From positions 5,711,172 through 5,775,171 of the forward strand of contig CM041201.1 in assembly GCA_023078555.1 (NCBI GenBank): a stretch of DNA of 64,000 nt, read 5' to 3'. Position numbers and translations under genes: made by a program. Source of the stretch: Ulva prolifera (Eukaryota > Chlorophyta > Ulvophyceae > Ulvales > Ulvaceae). This document shows, in pieces, positions 1 to 64,000 of this stretch (position 1 is the first letter of the stretch; every line of letters begins with the position of its first letter). The notes below the pieces were generated by a model, which was not told the DNA's origin, did no database searches, and saw nothing but the letters and a program-made list of their open reading frames with translations.

Positions 1-2095
1 GGCTGAGGCTGGATGACCGGGCCGTGGAACCCAAGCCAGCTGCACGGCGGATGATTGATAAGGACAGTAGTGAGCCCCACAGCCATGTCGGAGGGGGTGG
101 CGGAGGCGGGCTTGGCAGGGATGCCAGGGGTAAGCAGGGGTGGTCAGAGGCAGCATGGCGACGGCACGGCAACTGGAGCCATCATACCGAACTGTGTTGG
201 CTGCGAACACCCAGACGCCGTTCTGGGCGCAACGGAAGCACGCCCTCTTGCCGCCGTGCCCGATGCTGTTGGTCAACTTCTGCATCCACGGAATGTCGCC
301 CTCCACACAGCAGAGCACAGGCCAGATGCGCAGAACTGTTCCGTCAGGCATCTCGACTTTGAGAGCCTCGACCCCGTCCTCGCCCTTCCTGGCTGCATTG
401 TAGGGGGCTTATAGTGAACACAGCGCACATTAAGCACTGGCCGGACATGAGTGTGCGGTGGGTACACACTCGCCAGACTGACACGTACCTGGGTCATGCT
501 TCTTGAAGAACTCGAGGACCTGTGCAAGGATGCTGTCCATGTTCGTGGGTTCAGTTGGGCCCTCGACTACCCCCAGGGGGATCCAGGCCTCATTGCAATG
601 AGACAGATGAGGGGGGAGGTCCAGCAGGCGGATGCCCCAGATTGTGGTCCCGTGTTGCTTGTTCACGTACAGTTGGGCGCCGTCACCCCCTGCAAGCGGA
701 CTTAGTGTCGGGGAGAGGCTGCTGCAGGCCCCACTGGACCCAGACGATATTGTGGGCCTGGCAACTGAGTGACGGGGACCCAGGATACGCCGAACTCAAG
801 CCGAGCGCACCCAAGCTGAAAAGCAGTGCAATTTCGTCCGGGTCAGCCTTGGCGAAAATCCCGCCGCATGCGGCGTTCAGGGCACGTCCGGCAGGGGACT
901 GCCAGAAACCGGCGGGATCCATTAGCGCGTGCACTCGATGAGCACGAACCGCGGCCAGGACGCCAGGTTGCAGAATCAGGTCTTTCAGCGATGCGGCCTC
1001 CCCAAAGTAGAAGACACTCCGGCAAGGTGCACCCTTGCCTGCCAGGTCCACCTCGAAACGCTTCTGGGTGCACCCTGGGGTGTTGCAGACATCGTCCAAG
1101 TGGTGGGTATGATCACACGGCTTTATACCTGGGAAGAGAGTCCAGCACTGTGGGCACACGTGCCGGGTCACTGAAGAGACATCTGGTACAGCCAGGACAG
1201 CCTTGACCAGGTGGAAGGATGGGGGGAACATATTCCCATCTGGTAAGAGTAGGTAATGCACAAAACGACACCACATGTCCACCACAACATCACTCATCCG
1301 GAACATGCTCTTCAGGCTGGCGATCCACATTGATACAGTCAACACTGTGAGACGGCAGGTGTCGGAGACCGGATCCATCCGTCTCTGACGCCACCATGCG
1401 GCAGTCCCCTTCACGGCTGCAGCCTCAGCTGCGACCTGTGGACCCTCGCGGCCATCGAGGGAGTCGCTCTGCACATATTCACCAGCCATTTACACCGACA
1501 GGGAGCAGGGGGTGGGTGCCCAGCACAAGAGCAAATCGGATAATCAGGCTGCGTCGGGAGACACCGAAAGGACAAACCTCAGTAGAGGCTGTGTCCCAGT
1601 CATCTCCTGACAGGCTGGAGAAGACACTGCTGGCGTCGTCGTATAGGCTGTCCACATCGTCGTCTCCGTAGTCTTCTTCGGATACGTCGGAGCCCTCAGG
1701 GACCTGGCCACATGACACCAATCACGATCACCAGGTAGTCAGCACTCGAGAGCAGACGAGGTGATCAGGGACAGGCGCACCTCGAAGAGGACCTCGTCGA
1801 CTCGACCGAGGTCGACAACGCCGGGAGGCTGGTTGCCCGCCACTGGCTGGTTGCCTGTGTCATCTCCCGTGCCCTCGCCCCGAGTCTGAGCGCGCCCCAC
1901 GGCTTGTCCCCCGGGGCAGTCGCGGGGGTGATTCTGGGCAGTCAGAAGCCTGTCAAACGGTTTACTACATTTAGTGCACTTGTATAGCAGCTTTTTGTCC
2001 CCATCATGAAGTGGAGGATCAAGGCGCAGCACGCCAACGAGTGCAAGGTCGTCGTCGACAGCACGCTTGGCGGTGCGAGGCCTACGCGGAGCCAT
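1..2095 (-). CDS. TNP2-like (CACTA/Plavaka-type) transposase, partial at window edge
   Basis: Start ATG at 2095; the 3' end lies beyond position 1. The N-terminal exon (about 2095-1785) has a CxxC...H zinc-finger-like motif (CTKCSKPF, then NHPRDC). An acidic exon follows at about 1703-1580. The main exon (about 1469-811) carries HVCPQCWTLFP, a CNTPGC motif and FWQSPAGRALN. Two introns fit frame exactly: 810-690 (joining SLG to GDGAQLYVNKQ) and 488-393 (joining HDP to ARKGEDG). Downstream come the motifs GVVEGPTEPTN, GDIPWMQKL and IGHGGKRACFRC, which match the conserved core of TNP2-family DNA transposases (known family pattern). Such enzymes cut and paste elements with terminal inverted repeats. 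The catalytic C-terminus is outside the window, so activity cannot be judged. It is divergent to the gene at 2568. Confidence 0.75.
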
Positions 2096-2567
2096 TATCT
2101 ACACATTAAAGGTCGATGAACTCTGCCTGGATGAATGGAAAGACGTCGCCGTAAGCGAGCGGCGTGGTACGAACGAGGCTCAGGCGTAGTGAAAGCGTCC
2201 TCGGGGACGAGTGGAGTGGCGGGACGCTTACAAAAGAGTGAACAAGAGATATCAAACACTGAAACCGAATCTCATCCGAATCAATTGCAACATAAACTCA
2301 CACACACACGAACACGACAACCGCACTCACCACTCAGTCAGGCAGGATCGCGTGGAGTGGCGGGGGATCCTCGTGCGGTGGGGATGTAACGAGGGAGTGT
2401 CCCTGTGGCCAATGGCCGGGCACCAACACGGGCCTGTGTTTTCAAAATCTTGGATACCAGCATTGACGGATAGGCCTTCCCAAGTACCAAAGACGTTGGA
2501 GTTTCTGTAAACGCATCGGCTGCGGAGTGTCTGTCGAGTTCCGGTCCTCTCTAGTGTGTACGTCGCG
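2096..2567. other. Divergent intergenic region between transposase and partner gene
   Basis: These 472 bases separate two divergently oriented start codons and probably hold both promoters. I see no clear TATA box. The stretch contains one copy of the dispersed 57-bp repeat (2229-2284). Confidence 0.5.
2229..2284 (+). repeat. Dispersed 57-bp repeat, copy 1
   Basis: The sequence runs from TTACAAAAGAGTGAAC to CTCATCCGAATCAA. Recognisable copies occur at 5701-5757 (+), 36528-36577 (-), 36635-36690 (+), 39156-39207 (-), 53672-53720 (-) and 53783-53838 (+). It is non-coding in all places. It could be a transposon end or a short interspersed repeat. Confidence 0.7.
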
Positions 2568-5279
2568 ATGCCGGACAACCTTGAGTTTCAGTTCAAGCGA
2601 GCAGCCGCGATCTTGATAGACAAAGACACTGCGGACGACGATTCGGATAATGGGATGCTGGATGTGCTAGCGAGGAGTGTCTGGCGAAGGGGAGGGGGGT
2701 CGGACGGCATGACACTGGCGTCGGCCAACGACGAGGAGGCCACCTTGGACGTCGACAACGTGGAGTCCCTCAAGAGATGTATAACTTTCTACTTCAAGAA
2801 GGGGAGGATCGCCGGCGGCATCGAGCCCCCGGTGCTGGTGCTGCCCATCAATCCACGGAAGAATCGAGGCTCCGCTCCAGGTGCGTCGGCACACACAGCG
2901 GCCTCCACTGCTACCGCTGCGACGGGCGACAGCGATCAAGTGTGGGAGGTACTACAGTCGGGAGTGCTGCTGTGGACTGACAAGTTGTCGGCGATCCTGG
3001 GCCAGATGAGGGACGAGGACAAGGCGTCCCCGCTCATGAAGGCGCTGCTGAAGGACGACGGCGACCCAAAGCTGCGAATGTACGAAGGTTGTATGCTGAT
3101 GCATCAGCACGTTGGCGCGATCACTGCGGCAGCAGCTGGGGTACGCTTTTGCAAGCCTGCTAACAAAATGAACCTGTTTCGCCGGGCTGAGTTGCTGGGG
3201 CGGTTGCCATACGGTAATGTGAAGATTACGGTAGATTGCGATGAACTCGTGTTGTCATGTATGGCTGAGCATGTAGAGTGATTGACCCAGTTGTTGTTTT
3301 CGTGCTGGAAGTGGTCGCCGCGGACCGTGCGCCACGGGAGGCAATGTCCACCGCAGTACATCGATGATGACCAGAATTGATTGACTTGTGCAGCCGGGCA
3401 AAGAGGGGACGGCGTACACGGCTGCGAGGAACATAGCAAAAGCGTTTCGGGGCCAGACAAGCATGATGAGGGAACTGAAGTACAAGTGCGTTCCCTCTTG
3501 AGCATGCGACATCACGATCTTGACAGGATGCTCACGTTCGGCCATAATCAGCGGCCCTCCTGTGTTCGTGTAAGCACACACGCCAGTCCTGACCAAGCCG
3601 ACTCCTGCAGCGGTTTCGCTAAACGAGCATTTGATCACAACAAAAAGATGCGGCAGAGCGAGCGAGCCCGCGAGGACCCGAAAGTGACCTCGGCAGTGAC
3701 GGGCGTAGAAGAGGAACAGGCGCGTGCTCCCTTCTCCCGGATCATGACATGCATGACTTGCCCGAATGGTCGGTGGCCCACCAACCATTCGGGGCGCGTG
3801 GATAGTGACATGACATGCATGACTTGCCCGAATGGTCGGTGGCCCACCAACCATTCGGGGCGCCTGGATCGTGACATGACATGCATGACTTGCCCGAATG
3901 GTCGGTGGCCCACCAACCATTCGGGGCGCGTTGATAGTGACACGACATGCATGACTTGCCCGAATGGTCGGTGGGCCACCAACCATTCGGGGCGCGTTGA
4001 TAGTGACATGACATGCATGCCTGCCCGAATGGTTGGTGGCCCGCCGACCATTCGGGCTGACATGCATGTCACTCGTGCGCTCGTGCGCCGCGCCTAACTT
4101 ACCGTTGCAGACCCATCTGATGTGGACGGTGTGCTACTGCGAACACATTAAGCAACCGCATACTAGTGCGCGTGACAAGCGCAAGCCACTGACACATCAC
4201 CTATCCATGCAGCTGTCCAGAATCGGAACCAGGCTTGCTTACGGCGATGGCACGATGAAGTCAGCCGCGCAGTGGGCACGAGAAGAAGGAGTGTACGTGG
4301 CTGACAACCACTACTTCAGGGATTTCATACAGGGCAATCTAAAAAGGGAACAGACAGCGGAATCTCCGTTGCGTCCCACCCACCGGAAGAGCCAGAAGGG
4401 TGGCCGGGTACGTGTTCGCGGCCATGCTGTACATGAGGCAGGGACATGAATGCGATGCCAGTCGTAGAAGTCGCGCCGACACAGAATCGCGACGTGCCTT
4501 GCTACGCAGGCCGAGACCAGCAACGGCGGGAGACGCGCCCGCAAGAGAGGCAGCGACAGGTCAATCGCCGATCTCCCTCCTTCACCTCCGATCCTTACCC
4601 GAACACGGAAGGATTCGACTCCCACTGACAGTGACGACCAAGCATTTGAGGAGTTACCCCACACAATGGAAGTTGCGGACGACGAGATGCCCCAGGCCAA
4701 GGCTCGGAGAAGCGACGCAGCAGAAATGGACATACAGGAGGATGAACCGGTGCGCCTCTATTTGTACATATCTCCATATGGTTGACATAAACTGTGCTTG
4801 CATAAGTCCAAGCTCGTGTACGCGCGTTCGTGATGATGTAGTGAGCTTGATGAGGCGCATCAATGGTATGTATCGTATACATGCTGGTCATGTTTCAGTA
4901 GGTGCGAGAGATCTTGTGACAGCAACGTTGTTCTGCAGAAGGCCAAGAAGAAGGACACGCATCCGGCTCTGGAGAAACGACAGGCAGACGCCGACCTCGA
5001 GTCTCTCCGGAATGCATGCAAGGTTCTCAATCAGAGAATAGCCGAGTCTCAGGATGAATTAGCGAAGCTGGCATCCGGCCCCGCCCGCACCCGGAAGGGT
5101 CCGCAGACAAAGAAGCTCGATGATTCCATTAAACAGGACCAGGTGTGCCACAGCGAATCTCAACGAGTTGGACCGACGACCTATGCATGCAATATGTGTG
5201 TACTGGTTTGATACAGCGGCGGGGCGTGCAGGAGGAGGTCCGGGCCCTTCAGCAGACCTTGATTGAGATGCTGTCGTGA
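2568..5279 (+). CDS. Unrecognised multi-exon protein with C-terminal coiled coil, partner of the transposase
   Basis: I do not recognise the family. ATG at 2568. Exon 1 (2568-3139) ends at a phase-0 GTACGC donor. Exon 2 (3393 to about 3490) reads PGKEGTAYTAARNIAKAF. Exon 3 (about 4110-4406) holds TMKSAAQWAREEGVYVAD and ends at a GTACGT donor. Exon 4 starts after the TAG acceptor at about 4470 and is basic, then acidic, ending near 4752. Exon 5 (about 4939-5142) is Lys/Glu-rich with a heptad-like pattern (LESLRNACKVLNQRIAE). Exon 6 ends in RALQQTLIEML at 5279. The product is about 500 residues and probably oligomerises through the C-terminal coil. Intron 2 contains the palindromic 66-bp array. 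Divergent placement next to a TNP2-like transposase resembles the two-gene layout of CACTA elements, so it may be an accessory DNA-binding protein (inference). The donor of exon 2 is unresolved. Confidence 0.6.
3744..4073 (+). repeat. Palindromic minisatellite P1, five 66-bp units
   Basis: Units start at 3744, 3810, 3876, 3942 and 4008, exactly 66 bp apart. Each carries a hairpin with arms CCGAATGGTCGGTGG and CCACCAACCATTCGG around one base, with a single C/A mismatch. Each unit also has the palindrome TGCATG. In unit 5 the hairpin core is reverse-complemented relative to units 1-4: the mismatch sits on the other arm, reading GGTTGGTGG...CCGCCGACC. The array lies inside an intron of the gene at 2568-5279. 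The same core forms arrays P2 (37068) and P3 (54215). Confidence 0.9.
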
Positions 5280-5700
5280 GTGAGGTGAAGACTGAGGTTA
5301 AAGATGACCCCGAAGATGTCTGTCGATTAGTTGTACACCAACGAGGGCTCAGAAGAAACTGTCGCTGAGCACGGGCGGGCGTGACTGAGTGTATGAGTGG
5401 GGTATATGACATGTTAGAGGTGGCATTATCTGGTTTAGTAGTAATGTCGGTCCGTATGGACAGGCAGAGGTCACAAGGTGACGATATCTCAATGTAAGCG
5501 ATGTCTCTGATAGTCTATGATTGCCTATGCAAGCCAGGACCGCCTGCCTATAAATTCGTATGAACCCATCAACAAAGCTGTCTTGTTTCGGAACCACGGT
5601 GTACATGCTGCTTGGATATGCACGCAAAACTGCCTTTCTCGCCGGACCGTATGTCATGTGTGCACCAATCGCGATTCTCGTCGAAAGCGTGGTACACCTG

Positions 5701-5757
5701 TTACAATAGAGTGTAGGGAGAGAACAAACACCGATACCGAGTCTCAGCCGAATCAAC
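5701..5757 (+). repeat. Dispersed 57-bp repeat, copy 2 (diverged)
   Basis: It begins TTACAATAGAGTG and ends CTCAGCCGAATCAA. It is aligned over its full length and in the same orientation as copy 1, so the two copies bracket the 2568-5279 gene as direct repeats. Confidence 0.6.
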
Positions 5758-5879
5758 GTACACGTGGCACACATGTAAAGGAGGCCTCGCTAACCTCACC
5801 ACGTACGTAATCTGCCTCCGGCACGATCGGTCACAGAGTAACCATGTAATAACCCCTCATGAACCAGCATGTTCGTCCA

Positions 5880-6170
5880 GGCTTCCGTACGGCTTCCGCA
5901 AGGCTGCCGGAACGTTCCCAGATCCGTCATCGTTCCGAAATTTTAAGCATTCTTCCTCAAACAGTCCTCTGGATGCATTGCGGATCCTTCGCGCGTTCCG
6001 GCACCACTCCGAAAACGTTCCGGCGGTACACCCACGTGGAGTGCACTTGCAAACCACCCGGTCGGAACGCTCGCGGAACTTCCTCCCACACTCCGGGCTG
6101 CCTTCCGGACGCTCCGCCAACAGTCCTTTCGCCGTTCCGGGGGGCTCCGCCACGCCTCCGCCCCTCTTCC
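5880..6170. repeat. TTCCG/CGGAA-rich irregular repeat tract
   Basis: The pentamer TTCCG or its complement recurs at short, irregular spacing (for example GGCTTCCG, CGTTCCGAAA, GCGTTCCGG, CGGAACGC, CTTCCGG, CGTTCCGG, CTCTTCCGCG). Overlapping open frames exist on both strands but look like a consequence of composition. Confidence 0.55.
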
Positions 6171-6232
6171 GCGAGCCGTCCTCGCACCTTCCTCACCACC
6201 ACGTCACCATTCTCCTAGTGGTATGTGCTGGG

Positions 6233-6730
6233 CAACCAAAGACAATCCCTGGCTGCACATGTCTGGGGGCTTCAGCAAAGTATCGTACAGCATGCATTGG
6301 CCACCGTGCCTCTCGTTGGACCTGGCGTGCCAAAACAAACGATGTGTGCTGACTAAGGCAACATGATGCAGCACAACTTTCTGCATGTTCGGCAGTGGTC
6401 ATCTGCCTATGAGGGGCGAGGCATGCATAGCACGAGGTCATGCACATACAAAGTGGGCTGCTCGGCAGCAGGAGGACATGCTGCGACTTTGGTTGCACAG
6501 GAGAATCGCACACACTTATTACAAAATAATACACTATCCCATCACACATTCGCTGCCAATGCATAGCTATAGGCGTGGCGCCCGGCAAGATAGAACGGAA
6601 ACGCCTCGATAGGATATACGCAGGCACAAAACAACACAGACCTCCGGCAGCGCTACACAACAGGCACAAGAATGCAAGACAGAAGCCTCCTCCCTGCACT
6701 TGAGCGAATGTGCTTATGTGTGATTGACAC
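6233..6730 (-). repeat. 500-bp dispersed repeat, independent copy
   Basis: The reverse complement of this stretch matches, almost throughout, the insert in recombinase intron 2 of element A (15622-16119) and element C (60805-61302). It lies just downstream of the broken protease gene. No long open frame is conserved between copies, and terminal inverted repeats are not evident. Confidence 0.85.
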
Positions 6731-6930
6731 GTCTCACCGACGTTTGTTGCAGAGACTGGGGGGGGTGGAGGCTCCAGCAGCGTAGGGCAGCTGCCAGCCT
6801 CGGCCAAGGATGAGGACATGCTGAAAAGGGAAAAGGGGGTCACCGGCAGGCAGTATCACCCACATAGAGACAGCATCACCAGTGTAGCTACATGAACATC
6901 AAAGCGATGGAAATCACTCGCGCAATCCCA

Positions 6931-9900
6931 CTAGAAGAAGGATGTGCACGTGGCGCCCACACCGGTTCCAAGGACATTGAACCCACCGAACGGGGTGACG
7001 GACCCCTCACATGCGGGCGTGTCGAGGCACGCAGGAAAGAACGACTCGACGTCACAGGTGCTGCTGCCAAAGCAGACACCGATGGATATGAAGCGGAATA
7101 CGGCAACACAGCAAGGCTGCCCCGGCCCGCCACAATCACCAAAGGTGAAGCGATCTGGCCGTGGTCGTTCCCGGGTGGTAAGGATAACCAGAACAAGGGG
7201 GGGCGCTTGGCCAGGGGGTGTGTTGGTGTCTCGAGGTGGCAGGGTGGGCCCACCCGGTGGCGGTGGTGGAGGTGGTGGTGAGGGAGTCGGTGGCGGTGGC
7301 GTCACTGGTGGGGATGGGGGCGGAGGCGGCGGTGATGATGATGGCAATGGTGGTGGCGGTGAAGAAGGTGGGGGGCGGTGGTGGTGGTGGTGGTGATGTA
7401 GGCGGTGGCGGCGGCGGGGGGGACGGAGGTGGTGGGGGTGAGGGTGTTGGAGGAGGTGGTGGTGGCGGTGGGGGCGGAGGTGTTGGAGGTGGTGGTGGCG
7501 GCGGCGGTGATGAAGGTGAGGGCGGCGGCGGTGATGGAGGTGGTGGTGGTGGTGGGGGTGTTGGAGGTGGAGGTGTTGGAGGTGGAGGTGTTGGAGGTGG
7601 TGGTGGGGGCGGTGGTGGTGGTGGTGGTGATGAAGGTGAGGGCTGTGGTGGCGGGGGCGGTGGTGGTGGCGGCGGCGGTGAAGGCGGTGGCGGTGACAGA
7701 GGTTGTGGTGGCGGTGGGGGTGACACAGGTGGTGGCGGTGGGGAAGACACAGGTGGTGGCGGTGGGGAAGACACAGGTGGTGGCGGTGGGGGTGTTGGAG
7801 GCGGAGGTGTTGGAGGTGGTGGGGGGGGTGGTGGTGGAGGCGGGGTGGAAGGCTCCGGCTGTACGACAGCTTGGTTGCAGGGGGTGCCACGGTCTGTGTC
7901 GCCTGTTGTGAAGGCCCCACACTCTGGCACCCGGCAGAAGCCAGAGTCGGGGCAGGGGGAAACCTGCATACACGCGGATCGATTCCGTCCTCCAGCTGCA
8001 GTATCTCTTGCAAGGTCTGGATGCGGAACTGCCGCCGACCGCAGGGGGGCAAGCTGTCGATGCTGTGATGCGCTGACGGCCGGCATGCATTGACCCTGGC
8101 ACACACACCACAACAGATCTGTATACGGCAAGCTGCGGACAATAGCCGCAGCTTGTCACACCCACCCACAAGCCTGGCATGAGCATCAAGGCGTTCAACA
8201 TTTGCGGCATGTTCATCTGCGGGATCCCCAGACCTTGTGATGCATATACAACTGACACGGGCCTTGTCTCCCTGCTGGGTGGAGACACAGCTTGTTGGGT
8301 TGACGCGGCGGGCGTAGAGCAGGCTGGGCGCACGTCTGGGCATTGGTCACGGCAAAGGGGCACCGAGCAGTCGTCGCCGCCCCAGCCGCCGTGGCAGAAG
8401 CAGGCGCCCTGCAGGCAGTCCCCCTTGCCACTGCAGTCGTTGAGGGTGTCCCGGCACGTCAGGTACCCCGGGTTGACGCACATCTCGTAGTCATCAGGGC
8501 ATTTGGCTGTGCCTTGGCTTGCGCCGAACACATCTGCAGGCAATCATTGGACCGACTGTCGTGCATGGTGCAGGCGTGGTCTCAAAGTCAACATTACCTG
8601 TCAGACAAAGTTTCAGTCCCCAGCTGGGCACTGCCTTATGAATCAATCGTCCCGATGTGCACCCATGCGCGTGCTGTAGAGCTGTGCCAGGTATACTACA
8701 TAGTGTGCTGCAGCCGGTGCCAACGCGAAGAGCTGCTCACAGCCGAGTCCAACCGCTGCCGGACCAGGGCAGCGTCATGTGGCATCGATTTTCCAGGCCA
8801 CACGCACATGCGGCGGCGGCGGTGGTCACTTTCGGAGACTGAGTCCATTGCGGCATGGCTGCAAGCGGCGGCCAAGTGTGCATACGCCCGGCAAGCACGT
8901 TGCACAGGGCACCTAGTCGGCATGTACAGCCAGGCATTGCCCTTGTTTGAAACATGAATATGAATTTGCAGGTTGCATCTGCGGCGGGGCTGATGCCGGA
9001 AGCACACCAGGGGTACAGGGGTCGCCGGCGACGAGGACCGTGTTGGCCGGGGAGCACGACATCTGCGCGCACAGCGTTCTGAAACCGACCTCTATGCAGC
9101 GTGATCCTGGTGTTGCTTGGCAGTTTACTTCTATGGGGGCGTTGGCCACCTGCACTCCAGTAAGCTTGCGGAGATCATATGATATGATATGCATGATGCA
9201 CTGGTTGGGCTGCCCCGGGCCCAGGCTGTTTCTGCACAGGAGCATGTGGCATACCCACGATAGGTGTAGTGTATACATGTATGTGGCATGTATGTGGCAT
9301 ATAGGAATATAGGCATACATGGTGGTTACCGGCAGGGCAGTGGTATGCGCTCGTGCCCAGGCTAATGCCATGAATGAATGAGTGGGCATGCGAATGGATT
9401 CCGAAATCCGGTAGCGTGCCCGGCCTCTGTCCTTTGTAATTACATGCATGGTGTATGTGTATGTATACACCTCCACTGCCGCAGAAATAGCCAGGCATGC
9501 AAAGGATATGCCACCGTGCATGCATGGCAAGGCTGCGCCCAGTGGCACCCAGCCCTGGGCTCCCAGGCCTGGGCTCCCAGGCCCGGGCAATCTGTGCTCA
9601 TACGACAAACACACAGTCTGCCAGTAGGTGTCTTGACTGGCGACATTCAGGTTGAGCTGTCCCCAACCACACTTGGAGTCGTTCACACAATTGCCTCAAG
9701 GTTTGTGATGCGGCAGGGGACACACCGATTGCACCCGCGAGAACTCGCCGAGCCCTTGGCTGAAACAAAAGCCAGCCGCGCTGTGATCATGTTGGCAAAG
9801 CAGCCTGCCCTGATCTTCATTCGAGCAGAGGTATCTGGCGCTGTCTCGATCCTCCGAAACGAACCGGCCGTCCACAAAATTGCAGCCAGCCTGGTATCCG

Positions 9901-12620
9901 AAGCTTGAGAATCCAGCGCTTCCATATTTCACGAGGTACCTGCTCACAGCTCTATATGTGTTGCAGATCTGCATGTGGACATGTCTGATTTGGATATGGA
10001 ACAAGTGCACAGGCCAAGAGGCGTGCATCACCGCAAACCCAGTTAGGTGTGTGACCTGAACACTCACTTGTTGTGATGAAATGTGTGGTTTGGAATGACA
10101 GGCCCGCAGCTTGCGTACGTAGCACCCGGGACCCGCTATGACTGCCGCATATATCTATATCTATATAGGCATGCATGCCGCATGGTACGCGGCGTACCAA
10201 TGCATTAAGCACACACGGCATCCCCAATATTAATATACATCCCCGATATCGACTCGAGTCTTGCCAAACAAATGGGCGCGCGTGTGTGTGCACATGGTGC
10301 TGCTTTGCTGTGCTTATTTGTGTCAGTGCAGGTCTGGGATCCCCGGGAGATGATCACAGTTGTGTTCTGTCCGAGACCCAGCACATGCGCGTGGTCGTGG
10401 CCCTTCTCCATTCAGCACACTTGTAGCCATTCGCGCACACCAGTAGCCACCTTGGCGCAACAGGTCATCATGCGTGTTGCTCAAAGCCGAACCACAATGG
10501 TGTGCACTGTGGCCATATGAAAAGGCAGCAAGATCAGAAAGAGCGCAAAGTTCTGTCATCGTACACAGTGCCCTCATAGCACCGCAACACGGGCTGCCGC
10601 TGGTGGCACAGGGAACAGCGCCATGGCGGCACAGGGCACAGCGCAGCGAGCCTGAGGCGACATCGGGCCAAGGCAGCTGCACATTCAGGCGTCTGGAAGA
10701 CACAAGAACATGCCGAGCCTGCCACGCCACACTACGATGCATATGAGGGCGACTTTCATCATCATCATTGATCAAAACAAGAAAACAGCAACACGGTTTA
10801 CGGCGGGCGGGCTCTTGCCTTGTGCGGCCACCGCCAACAGGGTCAAGATCGAGGCTTGTGCTCTCGCGCCGGCCCCTATGCCGCACACGCATGACCAAGA
10901 CCTAGCCCGCGCGCAGCGATCGCGGCCATGCACGTCAAAAAACGGTCAGGCTGATCTATATACTGAACAGAGTAGCCTGCCCGTTGGCGCTCAAGACGGC
11001 GGAGATGTGCGAGGCAATCCTAGGTGCCACCGCCTCGAGCTCTACACGGACTGCACAACACTGCTTCAAGTACAGGTTACATGAAGTTTACTTGATGCCG
11101 CACACAGCAAAACCCAATTTGATCATGACAGCCCGCTTCAAGGAGGTGTGCCCAAGGTAAGTTATGCTGCAGCGACGGGCCACCGGTGGATGCCGCTTCA
11201 AGGAGGTGTGCCCAAGGGCGGTATCTTGCATATGTGAATATTGAAAGTGATAGCCAAGAACGCGCACCAGCCAGTGTCTTGCAGCAAAGCTAAAGTTTGA
11301 TCCGTGAGTACTTGGCGGTCCATGTGTGTCTGAACTGCACGCGGCGAACCCGCTGCCTCCATTATTTCTCCCTGCATGCAGCCACAGCCCTCATGCCGGC
11401 CAGATCTTAAAAGTTATTTTAAAGTTGCCTACATGAATTGTAAAGGTGATACGGCTGTGTCGGATTCCGCACGTGCTGCGAGCTCATATGCATGAGTATG
11501 CTGGACTCCTTGGAAATCGGATCCAGGCTCCACTTGGGCATGTCACACGGTACCACAACCATATCGGACCTTGCCAGATCCGCAAGACTGAGATTTCATG
11601 CTGACCTTTCTCGTGAAGGTGCACATAGGTATGCATGGTCGACGGACGTCCGTCATGTCTCAATCCGATCTAGAGTCGATCCGATCTAGAGTCTATGCTG
11701 GCAATCAGCTCGACTGTCTTTCAAACGTGACCGCCACGCACGTTGACCACACTGTAATCACCCATATGGCATTCACAACAAGTCTTGCAGCAGCTTGTGG
11801 TCTTGACACAGCCAACTCTGAGTTGGGGTCCATCAATGTATATGAATATCATTGTGATGTGCATCCGTACACTGGCAGATACCGCGGTTATGAACCTCGA
11901 GCTCACCCAGCTGCAGATTATTGAAAAATCAGTAAGCATCAGATGTTGTGTATGCAACTCGTTCCGTCCACAAACAGCTTGCAATCGAAGCATTGTAGCA
12001 GTCCAGTGGTATGGCGGTCATGTCACTGGACTGCCACAAGCATGTGTGCTTGATCTGCTTGCTACTTCCGCGGTGCCGCCCGCCTCACCACCTCTACTAG
12101 TATCCCTGTATACGTAACGCATCCACAAGATTGCAATTTATTTCAAGCACCAGATGTGGTGCGTGGTATGATGCACACCCGTGAGCCTGATTCCCTCTGG
12201 CGACACGATCCTCCAGCAGCACGGGACCAATCCACATATATATGCACCAGCTGCAGGTCACATACTGCAGTATGAACCGCAGGAGGGCGTCGGCCCATGC
12301 GTCGATCAGGCATTGGCACACACGTCTGCTGCAATTCTGAACAGAGGCACAGGCGAGCAGCGCACATCGAATAGAGTCTGCTCCCAGTGTGCTGAAGCGA
12401 TGGCCGCGAGAGGAGTGTCCTCAAAGGGGACATACGCCATGGACGGGCAGTTGAAGAACGTGCGGGCGTTCTGCAGCTGCTGCGGGAACTGCAGGCCGAT
12501 GAACTGGCGTTGTTCGCTGCCGGCGCCGCGGATCTGCTTGACCACAGTTACAGTCGGGAAGCTGGCATCGTCGACTGGTGGATAGTTTCTGTAGAAACCG
12601 AAGAGGCTACTCGACATACC
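6931..12620 (-). pseudogene. Leishmanolysin-like (peptidase M8) protein with EGF module and Pro-rich stalk, broken
   Basis: M8 enzymes are secreted or surface zinc metalloproteases. Exon 12620-12366 has ARTFFNCPSM, VPFED and SAHWEQTL, matching the conserved HWE segment with the third zinc ligand. An exon near 11920-11800 (SSRFITAVSASVRM) matches the ELMT segment. Exon 9942 to about 9600 holds YQAGCNFVDGRF and later NDSKCGWGQLN. Exon about 9151-8970 is Cys-rich. Exon about 8540-8320 is EGF-like (NDCSGKGDCLQGACFCHGGW). A long Pro/Ser stalk follows and then a Cys-rich tail ending at 6931. Three defects are visible: the HEXXH exon upstream of GMSSSLFGFYRN is absent, with repeats beginning about 12,870; there is an in-frame TGA at 9696-9698 (KP*GNC); and the stalk frame shifts at a G6 run, 7370-7375. 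The first two support a pseudogene. The last could be an assembly error. Several introns are unresolved. Confidence 0.8.
7254..7860 (-). repeat. Poly-Pro/Ser coding repeat of the protease stalk
   Basis: The minus strand encodes SPPPP-, TPPPP- and VSSPPPPP-type repeats of the hydroxyproline-rich (extensin-like) kind common in green algal extracellular proteins. Two reading frames carry the proline run and meet at the G6 run at 7370-7375. The Gly-rich and His-rich frames of the same DNA are shadows. Confidence 0.8.
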
Positions 12621-12869
12621 CTGCAGGCCACGCTGTCTGAATCACCTTCTTACAAGACGGTGATCGCCGTCTTGAATCGAATGCAGCAGTAGATGCTTCA
12701 GCGCAGTATGCATTGTGATGTACATGTATATGTACGCGATGTCAACGTACGCATCGCCATAATGCAATCAGAAATCTCTTTAATATACTTTCTTTAATTT
12801 GGTTTAAAGTTGTTGTGTATAACAACGATGTGATCTGAGGAAACATCGCCACAGCGGCATGGGCGTAGC

Positions 12870-13075
12870 AGTACTAGTACATCGCGTGACCCTGCAGACG
12901 GCATCGGTGTCACCTGTTGAGGTTGAGAGCGACGCGGCCGCTCTGTCGACGGCACAGCGCCCGCCTCGATCGCTGCTGTTTTTTTTATATACATTATATA
13001 CAAGTGTTTTATACCTGTCGCGCTGCCTCTATACGGCCCGGTCCCTGAAGACGGGCCGTATAGAGGCACGCGTTG
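12870..13075 (-). repeat. Inverted copy of the 155-bp repeat unit, ending in a head-to-head palindrome
   Basis: This is the reverse complement of the tandem unit at 56090-56870. It includes the TTTTTTTTATATACATTA block and the GTCGACGGCACAG and GCGGCCGC segments. At 13027-13071 the motif CCTCTATACGGCCCG meets its inverted partner CGGGCCGTATAGAGG across a short spacer. It lies where the 5' part of the broken protease gene would be expected. Confidence 0.8.
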
Positions 13076-13814
13076 AGTGATCGCCTCCGGCTGGAACCAG
13101 CGTCACAACGCACGCGCTAGCGGAGCTCGGCGCTGAAGCGTTGCCGCTGCAGACGGCCGATGGACACAATTGTGGCGGCCAGCCAGACAAGTATCCAGAC
13201 AGCCACACGTCCATTGGTGAATCACCGAGACAGAGTCGGCAACTCTGAATCGGCAGCCCTGAAATCGGCAGCCCTGAGTTGGCAGCCCTGAACCACACGC
13301 ATGCACTCCCAGGTGTGCGCCAACATGAGCCTGTGAATGCACTGGATGGTGCCACCCGCCAATCCTGCCCATGCATGTACACCTCCTGACATCATGCCCC
13401 GACTTGGGCTGGAATTGCCACAAAATGCACGTAGCTGTCGGAGTTTATATCTGAGCAGTGGATGGATGGATCCTCGATCTGTCTTTTGCAGAAATGAGTC
13501 ACGTTGAAATGTGCATGGGAATTGGGGTTGCCTGTGTGCGGTGCACCATGGTGGCCCCGCAGTTTGAAGCGGCCTACCGGTCATCCAAGCTGAGAGCCAC
13601 AGGCCAGCTACACCTGTGACATGAACTTTCAGGTGCACCCCAGCTGACCTCAATTCCCACACTATTCGTGAGTTGGTATCAAGCTGTGATGGGCCTAAGG
13701 ACCAGCTGGCACCCATGCACGCCACTGCATACTGTGATAGTCTCGACTTGGGCTGGAATTGCCACAAAATGCACGTAGCTGACGTGCTGAACATGCACGT
13801 AGCTGACGTGCCCT
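13076..13814. other. Left flank of element A, short repeats only
   Basis: No gene is seen. A 16-18 bp motif ending GGCAGCCCTGAA repeats about four times at 13228-13295. A segment containing GACTTGGGCTGGAATTGCC occurs twice (13399 and 13744). GCACGTAGCTGACGTGC is duplicated directly beside the element boundary (13771 and 13796). Confidence 0.6.
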
Positions 13815-14614
13815 GCTCTGTCCTGTTTGGTGAACAAAACGCACGTGGACGAGGTGCTCCTTGCAGAGACTCTAAACATCGCAGCAGCTCCAATGTTGTG
13901 AGCTTCACCTGAAAAACAGTGTTGATGTGTTACTACCTATAACTTGATGCCCGTCCATACAGTACCGCGTGAACCTCCGGTCGGTCAATGTAGCATGCTA
14001 CACTGCAGTGCTCCTTTACACCATGAGATCGCAGGGACATCACCACCACCAGGAATGTTCAAAAGCGATCAGAGGTGTACATGTACATGCCTATCATCAG
14101 CATGGACTGCAAGCAGGCACCATTCTACAAGATGGGAGGCTTGTGTAGGCACGTCACTGTTCGCCTGAGTCCACACCGACATGCAGTAGAGCCACGCACC
14201 GTTTTACGAGACAGCCTGCCTAATGGTCCTAAACAGTGCCTGATCTGCTGACGAGGGCGATACACTGCTTTCCAGTGGTACGGAGTCACACGTGTATGCA
14301 ACAAGGTCGTCACACGTAAGCTGAATGGAAGGACAAGTGTCACATATGCTATCAGGACGTGCCAATCGCATGTGCTGCAGAGTCTGTGCCTGGCACTGTC
14401 GTGATTGCCTGTTGACAATGCCCAGCACTATGGAGCACAAAATGCAGCAGCCAATCTGCCCAGCCAGACCGACAGAGAGCAAGCAATGATCTCGCCAGAC
14501 CAGATGATCCAACCAGCTGTGTCCGGTTTAACAATTGACGGGCAGCAGTGTCCCCGTGCATGCTTTCGCCGCTGCGGGCGGACGCCTGTGAGCGACCGGT
14601 CGTCGCGCGTGTAG

Positions 14615-17522
14615 GAGGCGGCGGTACGAGCTGAACCCCTCGGGCGAGGTGCTCCTGGAGGGGCTCGTGGCGTTGGGCCTCACGAAGGATCGCCTGCACA
14701 AGGCCCGCGCGTGCCTGAACCGCGCCGCGGAGGAGACCAGTCGGCTCGGGGAGCCGTCACGCGCCGTGTGCGCGGCGCTCAACACCACCGAGAAGCCGGA
14801 CTGCACCCTCCCGGAGCCCGAGGACTGGCGTCTGTTGCTGTCGCGCTTCAACCGCACCCTGCCAGGCCTCGAGGACAGCGAGCGCGGCGCGCTGCGCTTC
14901 CTCCGCGCCCACTACGCCGTCATGGTCCTGCGCGGGGAGGACACGGACTCCCTGCTCCGTGCGGACGCCGTCGGGGACGACGCCTTCGTCGTCGACATGT
15001 TCGAGGCCGTCAAGTCGTGGCGGGCGATGACGAAGGACCGCTTCGTCGAGGTCCTCCACCTCCTGCTCTACACCAAGGTCATCGGCAGCAAGGGCTCGCT
15101 GGACGGCATGAAGAAAGCGGTGGGCGATCTGATGAAGGCGTACTACGCGGCCGTGAACGAGGTACGTGCCGCCCGTGTGAAGCTGCGCCGCGGCGCGCCT
15201 CCTGTCCTCCGATGCGGACAGTCCTGCCCGTCGCCCGCAAGGCCGCTGTAGTGACACCGCGTGCGCGCAGGCGGTTGAAGATGCCAGTCCCTTCCAGCGC
15301 TACCAGAGCGTCGTGTCGGGCGTCGCCATGTTCATCAAGTCGTCCGCCCTCAGCGGGATCCGCAAGATCACGCCGCTGTCGGAGGGCCAGATCCGCCGCA
15401 TGGTGGAGGGCATGTACGTCGGCGGCTTCGGGATGATGCAGGCGCGGGTCGTGCTCTCGCTCACCGCGATCGCCGGCGTCCGGAGCACCTTCTTCCAGTT
15501 CTGGCGCTGGGAGGACGTGCACCTCCAGAAGGTGCTGCTGCGGGACGGCGAGGCGGTGCCAGCGTCCGTGGACAACCTGTCACGGGGGGACTGCACGGTG
15601 CGCACCTGCGGCCCTCGCTTATGTGTCAATCACACATTAGCACATTCGCTCAAGTGCAGGAAGGAGGCTTCTGTCTTGCATTCTCGTGCCTGTTGTGTAG
15701 CGCTGCCGGAGGTCTGTGTTGTTTTGTGCCTGCGTATATCCTATCGAGGCGTTTCCGTTCTATCTTGCCAGGCGCCACGCCTATAGCTATGCATTGGCAG
15801 CGAATGTGTGATGGGATAGTGTATTATTTTGTAATAAGTGTGTGCGATTCTCCTGTGCAACCAAAGTCGCAGCATGTCCTCCTACTGCCGAGCAGCCCAC
15901 TTTGTATGTGCATGACCTCGTGCTATGCATGCCTCGCCCCTCATATGCAGATGACCACTGCCGAACATGCAGAAAGTTGTGCTGCATCATGTTGCCTTAG
16001 TCAGCACACATTGTCTGTTTTGGCACGCCAGGTCCAACGAGAGGCACGGTGGCCAATGCATGCTGTACGATACTCTGCTGAAGCCCCCAGACATGTGCAG
16101 CCAGGTATTGTCTTTGGTTCACGTCATGATCGTTCTGCCACATGACGTGCACCTCGTATCGCGACGCCACGGCCGCCGGTGCAGATCGGCTTCGCCCTCG
16201 TGACCCGCCACGTCGTCACGAAGTGCCCGAACGCCTACGGCGTCAACGTGCTGGCGCTCGATCCGACGGGCCTCGCGGCCAGGCGGGGTCTGCCGCTCGT
16301 CGGCAACACGCTGGTCGAGCTCGGCCTCGCGATGGGGGTCTTCGACTGGGCTGCCGTCAACGACCTGGACTTCGGGGAGATCGTGCCGCGCAAGCCGCAG
16401 ACGCGGGAGTGGTGCGCCCCCCCTGCGTGTCGCTGCTGCCCTGCTGCCATGCGCCCCCTGCCCGTGTGGCTTCCTGTGTGCCACGGGCCCCACGGCGATG
16501 TGGCCCGCACCACAGGGCTCACGGGGTGCAGGTACGTCATCTGCGCCCAGGACGACCTCCTCATGCTGCCGTTCGTCAACGTCCCGGGGAACCGCATCTC
16601 CTGGCTCGTCGCGATGGCGGGCGTGCTCGCGGACGTCGGCCCGCGCGGGCGCGGCGTCAAGGCCGGGCCGCGCGCGCTGCGCTCCTCGATGGTCCTGCGC
16701 CACGTGCTCATGCGCATAATCTCCGACCGCCCCCCCGACGAGACAACCCTGCGCCACCTGGGCACCTGGGTCCAGAAGACCGCCTGCGCGGCGATGGTCC
16801 ACTACTTCTCGAACCGCGCGGCGGCGACCACCCTCGGTGGCATGGTACGATGCCGCACCACCCGAGCCCAGCCTGCGCCGCCCTGACTTCCGCAGCGTGT
16901 GTGCGATGCCTCTGCACGGTGTGTGTGTGTGCCATGCAGCAGCACGCCGGCGTGACGACAAACCCGCAGGACATGGAGGCCGCGCGCACCGTCCAGCGCG
17001 TCTCGGCGGACGCGACCGACCCCGGCCCCCCGCCCGTCGCCGGCAACGAGGCGGAGCGCGACCTCGCGTGCTTCCTGGAGTTCCAGGCCAGCGCAGACGG
17101 GCGGCTGCACCAGGCCAGGGTGACCGCGGCCAGCAAGCGCCTCGCCGAGCTGGTCGGTGGCCACGACCCCGGCTCCGGCGGCCAGATCGCGTCCGTGTAC
17201 TTGCGGCTCTCCAGGCGAGTGGCCCATGCCCCGGGCTGGTGGCTCCTCAAGAGGCCCCTCTCCGATGAGCGACTCGCCTCGCTTCCAGGTCTGTCCCCCG
17301 TTCTCGGAGTGTCGAGCCATCGTGATTCCAGCACCTGTTGCCATGATCACTAGTCGTACAGCACAGACTCCTGCCAATTGGCAGTCACAGATCTTGCAGC
17401 ACAACTATGCCGTGTATCTCACCTCTGCCAACATGAGCTCTGCTAGCTGCCATGCATGATCACAGACAGACAGACAGACAGACAGACAGAGGCACAGGCA
17501 CAGACACAGGCACAGACACAGA

Positions 17523-17557
<35 letters not shown>

Positions 17558-17621
17558 ACAGACGCAGATACAGACACAGGCACAGGCACAGGCACAGACA
17601 CAGGCACAGGCACAGACACAC

Positions 17622-17668
<47 letters not shown>

Positions 17669-17749
17669 CAGACACAGACACAGACACAGACACACACAGA
17701 CAGACAGACAGACACAGTCACAGACACAGACACAGACACAGACACAGAC

Positions 17750-17794
<45 letters not shown>

Positions 17795-17878
17795 GACAGA
17801 GACAGACAGAGACAGACACAGACACACACAGACACACACAGACACAGGCACAGACACAGTCACAGACACAGACACAGA

Positions 17879-17942
<64 letters not shown>

Positions 17943-17983
17943 CAGATGCAGATACAGACACAGGCACAGGCACAGGCACAGAC

Positions 17984-18024
<41 letters not shown>

Positions 18025-18077
18025 GACAGACAGAGACACACACAGACACAGACACAGACACAGACACAGACACATGC

Positions 18078-18108
<31 letters not shown>

Positions 18109-21100
18109 CACACACATCCTGTAAAGTTGGCGCAGTGCGCAGGTGTGGTGAAAGACTACACTGTGGTCGTGCGGGAGGCGATTGCTGCCAAAGAAGCCTG
18201 GCTGGCCGCCGCAGAGGACGTCATGTTTGTGGACAAGCGCCGCCTGGACACGCTCAAGGCGGCGGCGACGCTGACACCGGAGCATGTGACGCTGGAGGAT
18301 GTCGCTCAAGACTATCCGTACGGCCCGTTCGACACAGACTTTCATGAGGACGAGGAGGATGCGGGGGACGGCGACGATGCCGTCGTCCTCGATGACAGCG
18401 AGGATGACGATGGCGCTGAGGAGATCGACAGGGAATTTCGCCATGCTGTGCGCGCTGCCGCGGACATCGGCGTCGTCCCCGCCGACGCCATGGAGCTTGA
18501 CCTGGCGGCCGAGCTGGCGGAGCCCGATGCGCGAGACGACGGTCCGGCGACCACCGTGGACCCGGAGGTCCAGGAGGACCCAGACGCGCCGAGAGGGGCT
18601 GTCGGGCGCACCATGGCCGCTGGCGGCAAGGTGGTGGAGATGCACATCAGCCATCAAGTTGCCCTCGCGATCATCCAGAGCCGCTGCTTTCACGTGCACA
18701 AGCTCACCATACGCCCTGAGACCGGCAAGTCCGCGGTGCCGTACCCCGCCTTCATGCGACTGCCTCGGTCGCACGTGGAGTTCGAGGTGGACCTCATGCT
18801 CCTCTCGCATGACGACGGCCACGCTCTCATGGAAGATCTCGAGGGGGTGCTACACGGCAAACTGCCAGTGATCCCGGCACGGGCCTGCAACCTCGACGCC
18901 ACCGTCCGGAAGGCGCTGGCGGCATCGAACATGTGCCTGGTCATGGGATGTCCCGATCACGTGCACCTGGGCACCGAACACGCGCTGCTGCTGTGCCCGA
19001 AGCACCGCAAGGCGGACGTCCGTGTCCGCGGCACGGAGGAGGACATGCGGCGGTGCACCGGGTGCCACAAGCACTTGGACGTGCGGGAGTTCCGTCACGG
19101 CCAAGGCATCGACGGCGACGGAGGGGTCTGCCGCACCTGCTCAGTGCACAAGCGCAATCGGGATGCTGGACGCGGGCAACAGCAGCCGCCGCCAGAGCAC
19201 ATGCCTGCTTCCCCGGCGGAGGTGGAGTCGGGCCGTGATGCCGATGGCTCCTTCATCCTCGAACGTCGCGCCGCCGAGCAGCAGGCCGCCCTGCGCCTCG
19301 ACGTTCGTCCGGGTGAATCTCTCAACTCGCCGTACATCGCGTACGCCTTTTACGACGAGGCGCGGCGGGGTCACTTGCGCCGCTGCGTGCGCATCGGCTG
19401 CTCCGGAGAAGCCAAGCTCAAGGATCGCGACGGGGCCATGCTGTGCAAGCAGTGCTTCGACGTGCGTGCACAAACGCCCCTGCTGTGCCGGAACGCCCGT
19501 ACCGCTTGTCTCTGCTGTATGCCGCCGTTGTCTGTCGGGGCGCCGGGTTCTTCGGCATGCGCATGTATGCATGGAGCCGCCCATCATCGCGGCGGCGACG
19601 CCTCGACCGCGACCGAACGTCACCGGCGCATGCAGGACGTCCGCGGACTACAGTTTGTGCTTGTGGCGGTCGTGGGGCAGGACGGCAAACGGACAGGTGC
19701 GTACATGTACACCCGCCCCTGCAGCACGTGCGGCCTGGGCGTGCCGCTGCAGATGTTCCGGCCGGGGCTCGCTTCATGCGACCGCTGCGTGGCCAAGGTT
19801 ACGGCGTATCGGCGCCGCCGTGTGCCACGCGCGCCACGCGATGTCGCCCCTGCGGGCCACAAGTGGGCGACTCGCGAGACCGCCCTCGAGCTGGACTTTG
19901 ACAAAGCCGACGGCCTCTGCAAGGCCACCACGTGTCCAGCGCAGGTTGCCCGCCGGGGCCGGGGCTCGGAGGCCGCGCAGCGAGCACTGCCCCTGTGCCC
20001 CATGCACATGCCGGTGTGCCTCTCGGGATGACCTCGTGTGCTGCAGAATCAGGCCCCCCTACGTGCGGTCGCATTTGTCTCGAGTTGACGAATCTGCGGT
20101 GGAGTGCACCCAGTAGAGGCATCCCGCGACGTGCGGTCTGCATGTCACATGCTGAAGCATACCGTCACGGTGGGTCTGTGTCTACAAGCACGAACCGCCG
20201 ACGTACGTAGCCAGGAATATCGGTTGGACGTCAGCGGTCGGCTGAAGGACGGCACGCGTGTGTATGCGAAAGCCAGGGACCGGCTGTCCTGGTGGAGTCA
20301 GGAGGCCCACGTACCGCCCCCAGACACCCTCACCAGATGTGTGGATGTGGACGTTCGGTGCCGTGAGCCCGTCGTGTCACTTGTACGCCCACCGAACCGT
20401 GGCGCCGTGGATGCAGGCTTGGTTCTGCATCGACCCCAAGACCGGCCGTGTCCTTCGCTGGTGCTCCACCCACAAGCAGTGGGAGCCCATCGACGGCTTC
20501 GGGGGGTACTGGCGCACGTGTCTGGGCCGGATTCTGCCGTCGACGAGCGCAGAGGCGCTGGAAGCGGCGAGGATTGCAGCTGCAGTCGCGGCAGCGGAGC
20601 ATGCCGCTGACGCCATGCATGACGTCGAGGAGGATGCTGTGGAGTGGAACGTCGAGTGGGGCCGCCAGTCGGAGGTGGTGGATGGCCAGGACGCGGTCGC
20701 GCAGCTTAGGAGCCACCTCGGCAACGAGGTCATCAACTGGGCCGCAGACGTGCTCGGACGAGACCTCTCTGCGATCGAAGAAGAGGATCACTTCGTGCAG
20801 GCGGCGGTGGAGAAGCTGTACGAAGATGGACAGGCCACGGAACAGATCACGGCGACGGGCATTCCGGTGCCGGGCCCGCCGGCACCCACGACGTGCGCCA
20901 TCTGCGCACAATACACGTGCCCGGCCGGCTTCACCGGGCAGTCGGTGTGCCTGCCGTGCGCGGCGCGCGGTCGGGGCGCGGGAGGGCTGTCGCTGATTGA
21001 CGTCAACCACGCCCTCGTATCCGGGCTGCTGTACGGAAAGGGTACGCTCCCGTCGACCGTGATGCCCTGGTCTTTCTGTCTCAGCTCGGGTGTATGCGGA

Positions 21101-22158
21101 CCGTACCCGAATACACGCATCACCGACCTGAGTTCATCCCCCGCGGCCCCCATCTCGCAGCCCTCCAGTCGCGCCGCGTCATGGCACGCGATCGCCGACG
21201 ATCGGGCGCAGCAGTGATGCTCAACTATTCCATGCAGGCCGGATGACGACGAAGCGCGCCGGGTATGTCATCCCGGAGCTCTCAATCATGCACGGAGTCA
21301 CGGCGGAACATGCTCGCGCATTCGCCGAGCTGCGCAGCCGCAGACAGATCGTCGTCATCGGTACCGGCTCGGGCACCGAAGCCGACAGGCGCATGCGTCA
21401 GCTCAGCAGCCAGGCCAGCAAGCGGCGTCGGCGGGATGCGGGCGGGCAGCCCAAGGGCAAGGCACGGAAGAAGCGCGGGCGCACGCGTGACGGATCCGAA
21501 GGCTCTCCGATGGACGGTGCGCTTCCGCCTTGTCGGTCATGTGGTCCTCTTGGCGAACAGTTGCATGATACATGCAACTGAACATCGTCCATCCGCGGTG
21601 TGCGATACAACTGAACGTGGGCACACACCATGGTGTGTGCCTCTCTGCACCCGAGCGTCATGGCTGCATCGCATTGTCGTCGTGCCACATGCCATGCATG
21701 CCCGCCAGACGACCCGCACTCTGACCACTCCACCCCGTACGGATGCAGAGGACGAGCCGCCGCGTGTCGCGCTCCCGCCGGCAAACGGAGTCATGCTGGC
21801 GGTCGCCCGTGCCTTCCAAGCACACGGTCGGGAGTGGCTCACCGACCAGGCGCGGGCGCGCAATGCCATGGACGTCGTGTGCGGGTCACTGCCCGCATTC
21901 GGGCGGGGCCACGGCCGCTGCAACTTCGGCTCGCTGGAGTCCATCCAAGCCATGGCCGCGACTGGCACTGTCCCCTTGAGGGTCCTCAAGCTGCCGAATG
22001 GAAAATTCCAACAGGCACGACCCAGCATCGCCGATGTCACCTCCAATCCCGTTACGCCGCTCCCGGAAGCAGTTGAGTTGAAACGCCACGAGCGCGTGTG
22101 TACGCCTTTGCGCGTCATGTCCGATTGGATGCAACAGCGACGTTGGTGTACCGCATGA
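14615..22158 (+). CDS. Tyrosine recombinase spliced to a multi-zinc-module region (element A)
   Basis: Exons, with phases matching at every border up to exon 6: 14615-15161, 15271-15597, 16185-16411, 16532-16844, 16940-17288 and 18143-20013. Exons 21238-21516 and 21749-22158 also fit. The join at 20013 to about 20340 is unresolved; the frame of [18 protein letters not shown] then runs to 21041. The first exon with the start codon was not found. Recombinase core: ArgI at 15481 ([19 protein letters not shown] fits the box I helix), Lys at 16221 (VTKCPN), ArgII at 16698 (VLRH), Trp at 16767 (LGTW) and nucleophile Tyr at 16803 (VHYF). ArgII-to-Tyr spacing is 35 residues. The usual His three residues before ArgII is Met. 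Exons 6-7 add an acidic stretch and about six CxxC/CxxH modules (for example [13 protein letters not shown]...CRTCSVHK, and CAICAQYTC...CLPC). Exon 8 is strongly basic. It should cut and rejoin element ends, with the zinc region binding DNA (inference). Confidence 0.75.
15622..16119 (+). repeat. 500-bp repeat inserted in recombinase intron 2 (element A)
   Basis: Intron 2 is 587 bp here but 145 bp in element B, where a different 62-bp stretch occupies the position. The insert matches the reverse complement of 6233-6730 and recurs in C at 60805-61302. Confidence 0.85.
17460..18115 (+). repeat. CAGA/CAGACA microsatellite in recombinase intron 5 (element A)
   Basis: Mixed CAGA, CAGACA and CAGGCA runs cover about 655 bp inside the phase-1 intron 17289-18142 (donor CCAG|GTCTGT, acceptor GCGCAG|GTGTGG). 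The run has no stop in several frames, so it creates long spurious open frames (TDRQ-, SVSV- and CLCL-type). The length differs in B (about 615 bp) and C (about 233 bp). Confidence 0.9.
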
Positions 22159-22356
22159 TGCCCACTGCCTGTGGCCAATGAACGAGAGGTCACGCTCTCA
22201 GGATCCCCGAACGGCCCCACCCCGGTGGCGTCGTCGCTGTGCTTGTACAATCCCCCGGTGGATCGGTCTCCGACCCGTGCCGACGTAGCACGTGCGGAGT
22301 GCGTGTGTCAGCCCCGGTGAAGCGACACTGTGGTGGTGCAGGTTGTATGCGCACGC

Positions 22357-24516
22357 ATGCACGGCATGCGTGGCTCGAAGGAAGGTGCCTCGGAGGACAT
22401 CGCCGGCTGGACATGGTTCGGCGGGGTCCGGCTCGGGCGCGACCATGGCACCGTTTTCGGGACAGTCGTCATGAAGAACAAGAGCTCGGGACGCAGGCTC
22501 GCGAGTGGCCGTGACACGCAGGAGCACACGACCGCCGTCCAAGTGGCGCGTGACGCAATCGCGTTGCTTCTGCCGCGACTGTCGGCCGCCTTCCCGTCCT
22601 CCCCGACGAGCCCCGTTCACGTGGTGACTCTTGCGATCCTCCACCAGTGCCTCGACAGCCTCTCGCCGCTGTCGGTGGTGGAGCCCACGCAGCCGACGGT
22701 GCTGATCCCTGTGCACCTCTGCGCAGCCAGCCTGGCCCACCGGGAGCACTTCGGTGCAGACGTGTCCACCGCGGTCGGCTATTGCACGGCCCGCATGGCG
22801 TGTGCCCTCATGGCGGCGAGGGAGAGCGACGACTTGCCGGAGGCGATGTGGAAGTGTGTGCGCGGCGCCGCCATCGCGACCATGACGGCGGCCGGCGCCG
22901 ATCCACCAGACCATGCGCGATACGTGGCCGGTGCCGTGGAGGCCTGCAAGAACATCAGGCGGAGCCTCCCACCTGCGCTGCGGCTGAACCACGCCGGGGA
23001 CCTCGCCGCGGGATTCTTCATGACGGCCGTCACGGAATCGGACAGGATGACGGCCGAGCGCCTACGGGCGCACGTCGCGGGCGGCGTTGCTCCGGGCGTC
23101 GGCATCACGCCGTCGCGCCTGTTCCCGGACGAGCGCACTGGTGCTGCCGCCCATGGCGAATGCCCCGCCGCTGGACCGAGCGGTGATGGCGCGGGAGCGT
23201 CGACGCGGTTCGCACTCGCGACCGGGGACGGCGGGGCAGTCCCGGCCCATCGGCCAGCATGCCTGGCTCCTCCAGCAGCGCGTGCACTCGACTCGGCAGT
23301 CCCCGCGGCAGCCGGCCGCGCCCCCATCGCGGCTGCGATTACAGGCCAGGCCTCCCAACCGCCAGGCGAGGCCCATCCCGGAGCAGCGCGCCGTGGCGCA
23401 GCAGCGCAGACCTCCGGTGCGGCAGCCTCGGAGATGGCTGCTCCTGCGGGCGAGGGCGCCCTCGGCGCGGAGGTGCAGGCCTCCCCTCAGGCGGCACAGC
23501 CCCTCGGAGACGCGGGCCAAGGGCCCCCCGAGGAGGCGCAGCCCTGCAGTGCTGCACAGGCCCTGCCTGTGGTGGTGAAGCAGGAGGGGGCCGGGGCTGC
23601 ACTTCGCGGCGTGGCTGCACGCCGCTACGACGGGCCGCTGATCATCATATCGTCCAGTGATGATTCTGGCGATGATCCAGAAGTCGTTTTGGCCGCCCCT
23701 CCAGACGTGCCTCCTGCGTCCGGCATCGCGTCGACGGCACCCCACCTGGGGCAGCTACCGCCTCCCGCTCTGCCGGAAGCTGCTCGGCACCCCGTCGGCG
23801 GCCAGCCTGTGGCCGCTGCAGCGCACGCCCCGCCTCTGCCGTTGCTTGCCAGTGAGGGTTGTGTTGCTGTCGCGATGCCTGCACTCGACGGTGCTCCGGC
23901 TGGCCAGCAAGAGCACCTCCCTGAAGCACAGCCCGCGCCACCGCCGGGCGGGGGCGCGGCCAACATGACCGCTGCGATCATGGGTGTCCAGGAGCACGTC
24001 CCCGTCGTCGCAGAGCTCGCAGTGGGCGGCGCACCGGCGCACGGCGCTGCACCGGCCGCCCAAGCGGGGCAGCCCGCTGCCGTTGTCCCTGGCGCACAGC
24101 CCGCACCGCCGCAGGGCAGGGGAGCGCTCAACCTGGCCGCCGCCGTCATGGGTGTCCAAGGGCCCGCCGACGCCGCTGTCCACCCGCCGGAAGCCGCGCC
24201 CGTCGAGCCTGCAGCGGCGGTGCAAACTGCTCCGCCTCCCGCCGGGGGGCAGCCTGCGGCTGCCGCGCCGGACGCACAGCCCGCGGCACCGGCGGCCGGA
24301 CATCATGCCGTGAATCTCGCCGCCGCGGCCTTGCAGGGCCCCGTTGACGCCGCCGCCCACCCGCCACAAGCCGGCCCCGCCGAGCCCGACGTCCCGGGGC
24401 CGCCCCTCACCAGCCTGACGGCGTCTCAGCACGCCGTAGAAATCAACGAGTATGTGTACGACCGTTCTAGCCTGCCACCGGACGTGTACGGCGAGATCAT
24501 GACGATCCGGCCGCCG
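22357..24516 (+). CDS. Ala/Pro/Gln-rich protein with SUMO-type motifs (element A)
   Basis: I do not recognise the family. The ATG at 22357 or 22366 (MRGSKEGASEDIAGWTWF) is the likely start. A globular helical-looking segment of about 260 residues comes first (including AVGYCTARMACALMAAR). A low-complexity half follows with degenerate repeats of AQPAPPQGRGALNLAAAVMG. At about 23570-23670 the sequence VVKQEG fits the SUMO acceptor consensus, followed by LIIISSSDDSGDD, a hydrophobic core plus acidic tail as in SUMO-interacting motifs. The exon appears to end at a GTGCGG donor at 24516. It may continue into the helicase, but the splice phases I could find do not agree (phase 0 versus phase 1), so two separate genes remain possible. 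In copy B the low-complexity part lacks two internal segments. Confidence 0.6.
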
Positions 24517-24650
24517 GTGCGGACCCCCCTCCACCCCGCCTGCTGTTGTCCTGCTGTCACATGTGCCGTGCGCGCTGCGTGCGTGGCGGCGGTCCACCGT
24601 GCCCTCGCCTGCCACCTCGCACCCCCTGCTCCGCGGGCCAACTGTCAAAG

Positions 24651-26957
24651 CGCGGGACGCCGTGCAGGACCTGCTCGAGGCCGTGACCGGCGGCCCGTTC
24701 CATGCGGTCCTGATCCTCGGCTCCGGCGGCAGCGGCAAGACGTACACCTGCGAGGTGATGTACAACGGTGCCAAGCGCGACCTCGGACGGCGCGCGGTGG
24801 CACGCTGCACACACAGCGGCCGACTGGCCGCCACCATACGCTGCGAGACATTCCCGCGCCGCTTCAAGGTCGGCTCGCTCGCGCTGCACATGACCCCGCC
24901 GTACAGCGACATCACGGCGGCGCGGAGCGTCGCGAGCATCGACCTCCTGTTCGCGGAGGAGTTCACCGCCATGTCGAACCGCCTCGCCGAACACAACCTC
25001 AGGGCATACAGGGCTGCGAAGGAGTCGGTGAACTGGGCAGCGCGCCAGCTGCTGCAGCCCGAGCCGTACACCGACCTGCAGCAGCCGCTCGCTGGCCTCA
25101 AGCTCGTCGCCAGCGGAGACCACCTGCAGCAGATCGTCGCCCCGGGGGGCGTCGGCCGCGTCGTCGACGACCCCGCCAGCGCAGACCACGGCCTCGCCGT
25201 GCCGTACAACCCCCCCGCCGACATCGGAGACAACGTCTGGGAGCTGCCGTCCCTGCAGAGCGCGGCGACCAACGTGCTCGTCGTCCTCGTGCACGGCAAC
25301 CATCGCCTCGTCGGGCGGATGCACGAGATGCACTGCACGGGGTGCGCTCTCCCCCGACCGCCGTGGCCTCCCCTGAGGCGCGGCCCTGATGATTGCGTGA
25401 TCCGCATGCTCGCGTGCATGATGTCGCCGTGCGCGGCTCTCACGGCGCGCCTTGTGGCCTGAGCGGCGTCCGCGGCGGACGCCGCCGCCCTGCTGTGACC
25501 GACGGCCGCCTGGGCCCCGTGTGTATCCTCCGCTGCATGCTGCAGGCAGAGCGGCGAGATCTCGCACGAATGCATGCTGCTACTCCTCGGGCGGGTGGAG
25601 TGCATCGACAGGCCGGTGTGGTTCTACGAGGCGGCGCGCCTGCCCAACTACCCGCAGGTGGTGCCCCCGGGCAACCCGTACCTGCCGTTCACCATCGTCG
25701 CCGTCGCGACCGCGGCCGAGACGGAGGAGGTGTACTACGACCGCCTGAGGCCACAGGCCAAGTACCGGGACGCGTATGACTTGGCGCCCGCGCCTCCGGC
25801 CGACGCGGATGAGCCCGCGCCCAAGTCTGTGAACATTCCCTGGGTGCCGGAGGCGGGCCAGCCGCCTCAGTGCCGGCGGACGATGCAAGTGACGTGCAAG
25901 CGCGTGGACGAGTTCCTCTTCCGGTGCGTCCGCGCCCGCTGTGTCTGTGTGCCGGGCCCTGCCTCTGCTGCCACCTGCCTACATCCTCCGCGGGCGTGCG
26001 CCGCGCTCCGGTCGCATGACTGCCTGACTCCCCCTTCCCCCCCGCCTGCGCCTCACGCTGGCGCCGTGCAGGACCACCGGACGCTGCGCGATGGCGCGGA
26101 AGGTGATCTCACAGCTCAAGGCGTGGTCGCGCATCGTCGTGACGCCGGGAGAGCCGATGATCACGACCCACGCCTTCGCCGGCGTCGGCCCCGGCTCGTA
26201 CGCCGTCGTCACGCACTTCCAGAAACGCACGTTCCACTCCGTGCTGTCGTGCGTGGAGTCCACCCTGGCCGTCCAGGTCAAGAACTGGCAGCAACGGCGC
26301 GGCTACGACCCCCACGTCGGCAGATTCGTGCGCGGGGTCCTCCGGGACCTCGTGCGCGCGGTGCTGAAGAAGACCTTGGCGCCGCTGCGCATCCCCGATG
26401 CGGAGGACGCCCCGCAGAGGGATCCCCTGTACGCGATCCCGTTCGCGAACCTCTGGAACGGCGTGGACGCGCAGGTGCACCGCTTCGTCCAGGTCAACCC
26501 CGTCGTGGTCGTCAAGGTGGAGGAGAACCCCGCGGTGCCGAGCGAGCCGCGCCCGCTGTCCGTGCACGGGCTGCTGCCGATCAAGCCCTGCGGCGTGCTG
26601 TGCGCCAGCGAGCTGCTGAGCTGCAGCTTCAAGCCCGCCGAGCACCGCGTCCTCATGCACGCGCCGCTGCTCAGGGACGTCCCGCGCGATGAGAAGGTCG
26701 CCGCGAACATCGTCCTGATGTCGCGCGTGTCGGCGATGGCGGACTTCGCGGTCACCCCGGAGACGGCCATCACGTCCGACATGCTGCGACATGGCACCAC
26801 GACCCGGGACCTGCGGCAGCACGTCGCACGGCAGGGGGGGAGGTGGGTGATGCGCCACGTGCACATGGCGCGGGACGGCGCGGCCGCGCCTCAGCTGCAC
26901 CACCCCAGTGGCTGCATCGACGGGGGCAACGACCGCATCCCCAACATGGAGGCGTAG
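24651..26957 (+). CDS. PIF1/RecD2-like superfamily 1 helicase (element A)
   Basis: Exons 24651-25341, 25546-25923 and 26072-26957 join in matching phase 2 at both borders. Walker A is GSGGSGKT (about 24725). Motif Ia-like THSGRLAATI follows, Walker B-like LLFAEEF has EE in place of DE, and motif III-like VASGDHLQQI comes next. HGNHRLVGRMHEMHC fits the motif IV region. The last exon has GPGSYAVVTHF and NPVVVVKVEE, as in the PIF1 domain that follows the NG-rich loop, then ANIVLMSRVSAMADF, aligned with the YVALSRV motif VI. The TIHKSQG-type motif V is not recognisable. Such helicases unwind DNA 5' to 3' in repair or in element replication. The stop codon is TAG at 26955-26957. The N-terminal join to the upstream exon is unresolved. 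Confidence 0.75.
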
Positions 26958-27520
26958 GGGGGCTCGGAGTGTGTGGTGCGTGTGCTGGGGCACCTTGTGT
27001 TGTGTTGCAGTGTATCTTGGGGAGGCCGGGGGTGTCGCCGCCCTGTGACGTGGCACCGCGCGGGCCCCCCATCAGGTGCACCCGGCTCCGCTCGGGCGGA
27101 GGTGTCCAGTGTCGTGCGGATGTGTAGAATGCTCGAGCGGACTGTAGAGGAGGTGCCCCGTCGTGTTGTGTTGATGTGTCGATGACAGACACCCTTGCAT
27201 GCGTGAGGATTCCGTCGTACCCAGGTCGACTCGATTGCGTGAGGATTCATATGTAACCACAAAAACTCCAGGCCTCTGCAACAGCTCGTGGTGCAAGCAT
27301 GGCTGGCAGGGGCGACGTACGCCATCAACAGTGCGATCACCTCCGCCTGCCATCCAAAGGCGTGCTGTCCATAGCCGCAACAGCAGGGGGACACTCAGCC
27401 GCCACAATAGCAGCAACAGCAGCCACGACTACAGCGACGACAACCTCCACTGTTGCTGCAGCATACACCTGAAGTACGGGAAACTTAGCTGACTCGGCAG
27501 ACGTTGGTGGTTTTGCTGTT

Positions 27521-27543
27521 ACATGCGGCTGTCCTGTTGGGCG
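27521..27543 (+). repeat. Candidate right-end attachment site of element A
   Basis: ACATGCGGCTGTCCTGTTGG plus three bases matches 42035-42057 (ACATGCAGCTGTCCTGTTTG plus three bases) at 20 of 23 positions. That site marks the left border of element B. The same CTGTCCTGTTTGGTG begins A at about 13817 and C at 59000. Confidence 0.4.
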
Positions 27544-27741
27544 GGAGAGCACGGTTTCGGATCCGTGTGGTTGCACGTGTTGTGCCGGGATGCTGTGACA
27601 TCGCCAATATTCGGACGTGTTCTGTTTCTTCGGTGCCTGAGACATGATTGCATGACGTTTGGTGCATGCGTGTGTAGTGTGCAATCGCCACCACATGCTG
27701 CAGTTGCAACATGCAATGGCTGGTTCATTGGCTGATTGGTT

Positions 27742-28010
27742 GTGGCCAGCAGGCCACCTAGGGGAAGCAGGTGCGTGTCATGCCCCTCAGCATGACCAAA
27801 TGTGGCTATGCTGAAGCGGCATGACAGGCACTCTTTCCCTAAGCAGCGCTGCTCACTGCACTACCTTGATGCCTTGCTGCCTGTGGCCAGCAGGCCACAG
27901 AAGTCAAGCGTGTGCGTGCCACACCCTTCAGCATGGCCACACTGACATGTGCTGAAGCAGCCACATGACAAGCTGTCTTCGAGTAGCGCTGCTTACCATG
28001 CACCGCTGAT
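27742..28010 (+). repeat. Two-unit tandem repeat, about 139 bp, hairpin-containing
   Basis: TGTGGCCAGCAGGCCAC starts at 27742 and again at about 27881. Both units go on to a CAGCATG...GTGCTGAAG segment and end near AGCGCTGCT. The first 15 bases are themselves an inverted repeat. Confidence 0.65.
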
Positions 28011-30711
28011 ATTCACTGCAGCACACTGCAACCTCTCTGTTATGCGCTCCGCCCACTCTGGCATGCCGGTGCTAGAGGCTGAATAAAAGAACGCTGGTGA
28101 ACTGCAATTGATTGATGCGTCTTCAGCTCTTGGCCTGCCATCTCTGTAGCGTACCCTGGCAAGATCTGCACCCGTATGCCTCATTGTGCACACACACGTA
28201 TGCAAGAAACTCATGTAGTTGAAGCTGAAGGGCTCGATCCACAGTATTTCACAGGTGCAGGACACCGCAACACAAGCTCAAAGCTCAAAGCACACTGCAA
28301 TGTAAAAATTACGAGCCGACACTGCCTCGCAACTTGCCCATGCAAAAAAATGTGTTATCCGCATATGCTGAATCCGTGTGCAAGCGCAGTGGGTAAGCTG
28401 CAACTGATCGCATGGTGGGGCGAGGCTGACGGTGCCTCGAGAGGGATCGAGTTAAACCATCAGACGCTATCACTTAGTTGCACGGACCCCACTGAAACTA
28501 CAAGTCAGAGTTTCGCCTCCTTGTGAATGCGGGTCTGCGTTGGATGCACATGTGCTAGGACCTATGCGCTGACCAGCAACTACAGCGGTGCTTTCCACTG
28601 GAATCGGCTACCCTTGCTGAACTCTTGACAAAAGATTGCAAAATAGTAAACAAAAGGATGTAGCGCTGCAGAATCAGACGTCTACCGGTGATGTGATGTG
28701 TTTAGCGTGTGCAGTCGCGCATCCCCGTCGAACACCTGTTCTAGACGCCTGTGCACTGCCATCACAATGAAAAATACGATCAGTGTTCAACAATTTCGTA
28801 CCTCAGGTATACACAGGGCAGCGGATCGGGCAGCGGAACGTCGCGGCGGTGCTGCGAGCTGCTGCAGCACCACACCGCTGTGCCGGCGACCCCGCGACGC
28901 GGTTCCCCATCCCATAAGATAGCGCATGGATAGCGGCAGTTCCTACAGATCCCTGTCGAGGCTGCCGTACCCAACGGTCGCATCTGCGCTCGCCAGGCGC
29001 ACACACGGGCTGCTGGGAGGCCGGCGCTGACGTACACTTAGACAGCTACGCAGAACGCCCAAACATGACTTTGATGAGGTTAACATTTATTATCAGCCTA
29101 CAGCAAGTATTTGCACAGTCGACGTGCCTTGCACAGGCCCCGGCCGGATACCGTTGATCGGAAGGCAGGCGGATCCGTGGGCCTCTGTCGCTGCCACCAG
29201 ATGCCCTTACACAAACCAAACAGACTTTGTGTGCTCTTGTCACGGCGTCCGGGCAGTCCACAGCGTGGCGTGCACTGCAATGCAGTGTGTCTGCGCCTGT
29301 GGCGCGACGCAGCTGCTGGGGCTGCGCGGATCTGCGTGCATGCATGCATCCGCCGCGGCGCGCCCGACGCGGAGGCATTCGAGCGTGCACATGTATGGGT
29401 GACAGATGGCTTACGCAGCTGCGCGCAGCTGCGCGCCCTACGCCGCTGCTGCGTCGGGGAGTCGACATCCCGTGCACGCTCGTCGCGTTGCAGCCGTGTT
29501 GCGGTTGTTCGGCGTGGACTGTGCGGCGCTGCGACACACAGCTGCCTGCCGGGCCAGGGCCGTTGTTGCGCAGGCCCGGCCGGGAGGCGGGCTGTTGCTC
29601 GTGCCAGCACGACCGTGGCGCAGGGGGCTTCCTGAAAGAAAAGGCTTCAGCAGGCCCCCTACGTCACTACTGGGCTGTTTGGTTCGGTCACAGCTACATA
29701 GCACACGCGTGTTCTTGGCTGAATCCTGCAGCCTTCTTGCAAGACAGGAATTACCACTGCGATGCTGATGCCAGGCTGCCCGGACACCACCGGTCGGTCT
29801 GCAACGGCGTGCGAACGCCAGCCTCGCTGATACGGTGGGCGGTTCGCATCACGAAACAATCCACAACACCAGCAGCGAACTTGAACAATACCGTGAGAGC
29901 TGCATCGGAGACTCACACAAGCGCAGACCACAGCCTGCAGTGGCTGGTAGGTCCGCTGGCGTCGGTTCCGTCGTACCGCGCACATGCAGCAACGTCCGCA
30001 GAACACGGCGATGCCCGAACCGCTGCTGGTTACCTCAAATGAGATCCGTCAGTTGCCTCAGCGTCTTGGCCATTTGCGCTGCGACCTGCGTCAATGCACG
30101 CGACAGAACACTCAGCACGGCCCAACTGTGAACACATCGTTGCACTACCACTCTACGCACGCTTCAGATGCAAAGTAAAAGCAGACATGCCGGTAAGAAT
30201 GGCAGGCGAGGCTGCTGACCATGTGCTATACACAGGCCGGCGTGCATGGCTTGTGCAACGCTCGCGTGGCCAAGTGCACAGCGCGCAGCGCACAAGCGTG
30301 CCCTGCCGACAACATCGCCAGCCTGTAGCAGGAAGCACATGAAGCAAACGCTTCGACCTGAGGTTGTCACAACTCAGCACGGTCCACCTGTAGGTCACTC
30401 GTACGTTGTCTCTGGTTCTGGACGGCGCTCACCTGAAGCCTTGTCGTCGCGGGTCGCGGACGATACCTCCAGGCGTCGAAATGTCAGCAGATGCTAACGC
30501 TTACATGGAGGTGCGTTGTTGTCTCTCTTTGCGCAGCGCTTGAACTCTCATGTTAAACTCTCATTTCACAGCGCCGTCAGGTCCAAAACCGGGTGTCCTC
30601 GCCACAGGCATAAGATCCCATGTGGCAGCCCGAACGTCTGTGGCCATGTTTCGGTTGCCCTGTTATGTAACAAGGGCTTCGTCGTCGTCTTCAGTAGTAT
30701 CACCTTCACTG

Positions 30712-31515
30712 TCACTCAACATATCTTTTAAATTCGTTTGCAACATCATCATTGACTCGTGTCAGCCGGATGAACACGTGGTCATGACACCCAGCCCGTG
30801 GTACCTGGTAGATTAGCGGGAATTCATCACCCCAAACCCCGGGGATAGCCTTGGCAAACCCAACGTGGGAGTTGTTGCAACACTGCGGGTCCACCACAAC
30901 GTCTAGGTAGTGTGTGACGATGTTGCGGCAGCCAATAAAATCCCCCACGGCATCTGCATCCGCCACCTGCTGCACCTGCATGACAAGGGCATTCATAGGG
31001 CATTCAGAGATTCCCTTGCCATTGCCACGTATGTCTACGGACACATGCAACATGTATGGAGGGTCCAACTGACCCCCATGACCACCATCTGTCATGTTTT
31101 CAACCTTTGAGCGATGTGGCAGCGTAAAGCACGGTGAACACGACAAACACCTTGTGCACGCCTCCCATCGTAATTGTGCATATCGTCTCACCATCATGCC
31201 CGCTCGTTCAAACCGCCGTGAATTCGTGTCGTGTAGGCTGGGGGGGTCGACGACGAGGGCCGCCAATGCAATGGCGCCGACCTTTCGCACGTAATATGTG
31301 TCAACGACTCGGGAGACTTGACGCTGTCGAACAGGATCATGCACCCCATGGCTATTGCGGATCGGGGTGATCTCGATGGCTCGCCTACGGATGCAGAGGG
31401 TGCATGTCGGGCGGACGCTACAGAACTTCCACCGCGCATCGACGGCCCAAGCTCTCGCATCGCGCGCGCGCACAAAATCCTCTTTAGGGATGCGGATGAT
31501 CTGCGTCGTCGACAT
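30712..31515 (-). CDS. Unrecognised intronless Cys-containing protein, 267 aa
   Basis: A single open frame runs from ATG at 31515 to a stop at 30712. I do not recognise it. The N-terminal third has CSVRPTCTLCIRRRAIEI and the middle has CTRCLSCSPC, both possible metal-binding clusters. The C-terminal half looks globular (SVDIRGNGKGI, VGFAKAIPGVWGDEFPL). There is no signal peptide or membrane segment. Its start lies 46 bases from the proposed start of the divergent gene at 31561, so the two would share a promoter or one start is wrong. Confidence 0.5.
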   Translation of the reverse strand: MSTTQIIRIPKEDFVRARDARAWAVDARWKFCSVRPTCTLCIRRRAIEITPIRNSHGVHDPVRQRQVSRVVDTYYVRKVGAIALAALVVDPPSLHDTNSRRFERAGMMVRRYAQLRWEACTRCLSCSPCFTLPHRSKVENMTDGGHGGQLDPPYMLHVSVDIRGNGKGISECPMNALVMQVQQVADADAVGDFIGCRNIVTHYLDVVVDPQCCNNSHVGFAKAIPGVWGDEFPLIYQVPRAGCHDHVFIRLTRVNDDVANEFKRYVE

Positions 31516-31560
31516 GTCGAGGATGACATTTTACATGCGATCGTCCTGTTACACGCGACC

Positions 31561-34289
31561 ATGCGGAGTGCGCGCTTGCTGCGGCAATGCTGCGTGGGCC
31601 CCGACTCTACCTCGATCGGGGAGTTCACGGTGGCCGGGCCGACTGTGTCTACATCGCTGGCTGTGCTGGTGCCGCTCGACAATCGTGAGCAGCAACTCCC
31701 TGCGCTGGCCAAGGCTGCGCTGCATGACTTGAGGCTGGCTCGGAAGTTCCCGGATCAGGCTGATGCCGCATCGGCACACGATCTGAAGATCGCCCCTTTC
31801 AAAGTGGTCAGCCTCTTCTCAGCCATCGAATGGGCGCACTGTATGTGGTCGCGGTCGCTGCCGACGCGCGGCTGCAAAGGGGATCCCGTCCTCGGGCGGT
31901 TCCTCCCGCCAGTGCACGGGGAAGACATCGGGGCGACCGAAGATTCGCCCCTCCTTGTGCTCATGTTGCCGCCTGGCCTGAGCGACGAAGAGCTGTCCAG
32001 GCGGCTGCCCGCCTTGTCAGGAGATGCCCTGGAGTGGCTGTCAGTGCTACTCCATTCCGGCATGCACAAGGCTTTCCTGCAGAAGAACAACCAGCCCACG
32101 CGCGCTCTTACCAGCGCCATCGGGGGCGCCCCGATCCTGAGAGTTCTACAAAAAGGTGCCCGAGTCCGCCACCGAGGGGTATGCGCTTACCGACCCCATA
32201 TCGGCTCCGTTTTGCGATGTGTGTGGCGTGAACTCTGGCCATGACGGCGATGCCGACGCGCTGCACGTCCCATGCAGGACCTGGGTTTCCTCATGCATTA
32301 CTCGGCGGCCATGGTGCGCATTGGGGAGTGGTTCCGCGCCCTGGATCGCCGGAAGCACCCCGGAGGCCAAGGCCTCCTCGCATCATTCAAGTCGCCAGTG
32401 GAGTTTGCGCACGCGGTGGTGCGTGCGGGGTTGCACCCAGACACCACCACTGCCCCCCTTGTTGCTGCGCTTCTTGACGTGTGGCACATGGTTGACACGG
32501 AGGAGGGCAAGTACCCGGGCGGGGCGATGTTGTTCGAGTCGAAGGGCGTCTTCGGCACCGTGCTCGCCGTCATGAGTGTCACCGTTGAAGGTGCGGGTCC
32601 ACACCGGCTGTTTCGATTGCGTATTTTTACTGTAACGCTCCATGGCAGAGACTCTCACGCGGAGCGCTCTCGTGCAGGAGACGCATTTTGCGACGTAGGG
32701 TCGGCTGCCTTCACTCGAATCATCGAAGCAATTCCCCACGGTGATCAGCCCGCCTACGATCTTGTTAGCATACTAATCCACTCTCGCAAGAAGCATATAC
32801 TACCGCGCGTCGGTCCGCCAACGTTTTCGTTGATCGAGAAGGACATCGGCATGAGGCTGCAGGCGGTCTTGTCGCATGACCCGGAACATCGGGTTTTCAC
32901 CAGGTGCGATCGAGAGTCGGTGGATGCACCTTGTGTTTCAAACTATGCTTCGACAGCACCTTGCAGTAGCGGGCTTGGTGTTGCGTGTTCCAATGTGGAC
33001 ACCCCGAAACGCGCTTCATCATCTGTGGTAGGTGCAGGGCAACATGGGAGTCTGCGATCTGTGGGATGGATGCTATGAAGTTCACGCACACGCTGAATCT
33101 TGATGCACTGCTCGCCCGACCTGCTGCTGCTCCCAGTCGCGGTTTGCAGCCCTACAACACGCGGAACCCAAGGGCTCCCAAGAAGCGCCGATTGGATGGC
33201 CGTGTTGATGAGGCCACTGATTCCGAGGCCACGGTCACCGATGAGGCTGCCTCAGAAGACGAGGCCGGCGGCCGAGACGCTCGTGCACGAGCACATGCCC
33301 ACCCAGCGATCGGCCCCGATGCGGAATTCCGTCGTCTCAAGATCGCGAGACACGCAACCGCAACGCAGCCTTCGATAGGAAGACCTGTGAAGAATACGGC
33401 TGCTGAGGTTCAGCATCGGTGCGGCATTCTCGGAGGGTTTCTCGAGGGGCCGGCTTTTGCTGAGTCGATGGCGTTGAATGGTACAATGGCGAGCCATGTC
33501 GCGGTGTTGTTGCGTGAGTGCCATCGTGCGGGTGTGCTCGAAGGTGTTGCGAATAGGTCAGTGCCTGCGGCCACTGCGTTGACCAAGCTTGTGGGTGTTT
33601 GTGCGCGCCACCCTCTATTGGATGCCCCCGGCGAGGGCGATAGTTTCACGGCCGAGATGCCGTCGGTGTCGGCGTCATTACCCGTGTTCGATGCGTCTCC
33701 GTATATGGGGGGTGGGTCGGGCGATGCACCTCCCGCACAGGGGGGCGGCTGTGACTACGGCCGGGAGCAAACCAGCGAGGCGGATTCAGATCGGGGCCCG
33801 GTGGACCATACTACACCAAGTGCGAGGTGTGCTCGTGTGGGCGTTGCTGCCGCCGCGCGCGAGGGTGAACGTGAGAGTGACCATGGTCTTGCCTTTGACG
33901 CTGATTGTGCGGATGCGAGTGGCTTGCATGGGACAAGTTCGGGGCAGGGGGATACCGCCTCGCTGCCGGAAGGTGTGGGCCAAGTTTTGCCAATCGCAAG
34001 GGAGCTATGGGGGGGCCCGGCCACCGGTATGCAACGTGCGCACACTTTGGGCTCGATGCCGGTGTGGCCGCGAGCTGTTCATGCGGACTCGCAGAACTTC
34101 TCACCGCTCGTAGAGACGCAGCCAAATGAAGTAGTGGCTGCTGCAGTAGAGCCGAGGGTTTTGGCGGCCGCGACAGCCATTGACGAGGTGGGCCGCGATG
34201 TTCAGGGTGCTCTACCTGCTGCTCCAACCTCGGACACGCAGGCTTCCACTGCGGTGCAGCGTCTATTCAACCTGTTCAAACGTCGGTAA
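31561..34289 (+). CDS. Unrecognised multi-exon protein with zinc-ribbon-like motif
   Basis: Function unknown. Exon 1 (31561-32178) joins exon 2 (32278-32590) in phase 0, and exon 3 (32678-32903) joins in phase 1. The final exon reaches the stop at 34289 but its start near 32970 is unresolved. Exon 2 includes MVRIGEWFRALDRRKHPGG. The last exon opens with CVFQCGHPETRFIICGRC, a CxxxC...CxxC zinc-ribbon-like knot, followed by a nuclear-localisation-like PKKRRLDGR (about 33178) and a long acidic, low-complexity tail. It is probably a nuclear DNA-binding protein (inference). The exon-1 start is the first ATG clear of the opposite-strand gene. The pair could be cargo or another element's genes. Confidence 0.5.
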
Positions 34290-34314
34290 CTCATTCTGTT
34301 CTATGCTAGGTCTT

Positions 34315-34319
34315 TGTAA
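34315..34319 (+). terminator. TGTAA polyadenylation-like signal
   Basis: TGTAA, the usual green algal polyadenylation signal, lies 26 bases after the stop codon at 34289, which supports that gene end and its strand. Confidence 0.45.
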
Positions 34320-35158
34320 CAATCGTCACAGGAGCCGAGCCGGACGAGTCGACATATCGGGATTGACAAGACAGGCGCACAACACGACAGGCGCACGCTC
34401 TACGATCTACGATATATCGGGATTGTTTTGAACTTTGAACCGACAGCCGACAGCCCGACGCGCTTCTCTCCACTGCGAGCTTTGTAGTTCGTTGCAGGCT
34501 GCGTTGTTGCAGCTCCGAATTTGTGCAGTAAAGCGTAAAGTTTATGTGTTCTCACTGACCAGCTTTCCGCTGCGAATAACTTGATGCGGACGACTGAGTA
34601 CTGCCGTTGCGTCGCGTGCATGCTCGCCCGATTGTCGCCTTAACTCAGATTTGAACGGGACACCGCGTCGCCTGACAGAACTGCACAATTCAACACTAAT
34701 GTGAAGCTGATGTCATTTTAATAAGCACTTAGGAGGTCAGTTTTTGCGTCGAAAACGCGGTGCGGAGGAGGTCGTGGAACGTCGACCGACGAGGCGGGTC
34801 GAAGCCCGGCCCCAGCGAGGCGAGGGAGGCTCGGGGACGGCGCCTGGATGCACGAGACAGGCAAACTGGCACGCGGAGGCCCTTTTTGGACAGGGCTGCG
34901 CGTGTTAGGGGTGCCGGAGGCAGCGTGGGGCGCGCGGCGAGGGGACAGCGGGCGGGACGTTGGTGGCGGAGGTCCCAGGCGCGCGGTGCGAGGCGAGCGG
35001 GCGAACGCGGGGCACAGAGGGTCAGAGAGACACGGATGTTTGCGCTGGCCGGTGCGAAGCGGCGTGGAAGGCGGCGTGGAGGGATGCAGGAGGTGGACGA
35101 GGTCGTGGCGAGCTGTACGCCGTGCGGTGAGCGCCGAGGCGCAGCCGGCGCCGTGAGG

Positions 35159-35460
35159 GCAACAGGAAGATGCAGAGGTCGTTGGAAGAGACACGATCGA
35201 GCGCATATGGCGTCGCAGAGCTGGCGGTCGTGCGTGCAGGCGTCGCGGTGCGTGTCGTGTGAAGGCACCAGTTCAGGCCTGGTCGCAGTGGCAGGAAAAG
35301 AGCCTGCGAGCAACAGGAAGATGCAGAGGTCGTTGAAAAAGACACGATCGAGCACATGTGGCGTCGCAGCGCTGGCGTTCGTGCGTGCAGGCGTCGCGGA
35401 GCGTGCCGTGTGTATGCACGAGCGCAGGCCTGGTCGCACAAGCGGCGTGGCAGGAGCCTG
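35159..35460 (+). repeat. Two-unit 151-bp tandem repeat
   Basis: GCAACAGGAAGATGCAGAGG starts at 35159 and again at 35310, and the units align to their ends at AGCCTGCGA. The second block has the same pair at 52298 and 52457 with a spacing of 159 bp. The ORFs across it on either strand are Arg/Cys-rich and probably spurious. Confidence 0.75.
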
Positions 35461-36527
35461 CGAGGTCAGCTCGAGGACGGAAAAGATAACCTTCCAAGAG
35501 CTAATTACCTTTGCGCGACAGGATGTGGTGTATGCGACGTGGGCGGACGGGGACGCAGCGCAGAGGCGATCGCGGCATTGCAGCAGGTGGCGACAGGCGC
35601 AGCTACCGCAAGGTTCGGAGATGTACGCCATCGCGCGAGCAACGACCGCGGACGTGTCGGGATACATCTATCAACGCAGCACGGGCGACGGTGCTGTATT
35701 GCGTATATCCCGGGTCGCAGCGGGAAACCAGATAACACATTCAGGTCGTCGGCCAACTCTACCGGCGCCGTTGCAGCGCACCGGTAGCAGCGTTCTTCGT
35801 AACACCGCCGCTGTCGTGTTCTCGGTGGGTAATTGGTAATAGGGGTCGTTCTGTCGTGTGGCACGGCTGCGTCAGGCGTCGTAGCGGTCGGGGCGTTCGA
35901 CGCCAGCCTCGCACGTGTGCGACCAGGTCCCAGCGAGGTCACCACGGTGGCGCGCCCTTCGTGAAGCCCGATCCCCAGCATACGCACGCAGTCACAGAGG
36001 GTGACGTTCTTACACCGCTTGCAAGAGGCCGTGTCCGTGGGAGCAGCGGATCGTCACACAGTCGGTCGGGACGACCTAGGTCAACCGGGCGAGCAGACCG
36101 TCGCCTACACTGGCCACGACGGCTCCGCAGGCGTGCACAGGCGCAGTCTGTCGTCGTATATAGCCGCGGGAGGAAGGCATGGCGACTGCAGAGGCCGAGG
36201 AGTTGTCCAAGCGGTGCGTTCCGTGGCAAGGCGCCCAGCCTGGTCGCGGCTGGTTGCGTAAGCGCATGCATAAGGGGCGCGTCGGTACGTAAGGGTCGCT
36301 GTCGGTCAGTGGCGAGCTGGCGACGATGCAGGCGCTACACAAGGCAACGTAGGCATAGGCTGCATTCGTGTTTGGCACACCAGCATCATCCGGGCGAACG
36401 GGAAGATGTTTATCGTGCGACCTTGAGCGTGCCGCTCGTCCGCCGATGGCATGGCATGCGCGCGCGTTGGTAAACTTGCCCCGTGTGGGCGCGGCTGTAG
36501 TGTGATCGTGTGTGTCTCGATGATGGT

Positions 36528-36690
36528 TCGGATGAGATCCTTCTGCGGTATTTGTCTTTTCCCGTTCACTGTCGCCGTGGTTTCTGGTCCGGTATACATA
36601 CCAGTCTCGTCTCTCGACGCAGGTTATCTTGTTTAACAAAAGAGTGAACTGGAGAAGACAAACGCCGAAACCGAATCTAATTCGAATCAA
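36528..36690. repeat. Inverted pair of dispersed 57-bp repeats
   Basis: The left arm (36528-36577) reads TCGGATGAGATCC to CCCGTTCACTG on the plus strand. The right arm (36635-36690) is the opposite orientation, starting ACAAAAGAGTGAAC. About 60 bp separate them. The pair is repeated at 53672-53838. Confidence 0.7.
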
Positions 36691-37067
36691 CAGCCTTATC
36701 TTATCTCGCAGACAGCTGCGGTGCATTGCTATGCCAAGCATGTATCTGCGCAATGCATGTACACACGTCTGCGGCATCACAACTCCACCCACACACAGAT
36801 GCATACTTGTCTCCACCATGTTCTTTGCCGATGGATGGATGGGACTCATCAGACTGGTCACAAAAGAGCCCGACCCCTACTCAGTGAGCGTCGGCCTGTA
36901 CAGCTACACCAAACAATTTGACCACTCTCCTACCCCCCGTGTCCGCTACTACATTCGTCTGTTATTGCAATGCATTGTGCAGAGGCACCTGCCGTTTTTA
37001 TGCGTGAGGCATGTACAAGTGCTAGTATGGGTCTGGTTGGGCCTGGTAAGTCAAGCAGGGCAGCCAT

Positions 37068-37494
37068 GCATGTAACGATCCAGGCGCTCGAGAATGGTCG
37101 GTGGGGCACCAACCATTCGGGCAGTCATGCATGTAACGATCCAGGCGCTCGAGAATGGTCGGTGGGGCACCAACCATTCGGGCAGTCATGCATGTAACGA
37201 TCCAGGCACTCGAGAATGGTCGGTGGGGCACCAACCATTCGGGCAGTCATGCATGTAACGATCCAGGCGCTCGAGAATGGTCGGTGGGGCACCAACCATT
37301 CGGGCAGTCATGCATGTAACGATCCAGGCGCTCGAGAATGGTCGGTGGGGCACCAACCATTCGGGCAGTCATGCATGTAACGATCCAGGCGCTTCAGAAT
37401 GGTCGGTGGAGCACCAACCATTCGGGCAGTCATGCATGTGACGATCCAGGCGCTCCAGAATGGTCGGTGGGGCACCAACCATTCGGGCAGTCAT
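37068..37494 (+). repeat. Palindromic minisatellite P2, seven 61-bp units
   Basis: Units start at 37068, 37129, 37190, 37251, 37312, 37373 and 37434, exactly 61 bp apart. The hairpin arms are GAATGGTCGGTG and CACCAACCATTC around GGG, the same core as P1. The flanking part differs (GTAACGATCCAGGCGCTCGA). The array ends about 250 bp before the first recognised exon of recombinase D. The second block has only six units (54215-54580). Confidence 0.95.
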
Positions 37495-37746
37495 GCATGT
37501 GACGATTCATGCGTGGCGTGGCGACTAAGAATGACTGGTAAGGGTCTGGTCTGGCAGCACGCGGGTTTTTTGTTACCGTATCTTGCTGCTGGGTGTGTAT
37601 TCCCCAGCCCCAGTTACCCGCACTCTGCCCTCGCACCAGCTGCAGCCTCCCGCCCCTGACCGGTCCGCTCGCGTACTGAATCGGCCCCGTGCGTCGGTGT
37701 GATCTAGCCGCGTCGGCGTATGTGCCAGAGACGGACTCTTGTGTAG

Positions 37747-39838
37747 GGAGCGCTACGAGCTCAACCCCGCGGGCGAGGCGCTGATTGAGGAGCTGGAACG
37801 GAAGGGCATCACGCTGCCGCGCATCCAACAGGCCCGCGCTTGCATCAATGCGGCTGCGGTCCGAGCTGGCAACCGCGGGGAGCGGTCGCGTGCTGTCTTT
37901 GCCGCCGTCAGTGGCGTTTCCTTGCCGACGTTCTCTCTACCTCAGCTCGATGACTGGCGCCTGCTGATGAGCCACCATTACCGAACGTTGCCGGGGCTCG
38001 AGAATGCGGAGCGCAACGTGCTGCGGTTTGCGCGGGCCCACTATGCTGTGCTGAGCTCGCGCGCTCTGGAGACTGAACACCTGCTCAGGCCTGACACCAT
38101 GCAGGTGTGTCACTTTTTGGGGGCTCGACGGCGCTTCCAGGTAACTGTTGCGTGCATTTGTGATGCCAGTGTTTGTACTCGCGGAGCTGCCAGTCCACCG
38201 CGAATTGTCCTTGTACACTCGCAGGTCATACGTACCTATGAGCTGACACGGTGTCATGGTGTGCAGCTGGACATGTTCAAGGTGATTGAGTCGTGGCGCG
38301 TGATGCCGAAGGATGTCTTCACCGCGACGCTGCACGTGATGCTATATACAAAGCAGATCGGCAGTGACAAGGTGCTGGACGCGTACGAGCACACGATCAG
38401 CTGCTTGTGCAGAGATTACTATGCGGCCAAGGATGAGGTGCGTGTGTCCATCAGCTCTGACAGCAGTTCTTGATGTAGTTGCTATGACTGCTGCAGTGTG
38501 AGGTGTGTTATGTAAGTGCCCGTCGCATGCGGTGAGGAGATCGTGGCATGTGTAGGTCCTCGGGTGCGGCGCTGTATACATTTTTTAAACAGGCGAGTGC
38601 CGCAGTGCAGGTCGTGGAGTTTCCGAGTCCGTTCAAGCGTTTCAAGGCGCTGGTGAGGAGCGTACTTATGTACATCAAGGCTTCGCCGCTCGGAGGTGTG
38701 CGCAAGATCACGCCCCTGACGCAAGGCCAGATCATACGCACTGTGGAGTCGATGTACGTCGGGGGCTTTGGCATGATGCAAGTGCGCAGCGTCCAATCCG
38801 CCCATGCCGATGCAGATGCTTGCTTGATCAACCATCCTGCCCATGCCGATGCAGATGCTGGTCTCGAGAGGTTTGTTTGGCGCATATGACTTGGCCTCAC
38901 TTTTGCAGGCGCGTGTTGTGTTTGCGCTAACTGCGCTTGCTGGCCTGCGCACGACATTTTTCCAGTACTGGCGCTGGCGGGACGTGGAGCTCGTGAAAGT
39001 CCCTATGCTGCGAGGACAGGTGAGGGAGGCGACTGAGGAGGTGGTGCACGATGACGACACGCTGGTGAGCACTGATGTCCTAGTTGAAGCCGTTGCAGAA
39101 TAGATGTGTGAACATCCATCGGGCTGCCTGTCCCAGTCTGTATATCATGTGACTGCCGGATGAGAGTCGGTGCCAGTATTTGTTTTCTCCCGTTCACTCT
39201 TTTGTAATCTCATGTGACTGCCAGCTAAAGGTGTCTGGCTGTACCTACACATGGCTGTGCAGAAGTATGTTCGTCCACACTGTGTGACTCTGGCGATGTC
39301 CCCCACGTATTGCCTCACCCGTACAAGCATTATTTCGCATCGTTCAGGCACAGCTGTGTCACTTGTGGATCGCTGCTGCTGATGCTGCTGCAGCGCTTAA
39401 TGTGCACTGCACTTATTGGTGCTGTGCACATTGGCTTTGCCTTTGTGAGCCACCACGAGGTCAACAAATGTCCCAATTCGTATGGTGTGCCGGTACTGGC
39501 ACTGGACCCGACGGGCCAGCCAGTCTCGCCGTCCATGCCGGTCATCGGCAGCCTGCTTGTGCAATTGGGGCTGGCCATGGGGGTGTACGACGCGGACCAG
39601 ATCCAGAAGTTGCAGTACAACCAGCGCCTTTGCCCGAAGGAACATGCACAGGACTGGTGTGGTCCTCGGTCAGTGTTGTTGTTAGGGATCACTACGCTGG
39701 TCAACCTCACTTGTGTGCCCATCCATTGTCAACGTGACATCCCACCTGACCCCTTGCCCAATCCTGACATAGAGCATCTCTATGATATCGGCATTTCGGT
39801 TCAGCACATATAGCAGATGCATTTTTACACTGTCTTCT
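37747..39838 (+). pseudogene. Diverged tyrosine recombinase D, truncated before the catalytic C-terminus
   Basis: Exons 37747-38104, 38267-38437, 38611-38781, 38909-39019 and 39394-39656 read in phase and are collinear with recombinase A. Shared landmarks are [42 protein letters not shown] (ArgI) and SHHEVNKCPNSYGVPVLALD (Lys). Two introns (after DTMQ and after GGFGMMQ) are absent from A. Copy D ends at 39838, where the 155-bp repeat sequence begins, so ArgII, Trp and the nucleophile Tyr are missing. It was a sister lineage of the element recombinase and is now inactive (inference). A dispersed 57-bp repeat lies in intron 4 (39156-39207). Confidence 0.8.
39156..39207 (-). repeat. Dispersed 57-bp repeat in intron 4 of recombinase D
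   Basis: On the minus strand it reads TTACAAAAGAGTGAACGGG to CTCATCCGG. This is the closest match to copy 1 at 2229. Confidence 0.7.
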
Positions 39839-42034
39839 AAAAAAAACCGCAGCGATCGAGGCGGGCGATGTGGCGCTGTGCCGTCGACAGAGCGGCCGCG
39901 TCGCTCATCGGCACGTCGCAGCGTGGCGGTGCAGCCGCAGCTGCAGCTGCATGACGTGCCTCGTGACGAACGAGTATGTGAGTGTGTGACGACGCAGATA
40001 GGGCCACCACGCATCAGGCAATCGGCCTGCAGGTCGTGAGTCGACGCAACTGCATCGCCCATGTCCGCCACCAGCGACACCGTCCTGCCACCAGCGACAG
40101 ATAGCAAGAATCGATGTCGTTCTGAAAGGGATGCAGACATCGATGACGTGTGGAGAGCTGGCGCGAGGGTGCCTGGACCTGACTCGCACACACGAGGAAC
40201 ACACGCACATCTGCAACCGCGGCACCGTGCGCAGACCATACGATCGACATCGCACGCTCGAGCAAGCCTGGCCATGTGTTGGATGTCGACGCTGCGATCC
40301 TCGGCTGTCGTATGGGAATGGCAATCAACGGGGGGCTGTAGACAGCGCAGGTGGTACTCGCGACCGTCACAGGTGACACCAGCACCGCAGGCACCGTGGG
40401 ATTCCGTATTTTTATTCTAACGTCGTCATTTTTGTGCTGGTAAATTCCGCGGCTGTCGCAGCGAGCACAGAATGCCCGAGTGTTGTGATGACATGCTGTC
40501 GCCTGAGGCACGCAGCGACGGCCCTGCGCGGATCGCCAAAGAGCAACGGATCTCAACAACAAGCAGTATATGCAACGGCCTAAGGCTTCACACGTAAGTC
40601 ACGAACGTCCACCTCGCCGGCCAGGTCCGGAAGCGCAGCGACAGGCGTATCGGCCCTGGCATCTGCACGCACCGCGGCACGAAGGTAACGCCACGATGAG
40701 AACGAAAGAAAAAGAGCTACATGGGCGTGTTACTGTGCTCTCGCTGCTGGCTCGCTGCCCGTGCCAGGGATGTGGATGTGCCTGCACGGAAGCGAGGGTG
40801 GCTGAGGGGGCGGCGTCATCGGGGTGGCCGCGGCGCGTGCATGTGGGGCGTACGCGGCGTCAAATGCGCGCCGTCGAAACGCAGGCCGCCCGGCCGTGGC
40901 GCAGGGGGTAGAGATCTCGACGGGAGAGCGGCGACCGACGTTGAGGGGACGTATAAGGGAGCGACGGGGAACGGGCGGACGATTCGCAGGAGCGATGTTG
41001 GCAGGCGAAACAAGTCGCAGAGCGCAGTCGGGATTGCAGAAACGCCCAGCTGTCGAGAGGTCGGCGGTGCACGCCACCCAGAGTAGCGTAGGAGGCGTGG
41101 AGGCCTGCAGCCGTGTCCGATCTTCGCCCGAGTAGGCACGGAGCTCTGTAAGAAGGAGGTTCGGCGTTTTAGAGGGCCAGCGGCGGAGGCAGCGGGGCAG
41201 GAGCGGCGGGGCGAGCGCTCGCTTGCTCGGCGCTGTCGAACGGCGTGCAGCGGCCCGCGGCGCCGGCGACGGGCCGACGGCGCGGCGGAGGGGCACCAGG
41301 GAGTGAGTCTGAGCGTGCAGCGGGTGGTGGAGGCCGCGGGAGTGCGGCGGAGGGGCGCAGGCGAGGCGCTGGGCGACCGTCGGCGATCGGGGCACGCGGC
41401 GAGGCGCACGGGAGCGCCACGGACGCGGCCGCTGGCTGCCAGCAGGCACCTCCACGGCAGGAGGAGGCTCTGCAGCGGCGGAGGATGGCAGGCACGGGCC
41501 AGGCGGCCGATGGACGGCGGGACGAGGCCCTTGACAGGTACGCGAGCTGCTGGATGTCGTGGGGTGTACGTAAGGGCGCGGCGCGGGGCGGGGTCGCCGC
41601 GGCGCGTGCATGCGGGCCGGGATTGAGCGTGCAACGCGCATGCATACAGCGCGCGCCAGCGCCGCTTCGGCCACCGTCGCGGTCCGCATCGGTGCATCGC
41701 GAGCAGCTCAGAAAGCTCCAGACAACGCGGAAACGTCCTGTAGACTCACAGTCACCACCGCCTGAATCGATTGTCAGCAGTCTGGGCGAAACAGGTGCAA
41801 ACGCCCAGCGCAACCAGCGGCGGCGTAGATGGCCTCAAACGGTGCCCAGCGTATGCCCGTCGTGCTCAGCGGGCAGAGAGCACTCCAAAAACACCGTAAC
41901 GTGATGCACCGATGTTCCACTGTCTGCCAACTCCACTTGTGTCACCGTGCGGTGTTCGCGTCCGACCAGCATGGCGGGATGAATCCCAACGAGAACCATG
42001 CTTTCCACGAGCTTATTTCTCGAGCTATTAGCAA
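39839..42034. other. GC-rich linker between recombinase D and element B
   Basis: The first 70 bp are one partial 155-bp repeat unit. The rest recurs, with small changes, at 56800-58990. Long Arg/Ala/Pro frames on both strands reflect the high GC content (strongest at 41160-41640). No gene is supported. Confidence 0.5.
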
Positions 42035-42853
42035 ACATGCAGCTGTCCTGTTTGGTGAACAAAAAGCACGTGGACGAGGTGCTCCTTGCAGAGACTCTAA
42101 ACATCGCAGCGGCTCCAATGTTGTGAGCTTCACCTGAAAAACAGTATTGATGTGTTACTACCTGTAACTTGATGCCCGTCCATACAGTACCGCGTGAACC
42201 TCCGGTCGGTAAATGTAGCATGCTACACTGCAGTGCTCCTTTACACCATGAGATCGCAGGGACATCACCACCACCAGGAATGTTCAAAAGCTATCAGAGG
42301 TGTACATGTACATGCCTATCATCTGCATGGACTGCAAGCAGGCACCATCCTACAAGATGGGAGGCTTGTGTAGGCACATCACTGTTCGCCTGAGTCCACA
42401 CCGACATGCAGTAGAGCCACGCACCGTTTTACGAGACAGCCTGCGTAATGGTCCTAAACAGTGCCTGATCTGCTGACGAGGGCGATACACTGCTTGCCAG
42501 TGGAACGGAGTCACACGTGTATGCAACAAGGTCGTCACGCGTAAGCTGAATGGAAGGACAAGTGTCACATATGCTATCAGGACGTGCCAATCGCATGTGC
42601 TGCAGAGTCTGTGCCTGGCACTGCCCATCTGCCCAGCCATGCACATCCGTTGAGCTGACGCGTCTTTGATAAGGCAGTTGCAATACACCGGAGACCAGTG
42701 TGGGTGTGCGCTGGTGTGGATTCGTGGCTGACTGAAGCGGGTTAGCAGCTTATCCAACCAGCTGTGTCCGGTTTAACAATCGTGCGGTCGCGTTCCCGTG
42801 CATTTCGCCGCTGCGGGCGGACGCCTGTGAGCGACCGGTCGTCGCGCGTGTAG

Positions 42854-45827
42854 GAGGCGGCGGTACGAGCTGAACCCCTCGGGGGAGGTGCTCCTTGAGG
42901 GGCTCGTGGCGTTGGGCCTCACGAAGGATCGCCTGCACAAGGCCCGCGCGTGCCTAAACCGCGCCGCGGAGGAGGTCAGTCGGCTCGGGGAGCCGTCACG
43001 CGCCGTGTGCGCCGCGCTCAACACCACCGAGAAGCCGGAGTGCACCCTCCCGGAGCCCGAGGACTGGCGTCTGTTGCTGTCGCGCTTCAACCGCACCCTG
43101 CCAGGCCTCGAGGACAGCGAGCGCGGCGCGCTGCGCTTCCTCCGCGCCCACTACGCCGTCATGGTCCTGCGCGGGGAGGACACGGACTCCCTGCTGCGTG
43201 CGGACGCCGTCGGGGACGACGCCTTCGTCGTCGACATGTTCGAGGCCGTCAAGTCGTGGCGGGCGATGACGAAGGACCGCTTCGTCGAGGTCCTCCACCT
43301 CCTGCTCTACACCAAGGTCATCGGCAGCAAGGGCTCGCTGGACGGCATGAAGAAAGCGGTGGGCGATCTGATGAAGGCGTACTACGCGGCCGTGAACGAG
43401 GTACGTGCCGCCCGTGTGAAGCTGCGCCGCGGCGCGCCTCCTGTCCTCCGATGCGGACAGTCCTGCCCGTCGCCCGCAAGGCTGCCGTAGTGACACCGCA
43501 TGCGCGCAGGTGGTTGAAGATGCCAGTCCCTTCCAGCGCTACAAGAGCGTCGTGTCGGGCGTCGCCATGTTCATCAAGTCGTCCGCCCTCAGCGGGATCC
43601 GCAAGATCACGCCGCTGTCGGAGGGCCAGATCCGGCGCATGGTGGAGGGCATGTACGTCGGCGGCTTCGGGATGATGCAGGCGCGGGTCGTGCTCTCGCT
43701 CACCGCGATCGCCGGCGTCCGGAGCACCTTCTTCCAGTTCTGGCGCTGGGAGGACGTGCACCTCCAGAAGGTGCTGCTGCGGGACGGCGAGGCGGTGCCA
43801 GCGTCCGTGGACAACCTGTCACGGGGGGACTGCACGGTGCGCACCTGCGGCCCTCGCGCGTGCCGTCTGCGTGCGTGTCGCCCGGGGGGGCTTCAGTCGA
43901 CGTAGGCGGTACCCGAGTCCTCATGATCGTTCTGCCACATGACGTGCACCTCGTATCGCGACGCCACGGCCGCCGCTGCAGATCGGCTTCGCCCTCGTGA
44001 CCCGCCACGTCGTCACGAAGTGCCCAAACGCCTACGGCGTCAACGTGCTGGCGCTCGATCCGACGGGCCTCGCGGCCAGGCGGGGTCTGCCGCTCGTCGG
44101 CAACACGCTGGTCGAGCTCGGCCTCGCGATGGGGGTCTTCGACTGGGCTGCCGTCAACGACCTGGACTTCGGGGAGATCGTGCCGCGCAAGCCGCAGACG
44201 CGGGAGTGGTGCGCCCCCCCTGCGTGTCGCTGCTGCCCTGCTGCCATGCGCCCCCTGCCCGCGTGGCTTCCTGTGTGCCACGGGCCCCACGGCGATGTGG
44301 CCCGCACCACAGGGCTCACGGGGTGCAGGTACGTCATCTGCGCCCAGGACGACCTCCTCATGCTGCCGTTCGTCAACGTCCCCGGGAACCGCATCTCCTG
44401 GCTGGTCGCGATGGCGGGCGTGCTCGCGGACGTCGGCCCGCGCGGGCGCGGCGTCAAGGCCGGGCCGCGCGCGCTGCGCTCCTCGATGGTCCTGCGCCAC
44501 GTGCTCATGCGCATAATCTCCGACCGCCCCCCCGACGAGACCACCCTGCGCCACCTGGGCACCTGGGTCCAGAAGACCGCCTGCGCGGCGATGGTCCACT
44601 ACTTCTCGAACCGCGCGGCGGCGACCACCCTCGGTGGCATGGTACGATGCCGCACCACCCGAGCCCAGCCTGCGCCGCCCTGACTTCTGCAGCGTGTGTG
44701 CGATGCCTCTGCACGGTGTGTGTGTGTGCCATGCAGCAGCACGCCGGCGTGACGACAAACCCGCAGGACATGGAGGCTGCGCGCACCGTCCAGCGCGTCT
44801 CGGTGGACGCGACCGACCCCGGCCCCCCGCCCGTTGCCGGCAACGAGGCGGAGCGCGACCTCGCGTGCTTCCTGGAGTTCCAGGCCAGCGCAGACGGGCG
44901 GCTGCACCAGGCCAGGGTGACTGCGGCCAGCAAGCGCCTCGCCGAGCTGGTCGGTGGCCACGACCCCGGCTCCGGCGGCCAGATCGCGTCCGTGTACTTG
45001 CGGCTCTCCAGGCGAGTGGCCCATGCCCCGGGCTGGTGGCTCCTCAAGAGGCCCCTCTCCGATGAGCGACTCGCCTCGCTTCTAGGTCTGTCCCCCATTC
45101 TCGGAGTGCCGAGCCATCGTGATTCCAGCACCTGTCGCCATGATCACTAGTCGTACAGCACAGACTCCTGCCAATTGCCAGTCACAGATCTTGCAGCATA
45201 ACTATGCCGTGTATCTCACCTCTGCCAACATGAGCTCTGCTAGCTGCCATGCCTGATCACAGACAGACAGACAGAGACAGACAGACAGAGACACAGGCAG
45301 ACAGACACGGACACAGGCACAGGCACAGACACAGACGCAGACAGAGGCACAGGCACAGGCACAGACACAGACACAGACACAGACACAGACACAGACACAG
45401 ACACAGACACAGACACAGACACAGACACAGACACAGACACAGACACAGACAGAGACACAGACACAGACACAGACACAGACACAGACACAGACACAGACAC
45501 AGACACAGACACAGACACAGACACAGACACAGACACAGACACAGACACAGACACAGACACAGACACAGACACAGACACAGACACAGACACAGACACAGAC
45601 ACAGACACAGACACAGACACAGACACAGACACAGACACAGACACAGACACAGACACAGACACAGACACAGACACAGACACAGACACAGACACAGACACAG
45701 ACACAGACACAGACACAGACACAGACACAGACACAGACACAGACACAGACACAGACACAGACACAGACACAGACACAGACACAGACACAGACACAGCACA
45801 GACACAGACACAGACACAGACACAGAC

Positions 45828-45870
<43 letters not shown>

Positions 45871-48800
45871 TCCTGTAAAGTTGGCGCAGTGCGCAGGTGT
45901 GGTGAAAGACTACACTGTGGTTGTGCGGGAGGCGATTGCTGCCAAAGAAGCCTGGCTGGCCGCCGCAGAGGACGTCATGTTTGTGGACAAGCGCCGCCTG
46001 GATACGCTCAAGGCGGCGGCGACGCTGACACTGGAGCATGTGACGCTGGAGGATGTCGCTCAAGACTATCCGTACGGCCCGTTCGACACAGACTTTCATG
46101 AGGACGAGGAGGATGCGGGGGACGGCGCCGATGCCGTCGTCCTCGATGACAGCGATGATGACGGTAATGCTGAGGAGATCGACAGGGAATTTCGCCATGC
46201 TGTGCGCGCTGCCGCGGACATCGGCGTCGTCCCCGCCGACGCCATGGAGCTTGACCTGGCGGCCGAGCTGGCGGAGCCCGATGCGCGAGACGACGGTCCG
46301 GCGACCACCGTGGACCCAGAGGTCCAGGAGGACCCAGACGCGCCGAGCGGGGCTGTCGGGCGCACCATGGCCGCTGGCGGCAAGGTGGTGGAGATGCACA
46401 TCAGCCATCAAGTCGCCCTCGCGATCATCCAGAGCCGCTGCTTTCACGTGCACAAGCTCACCATACGCCCTGAGACCGGCAAGTCCGCGGTGCCGTACCC
46501 CGCCTTCATGCGACTGCCTCGGTCGCACGTGGAGTTCGAGGTGGACCTCATGCTCCTCTCGCATGACGACGGCCACGCTCTCATGGAAGATCTCGAGGGG
46601 GTGCTACACGGCAAACTGCCAGTGATCCCGGCACGGGCCTGCAACCTCAACGCCACCGTCCGGAAGGCGCTGGCGGCATCGAACATGTGCCTGGTCATGG
46701 GATGTCCCGATCACGTGCACCTGGGCACCGAACACGCGCTGCTGCTGTGCCCGAAGCACCGCAGGGCGGACGTCCGTGTCCGCGGCACGGAGGAGGACAT
46801 GCGGCGGTGCACCGGGTGCCACAAGCACTTGGACGTGCGGGATTTCCGTCACGGCCAAGGAATCGACGGCGACGGAGGGGTCTGCCGCACCTGCTCAGTG
46901 CACAAGCGCAATCGGGATGCTGGACGCGGGCAACAGCAGCCGCCGCCAGAGCACATGCCTGCTTCCCCGGCGGAGGTGGAGTCGGGCCGTGATGCCGATG
47001 GCTCCTTCATCCTCGAACGTCGCGCCGCCGAGCAGCAGGCCGCCCTGCGCCTCGACGTTCGTCCGGGCGAATCTCTCAACTCGCCGTACATCGCGTACGC
47101 CTTTTACGACGAGGCGCGGCGGGGTCACTTGCGCCGCTGCGTGCGCATCGGCTGCTCCGGAGAAGCCAAGCTCAAGGATCGCGACGGGGCCATGCTGTGC
47201 AAGCAGTGCTTCGACGTGCGTGCACAAACGCCCCTGCTGTGCTGGAACGCCCGTACCGCTTGCCTCTGCTGTGTGCCGCCGTTGTCTGTCGGGGAGCCGG
47301 GTTCTTTGGCATGCGCATGTATGCATGGAGCCGCCCATCAACGCGGCGGCGACGCCTCGACCGCGACCGAACGTCACCGGCGCATGCAGGACGTCCGCGG
47401 ACTACAGTTTGTGCTTGTGGCGGTCGTGGGGCAGGACGGCAAACGGACAGGTGCGTACATGTACACCCGCCCCTGCAGCACGTGCGGCCTGGGCGTGCCG
47501 CTGCAGATGTTCCGGCCGGGGCTCGCTTCATGCGACCGCTGCGTGGCCAAGGCTGCGGCGTATCGGCGCCGCCGTGCGCCACGCGCGCCACGCGATGTCG
47601 CCCCTGCGGGCGAGAAGTGGGCGACTCGCGAGACCGCCCTCGAGCTGGACTTTGACAAAGCCGACGGCCTCTGCAAGGCCACCACGTGTCCAGCGCAGGT
47701 TGCCCGCCGGGGCCGGGGCTCGGAGGCCGCGCAGCGAGCACTGCCCCTGTGCCCCATGCACATGCCGGTGTGCCTCTCGGGATGACCTCGTGAGCCGCAG
47801 AATCAGGCCCCCCTACGTGCGGTCGCATTTGTCTCGAGTTGACGAATCTGCGGTGGAGTGCACCGAGTAGAGGCATCCCGCGTCGTGCGGTCTGCGTGTC
47901 ACATGCTGAAGCATACCGTCACGGTGGGTCTGTGTCTACAAGCACGCACCGCCGACGTACGTAGCCAGGAATATCGGTTGGACGTCAGCGGTCGGCTGAA
48001 GGACGGCACGCGTGTGTATGTGAAAGCCAGGGACCGGCTGTCCTGGTGGAGTCAGGAGGCCCACGTACCGCCCCCAGACACCCTCACCAGATGTGTGGAT
48101 GTGGACGTTTGGTGCCGCGAGCACGTTGTCTCACTTGTACGCCCACCGAACCGTGGCGCCGTGGATGCAGGCATGGTTCTGCATCGACCCCAAGACCGGC
48201 CGTGTCCTTCGCTGGTGCTCCACCCACAAGCAGTGGGAGCCCATCGACGGCTTCGGGGGGTACTGGCGCACGTGTCTGGGCCGGACTCTGCCGTCGACGA
48301 GCGCAGAGGCGCTGGAAGCGGCAAGGATTGCAGCTGCAGTCGCCGCAGCGGAGCATGCCGCTGACGCCATGCATGACGTCGAGGAGGATGCTGTGGAGTG
48401 GAACGTCGAGTGGGGCCGACAGTCGGAGGTGGTGGATGGCCAGGACGCGGTCGCGCAGCTCAGGAGCCACCTCGGCAACGAGGTCATCAACTGGGCCGCA
48501 GACGTGCTCGGACGAGACCTCTCTGCGATCGAAGAAGAGGACCACTTCGTGCAGGCGGCGGTGGAGAAGCTGTACGAAGATGGACAGGCCACGGAACAGA
48601 TCACGGCGACGGGCATTCCGGTGCCGGGCCCGCCGGCACCCACGACGTGCGCCATCTGCGCACAATACACGTGCCCGGCCGGCTTCACCGGGCAGTCGGT
48701 GTGCCTGCCGTGCGCGGCGCGCGGTCGGGGCGCGGGAGGGCTGTCGCTGCTTGACGTCAACCACGCCCTCGTATCCGGGCTGCTGTACGGAAAGGGTACG

Positions 48801-49901
48801 CTCCCGTCGACCGTGATGCCCTGGTCTTTCTCTCTCAGCTCGGGTGTATGCGGACCGTACGCGAATACACGCATCACCGACCTGTGTTCATCCCCCGCGG
48901 CCCCCATCTCGCAGCCCTCCAGTCGCGCCGCGTCATGGCACGCGATCACCGACGATCGGGCGCAGCAGTGATGCTCAACGATTCCATGCAGGCCGGATGA
49001 CGACGAAGCGCGCCGGGTATGTCATCCCGGAGCTCTCGATCATGCACGGAGTCACGGCGGAACATGCTCGCGCATTCGCCGAGCTGCGCAGCCGCAGACA
49101 GATCGTCGTCATCGGCACCGGCTCGGGCACCGAAGCCGACAGGCGCATGCGTCAGCTCAGCAGCCAGGCCAGCAAGCGGCGTCGGCGGGATGCGGGCGGG
49201 CAGCCCAAGCACAAGGCACGGAAGAAACGCGGGCCCACGCGTGACGGATCCGAAGGCTCTCCGATGGACGGTGCGCTTCCGCCTTGACGGTCAGTTGGTC
49301 CTCTTGGCGAACAGTTGCATGATACATGCAACTGAACGTCGTCCATCCACGGTGTGCGACACAACTGAACGTGGGCACACACCATCTCTGCACGCGAGCG
49401 TCTTGGCTGCATCGCATTGTCGTCGTGCCACATGCCATGCATGCCCGCCAGACGACCCGCACTCTGACCACTCCACCCCGTACGGATGCAGAGGACGAGC
49501 CGCCGCGTGTCGCGCTCCCGCCGGCAAACGGAGTCATGCTGGCGGTCGCCCGTGCCTTCCAAGCACACGGTCGGGAGTGGCTCACCGACCAGGCGCGGGC
49601 GCGCAATGCCATGGACGTCGTGTGCGGGTCACTGCCCGCATTCGGGCGGGGCCACGGCCGCTGCAACTTCGGCTCGCTGGAGTCCATCCAAGCCATGGCC
49701 GCGACTGGCACTGTCCCCTTGAGGGTCCTCAAGCTTCCGAACGGAAAATTCCAACAGGCACGACCCAGCATCGCCGATTTCACCGCCAATCCCGTTACGC
49801 CACTCCCAGAAGCAGTTGAGTTGAAACGCCACGAGCGCGTGTGTACGCCTTTGCGCGTCATGTCCGCTTGGATGCAACAGCGACGTTGGTGTACCGCATG
49901 A
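42854..49901 (+). CDS. Tyrosine recombinase/zinc-module gene (element B)
   Basis: Exons by alignment to copy A: 42854-43400, 43510-43836, 43982-44208, 44329-44641, 44737-45085, 45897-47767, then about 48095-48795, 48992-49270 and 49492-49901. All catalytic positions of A are kept: ArgI in AGVRSTFFQ, Lys in VTKCPN, ArgII in VLRH, Trp in LGTW and Tyr in VHYF. Zinc modules are intact. Amino-acid changes relative to A are few (for example SLLG for SLPG at the exon 5 end, and DVRDF for DVREF). The frame is open throughout, so B may still make a recombinase although the element has lost its right end. Confidence 0.75.
45257..45871 (+). repeat. CAGACA microsatellite in recombinase intron 5 (element B)
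   Basis: From about 45361 to 45830 the array is almost pure ACAGAC hexamer, far more homogeneous than in A or C. CAGA runs flank it. Confidence 0.9.
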
Positions 49902-50099
49902 TGCCCGCTGTCTGTGGCCAATGAACGAGAGATCACGCTCTCGGGATCCCCGAACGGCCCCACCCCGGTGGCGTCGTCGCTGTGCTTGTACAATCCCCCG
50001 GTGGATCGGTCTCCGACCCGTGCCGACGTAGCACGTGCGGAGTGCGTGTGTCGGCCCCGGTGAAGCGACACTGTGGTGGTGCAGGTTGTATGCGCACGC

Positions 50100-51878
50100 A
50101 TGCACGGCATGCGTGGCTCGAAGGAAGGTGCCTCGGAGGACATCGCCGGCTGGACATGGTTCGGCGGGGTCCGGCTCGGGCGCGACCATGGCACCGTTTT
50201 CGGGACAGTCGTCATGAAGAACAAGAGCTCGGGACGCAGGCTCGCGAGTGGCCGTGACACGCAGGAGCACACAACCGCCGTCCAAGTGGCGCGTGACGCA
50301 ATCGCGTTGCTTCTGCCGCGGCTGTCGGCGGCCTTCCCGTCCTCCCCGACGAGCCCCGTTCACGTGGTGACTCTTGCGATCCTCCACCAGTGCCTCGACA
50401 GCGTCTCGCCGCTGTCGGTGGTGGAGCCGACGCAGCCGACGGTGCTGATCCCTGTGCACCTCTACGCAGCCAGCCTGGCCCACCGGGAGCACTTCGGTGC
50501 AGACGTGTCCACCGCGGTCGGCTATTGCACGGCCCGCATGGCGTGTGCCCTCATGGCGGCGAGGGAGAGCGACGACTTGCCGGAGGCGATGTGGAAGTGT
50601 GTGCGCGGCGCCGCCATCGCGACCATGACGGCGGCCGGCGCCGATCCACCAGACCATGCGCGATACGTGGCCGGTGCCGTGGAGGCCTGCAAGAACATCA
50701 GGCGCAGCCTCCCACCTGCGCTGCGGCTGAACCACGCCGGGGACCTCGCCGCGGGATTCTTCATGACGGCCGTCACGGACTCGGACAGGATGACGGCCGA
50801 GCGCCTACAGGCGCACGTCGCGGGCGGCGTTGCTCCGGGCGTCGGCATCACGCCGTCGCGCCTGTTCCCGGACGAGCGCACTAGTACTGGTCCTGCCGCC
50901 CATGGCGAACGCCCCGCCGCTGGACCGAGCGGTGATGGCGCGGGAGCGTCGACGCGGTTCGCACTCGCGACTGGGGACGGCGGGGCAGTCCCGGCCCATC
51001 GGCCAGCATGCCTGGCTCCTCCAGCAGCGCGTGCACTCGACTCGGCAGTCCCCGCGGCAGCCGGCCGCGCCCCCATTGCGGCTGCGATTACAGGCCACGC
51101 CTCCCAACCGCCAGGCGAGGCCCATCCCGGAGCAGCGCGCCGTGGCGCAGCAGCGCAGACCTCCGGTGCGGCGGTCTCGGAGATGGCTGCTCCTGCGGCC
51201 GAGGGCGCCCTCGGCGCGGAGGTGCAGGCCTCCCCTCAGGCGGCACAGCCCCTCGGAGACGCGGGCCAAGGGCCCCCCGAGGAGGCGCAGCCCTGCAGTG
51301 CTGCACAGGCCCTACCTGTGGTGGTCAAGCAGGAGGGGGCCGGGGCTGCACCTCGCGGCGTGGCTGGACGCAGCTACGACGGGCCGCCGATCATCATATC
51401 GTCCAGTGATGATTCTGGCGATGATCTGGAAGTCGTTTTGGCCGCCCCTCCAGACGTGCCTCCTGCTCGGCACCCCGTCGGCGGCCAGCCTGTGGCCGCT
51501 GCAGCGCACGCCCCGCCTCTGCCGTTCATGGGTGTCCAGGAGCACGTCCCCGTCGTCGCAGAGGTCGCAGTGGGCGGCGCACCGGCGCACGGCGCTGCAC
51601 CGGCCGCCCAAGTGGGGCAGCCCGCTGCCGTTCTCCCTGGCGCACAGCCGGCACCACCGCAGGGCAGGGGAGCGCTCAACCTGGCCGCCGCCGTCATGGG
51701 TGTCCAAGGGCCCGCCGACGCCGCTGTCCACCCGCCGGAAGCCGCGCCCGTCGAGCCTGCAGCGGCGGTGCAAACTGCTCCGCCTCCCGCCGGGGGGCAG
51801 CCTGCGGCTGCCGCGCTGGACGCCCAGCCCGCGGCACCGGCGGCCGGACATCATTTTAATAAGCACTTAGGAGGTTGA
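50100..51878 (+). pseudogene. Ala/Pro-rich SUMO-motif protein, truncated and fused to D-block sequence (element B)
   Basis: Same start as in A (ATG at 50100). The SUMO-type VVKQEG and IIISSSDDSGDD motifs are kept. Two low-complexity segments present in A are missing, around 51466 and 51526. At 51852 the coding sequence runs into the start of the next block and ends after a few foreign codons at 51878. The helicase part is absent. Confidence 0.8.
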
Positions 51879-52297
51879 TTTTTGCGTCGAAAACGCGGTG
51901 CGGAGGAGGTCGTGGAACGTGTACCGACGAGGCGGGTCGAAGCCCGGCCCCAGCGAGGCGAGGGAGGCTCGGGAACGGCGCCTGGATGCACGAGACAGGC
52001 AAACTGGCACGCGGAGGCCCTTTTTGGACAGGGCTGCGCGTGTTAGGGGTGCCGAAGGCAGCGTGGGGCGCGCGGCGAGGGGACAGCGGGCGGGACGTGG
52101 GTGGCGGAGGTCCCAGGCGCGCGGTGCGAAGGCGAGCGGGCGAACGCGGGGCACAGAGGGTCGGAGAGACACGGATGTTTGCGCTGGCCGGTGCTGAGCG
52201 GCGTGGAAGACGGCGTGGAGGGATGCAGGAGGTGGACGAGGTCGTGGCGAGCTGTACGCCGTGCGGTGAGCGCCGAGGCGCAGCCGGCACCGTGAGG

Positions 52298-52615
52298 GCA
52301 ACAGGAAGATGCACAGGTCGTTGGAAGAGACACGATCGAGCGCATGTGGCGTCGCAGCGCTGGCGTCCGTGCGTGCAGGCGTCGCGGTGCGTGCCGTGTG
52401 TAGACACGAGCGCAGGCCTGGTCGCACAAGCGGCGTGGCAGGATAGGAGCCTGCGAGCAGCAGGAAGACGCGGAGGTCGTTGGAAGAGACATGATCGAGC
52501 ACATGGTGTCGCAGCGCTGGCCTGGTCGCACACCGCGACGTGAGACCGTAGCGGCAAGCGGCGTGGCCAGAGCCTGCTTGGTCTGCTCGAGGACAGAAAA
52601 AATGACCTCCCAAGT
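52298..52615 (+). repeat. Two-unit tandem repeat, second-block copy
   Basis: Units start at 52298 and 52457. They correspond to 35159 and 35310 but with 159-bp spacing and more changes in unit 2. Confidence 0.65.
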
Positions 52616-53671
52616 GCTAATTACCTTTACGCGACAGGATGTGGTGTATGCGACGGGGGCGGGTGAGGTGGTGACATGGGACGAGGACGCAGCGCAGAGG
52701 CGATCGCGGCATTGCAGCAGGTGGCGACAGGCGCAGCTACCGCAAGGTTCGGAGGTGTACGCCATCGCGCGAGCAACGACCGCGGACGTGTCGGGATACA
52801 TCTATCAACGCAGCACGGGCGACGGTGCTGTATTGCGTATATCCCGGGTCGCAGCGGGAAACCAGGTAACACATTCAGGTCGTCGGCCAACTCTACCGGC
52901 GCCGTTGCAGCGCACCGGTAGCAGCGTTCTTCGTAACACCGCCGCTGTCGTATTCTCGGTGGGTAATTGGTAATAGGTGTCGTTCTGTCGTGTGGCACGG
53001 CTGCGTCAGGCGTCGTAGCGGTCGGGGCGTTCGACGCCAGCCTCGCACGTGTGCGACCAGGTCCCAGCGAGGTCACCACGGTGGCGCGCCCTTCGTGAAG
53101 CCCGATCCCCAGCATACGCACGCAGTCACAGAGGGTGACGTTCTTACACCGCTTGCAAGAGGCCGTGTCCGTGGGAGCAGCGGATAGTCACACAGTCGGT
53201 CGGGACGACCTAGGTCAACCGGGCGAGCAGACCGTCGCCTACACTGGCCACGACGGCTCCGCAGGCGTGCACAGGCGCAGTCTGTCGTCGTATATAGCCG
53301 CGGGAGGAAGGCATGGCGACTGCAGAGGCCGAGGAGTTGTCCAAGCGGTGCGTTCCGTGGCAAGGCGCCCAGCCTGCAGGCATGGTCGCGGCTGGTTGCG
53401 TAAGCGCATGCATAAGGGGCGCGCGTCGGTACGAAAGTGTCGCTGTCGGTCAGTGGCGAGATGGCGACGATGCAGGCGCTACACAAGGCAACGTAGGCAT
53501 AGGCTGCATTCGTGTTTGGCACACCAGCATCATCCGGGCGAACGGGAAGATGTTTATCGTGCGACCTAGAGCGTGCCGCTCGTCCGCCGATGGCATGGCA
53601 TGCGCGCGCGTTGGTGCCAAACTTGCCCCGTGTGGGCGCGGCTGTAGTGTGATCGTGTGTGTCTCCATGAT

Positions 53672-53838
53672 GGTTCGGATGAGATCCTTCTGCGGTATTT
53701 GTCTTTTCCCGTGCACTGTCGCCGCGGTTTCTGGTCCGGTATACATACAAGTCTCGTCTCTCGACGCAGGTCATCTTGTTTCACAAAAGAGTGAACGGGA
53801 GAAGACAAACGCCAACACCGAATGTAATTCGAATCAAC
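53672..53838. repeat. Inverted pair of dispersed 57-bp repeats, second-block copy
   Basis: This corresponds to 36528-36690 with scattered substitutions (for example GTGCACTG for GTTCACTG). Confidence 0.7.
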
Positions 53839-54214
53839 AACCTTCTCTTATCTCGCAGACAGCTGCGGTGCATTGCTATGCCAAGCATGTATCTGCGCAA
53901 TGCATGTACACACGTCTGCGGCATCACAAATCCACCCACACACAGATGCAAACTTGTCTCCACCATGTTCTTTGCCGATGGATGGATGGGATTCATCCGA
54001 CTGGTCACAAAAGAGCCCGACCCCTACTCAGTGAGCGTCGGCCTGTACAGCTACACCAAACATGTTGACCACTCTCCTACCCCCCGTGTCCGCTACTACA
54101 TTCGTCTGTTATTGCAATGCATTGTGCAGAGGCACCTGCCGTTTTTATGCGTGAGGCATGTACAAGTGCTAGTATGGGTCTGGTTGGGCCTGGTAAGTCA
54201 AGCAGGGCAGCCAT

Positions 54215-54580
54215 GCATGTAACGATCCAGGCGCTCGAGAATGGTCGGTGGGGCACCAACCATTCGGGCAGTCATGCATGTAACGATCCAGGCACTCGAG
54301 AATGGTCGGTGGGGCACCAACCATTCGGGCAGTCATGCATGTAACGATCCAGGCGCTCGAGAATGGTCGGTGGGGCACCAACCATTCGGGCAGTCATGCA
54401 TGTAACGATCCAGGCGCTCGAGAATGGTCGGTGGGGCACCAACCATTCGGGCAGTCATGCATGTAACGATCCAGGCGCTTCAGAATGGTCGGTGGAGCAC
54501 CAACCATTCGGGCAGTCATGCATGTGACGATCCAGGCGCTCCAGAATGGTCGGTGGGGCACCAACCATTCGGGCAGTCAT
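54215..54580 (+). repeat. Palindromic minisatellite P3, six 61-bp units
   Basis: Units start at 54215, 54276, 54337, 54398, 54459 and 54520. They have the same units and flanks as P2, with one unit fewer. This shows copy-number change since the block duplication. Confidence 0.95.
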
Positions 54581-54832
54581 GCATGTGACGATTCATGCGT
54601 GGCGTGGCGACTAAGAATGACTGGTAAGGGTCTGGTCTGGCAGCACGCGGGTTTTTTGTTACCGTATCTTGCTGCTGGGTGTGTATTCCCCAGCCCCAGT
54701 TACCCGCACTCTGCCCTCGCACCAGCTACAGCCTCCCGCCCCTGACCGGTCCGCTCGCGTACTGAATCGGCCCCGTGCGTCGGTGTGATCTAGCCGCGTC
54801 GGCGTATGTGCCAGAGACGGACTCTTGTGTAG

Positions 54833-55921
54833 GGAGCGCTACGAGCTCAACCCCGCGGGCGAGGCGCTGATTGAGGAGCTGGAACGGAAGGGCATCACGC
54901 TGCCGCGCATCCAACAGGCCCGCGCTTGCATCAATGCGGCTGCGGTCCGAGCTGGCAACCGCGGGGAGCGGTCGCGTGCTGTCTTTGCCGCCGTCAGTGG
55001 CGTTTCCTTGCCGACGTTCTCTCTACCTCAGCTCGATGACTGGCGCCTGCTGATGAGCCACCATTACCGAACGTTGCCGGGGCTCGAGAATGCGGAGCGC
55101 AACGTGCTGCGGTTTGCGCGGGCCCACTATGCTGTGCTGAGCTCGCGCGCTCTGGAGACTGAACACCTGCTCAGGCCTGACACCATGCAGGTGTGTCACT
55201 TTTTGGGGGCTCGACGGCGCTTCCAGGTAACTGTTGCGTGCATTTGTGATGCCAGTGTTTGTACTCGCGGAGCTGCCAGTCCACCGCGAATTGTCCTTGT
55301 ACACTCGCAGGTCATACGTACCTATGAGCTGACACGGTGTCATGGTGTGCAGCTGGACATGTTCAAGGTGATTGAGTCGTGGCGCGTGATGCCGAAGGAT
55401 GTCTTCACCGCGACGCTGCACGTGATGCTATATACAAAGCAGATCGGCAGTGACAAGGTGCTGGACGCGTACGAGCACACGATCAGCTGCTTGTGCAGAG
55501 ATTACTATGCGGCCAAGGATGAGGTGCGTGTGTCCATCAGCTCTGACAGCAGTTCTTGATGTAGTTGCTATGACTGCTGCAGTGTGAGGTGTGTTATGTA
55601 AGTGCCCGTCGCATGCGGTGAGGAGATCGTGGCATGTGTAGGTCCTCGGGTGCGGCGCTGTATACATTTTTTAAACAGGCGAGTGCCGCAGTGCAGGTCG
55701 TGGAGTTTCCGAGTCCGTTCAAGCGTTTCAAGGCGCTGGTGAGGAGCGTACTTATGTACATCAAGGCTTCGCCGCTCGGAGGTGTGCGCAAGATCACGCC
55801 CCTGACGCAAGGCCAGATCATACGCACTGTGGAGTCGATGTACGTCGGGGGCTTTGGCATGATGCAAGTGCGCAGCGTCCAATCCGCCCATGCCGATGCA
55901 GATGCTTGCTTGATCAACCAT
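54833..55921 (+). pseudogene. Truncated tyrosine recombinase E
   Basis: Exons 54833-55190, 55353-55523 and 55697-55867 encode the same residues as the first three exons of D. Homology stops at 55921, in what is intron 3 of D, and the ArgI exon and everything after it are gone. It cannot encode an active enzyme. Confidence 0.85.
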
Positions 55922-56870
55922 ACTTTTTTTACTCTCGACAGGAGAGTCTTTTAGCACTTTTCGCGGCGGCCACGCGGCGGGCGGGCGTCGAAAGCGCGTG
56001 GCCGGGGGCGGGGCCGCGCCCGGCGGGCCGCGGCGCGCGGTCGAAACGCGGGCCTCCCGGCGGACGGGCCGACGGCACCGTCTGCAGGGACGGGGCCGTA
56101 TAGAGGCAGCGCGACATGTATGAAACACTTGTATGTAATGTATATAAAAAAAACAGCAGCGAGCGAGGCGGGCGCTGTGCCGTCGACAGAGCGGCCGCGT
56201 CGCTCTCAACCTCAACAGGTGACACCGATGCCGTCTGCAGGGACCGGGCCGTATAGAGGCAGCGCGATAGGTATAAAACACTTGTATATAATGTATATAA
56301 AAAAAACAGCAGCGAGCGAGGCGGGCGATGTTCCGTCGACAGAGCGGCCGCGTCGCTCTCAACCTCAACAGGTGACACCGATGCCGTCTTCAGGGACCGG
56401 GCCGTATAGAGGCAGCGCGACAGGTATAAAACACTTGTATATAATGTATATAAAAAAAACAGCAGCGATCGAGGCGGGCGATGTGGCGCTGTGCCGTCGA
56501 CAGAGCGGCCGCGTCGCTCGCTCACCAGCACCGATGCCGTCTTCGGGGACCGGGGTGTCCTGGGAGAAGGCCGTATAGACTCAGCGCTCTATATATGTAT
56601 AAAACAAACAATGCGAGCGATCGAGGCGGGCGATGTGCCGTCGACAGGGCGGCTGCGTCGCTCGCTCACCAGGTGACACCAGCACCGATGCCGTCTTCGG
56701 GGACCGGGGTGTCCTGGGAGAAGGCCGTATAGAGGCAGCGCGATATGTAGTATTTTAGCACTTGTATATAATGTATATAAAAAAAACAGCAGCGAGCGAG
56801 GCGGGCGATGTGGCGCTGTGCCGTCGACAGAGCGGCCGCGTCGCTGATCAGCACGTCGCAGCGTGGCGGT
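55922..56870 (+). repeat. GC-rich spacer plus tandem array of about 155-bp TATA-containing units
   Basis: After about 150 bp of very GC-rich DNA, units begin at GCCGTATAGAGGCAGCGCGA, about 56095, 56249, 56401, 56567 and 56723. Each unit carries TATAAAACACTTGTATATAA, an A8 run, a GTCGAC...GCGGCCGC segment and CAGGTGACACC. Inverted and partial copies occur at 12870-13075 and 39838-39905. Confidence 0.85.
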
Positions 56871-58997
56871 GCAGCTGCAGCTGCAGCTGCACGATGCTGA
56901 AGAACGAGTATGTGAGTGTGTGACGCCGCAGATAGGGCCACCACGCATCAGGCAATCGGCCTCCAGGTCGTGAGTCGACGCAACTGCATCGCCCATGTCC
57001 GCCACCAGCGACACCGTCCTGCCACCAGCGACTGATAGCAAGAATCGATGTCGTTCTAAAAGGGATGCAGACATCGATGACGTGTGGAGAGCTGGCGCGA
57101 GGGTGCCTGGACCTGACTCGCACACACGAGGAACACACGCACACCTGCAACCGCGGCACCGTGCGCAAACCATACGATCAACATCGCACGCTCGAGCAAG
57201 CCTCGCCATGTGTTGGATGTCGACGCTGCGATCCTCGGCTGTTGTATCGGAATGGCAATCAACGGGGGGCTGCAGGTGGTACTCGCGACCGCCACAGGTG
57301 ACACCAGCACCGCAGGAATCGTGTGATTCCATATTGTTTTCCTAACGTCGTCATGTTTGTGCTGGTAAATTCCGCGGCTCTCGCGGCCTCTCGAAGCGAG
57401 CAGGGAATGCCCGAGTGTTCTGTTGACCTGTCGCCCGAGACACGCAGCGACGGCCCTGCGCGGATCGCCAAAGAGTAACGGATCTCAACAACAAGCAGTA
57501 TATGCAACGGCCTAAGGTTTCACACGTAAGTCACGAACGTCCACCTCGCCGGCCAGGTCCGGCAGCGCAGCGACAGGTTCTCGACAGAATCGGCCCTGGC
57601 ATCTGCACGCACCGCGGCTCGAAGCTAACGCCACGATGAGAACGAAAGATAAAGAGCTACATGGGCGTGTTACTGTGTTCTCGCTGCTGTCTCCCTGCCC
57701 GTGCCAGGGATGTGGATGTGCCTGCACGGAAGCGAGGGTGGCTGAGGGGGAGGCGTCATCGGGGTGGCCGCGGCGCGTGCATGTGGGGCGTACGCGGCGT
57801 CAAATGCGCGCGGTCGAAACGCAGGCCGCCCGGCCGTGGCGCAGGGGGTGGAGATCTCGACGGGAGAGCGGCGACCGACGTTTCGTGGGACGTATAAGGG
57901 AGCGACGGGGAGCGGGCGGAAGATTCGCAGGAGCGATGTTGGCAGGCGAAACAAGTCGCAGAGCGCAGTCGGGATTGCAGAAACGTCCAGCTGTTGAGAG
58001 GTCGGCGGTGCACGCCACCCAGAGTAGCGTAGGAGGCGTGGAGGCCTGCAGCCGTGTCCGATCTCCGCCCGAGTAGGCACGGAGCTCTGTAAGAAGGAGG
58101 TACGGCGTTTTAGAGGGCCAGCGGCGGAGGCAGCGGGGCAGGAGCGGCGGGGCGAGCGCTCGCTTGCTCGGCGCTGTCGAACGGCGTGCAGCGGCCCGCG
58201 GCGCCGGCGACGGGCCGACGGCGCGGCGGAGGGGCATCAGGGAGTGAGTCTGAGCGTGCAGCGGGTGGCGGAGGCCGCGGGAGTGCGGCGGAGGGGCGCA
58301 GGCGAGGCGCTGGGCGACCGTCGGCGAACGGGGCACGCGGCGAGGCGCACGGGAGCGCCACGGACGCGGCCGCCGGCTGCCAGCAGGCACCTCCACGGCA
58401 GGAGGAGGCTCTGCAGCGGAGGAGGATGGCAGGCACGGGCCAGGCGGCCGATGGACGGCGGGACGAGGCCCTTGACAGGTACGCGAGCTGCTGGATGTCG
58501 TGGGGTGTACGTAAGGGCGCGGCGCGGGGCGGGGTCGCCGCGGCGCGTGCATGCGGGCCGGGATAGAGCGTGCAACGCGCATGCATACAGCGCGCGCCAG
58601 CGCCGCTTCGGCCACCGTCGCGGTCCGCATCGGTGCATCGCGAGCAGCTCAGAAAGCTCCAGACAACGCGGAAACGTCCTGTAGACTCACAGTGACCACC
58701 GCCTGAATCGATTGTCAGCAGTCTGGGCGAAACTGGTGAAAACGCCCAGCGCAACCAGCGACGGCGTAGATGGCCTCGAACGGTGCCCAGCGTATGCCCG
58801 TCGTGCTCAGCGGCCAGAGAGCACTCCAAAAACACCGTAACGTGATGCACTGATGTTCCACTGTCTGCCAACTGCACTTGTGTCACCGTGCGGTGTTCGC
58901 GTCCGACCAGCATCACGGCGGGCGACCATACTGGCGGGATGAATCCCAACGAGAACCATGCTTTCCACGAGCTTATCGAGCTATTAGCAAACATGCA
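56871..58997. other. GC-rich linker before element C
   Basis: This is the second-block copy of the linker at 39839-42034. No gene is supported. Long Arg/Ala frames are compositional. Confidence 0.5.
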
Positions 58998-59797
58998 GCT
59001 CTGTCCTGTTTGGTGAACAAAACGCACGTGGACGAGGTGCTCCTTGCAGAGACTCTAAACATCGCAGCAGCTCCAATGTTGTGAGCTTCACCTGAAAAAC
59101 AGTGTTGATGTGTTACTACCTATAACTTGATGCCCGTCCATACAGTACCGCGTGAACCTCCGGTCGGTCAATGTAGCATGCTACACTGCAGTGCTCCTTT
59201 ACACCATGAGATCGCAGGGACATCACCACCACCAGGAATGTTCAAAAGCGATCAGAGGTGTACATGTACATGCCTATCATCAGCATGGACTGCAAGCAGG
59301 CACCATTCTACAAGATGGGAGGCTTGTGTAGGCACGTCACTGTTCGCCTGAGTCCACACCGACATGCAGTAGAGCCACGCACCGTTTTACGAGACAGCCT
59401 GCCTAATGGTCCTAAACAGTGCCTGATCTGCTGACGAGGGCGATACACTGCTTTCCAGTGGTACGGAGTCACACGTGTATGCAACAAGGTCGTCACACGT
59501 AAGCTGAATGGAAGGACAAGTGTCACATATGCTATCAGGACGTGCCAATCGCATGTGCTGCAGAGTCTGTGCCTGGCACTGTCGTGATTGCCTGTTGACA
59601 ATGCCCAGCACTATGGAGCACAAAATGCAGCAGCCAATCTGCCCAGCCAGACCGACAGAGAGCAAGCAATGATCTCGCCAGACCAGATGATCCAACCAGC
59701 TGTGTCCGGTTTAACAATTGACGGGCAGCAGTGTCCCCGTGCATGCTTTCGCCGCTGCGGGCGGACGCCTGTGAGCGACCGGTCGTCGCGCGTGTAG

Positions 59798-62644
59798 GAG
59801 GCGGCGGTACGAGCTGAACCCCTCGGGCGAGGTGCTCCTGGAGGGGCTCGTGGCGTTGGGCCTCACGAAGGATCGCCTGCACAAGGCCCGCGCGTGCCTG
59901 AACCGCGCCGCGGAGGAGACCAGTCGGCTCGGGGAGCCGTCACGCGCCGTGTGCGCGGCGCTCAACACCACCGAGAAGCCGGACTGCACCCTCCCGGAGC
60001 CCGAGGACTGGCGTCTGTTGCTGTCGCGCTTCAACCGCACCCTGCCAGGCCTCGAGGACAGCGAGCGCGGCGCGCTGCGCTTCCTCCGCGCCCACTACGC
60101 CGTCATGGTCCTGCGCGGGGAGGACACGGACTCCCTGCTCCGTGCGGACGCCGTCGGGGACGACGCCTTCGTCGTCGACATGTTCGAGGCCGTCAAGTCG
60201 TGGCGGGCGATGACGAAGGACCGCTTCGTCGAGGTCCTCCACCTCCTGCTCTACACCAAGGTCATCGGCAGCAAGGGCTCGCTGGACGGCATGAAGAAAG
60301 CGGTGGGCGATCTGATGAAGGCGTACTACGCGGCCGTGAACGAGGTACGTGCCGCCCGTGTGAAGCTGCGCCGCGGCGCGCCTCCTGTCCTCCGATGCGG
60401 ACAGTCCTGCCCGTCGCCCGCAAGGCCGCTGTAGTGACACCGCGTGCGCGCAGGCGGTTGAAGATGCCAGTCCCTTCCAGCGCTACCAGAGCGTCGTGTC
60501 GGGCGTCGCCATGTTCATCAAGTCGTCCGCCCTCAGCGGGATCCGCAAGATCACGCCGCTGTCGGAGGGCCAGATCCGCCGCATGGTGGAGGGCATGTAC
60601 GTCGGCGGCTTCGGGATGATGCAGGCGCGGGTCGTGCTCTCGCTCACCGCGATCGCCGGCGTCCGGAGCACCTTCTTCCAGTTCTGGCGCTGGGAGGACG
60701 TGCACCTCCAGAAGGTGCTGCTGCGGGACGGCGAGGCGGTGCCAGCGTCCGTGGACAACCTGTCACGGGGGGACTGCACGGTGCGCACCTGCGGCCCTCG
60801 CTTATGTGTCAATCACACATTAGCACATTCGCTCAAGTGCAGGAAGGAGGCTTCTGTCTTGCATTCTCGTGCCTGTTGTGTAGCGCTGCCGGAGGTCTGT
60901 GTTGTTTTGTGCCTGCGTATATCCTATCGAGGCGTTTCCGTTCTATCTTGCCAGGCGCCACGCCTATAGCTATGCATTGGCAGCGAATGTGTGATGGGAT
61001 AGTGTATTATTTTGTAATAAGTGTGTGCGATTCTCCTGTGCAACCAAAGTCGCAGCATGTCCTCCTACTGCCGAGCAGCCCACTTTGTATGTGCATGACC
61101 TCGTGCTATGCATGCCTCGCCCCTCATATGCAGATGACCACTGCCGAACATGCAGAAAGTTGTGCTGCATCATGTTGCCTTAGTCAGCACACATCGTCTG
61201 TTTTGGCACGCCAGGTCCAACGAGAGGCACGGTGGCCAATGCATGCTGTACGATACTCTGCTGAAGCCCCCAGACATGTGCAGCCAGGTATTGTCTTTGG
61301 TTCACGTCATGATCGTTCTGCCACATGACGTGCACCTCGTATCGCGACGCCACGGCCGCCGGTGCAGATCGGCTTCGCCCTCGTGACCCGCCACGTCGTC
61401 ACGAAGTGCCCGAACGCCTACGGCGTCAACGTGCTGGCGCTCGATCCGACGGGCCTCGCGGCCAGGCGGGGTCTGCCGCTCGTCGGCAACACGCTGGTCG
61501 AGCTCGGCCTCGCGATGGGGGTCTTCGACTGGGCTGCCGTCAACGACCTGGACTTCGGGGAGATCGTGCCGCGCAAGCCGCAGACGCGGGAGTGGTGCGC
61601 CCCCCCTGCGTGTCGCTGCTGCCCTGCTGCCATGCGCCCCCTGCCCGTGTGGCTTCCTGTGTGCCACGGGCCCCACGGCGATGTGGCCCGCACCACAGGG
61701 CTCACGGGGTGCAGGTACGTCATCTGCGCCCAGGACGACCTCCTCATGCTGCCGTTCGTCAACGTCCCGGGGAACCGCATCTCCTGGCTCGTCGCGATGG
61801 CGGGCGTGCTCGCGGACGTCGGCCCGCGCGGGCGCGGCGTCAAGGCCGGGCCGCGCGCGCTGCGCTCCTCGATGGTCCTGCGCCACGTGCTCATGCGCAT
61901 AATCTCCGACCGCCCCCCCGACGAGACAACCCTGCGCCACCTGGGCACCTGGGTCCAGAAGACCGCCTGCGCGGCGATGGTCCACTACTTCTCGAACCGC
62001 GCGGCGGCGACCACCCTCGGTGGCATGGTACGATGCCGCACCACCCGAGCCCAGCCTGCGCCGCCCTGACTTCCGCAGCGTGTGTGCGATGCCTCTGCAC
62101 GGTGTGTGTGTGTGCCATGCAGCAGCACGCCGGCGTGACGACAAACCCGCAGGACATGGAGGCCGCGCGCACCGTCCAGCGCGTCTCGGCGGACGCGACC
62201 GACCCCGGCCCCCCGCCCGTCGCCGGCAACGAGGCGGAGCGCGACCTCGCGTGCTTCCTGAAGTTCCAGGCCAGCGCAGACGGGCGGCTGCACCAGGCCA
62301 GGGTGACCGCGGCCAGCAAGCGCCTCGCCGAGCTGGTCGGTGGCCACGACCCCGGCTCCGGCGGCCAGATCGCGTCCGTGTACTTGCGGCTCTCCAGGCG
62401 AGTGGCCCATGCCCCGGGCTGGTGGCTCCTCAAGAGGCCCCTCTCCGATGAGCGACTCGCCTCGCTTCCAGGTCTGTCCCCCGTTCTCGGAGTGTCGAGC
62501 CATCGTGATTCCAGCACCTGTTGCCATGATCACTAGTCGTACAGCACAGACTCCTGCCAATTGGCAGTCACAGATCTTGCAGCACAACTATGCCGTGTAT
62601 CTCACCTCTGCCAACATGAGCTCTGCTAGCTGCCATGCATGATC

Positions 62645-62677
<33 letters not shown>

Positions 62678-62710
62678 GGCACAGGCACAGACACAGGCAC
62701 AGACACAGAC

Positions 62711-62745
<35 letters not shown>

Positions 62746-62804
62746 CAGACGCAGATACAGACACAGGCACAGGCACAGGCACAGACACAGGCACAGGCAC
62801 AGAC

Positions 62805-62858
<54 letters not shown>

Positions 62859-64000
62859 TGACTGACACACACACATCCTGTAAAGTTGGCGCAGTGCGCA
62901 GGTGTGGTGAAAGACTACACTGTGGTCGTGCGGGAGGCGATTGCTGCCAAAGAAGCCTGGCTGGCCGCCGCAGAGGACGTCATGTTTGTGGACAAGCGCC
63001 GCCTGGACACGCTCAAGGCGGCGGCGACGCTGACACCGGAGCATGTGACGCTGGAGGATGTCGCTCAAGACTATCCGTACGGCCCGTTCGACACAGACTT
63101 TCATGAGGACGAGGAGGATGCGGGGGACGGCGACGATGCCGTCGTCCTCGATGACAGCGAGGATGACGATGGCGCTGAGGAGATCGACAGGGAATTTCGC
63201 CATGCTGTGCGCGCTGCCGCGGACATCGGCGTCGTCCCCGCCGACGCCATGGAGCTTGACCTGGCGGCCGAGCTGGCGGAGCCCGATGCGCGAGACGATG
63301 GTCCGGCGACCACCGTGGACCCGGAGGTCCAGGAGGACCCAGACGCGCCGAGAGGGGCTGTCGGGCGCACCATGGCCGCTGGCGGCAAGGTGGTGGAGAT
63401 GCACATCAGCCATCAAGTTGCCCTCGCGATCATCCAGAGCCGCTGCTTTCACGTGCACAAGCTCACCATACGCCCTGAGACCGGCAAGTCCGCGGTGCCG
63501 TACCCCGCCTTCATGCGACTGCCTCGGTCGCACGTGGAGTTCGAGGTGGACCTCATGCTCCTCTCGCATGACGACGGCCACGCTCTCATGGAAGATCTCG
63601 AGGGGGTGCTACACGGCAAACTGCCAGTGATCCCGGCACGGGCCTGCAACCTCGACGCCACCGTCCGGAAGGCGCTGGCGGCATCGAACATGTGCCTGGT
63701 CATGGGATGTCCCGATCACGTGCACCTGGGCACCGAACACGCGCTGCTGCTGTGCCCGAAGCACCGCAAGGCGGACGTCCGTGTCCGCGGCACGGAGGAG
63801 GACATGCGGCGGTGCACCGGGTGCCACAAGCACTTGGACGTGCGGGAGTTCCGTCACGGCCAAGGCATCGACGGCGACGGAGGGGTCTGCCGCACCTGCT
63901 CAGTGCACAAGCGCAATCGGGATGCTGGACGCGGGCAACAGCAGCCGCCGCCAGAGCACATGCCTGCTTCCCCGGCGGAGGTGGAGTCGGGCCGTGATGC
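59798..64000 (+). CDS. Tyrosine recombinase/zinc-module gene (element C), partial
   Basis: Exons 59798-60344, 60454-60780, 61368-61594, 61715-62027, 62123-62471 and 62902 onward, running off the right edge inside the zinc-module exon. The product is the same as in A apart from FLKFQ for FLEFQ. All recombinase catalytic residues are present. The leader 58998-59797 holds no separate gene and the start-codon exon was not identified there. Confidence 0.75.
60805..61302 (+). repeat. 500-bp repeat in recombinase intron 2 (element C)
   Basis: Virtually identical to 15622-16119 and at the same intron position. Confidence 0.85.
62643..62875 (+). repeat. CAGA/CAGACA microsatellite in recombinase intron 5 (element C)
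   Basis: The same intron as in A, but the array is about 420 bp shorter, although the flanking exons are almost identical. Confidence 0.9.

Follow-up and report, generated by a model that had tools for sequence, protein, structure and literature searches.

Does this stretch of the Ulva prolifera genome (GCA_023078555.1, contig CM041201.1) hold a mobile element in which a tyrosine recombinase (YR) is coupled to a PIF1-like helicase, and if so, how would such an element move? An earlier note on the 64,000-nt window, as we call the whole stretch of DNA analysed, had proposed such a pairing, with a recombinase, a zinc-binding region and a helicase on one strand. We find in the window a family of large mobile-element-like units, which probably constitutes a previously undescribed family of DNA transposons, with YR and helicase in a layout resembling that of Helitrons, and for which we infer the mechanism set out below.

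Gene model of the A1 copy

The first copy in the window, A1, carries a gene of 14 exons (14618-26957, plus strand) with 2,912 open codons and no internal stop, modelled against three diverged genome copies. Its predicted polypeptide runs in a single frame from a YR-like region through SBP-type zinc modules and a linker to a PIF1-like SF1 helicase. The gene set of the earlier note is thereby retained, but not its division into separate genes, the frame being continuous without a stop; on this model the YR, zinc region and helicase are predicted to be one gene, not two.

All exons lie on the plus strand. Recognisable coding begins in exon A (14618..15161; start codon provisional), which encodes the N-terminal part of the YR region, shares 54-76% aa with the C9, C1 and C10 copies (tblastn), has the splice border GAG|gtacgt and has homologues P0001 and P0002. 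Exons B (15271..15597), C (16185..16411) and D (16532..16844) contribute, respectively, the YR box with Arg I (15481-15483), the conserved Lys (16221-16223; also present in the C8 copy), and box II PRALRSS (Arg II, 16680-16682) followed by GTW (Trp, 16767-16769) and HYF (Tyr, 16803-16805). Exon E (16940..17288; 55% aa to the C8 copy) bridges the YR and zinc regions. The zinc region continues through exon F1 (18143..19461), with an acidic stretch, SBP-like module 1 and part of module 2, exon F2 (19636..20013), with the remainder of module 2 and the beginning of module 3, and exon G (20417..21041), with the remainder of module 3 and an additional C-x2-C pair. Exon H (21238..21516) shows homology to diverged copies, and after exon I (21749..22014) comes a GC-AG intron with CAG|gcacga at its donor, which is GC in A1 and C9 and GT in C10. 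Exon J (22342..24516) has a conserved start, then an Ala/Pro-rich linker, and splices in frame to the helicase. The latter is encoded by exon L (24668..25341), with PIF1-like motifs that we take to be I (GSGGSGKT, 24719-24742), Ia, II (AEE), III (GDHLQQ) and IV, by exon M (25546..25923; helicase continuation, 41% aa to C10) and by exon N (26072..26957), which ends the helicase at a TAG stop, has a homologous end in L042 and L045, and contains as MSRVSAMADFAV the motif VI-like segment pointed out in the earlier note.

At the level of genomic sequence, the C9, C1 and C10 copies lend support to the splicing that the earlier note had assumed, as they have homologous exons bounded by GT/GC-AG. For example, all 14 exons were recovered from C10, where A-M are stop-free and N holds three stops, and 11 of 12 from C9, the exception being L, next to that of N; of 12 exons tried in C1, J was missing and C wrong. 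The F1 donor of C9 was set by hand, as were exon C and the F1 donor of C1; downstream of these, C1 is frameshifted. Similarly, the C8 copy retains 10 of the 14 exons in the same order, at 26-55% aa by exon. Seven comparisons of family exons gave dN/dS values of 0.27-0.55 (own script), a sequence measure by which these exons are shown to be under purifying selection. Since the helicase belongs to this single predicted protein and the order is kept in diverged copies, the objection that it might belong to an unrelated neighbouring gene falls.

The units might also be what is left of a DNA virus that integrated into the genome; a candidate would be the polinton-like group, in which some members have a YR. 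PMC4642659 describes a YR and a PIF1-like helicase, the latter for the related element Tlr1, as separate genes, whereas the domains here are predicted to form one spliced gene. The 20 other window ORFs gave no match to capsid, packaging ATPase or polymerase, no relative was found in viral contigs (45 pattern matches), and we regard a viral origin as very improbable.

Recombinase-like, zinc and helicase regions

The tyrosine recombinase catalytic set (Arg I, Lys, Arg II, His/Trp, Tyr) occurs in order, with Arg in place of the box II His. The residues, assigned by eye as R252, K303, R416, W445 and Y457 (model numbering), are present in the window copy, C9, C10 and C8, and the positions listed in the earlier note are upheld as motifs. 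The box I pattern, which was picked after the sequences had been seen, sits at lambda Int spacing and matched none of 20,000 shuffled proteins; Cre is without it. Searches of the YR region against Pfam, PHROGs, NCBIfam and PDB profiles returned no recombinase family, the few weak Pfam matches all being unrelated (best Herpes_UL46, E 0.0069, in one of six members), and PF00589 had no match in the whole-genome search. Aligned to Cre with hhalign, the region scored no better than shuffles (among the 20 shuffle rows there are duplicates, which may be carry-overs; L171, one of four rows of the Cre comparison, was left out, its translation holding stops). Lambda Int missed Cre too, and this test is therefore powerless. 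An AlphaFold model of exons C-D, read through the in-frame C-D intron, had a pLDDT of 36 and was unusable. The YR assignment thus rests on catalytic motifs that appear to be kept across diverged copies.

Where the earlier note had counted about six zinc modules, the region is indeed zinc-rich, but its modules resemble SBP-type domains, each of which has a pair of zinc sites; profile comparison (PF03110) recognises two such stretches, and a third is read by eye from Cys/His spacing. A 388-aa piece scored 28.1 bits with PF03110 (cut-off 27), and three of three members matched at E <= 1; the longer 774-aa zinc piece of the window copy reached 22.5 bits, under the cut-off, and the best stretch in A1 spans exons F2-G. 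Strong SBP matches also occur outside the element clusters, at C9:2.10 Mb and C4:1.95 Mb.

The profile check that the earlier note had suggested came out well for the helicase, with PF05970 (PIF1) above cut-off in family members, but without a recombinase profile match. PF05970 reached 26.3 bits in homologue P0008 (cut-off 25.9) and passed this threshold at three loci of the element, on C2, C1 and C10; A1's own helicase exon gave 14.2 bits, under the cut-off. A PDB profile search with exon L had ScPif1 as its best match (E 0.017). The helicase motifs were read by eye, and the Walker B of A1 is EE. The AlphaFold model of the helicase exon was unusable (pLDDT 38), and the Foldseek result obtained with this poor model (Pif1 at ranks 1-3, E 1.6-1.8) is excluded from the evidence.

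Across the genome, 16 helicase matches merged into 13 loci were compared with all 27 YR (exon D) matches. A same-strand YR exon lies 6.2-14.1 kb upstream at 11 of the 13 helicase loci, including B-type and C8 copies, and two loci have no YR; 16 of the 27 YR matches have no helicase <=15 kb downstream (Fisher p 0.016, the loci not being independent). The pair at C2:10.88-10.89 Mb may be chimeric, as its helicase is A-like (92%) and its YR C9-like (83%). The helicase match at C2:10900349 spans only 32 residues.

Copies, termini and clusters

Three A copies were claimed for the 64 kb, and three are present (A1 from 13815, A2 from 39838, A3 from 55940), but only A1 has the helicase. The proposed borders, 13815..27530, do not hold, as they fall at a dispersed repeat on the left and in a duplicated stretch on the right. 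Upstream of the A1 gene lies R1 (13818..14504, plus strand), a dispersed-repeat fragment; among the matches listed for it there are 40, of which 35 lie elsewhere than in the five A copies of C6. A border at 13815 cuts R1 at the repeat's truncation point, and 27530 is inside a stretch ~99% shared with another locus. The direct repeat CTGTCCTGTT (13818, 27529) was considered as a crossover core and rejected because it lies within R1 at the left and within the duplicated stretch at the right, and is not terminal.

The remaining copies all lie on the plus strand. B1, of another subfamily (34713..39840; 5' end TCATTTTAATAAGCAC), is recognised by exons A-C only, at 39-61% aa to A, and is cut at the start of the A2 leader. 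A2 (39838..51854) begins within its leader, without a 5' terminus, and ends in exon J at the start of B2. The latter, a second copy of the B1 subfamily (51851..55924), begins inside A2 exon J, and its homology to B1 stops just short of the 5' terminus of A3. A3 (55940..64000) has the 5' terminus AGGAGAGTCTTTTAGCACTTTTCGC at ~55940 and exon A from 59801, and leaves the window to be interrupted in exon F1, 200 bases past the window end. The coordinates of the A3 leader and the A1 gene, added together, put the distance between the element's 5' end and its stop codon at ~16 kb.

The 5' end, (C)AGG..AGT.TTTTAGCACTTTTCGC, is found at window 55940 (A3) and elsewhere in different flanks; the same or a closely similar terminus occurs in different flanks on C6, C9 and C1, once within a dispersed repeat. 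Defined termini in unrelated flanks, by which transposable elements are recognised, are thus seen at the 5' end. At L036 the terminus is degenerate, and the exact terminus was not seen in the stretches examined at L254, L255 and L256. A1 and A2 are also without it, and copies are therefore not always 5'-complete. On the 3' side, the divergence of L042 and L045 sets in after ..GGGGCCGCGAAA, and the identity of L039 shifts near window 27330; as these disagree, no 3' end is claimed. The element copies yielded no 3' end and no target duplication, and neither circles nor single strands were found.

Eight 5' junctions were mapped, and six of them fall within a sister copy, in every case in sense orientation; clusters are strand-uniform (C6, 13/13 plus; C9, 4/4 minus). 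A repeated host gene family or domesticated gene, spread by segmental duplication at a few clusters, would give such tight, uniform clusters and the long flanks or leader pieces common to some copies. It accords poorly with the alike 5' terminus in differing flanks on C6, C9 and C1, one inside a dispersed repeat, and with a family of several diverged subfamilies in which many copies are partial; we consider it improbable.

A Crypton-like cut-and-paste YR transposon, using a circular intermediate and short-core crossover and having acquired the helicase as an accessory rather than a motor, would explain the YR motifs and, as CryptonFs are described in PMC3212892, the plan of a YR with a DNA-binding domain. 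It does not explain why helicase and YR share one frame and occur together at the 11 loci above, nor the dN/dS of 0.55 in exons L-M (one comparison). No short direct repeat common to both ends (6-bp Crypton type) was found, though a core repeat may yet lie at the 3' end. We hold this explanation to be unlikely, if deserving of serious attention.

Proposed mechanism and comparison with known systems

Under the YR-helicase transposon reading, the zinc modules and recombinase-like region would bind the element's 5' end, and the Tyr would cut one strand and remain attached. The helicase would unwind from the cut and thereby move either a single strand or a copy in replication, which would then be joined at another place, frequently to a family member already present there; where the process stopped early, helicase-less copies would result. 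Missing 3' parts could also come from deletion. On this reading replication would be coupled to recombination, as the earlier note suggested, and a replicative mechanism is conceivable, if somewhat less than an even prospect. Rather doubtful is the fuller proposal of a new transposon class, a Helitron analogue in which a YR in place of the HUH nuclease would nick the 5' end, the PIF1-like helicase displace the strand and the SBP modules choose sites, with preferential one-way self-entry building clusters, such as that at C6 5.63-5.92 Mb, that possibly mark special chromosome regions, for instance centromeres. Both proposals are made less likely by A1 and A2, two of the three A copies in the window, having no 5' terminus.

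Should the YR assignment be right, the element would join a recombinase type that is normally helicase-free to the helicase type of rolling-circle Helitrons, and would carry SBP domains of plant transcription factors between the two. Such an element would make replicative movement of eukaryotic YR elements directly testable and would raise the question of whether, in green plants, SBP domains have passed between mobile elements and genes of the host. One-way self-targeted arrays would be an anatomical signature to seek in other algae.

The earlier note had placed the gene combination outside the classes it knew, and our comparison agrees. Pfam scans jointly covering the element protein showed no HUH Rep (Helitron_like_N, as we take its Pfam name to be), reverse transcriptase, DUF3435 or GCR1_C, no DIRS-type reverse transcriptase was found in the spliced protein or the 20 other window ORFs, and a full-text literature search found no element with such genes together. 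As predicted from sequence, the combination fits none of the transposon classes compared.

Starships consist of a captain plus cargo; they are likewise large YR-type elements of eukaryotes, but no DUF3435 match was found here and the element is one fused gene. Cryptons, which are several times smaller, share a YR-like region and a DNA-binding domain, and differ in that the element has SBP rather than GCR1_C and a fused helicase; a figure legend of the Crypton paper (PMC3212892) mentions Chlamydomonas reinhardtii. MobK, as described in PMC8152469, is a YR-like protein that serves as a site-specific relaxase. It offers a precedent for a YR-like relaxase, but is a bacterial plasmid protein. We know of no helicase or SBP domain fused to MobK. 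SBP-box transcription factors share the PF03110 match, but the element's modules are tandem, diverged and within a mobile-element protein.

In Helitrons the helicase is PIF1-like and zinc motifs precede the Rep, and the termini are of the TC...CTRR/hairpin type. Such termini were not seen at A- and C9-type 5' ends, but B-type copies do start with TC. RepHel proteins exceed 1,500 aa according to PMC6431247. Helitrons and Helentrons resemble the element in that a single long protein unites a cutting domain with a helicase at its C-terminus, and differ in that their cutting domain is an HUH Rep, not detected here, whereas the presumed cutting domain of the element is YR-like.

Coding content of the A1 gene

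Self-comparison of the window revealed three copies of one subfamily (A1, A2 and A3, from 13815, 39838 and 55940) and two of another (B1 and B2). The window corresponds to C6:5711172-5775171 of the searched genome (88.9 Mb, 44 contigs). We compared its plus-strand reading frames by tblastn with diverged family members on contigs C9, C10 and C1, reading splice borders at block ends, and found conserved blocks spanning 14625-26387 in a single order. The resulting A1 model (14618-26957, plus strand, start codon provisional) has 14 exons. Of the introns between them 12 are GT-AG and one is GC-AG, and the sole stop of the 2,912-codon frame is terminal. When exons were extracted from the diverged copies, with some borders placed by hand, all 14 were recovered from the C10 copy (no stops in A-M, three in N) and 11 of the 12 tried from the C9 copy, whose joined frame has one stop; the C1 copy is partly decayed. 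A simple Nei-Gojobori script gave dN/dS of 0.27-0.34 between the window and C9 copies (three exon groups) and 0.43-0.55 for C10 (four exon groups, dS up to 1.3). Together, exon conservation, the open frame and dN/dS indicate that the A1 exons are genuinely coding and were subject to selection, and that a single polypeptide comprises the tyrosine-recombinase-like (YR) region, the zinc region and the helicase. In the homologue P0001 a Met lies further upstream in a continuous frame, at a place where the window has stops.

Several small repeats lie within the copies. One of 497 bases occupies the B-C intron of A1 (15623-16119) and A3 (60806-61302), has an inverted copy at 6234-6730 and is absent from A2; it is a small insertion for which A2 supplies the empty site. 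The E-F1 intron holds a long array of ACAGAC type (17462-18116), and tandem repeats with units of 61 and 153 bases lie in element leaders (37058-37513, 54205-54599 and 56078-56554).

Recombinase-like, zinc and helicase regions

The recombinase-like region gave no useful match in the databases searched, and structure models of contiguous translations reached pLDDT 36 (exons C-D) and 38 (helicase exon). Its motif set is good, if not final, evidence for a YR. A box I pattern composed post hoc, with the sequences already seen, [TASC]G.R.{7}[KR]W.D[IV], is present in lambda Int (TGQRVGDLCEMKWSDI), absent from Cre, and found in three of the four family rows covering the box, namely the window, C10 (AGLRTPFFQYWRWQDV) and C8 (AGTRTPHFAYLRWGDV); the C9 row misses it by a Val at the first residue. 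Shuffling the protein 20,000 times never produced it, and a six-frame scan of the window returned four occurrences, those of A1, A2, A3 and B1. Box II, PRALRSS, has the lambda counterpart HELRSLS; the spacing is 29 residues from Arg II to Trp and 12 from Trp to Tyr, and R252, K303, R416, W445 and Y457 are all conserved in the C8 copy at 38% domain identity.

With PF03110 (SBP), whose cut-off is 27, a 388-residue zinc piece scored 28.1 bits, two stretches passing, and a longer piece 22.5 bits; the profile matched three of three family members. A third SBP module is our own reading, by eye, of the Cys/His spacing. Genome-wide, SBP-domain matches are strong (best 62.5 bits, cut-off 27), and one source terms these domains plant-specific (PMC6407117), which suggests a genome of the green lineage. 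SBP-like matches cluster at C5:3357182-3469763, mostly spaced by about 23 kb, and at C1:3540893-3764872; the genome protein search found no YR exon-D match in either cluster, and these are perhaps further relatives or a different SBP-bearing element.

Helicase motifs I, Ia, III and VI were recognised by eye, with AEE as Walker B. The window's helicase exon scored only 14.2 bits with PF05970, whose cut-off of 25.9 was passed by the homologue P0008 (26.3 bits) and by element loci on C2, C1 and C10, and a three-member helicase profile searched against PDB had ScPif1 as top match (E 0.017). Protein searches of the genome yielded 27 matches for YR exon D and 16 for the helicase, the latter at 13 loci. 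At 11 of these 13 a same-strand YR exon lies 6.2-14.1 kb upstream, the exceptions being C2:10841957 and C5:3564399; two of the pairs are weak, C2:10891519, where the subfamilies of YR and helicase look different, and C2:10900349, a 32-residue match. The C8 copy, at 35-40% identity, keeps the order YR (4052492), SBP (4054274), helicase (4062081-4062806), with 10 of 14 exons recognisable in order. This linkage and the C8 order place the helicase with the recombinase-like region, as an earlier note had proposed, and not with an unrelated neighbour. Helicase matches also lie downstream of the B-type YRs C6:5824065 and C6:5855672, one with an internal stop. The reverse situation is more frequent: a helicase is missing from the 15 kb downstream of 16 of the 27 YR matches, against two of 13 helicase loci that lack a YR (Fisher p 0.016, the loci being non-independent).

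Borders, junctions and clusters

The left border that the earlier note drew at 13815 had to be abandoned, this position being the start of a fragment of R1, a repeat dispersed across contigs. R1 is at least 1.1 kb long and lies in the window at 13818-14504, 41698-42623 and 58639-59687; it has at least 40 matches. Setting aside those in the five A copies of C6 leaves at least 35, located on C1, C2, C3, C5, C6 and C7, which among the matches listed are 78-95% identical. Shared sequence extends left of 13818 among the 12 R1 copies compared and right of 14504 in 15 R1 ends and the C7 copy, and R1 is internal in A3. In one subfamily, three copies with three distinct flanks begin at the identical base, CAGG[TC]AGTATTTTAGCACTTTTCGC; close relatives, AGGAGAGTCTTTTAGCACTTTTCGC, begin at loci L257 and L080 and at window 55940, and B copies begin TCATTTTAATAAGCACTT at 34713 and 51851. 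The 5′ end is not kept by all, A1 beginning at 13815 within R1 and A2 at 39838 within the leader. No 3′ end was found among the copies compared. Another dispersed repeat, at 27657-28300 and beyond, starts sharply at 27657 and has at least 47 matches; on C1, at 3.54-3.73 Mb, its relatives follow five SBP-like matches at a distance of 239 bases.

Six of eight mapped 5′ junctions fall within another family member, in sense orientation every time: L252 begins in exon F1 of A3 (corresponding to window 19440), L253 in exon D of a B-type copy, the C9 copy in the leader of a B-type element (corresponding to window 35933), L257 in an intron of C9 type, A3 in B2, and B2 in exon J of A2. One of the other two lies in R1, the other in DNA without a match here. 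No A-type match resumes beyond 19441 after the A3 break (15 matches examined), nor does any resume the 3′ part of A2 on C6 (16 matches to 24503-27600), excepting a stretch near C6:5865 kb about 99% identical to window 27330-27681. Empty sites are readable for five junctions (window 51851 and 55924; L252, L054 and L257), where target homology stops at CAT or two bases past it in three and otherwise in two; we claim no target motif.

YR copies occupy few tight clusters of one orientation each, at C6 5.63-5.92, C9 1.03-1.08 and C2 10.5-10.9 Mb, and further at C1 2.76-2.80 and 12.1, C10 1.19 and C8 4.05 Mb. Strand is uniform per cluster, plus for 13 of 13 on C6 and minus for four of four on C9; at C2 10.55 Mb one YR copy lies on the strand opposite to those at 10.85-10.89. 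The layout may be centromere-like.

Mechanism and comparison with known elements

The fused, spliced and conserved protein, the recurrent 5′ end, the sense junctions in sister copies and the excess of YR copies without a helicase are all read from the sequences themselves. In YR proteins the Tyr cuts DNA and the protein stays attached and, going by known families, the Tyr of this element would do likewise. A replicative process would begin at the 5′ end, with the fused helicase taking part; provided that the YR call is correct, we tentatively favour this reading, at somewhat below even confidence, because the helicase is fused. It is made less likely by A1 and A2, which are without a 5′ terminus, and its main rival is Crypton-like excision and integration instead of replicative movement. 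Individual sources describe the YR-like MobK as a relaxase (PMC8152469) and Helitron RepHel as a replication initiator joined to a helicase (PMC6431247). No element combining YR, SBP and PIF1 in one protein was described in the full-text literature searched; an earlier description may exist, for example in subscription papers or Repbase. The element differs from Helitrons, Starships, DIRS and Cryptons alike, at least one tested defining feature of each being missing here.
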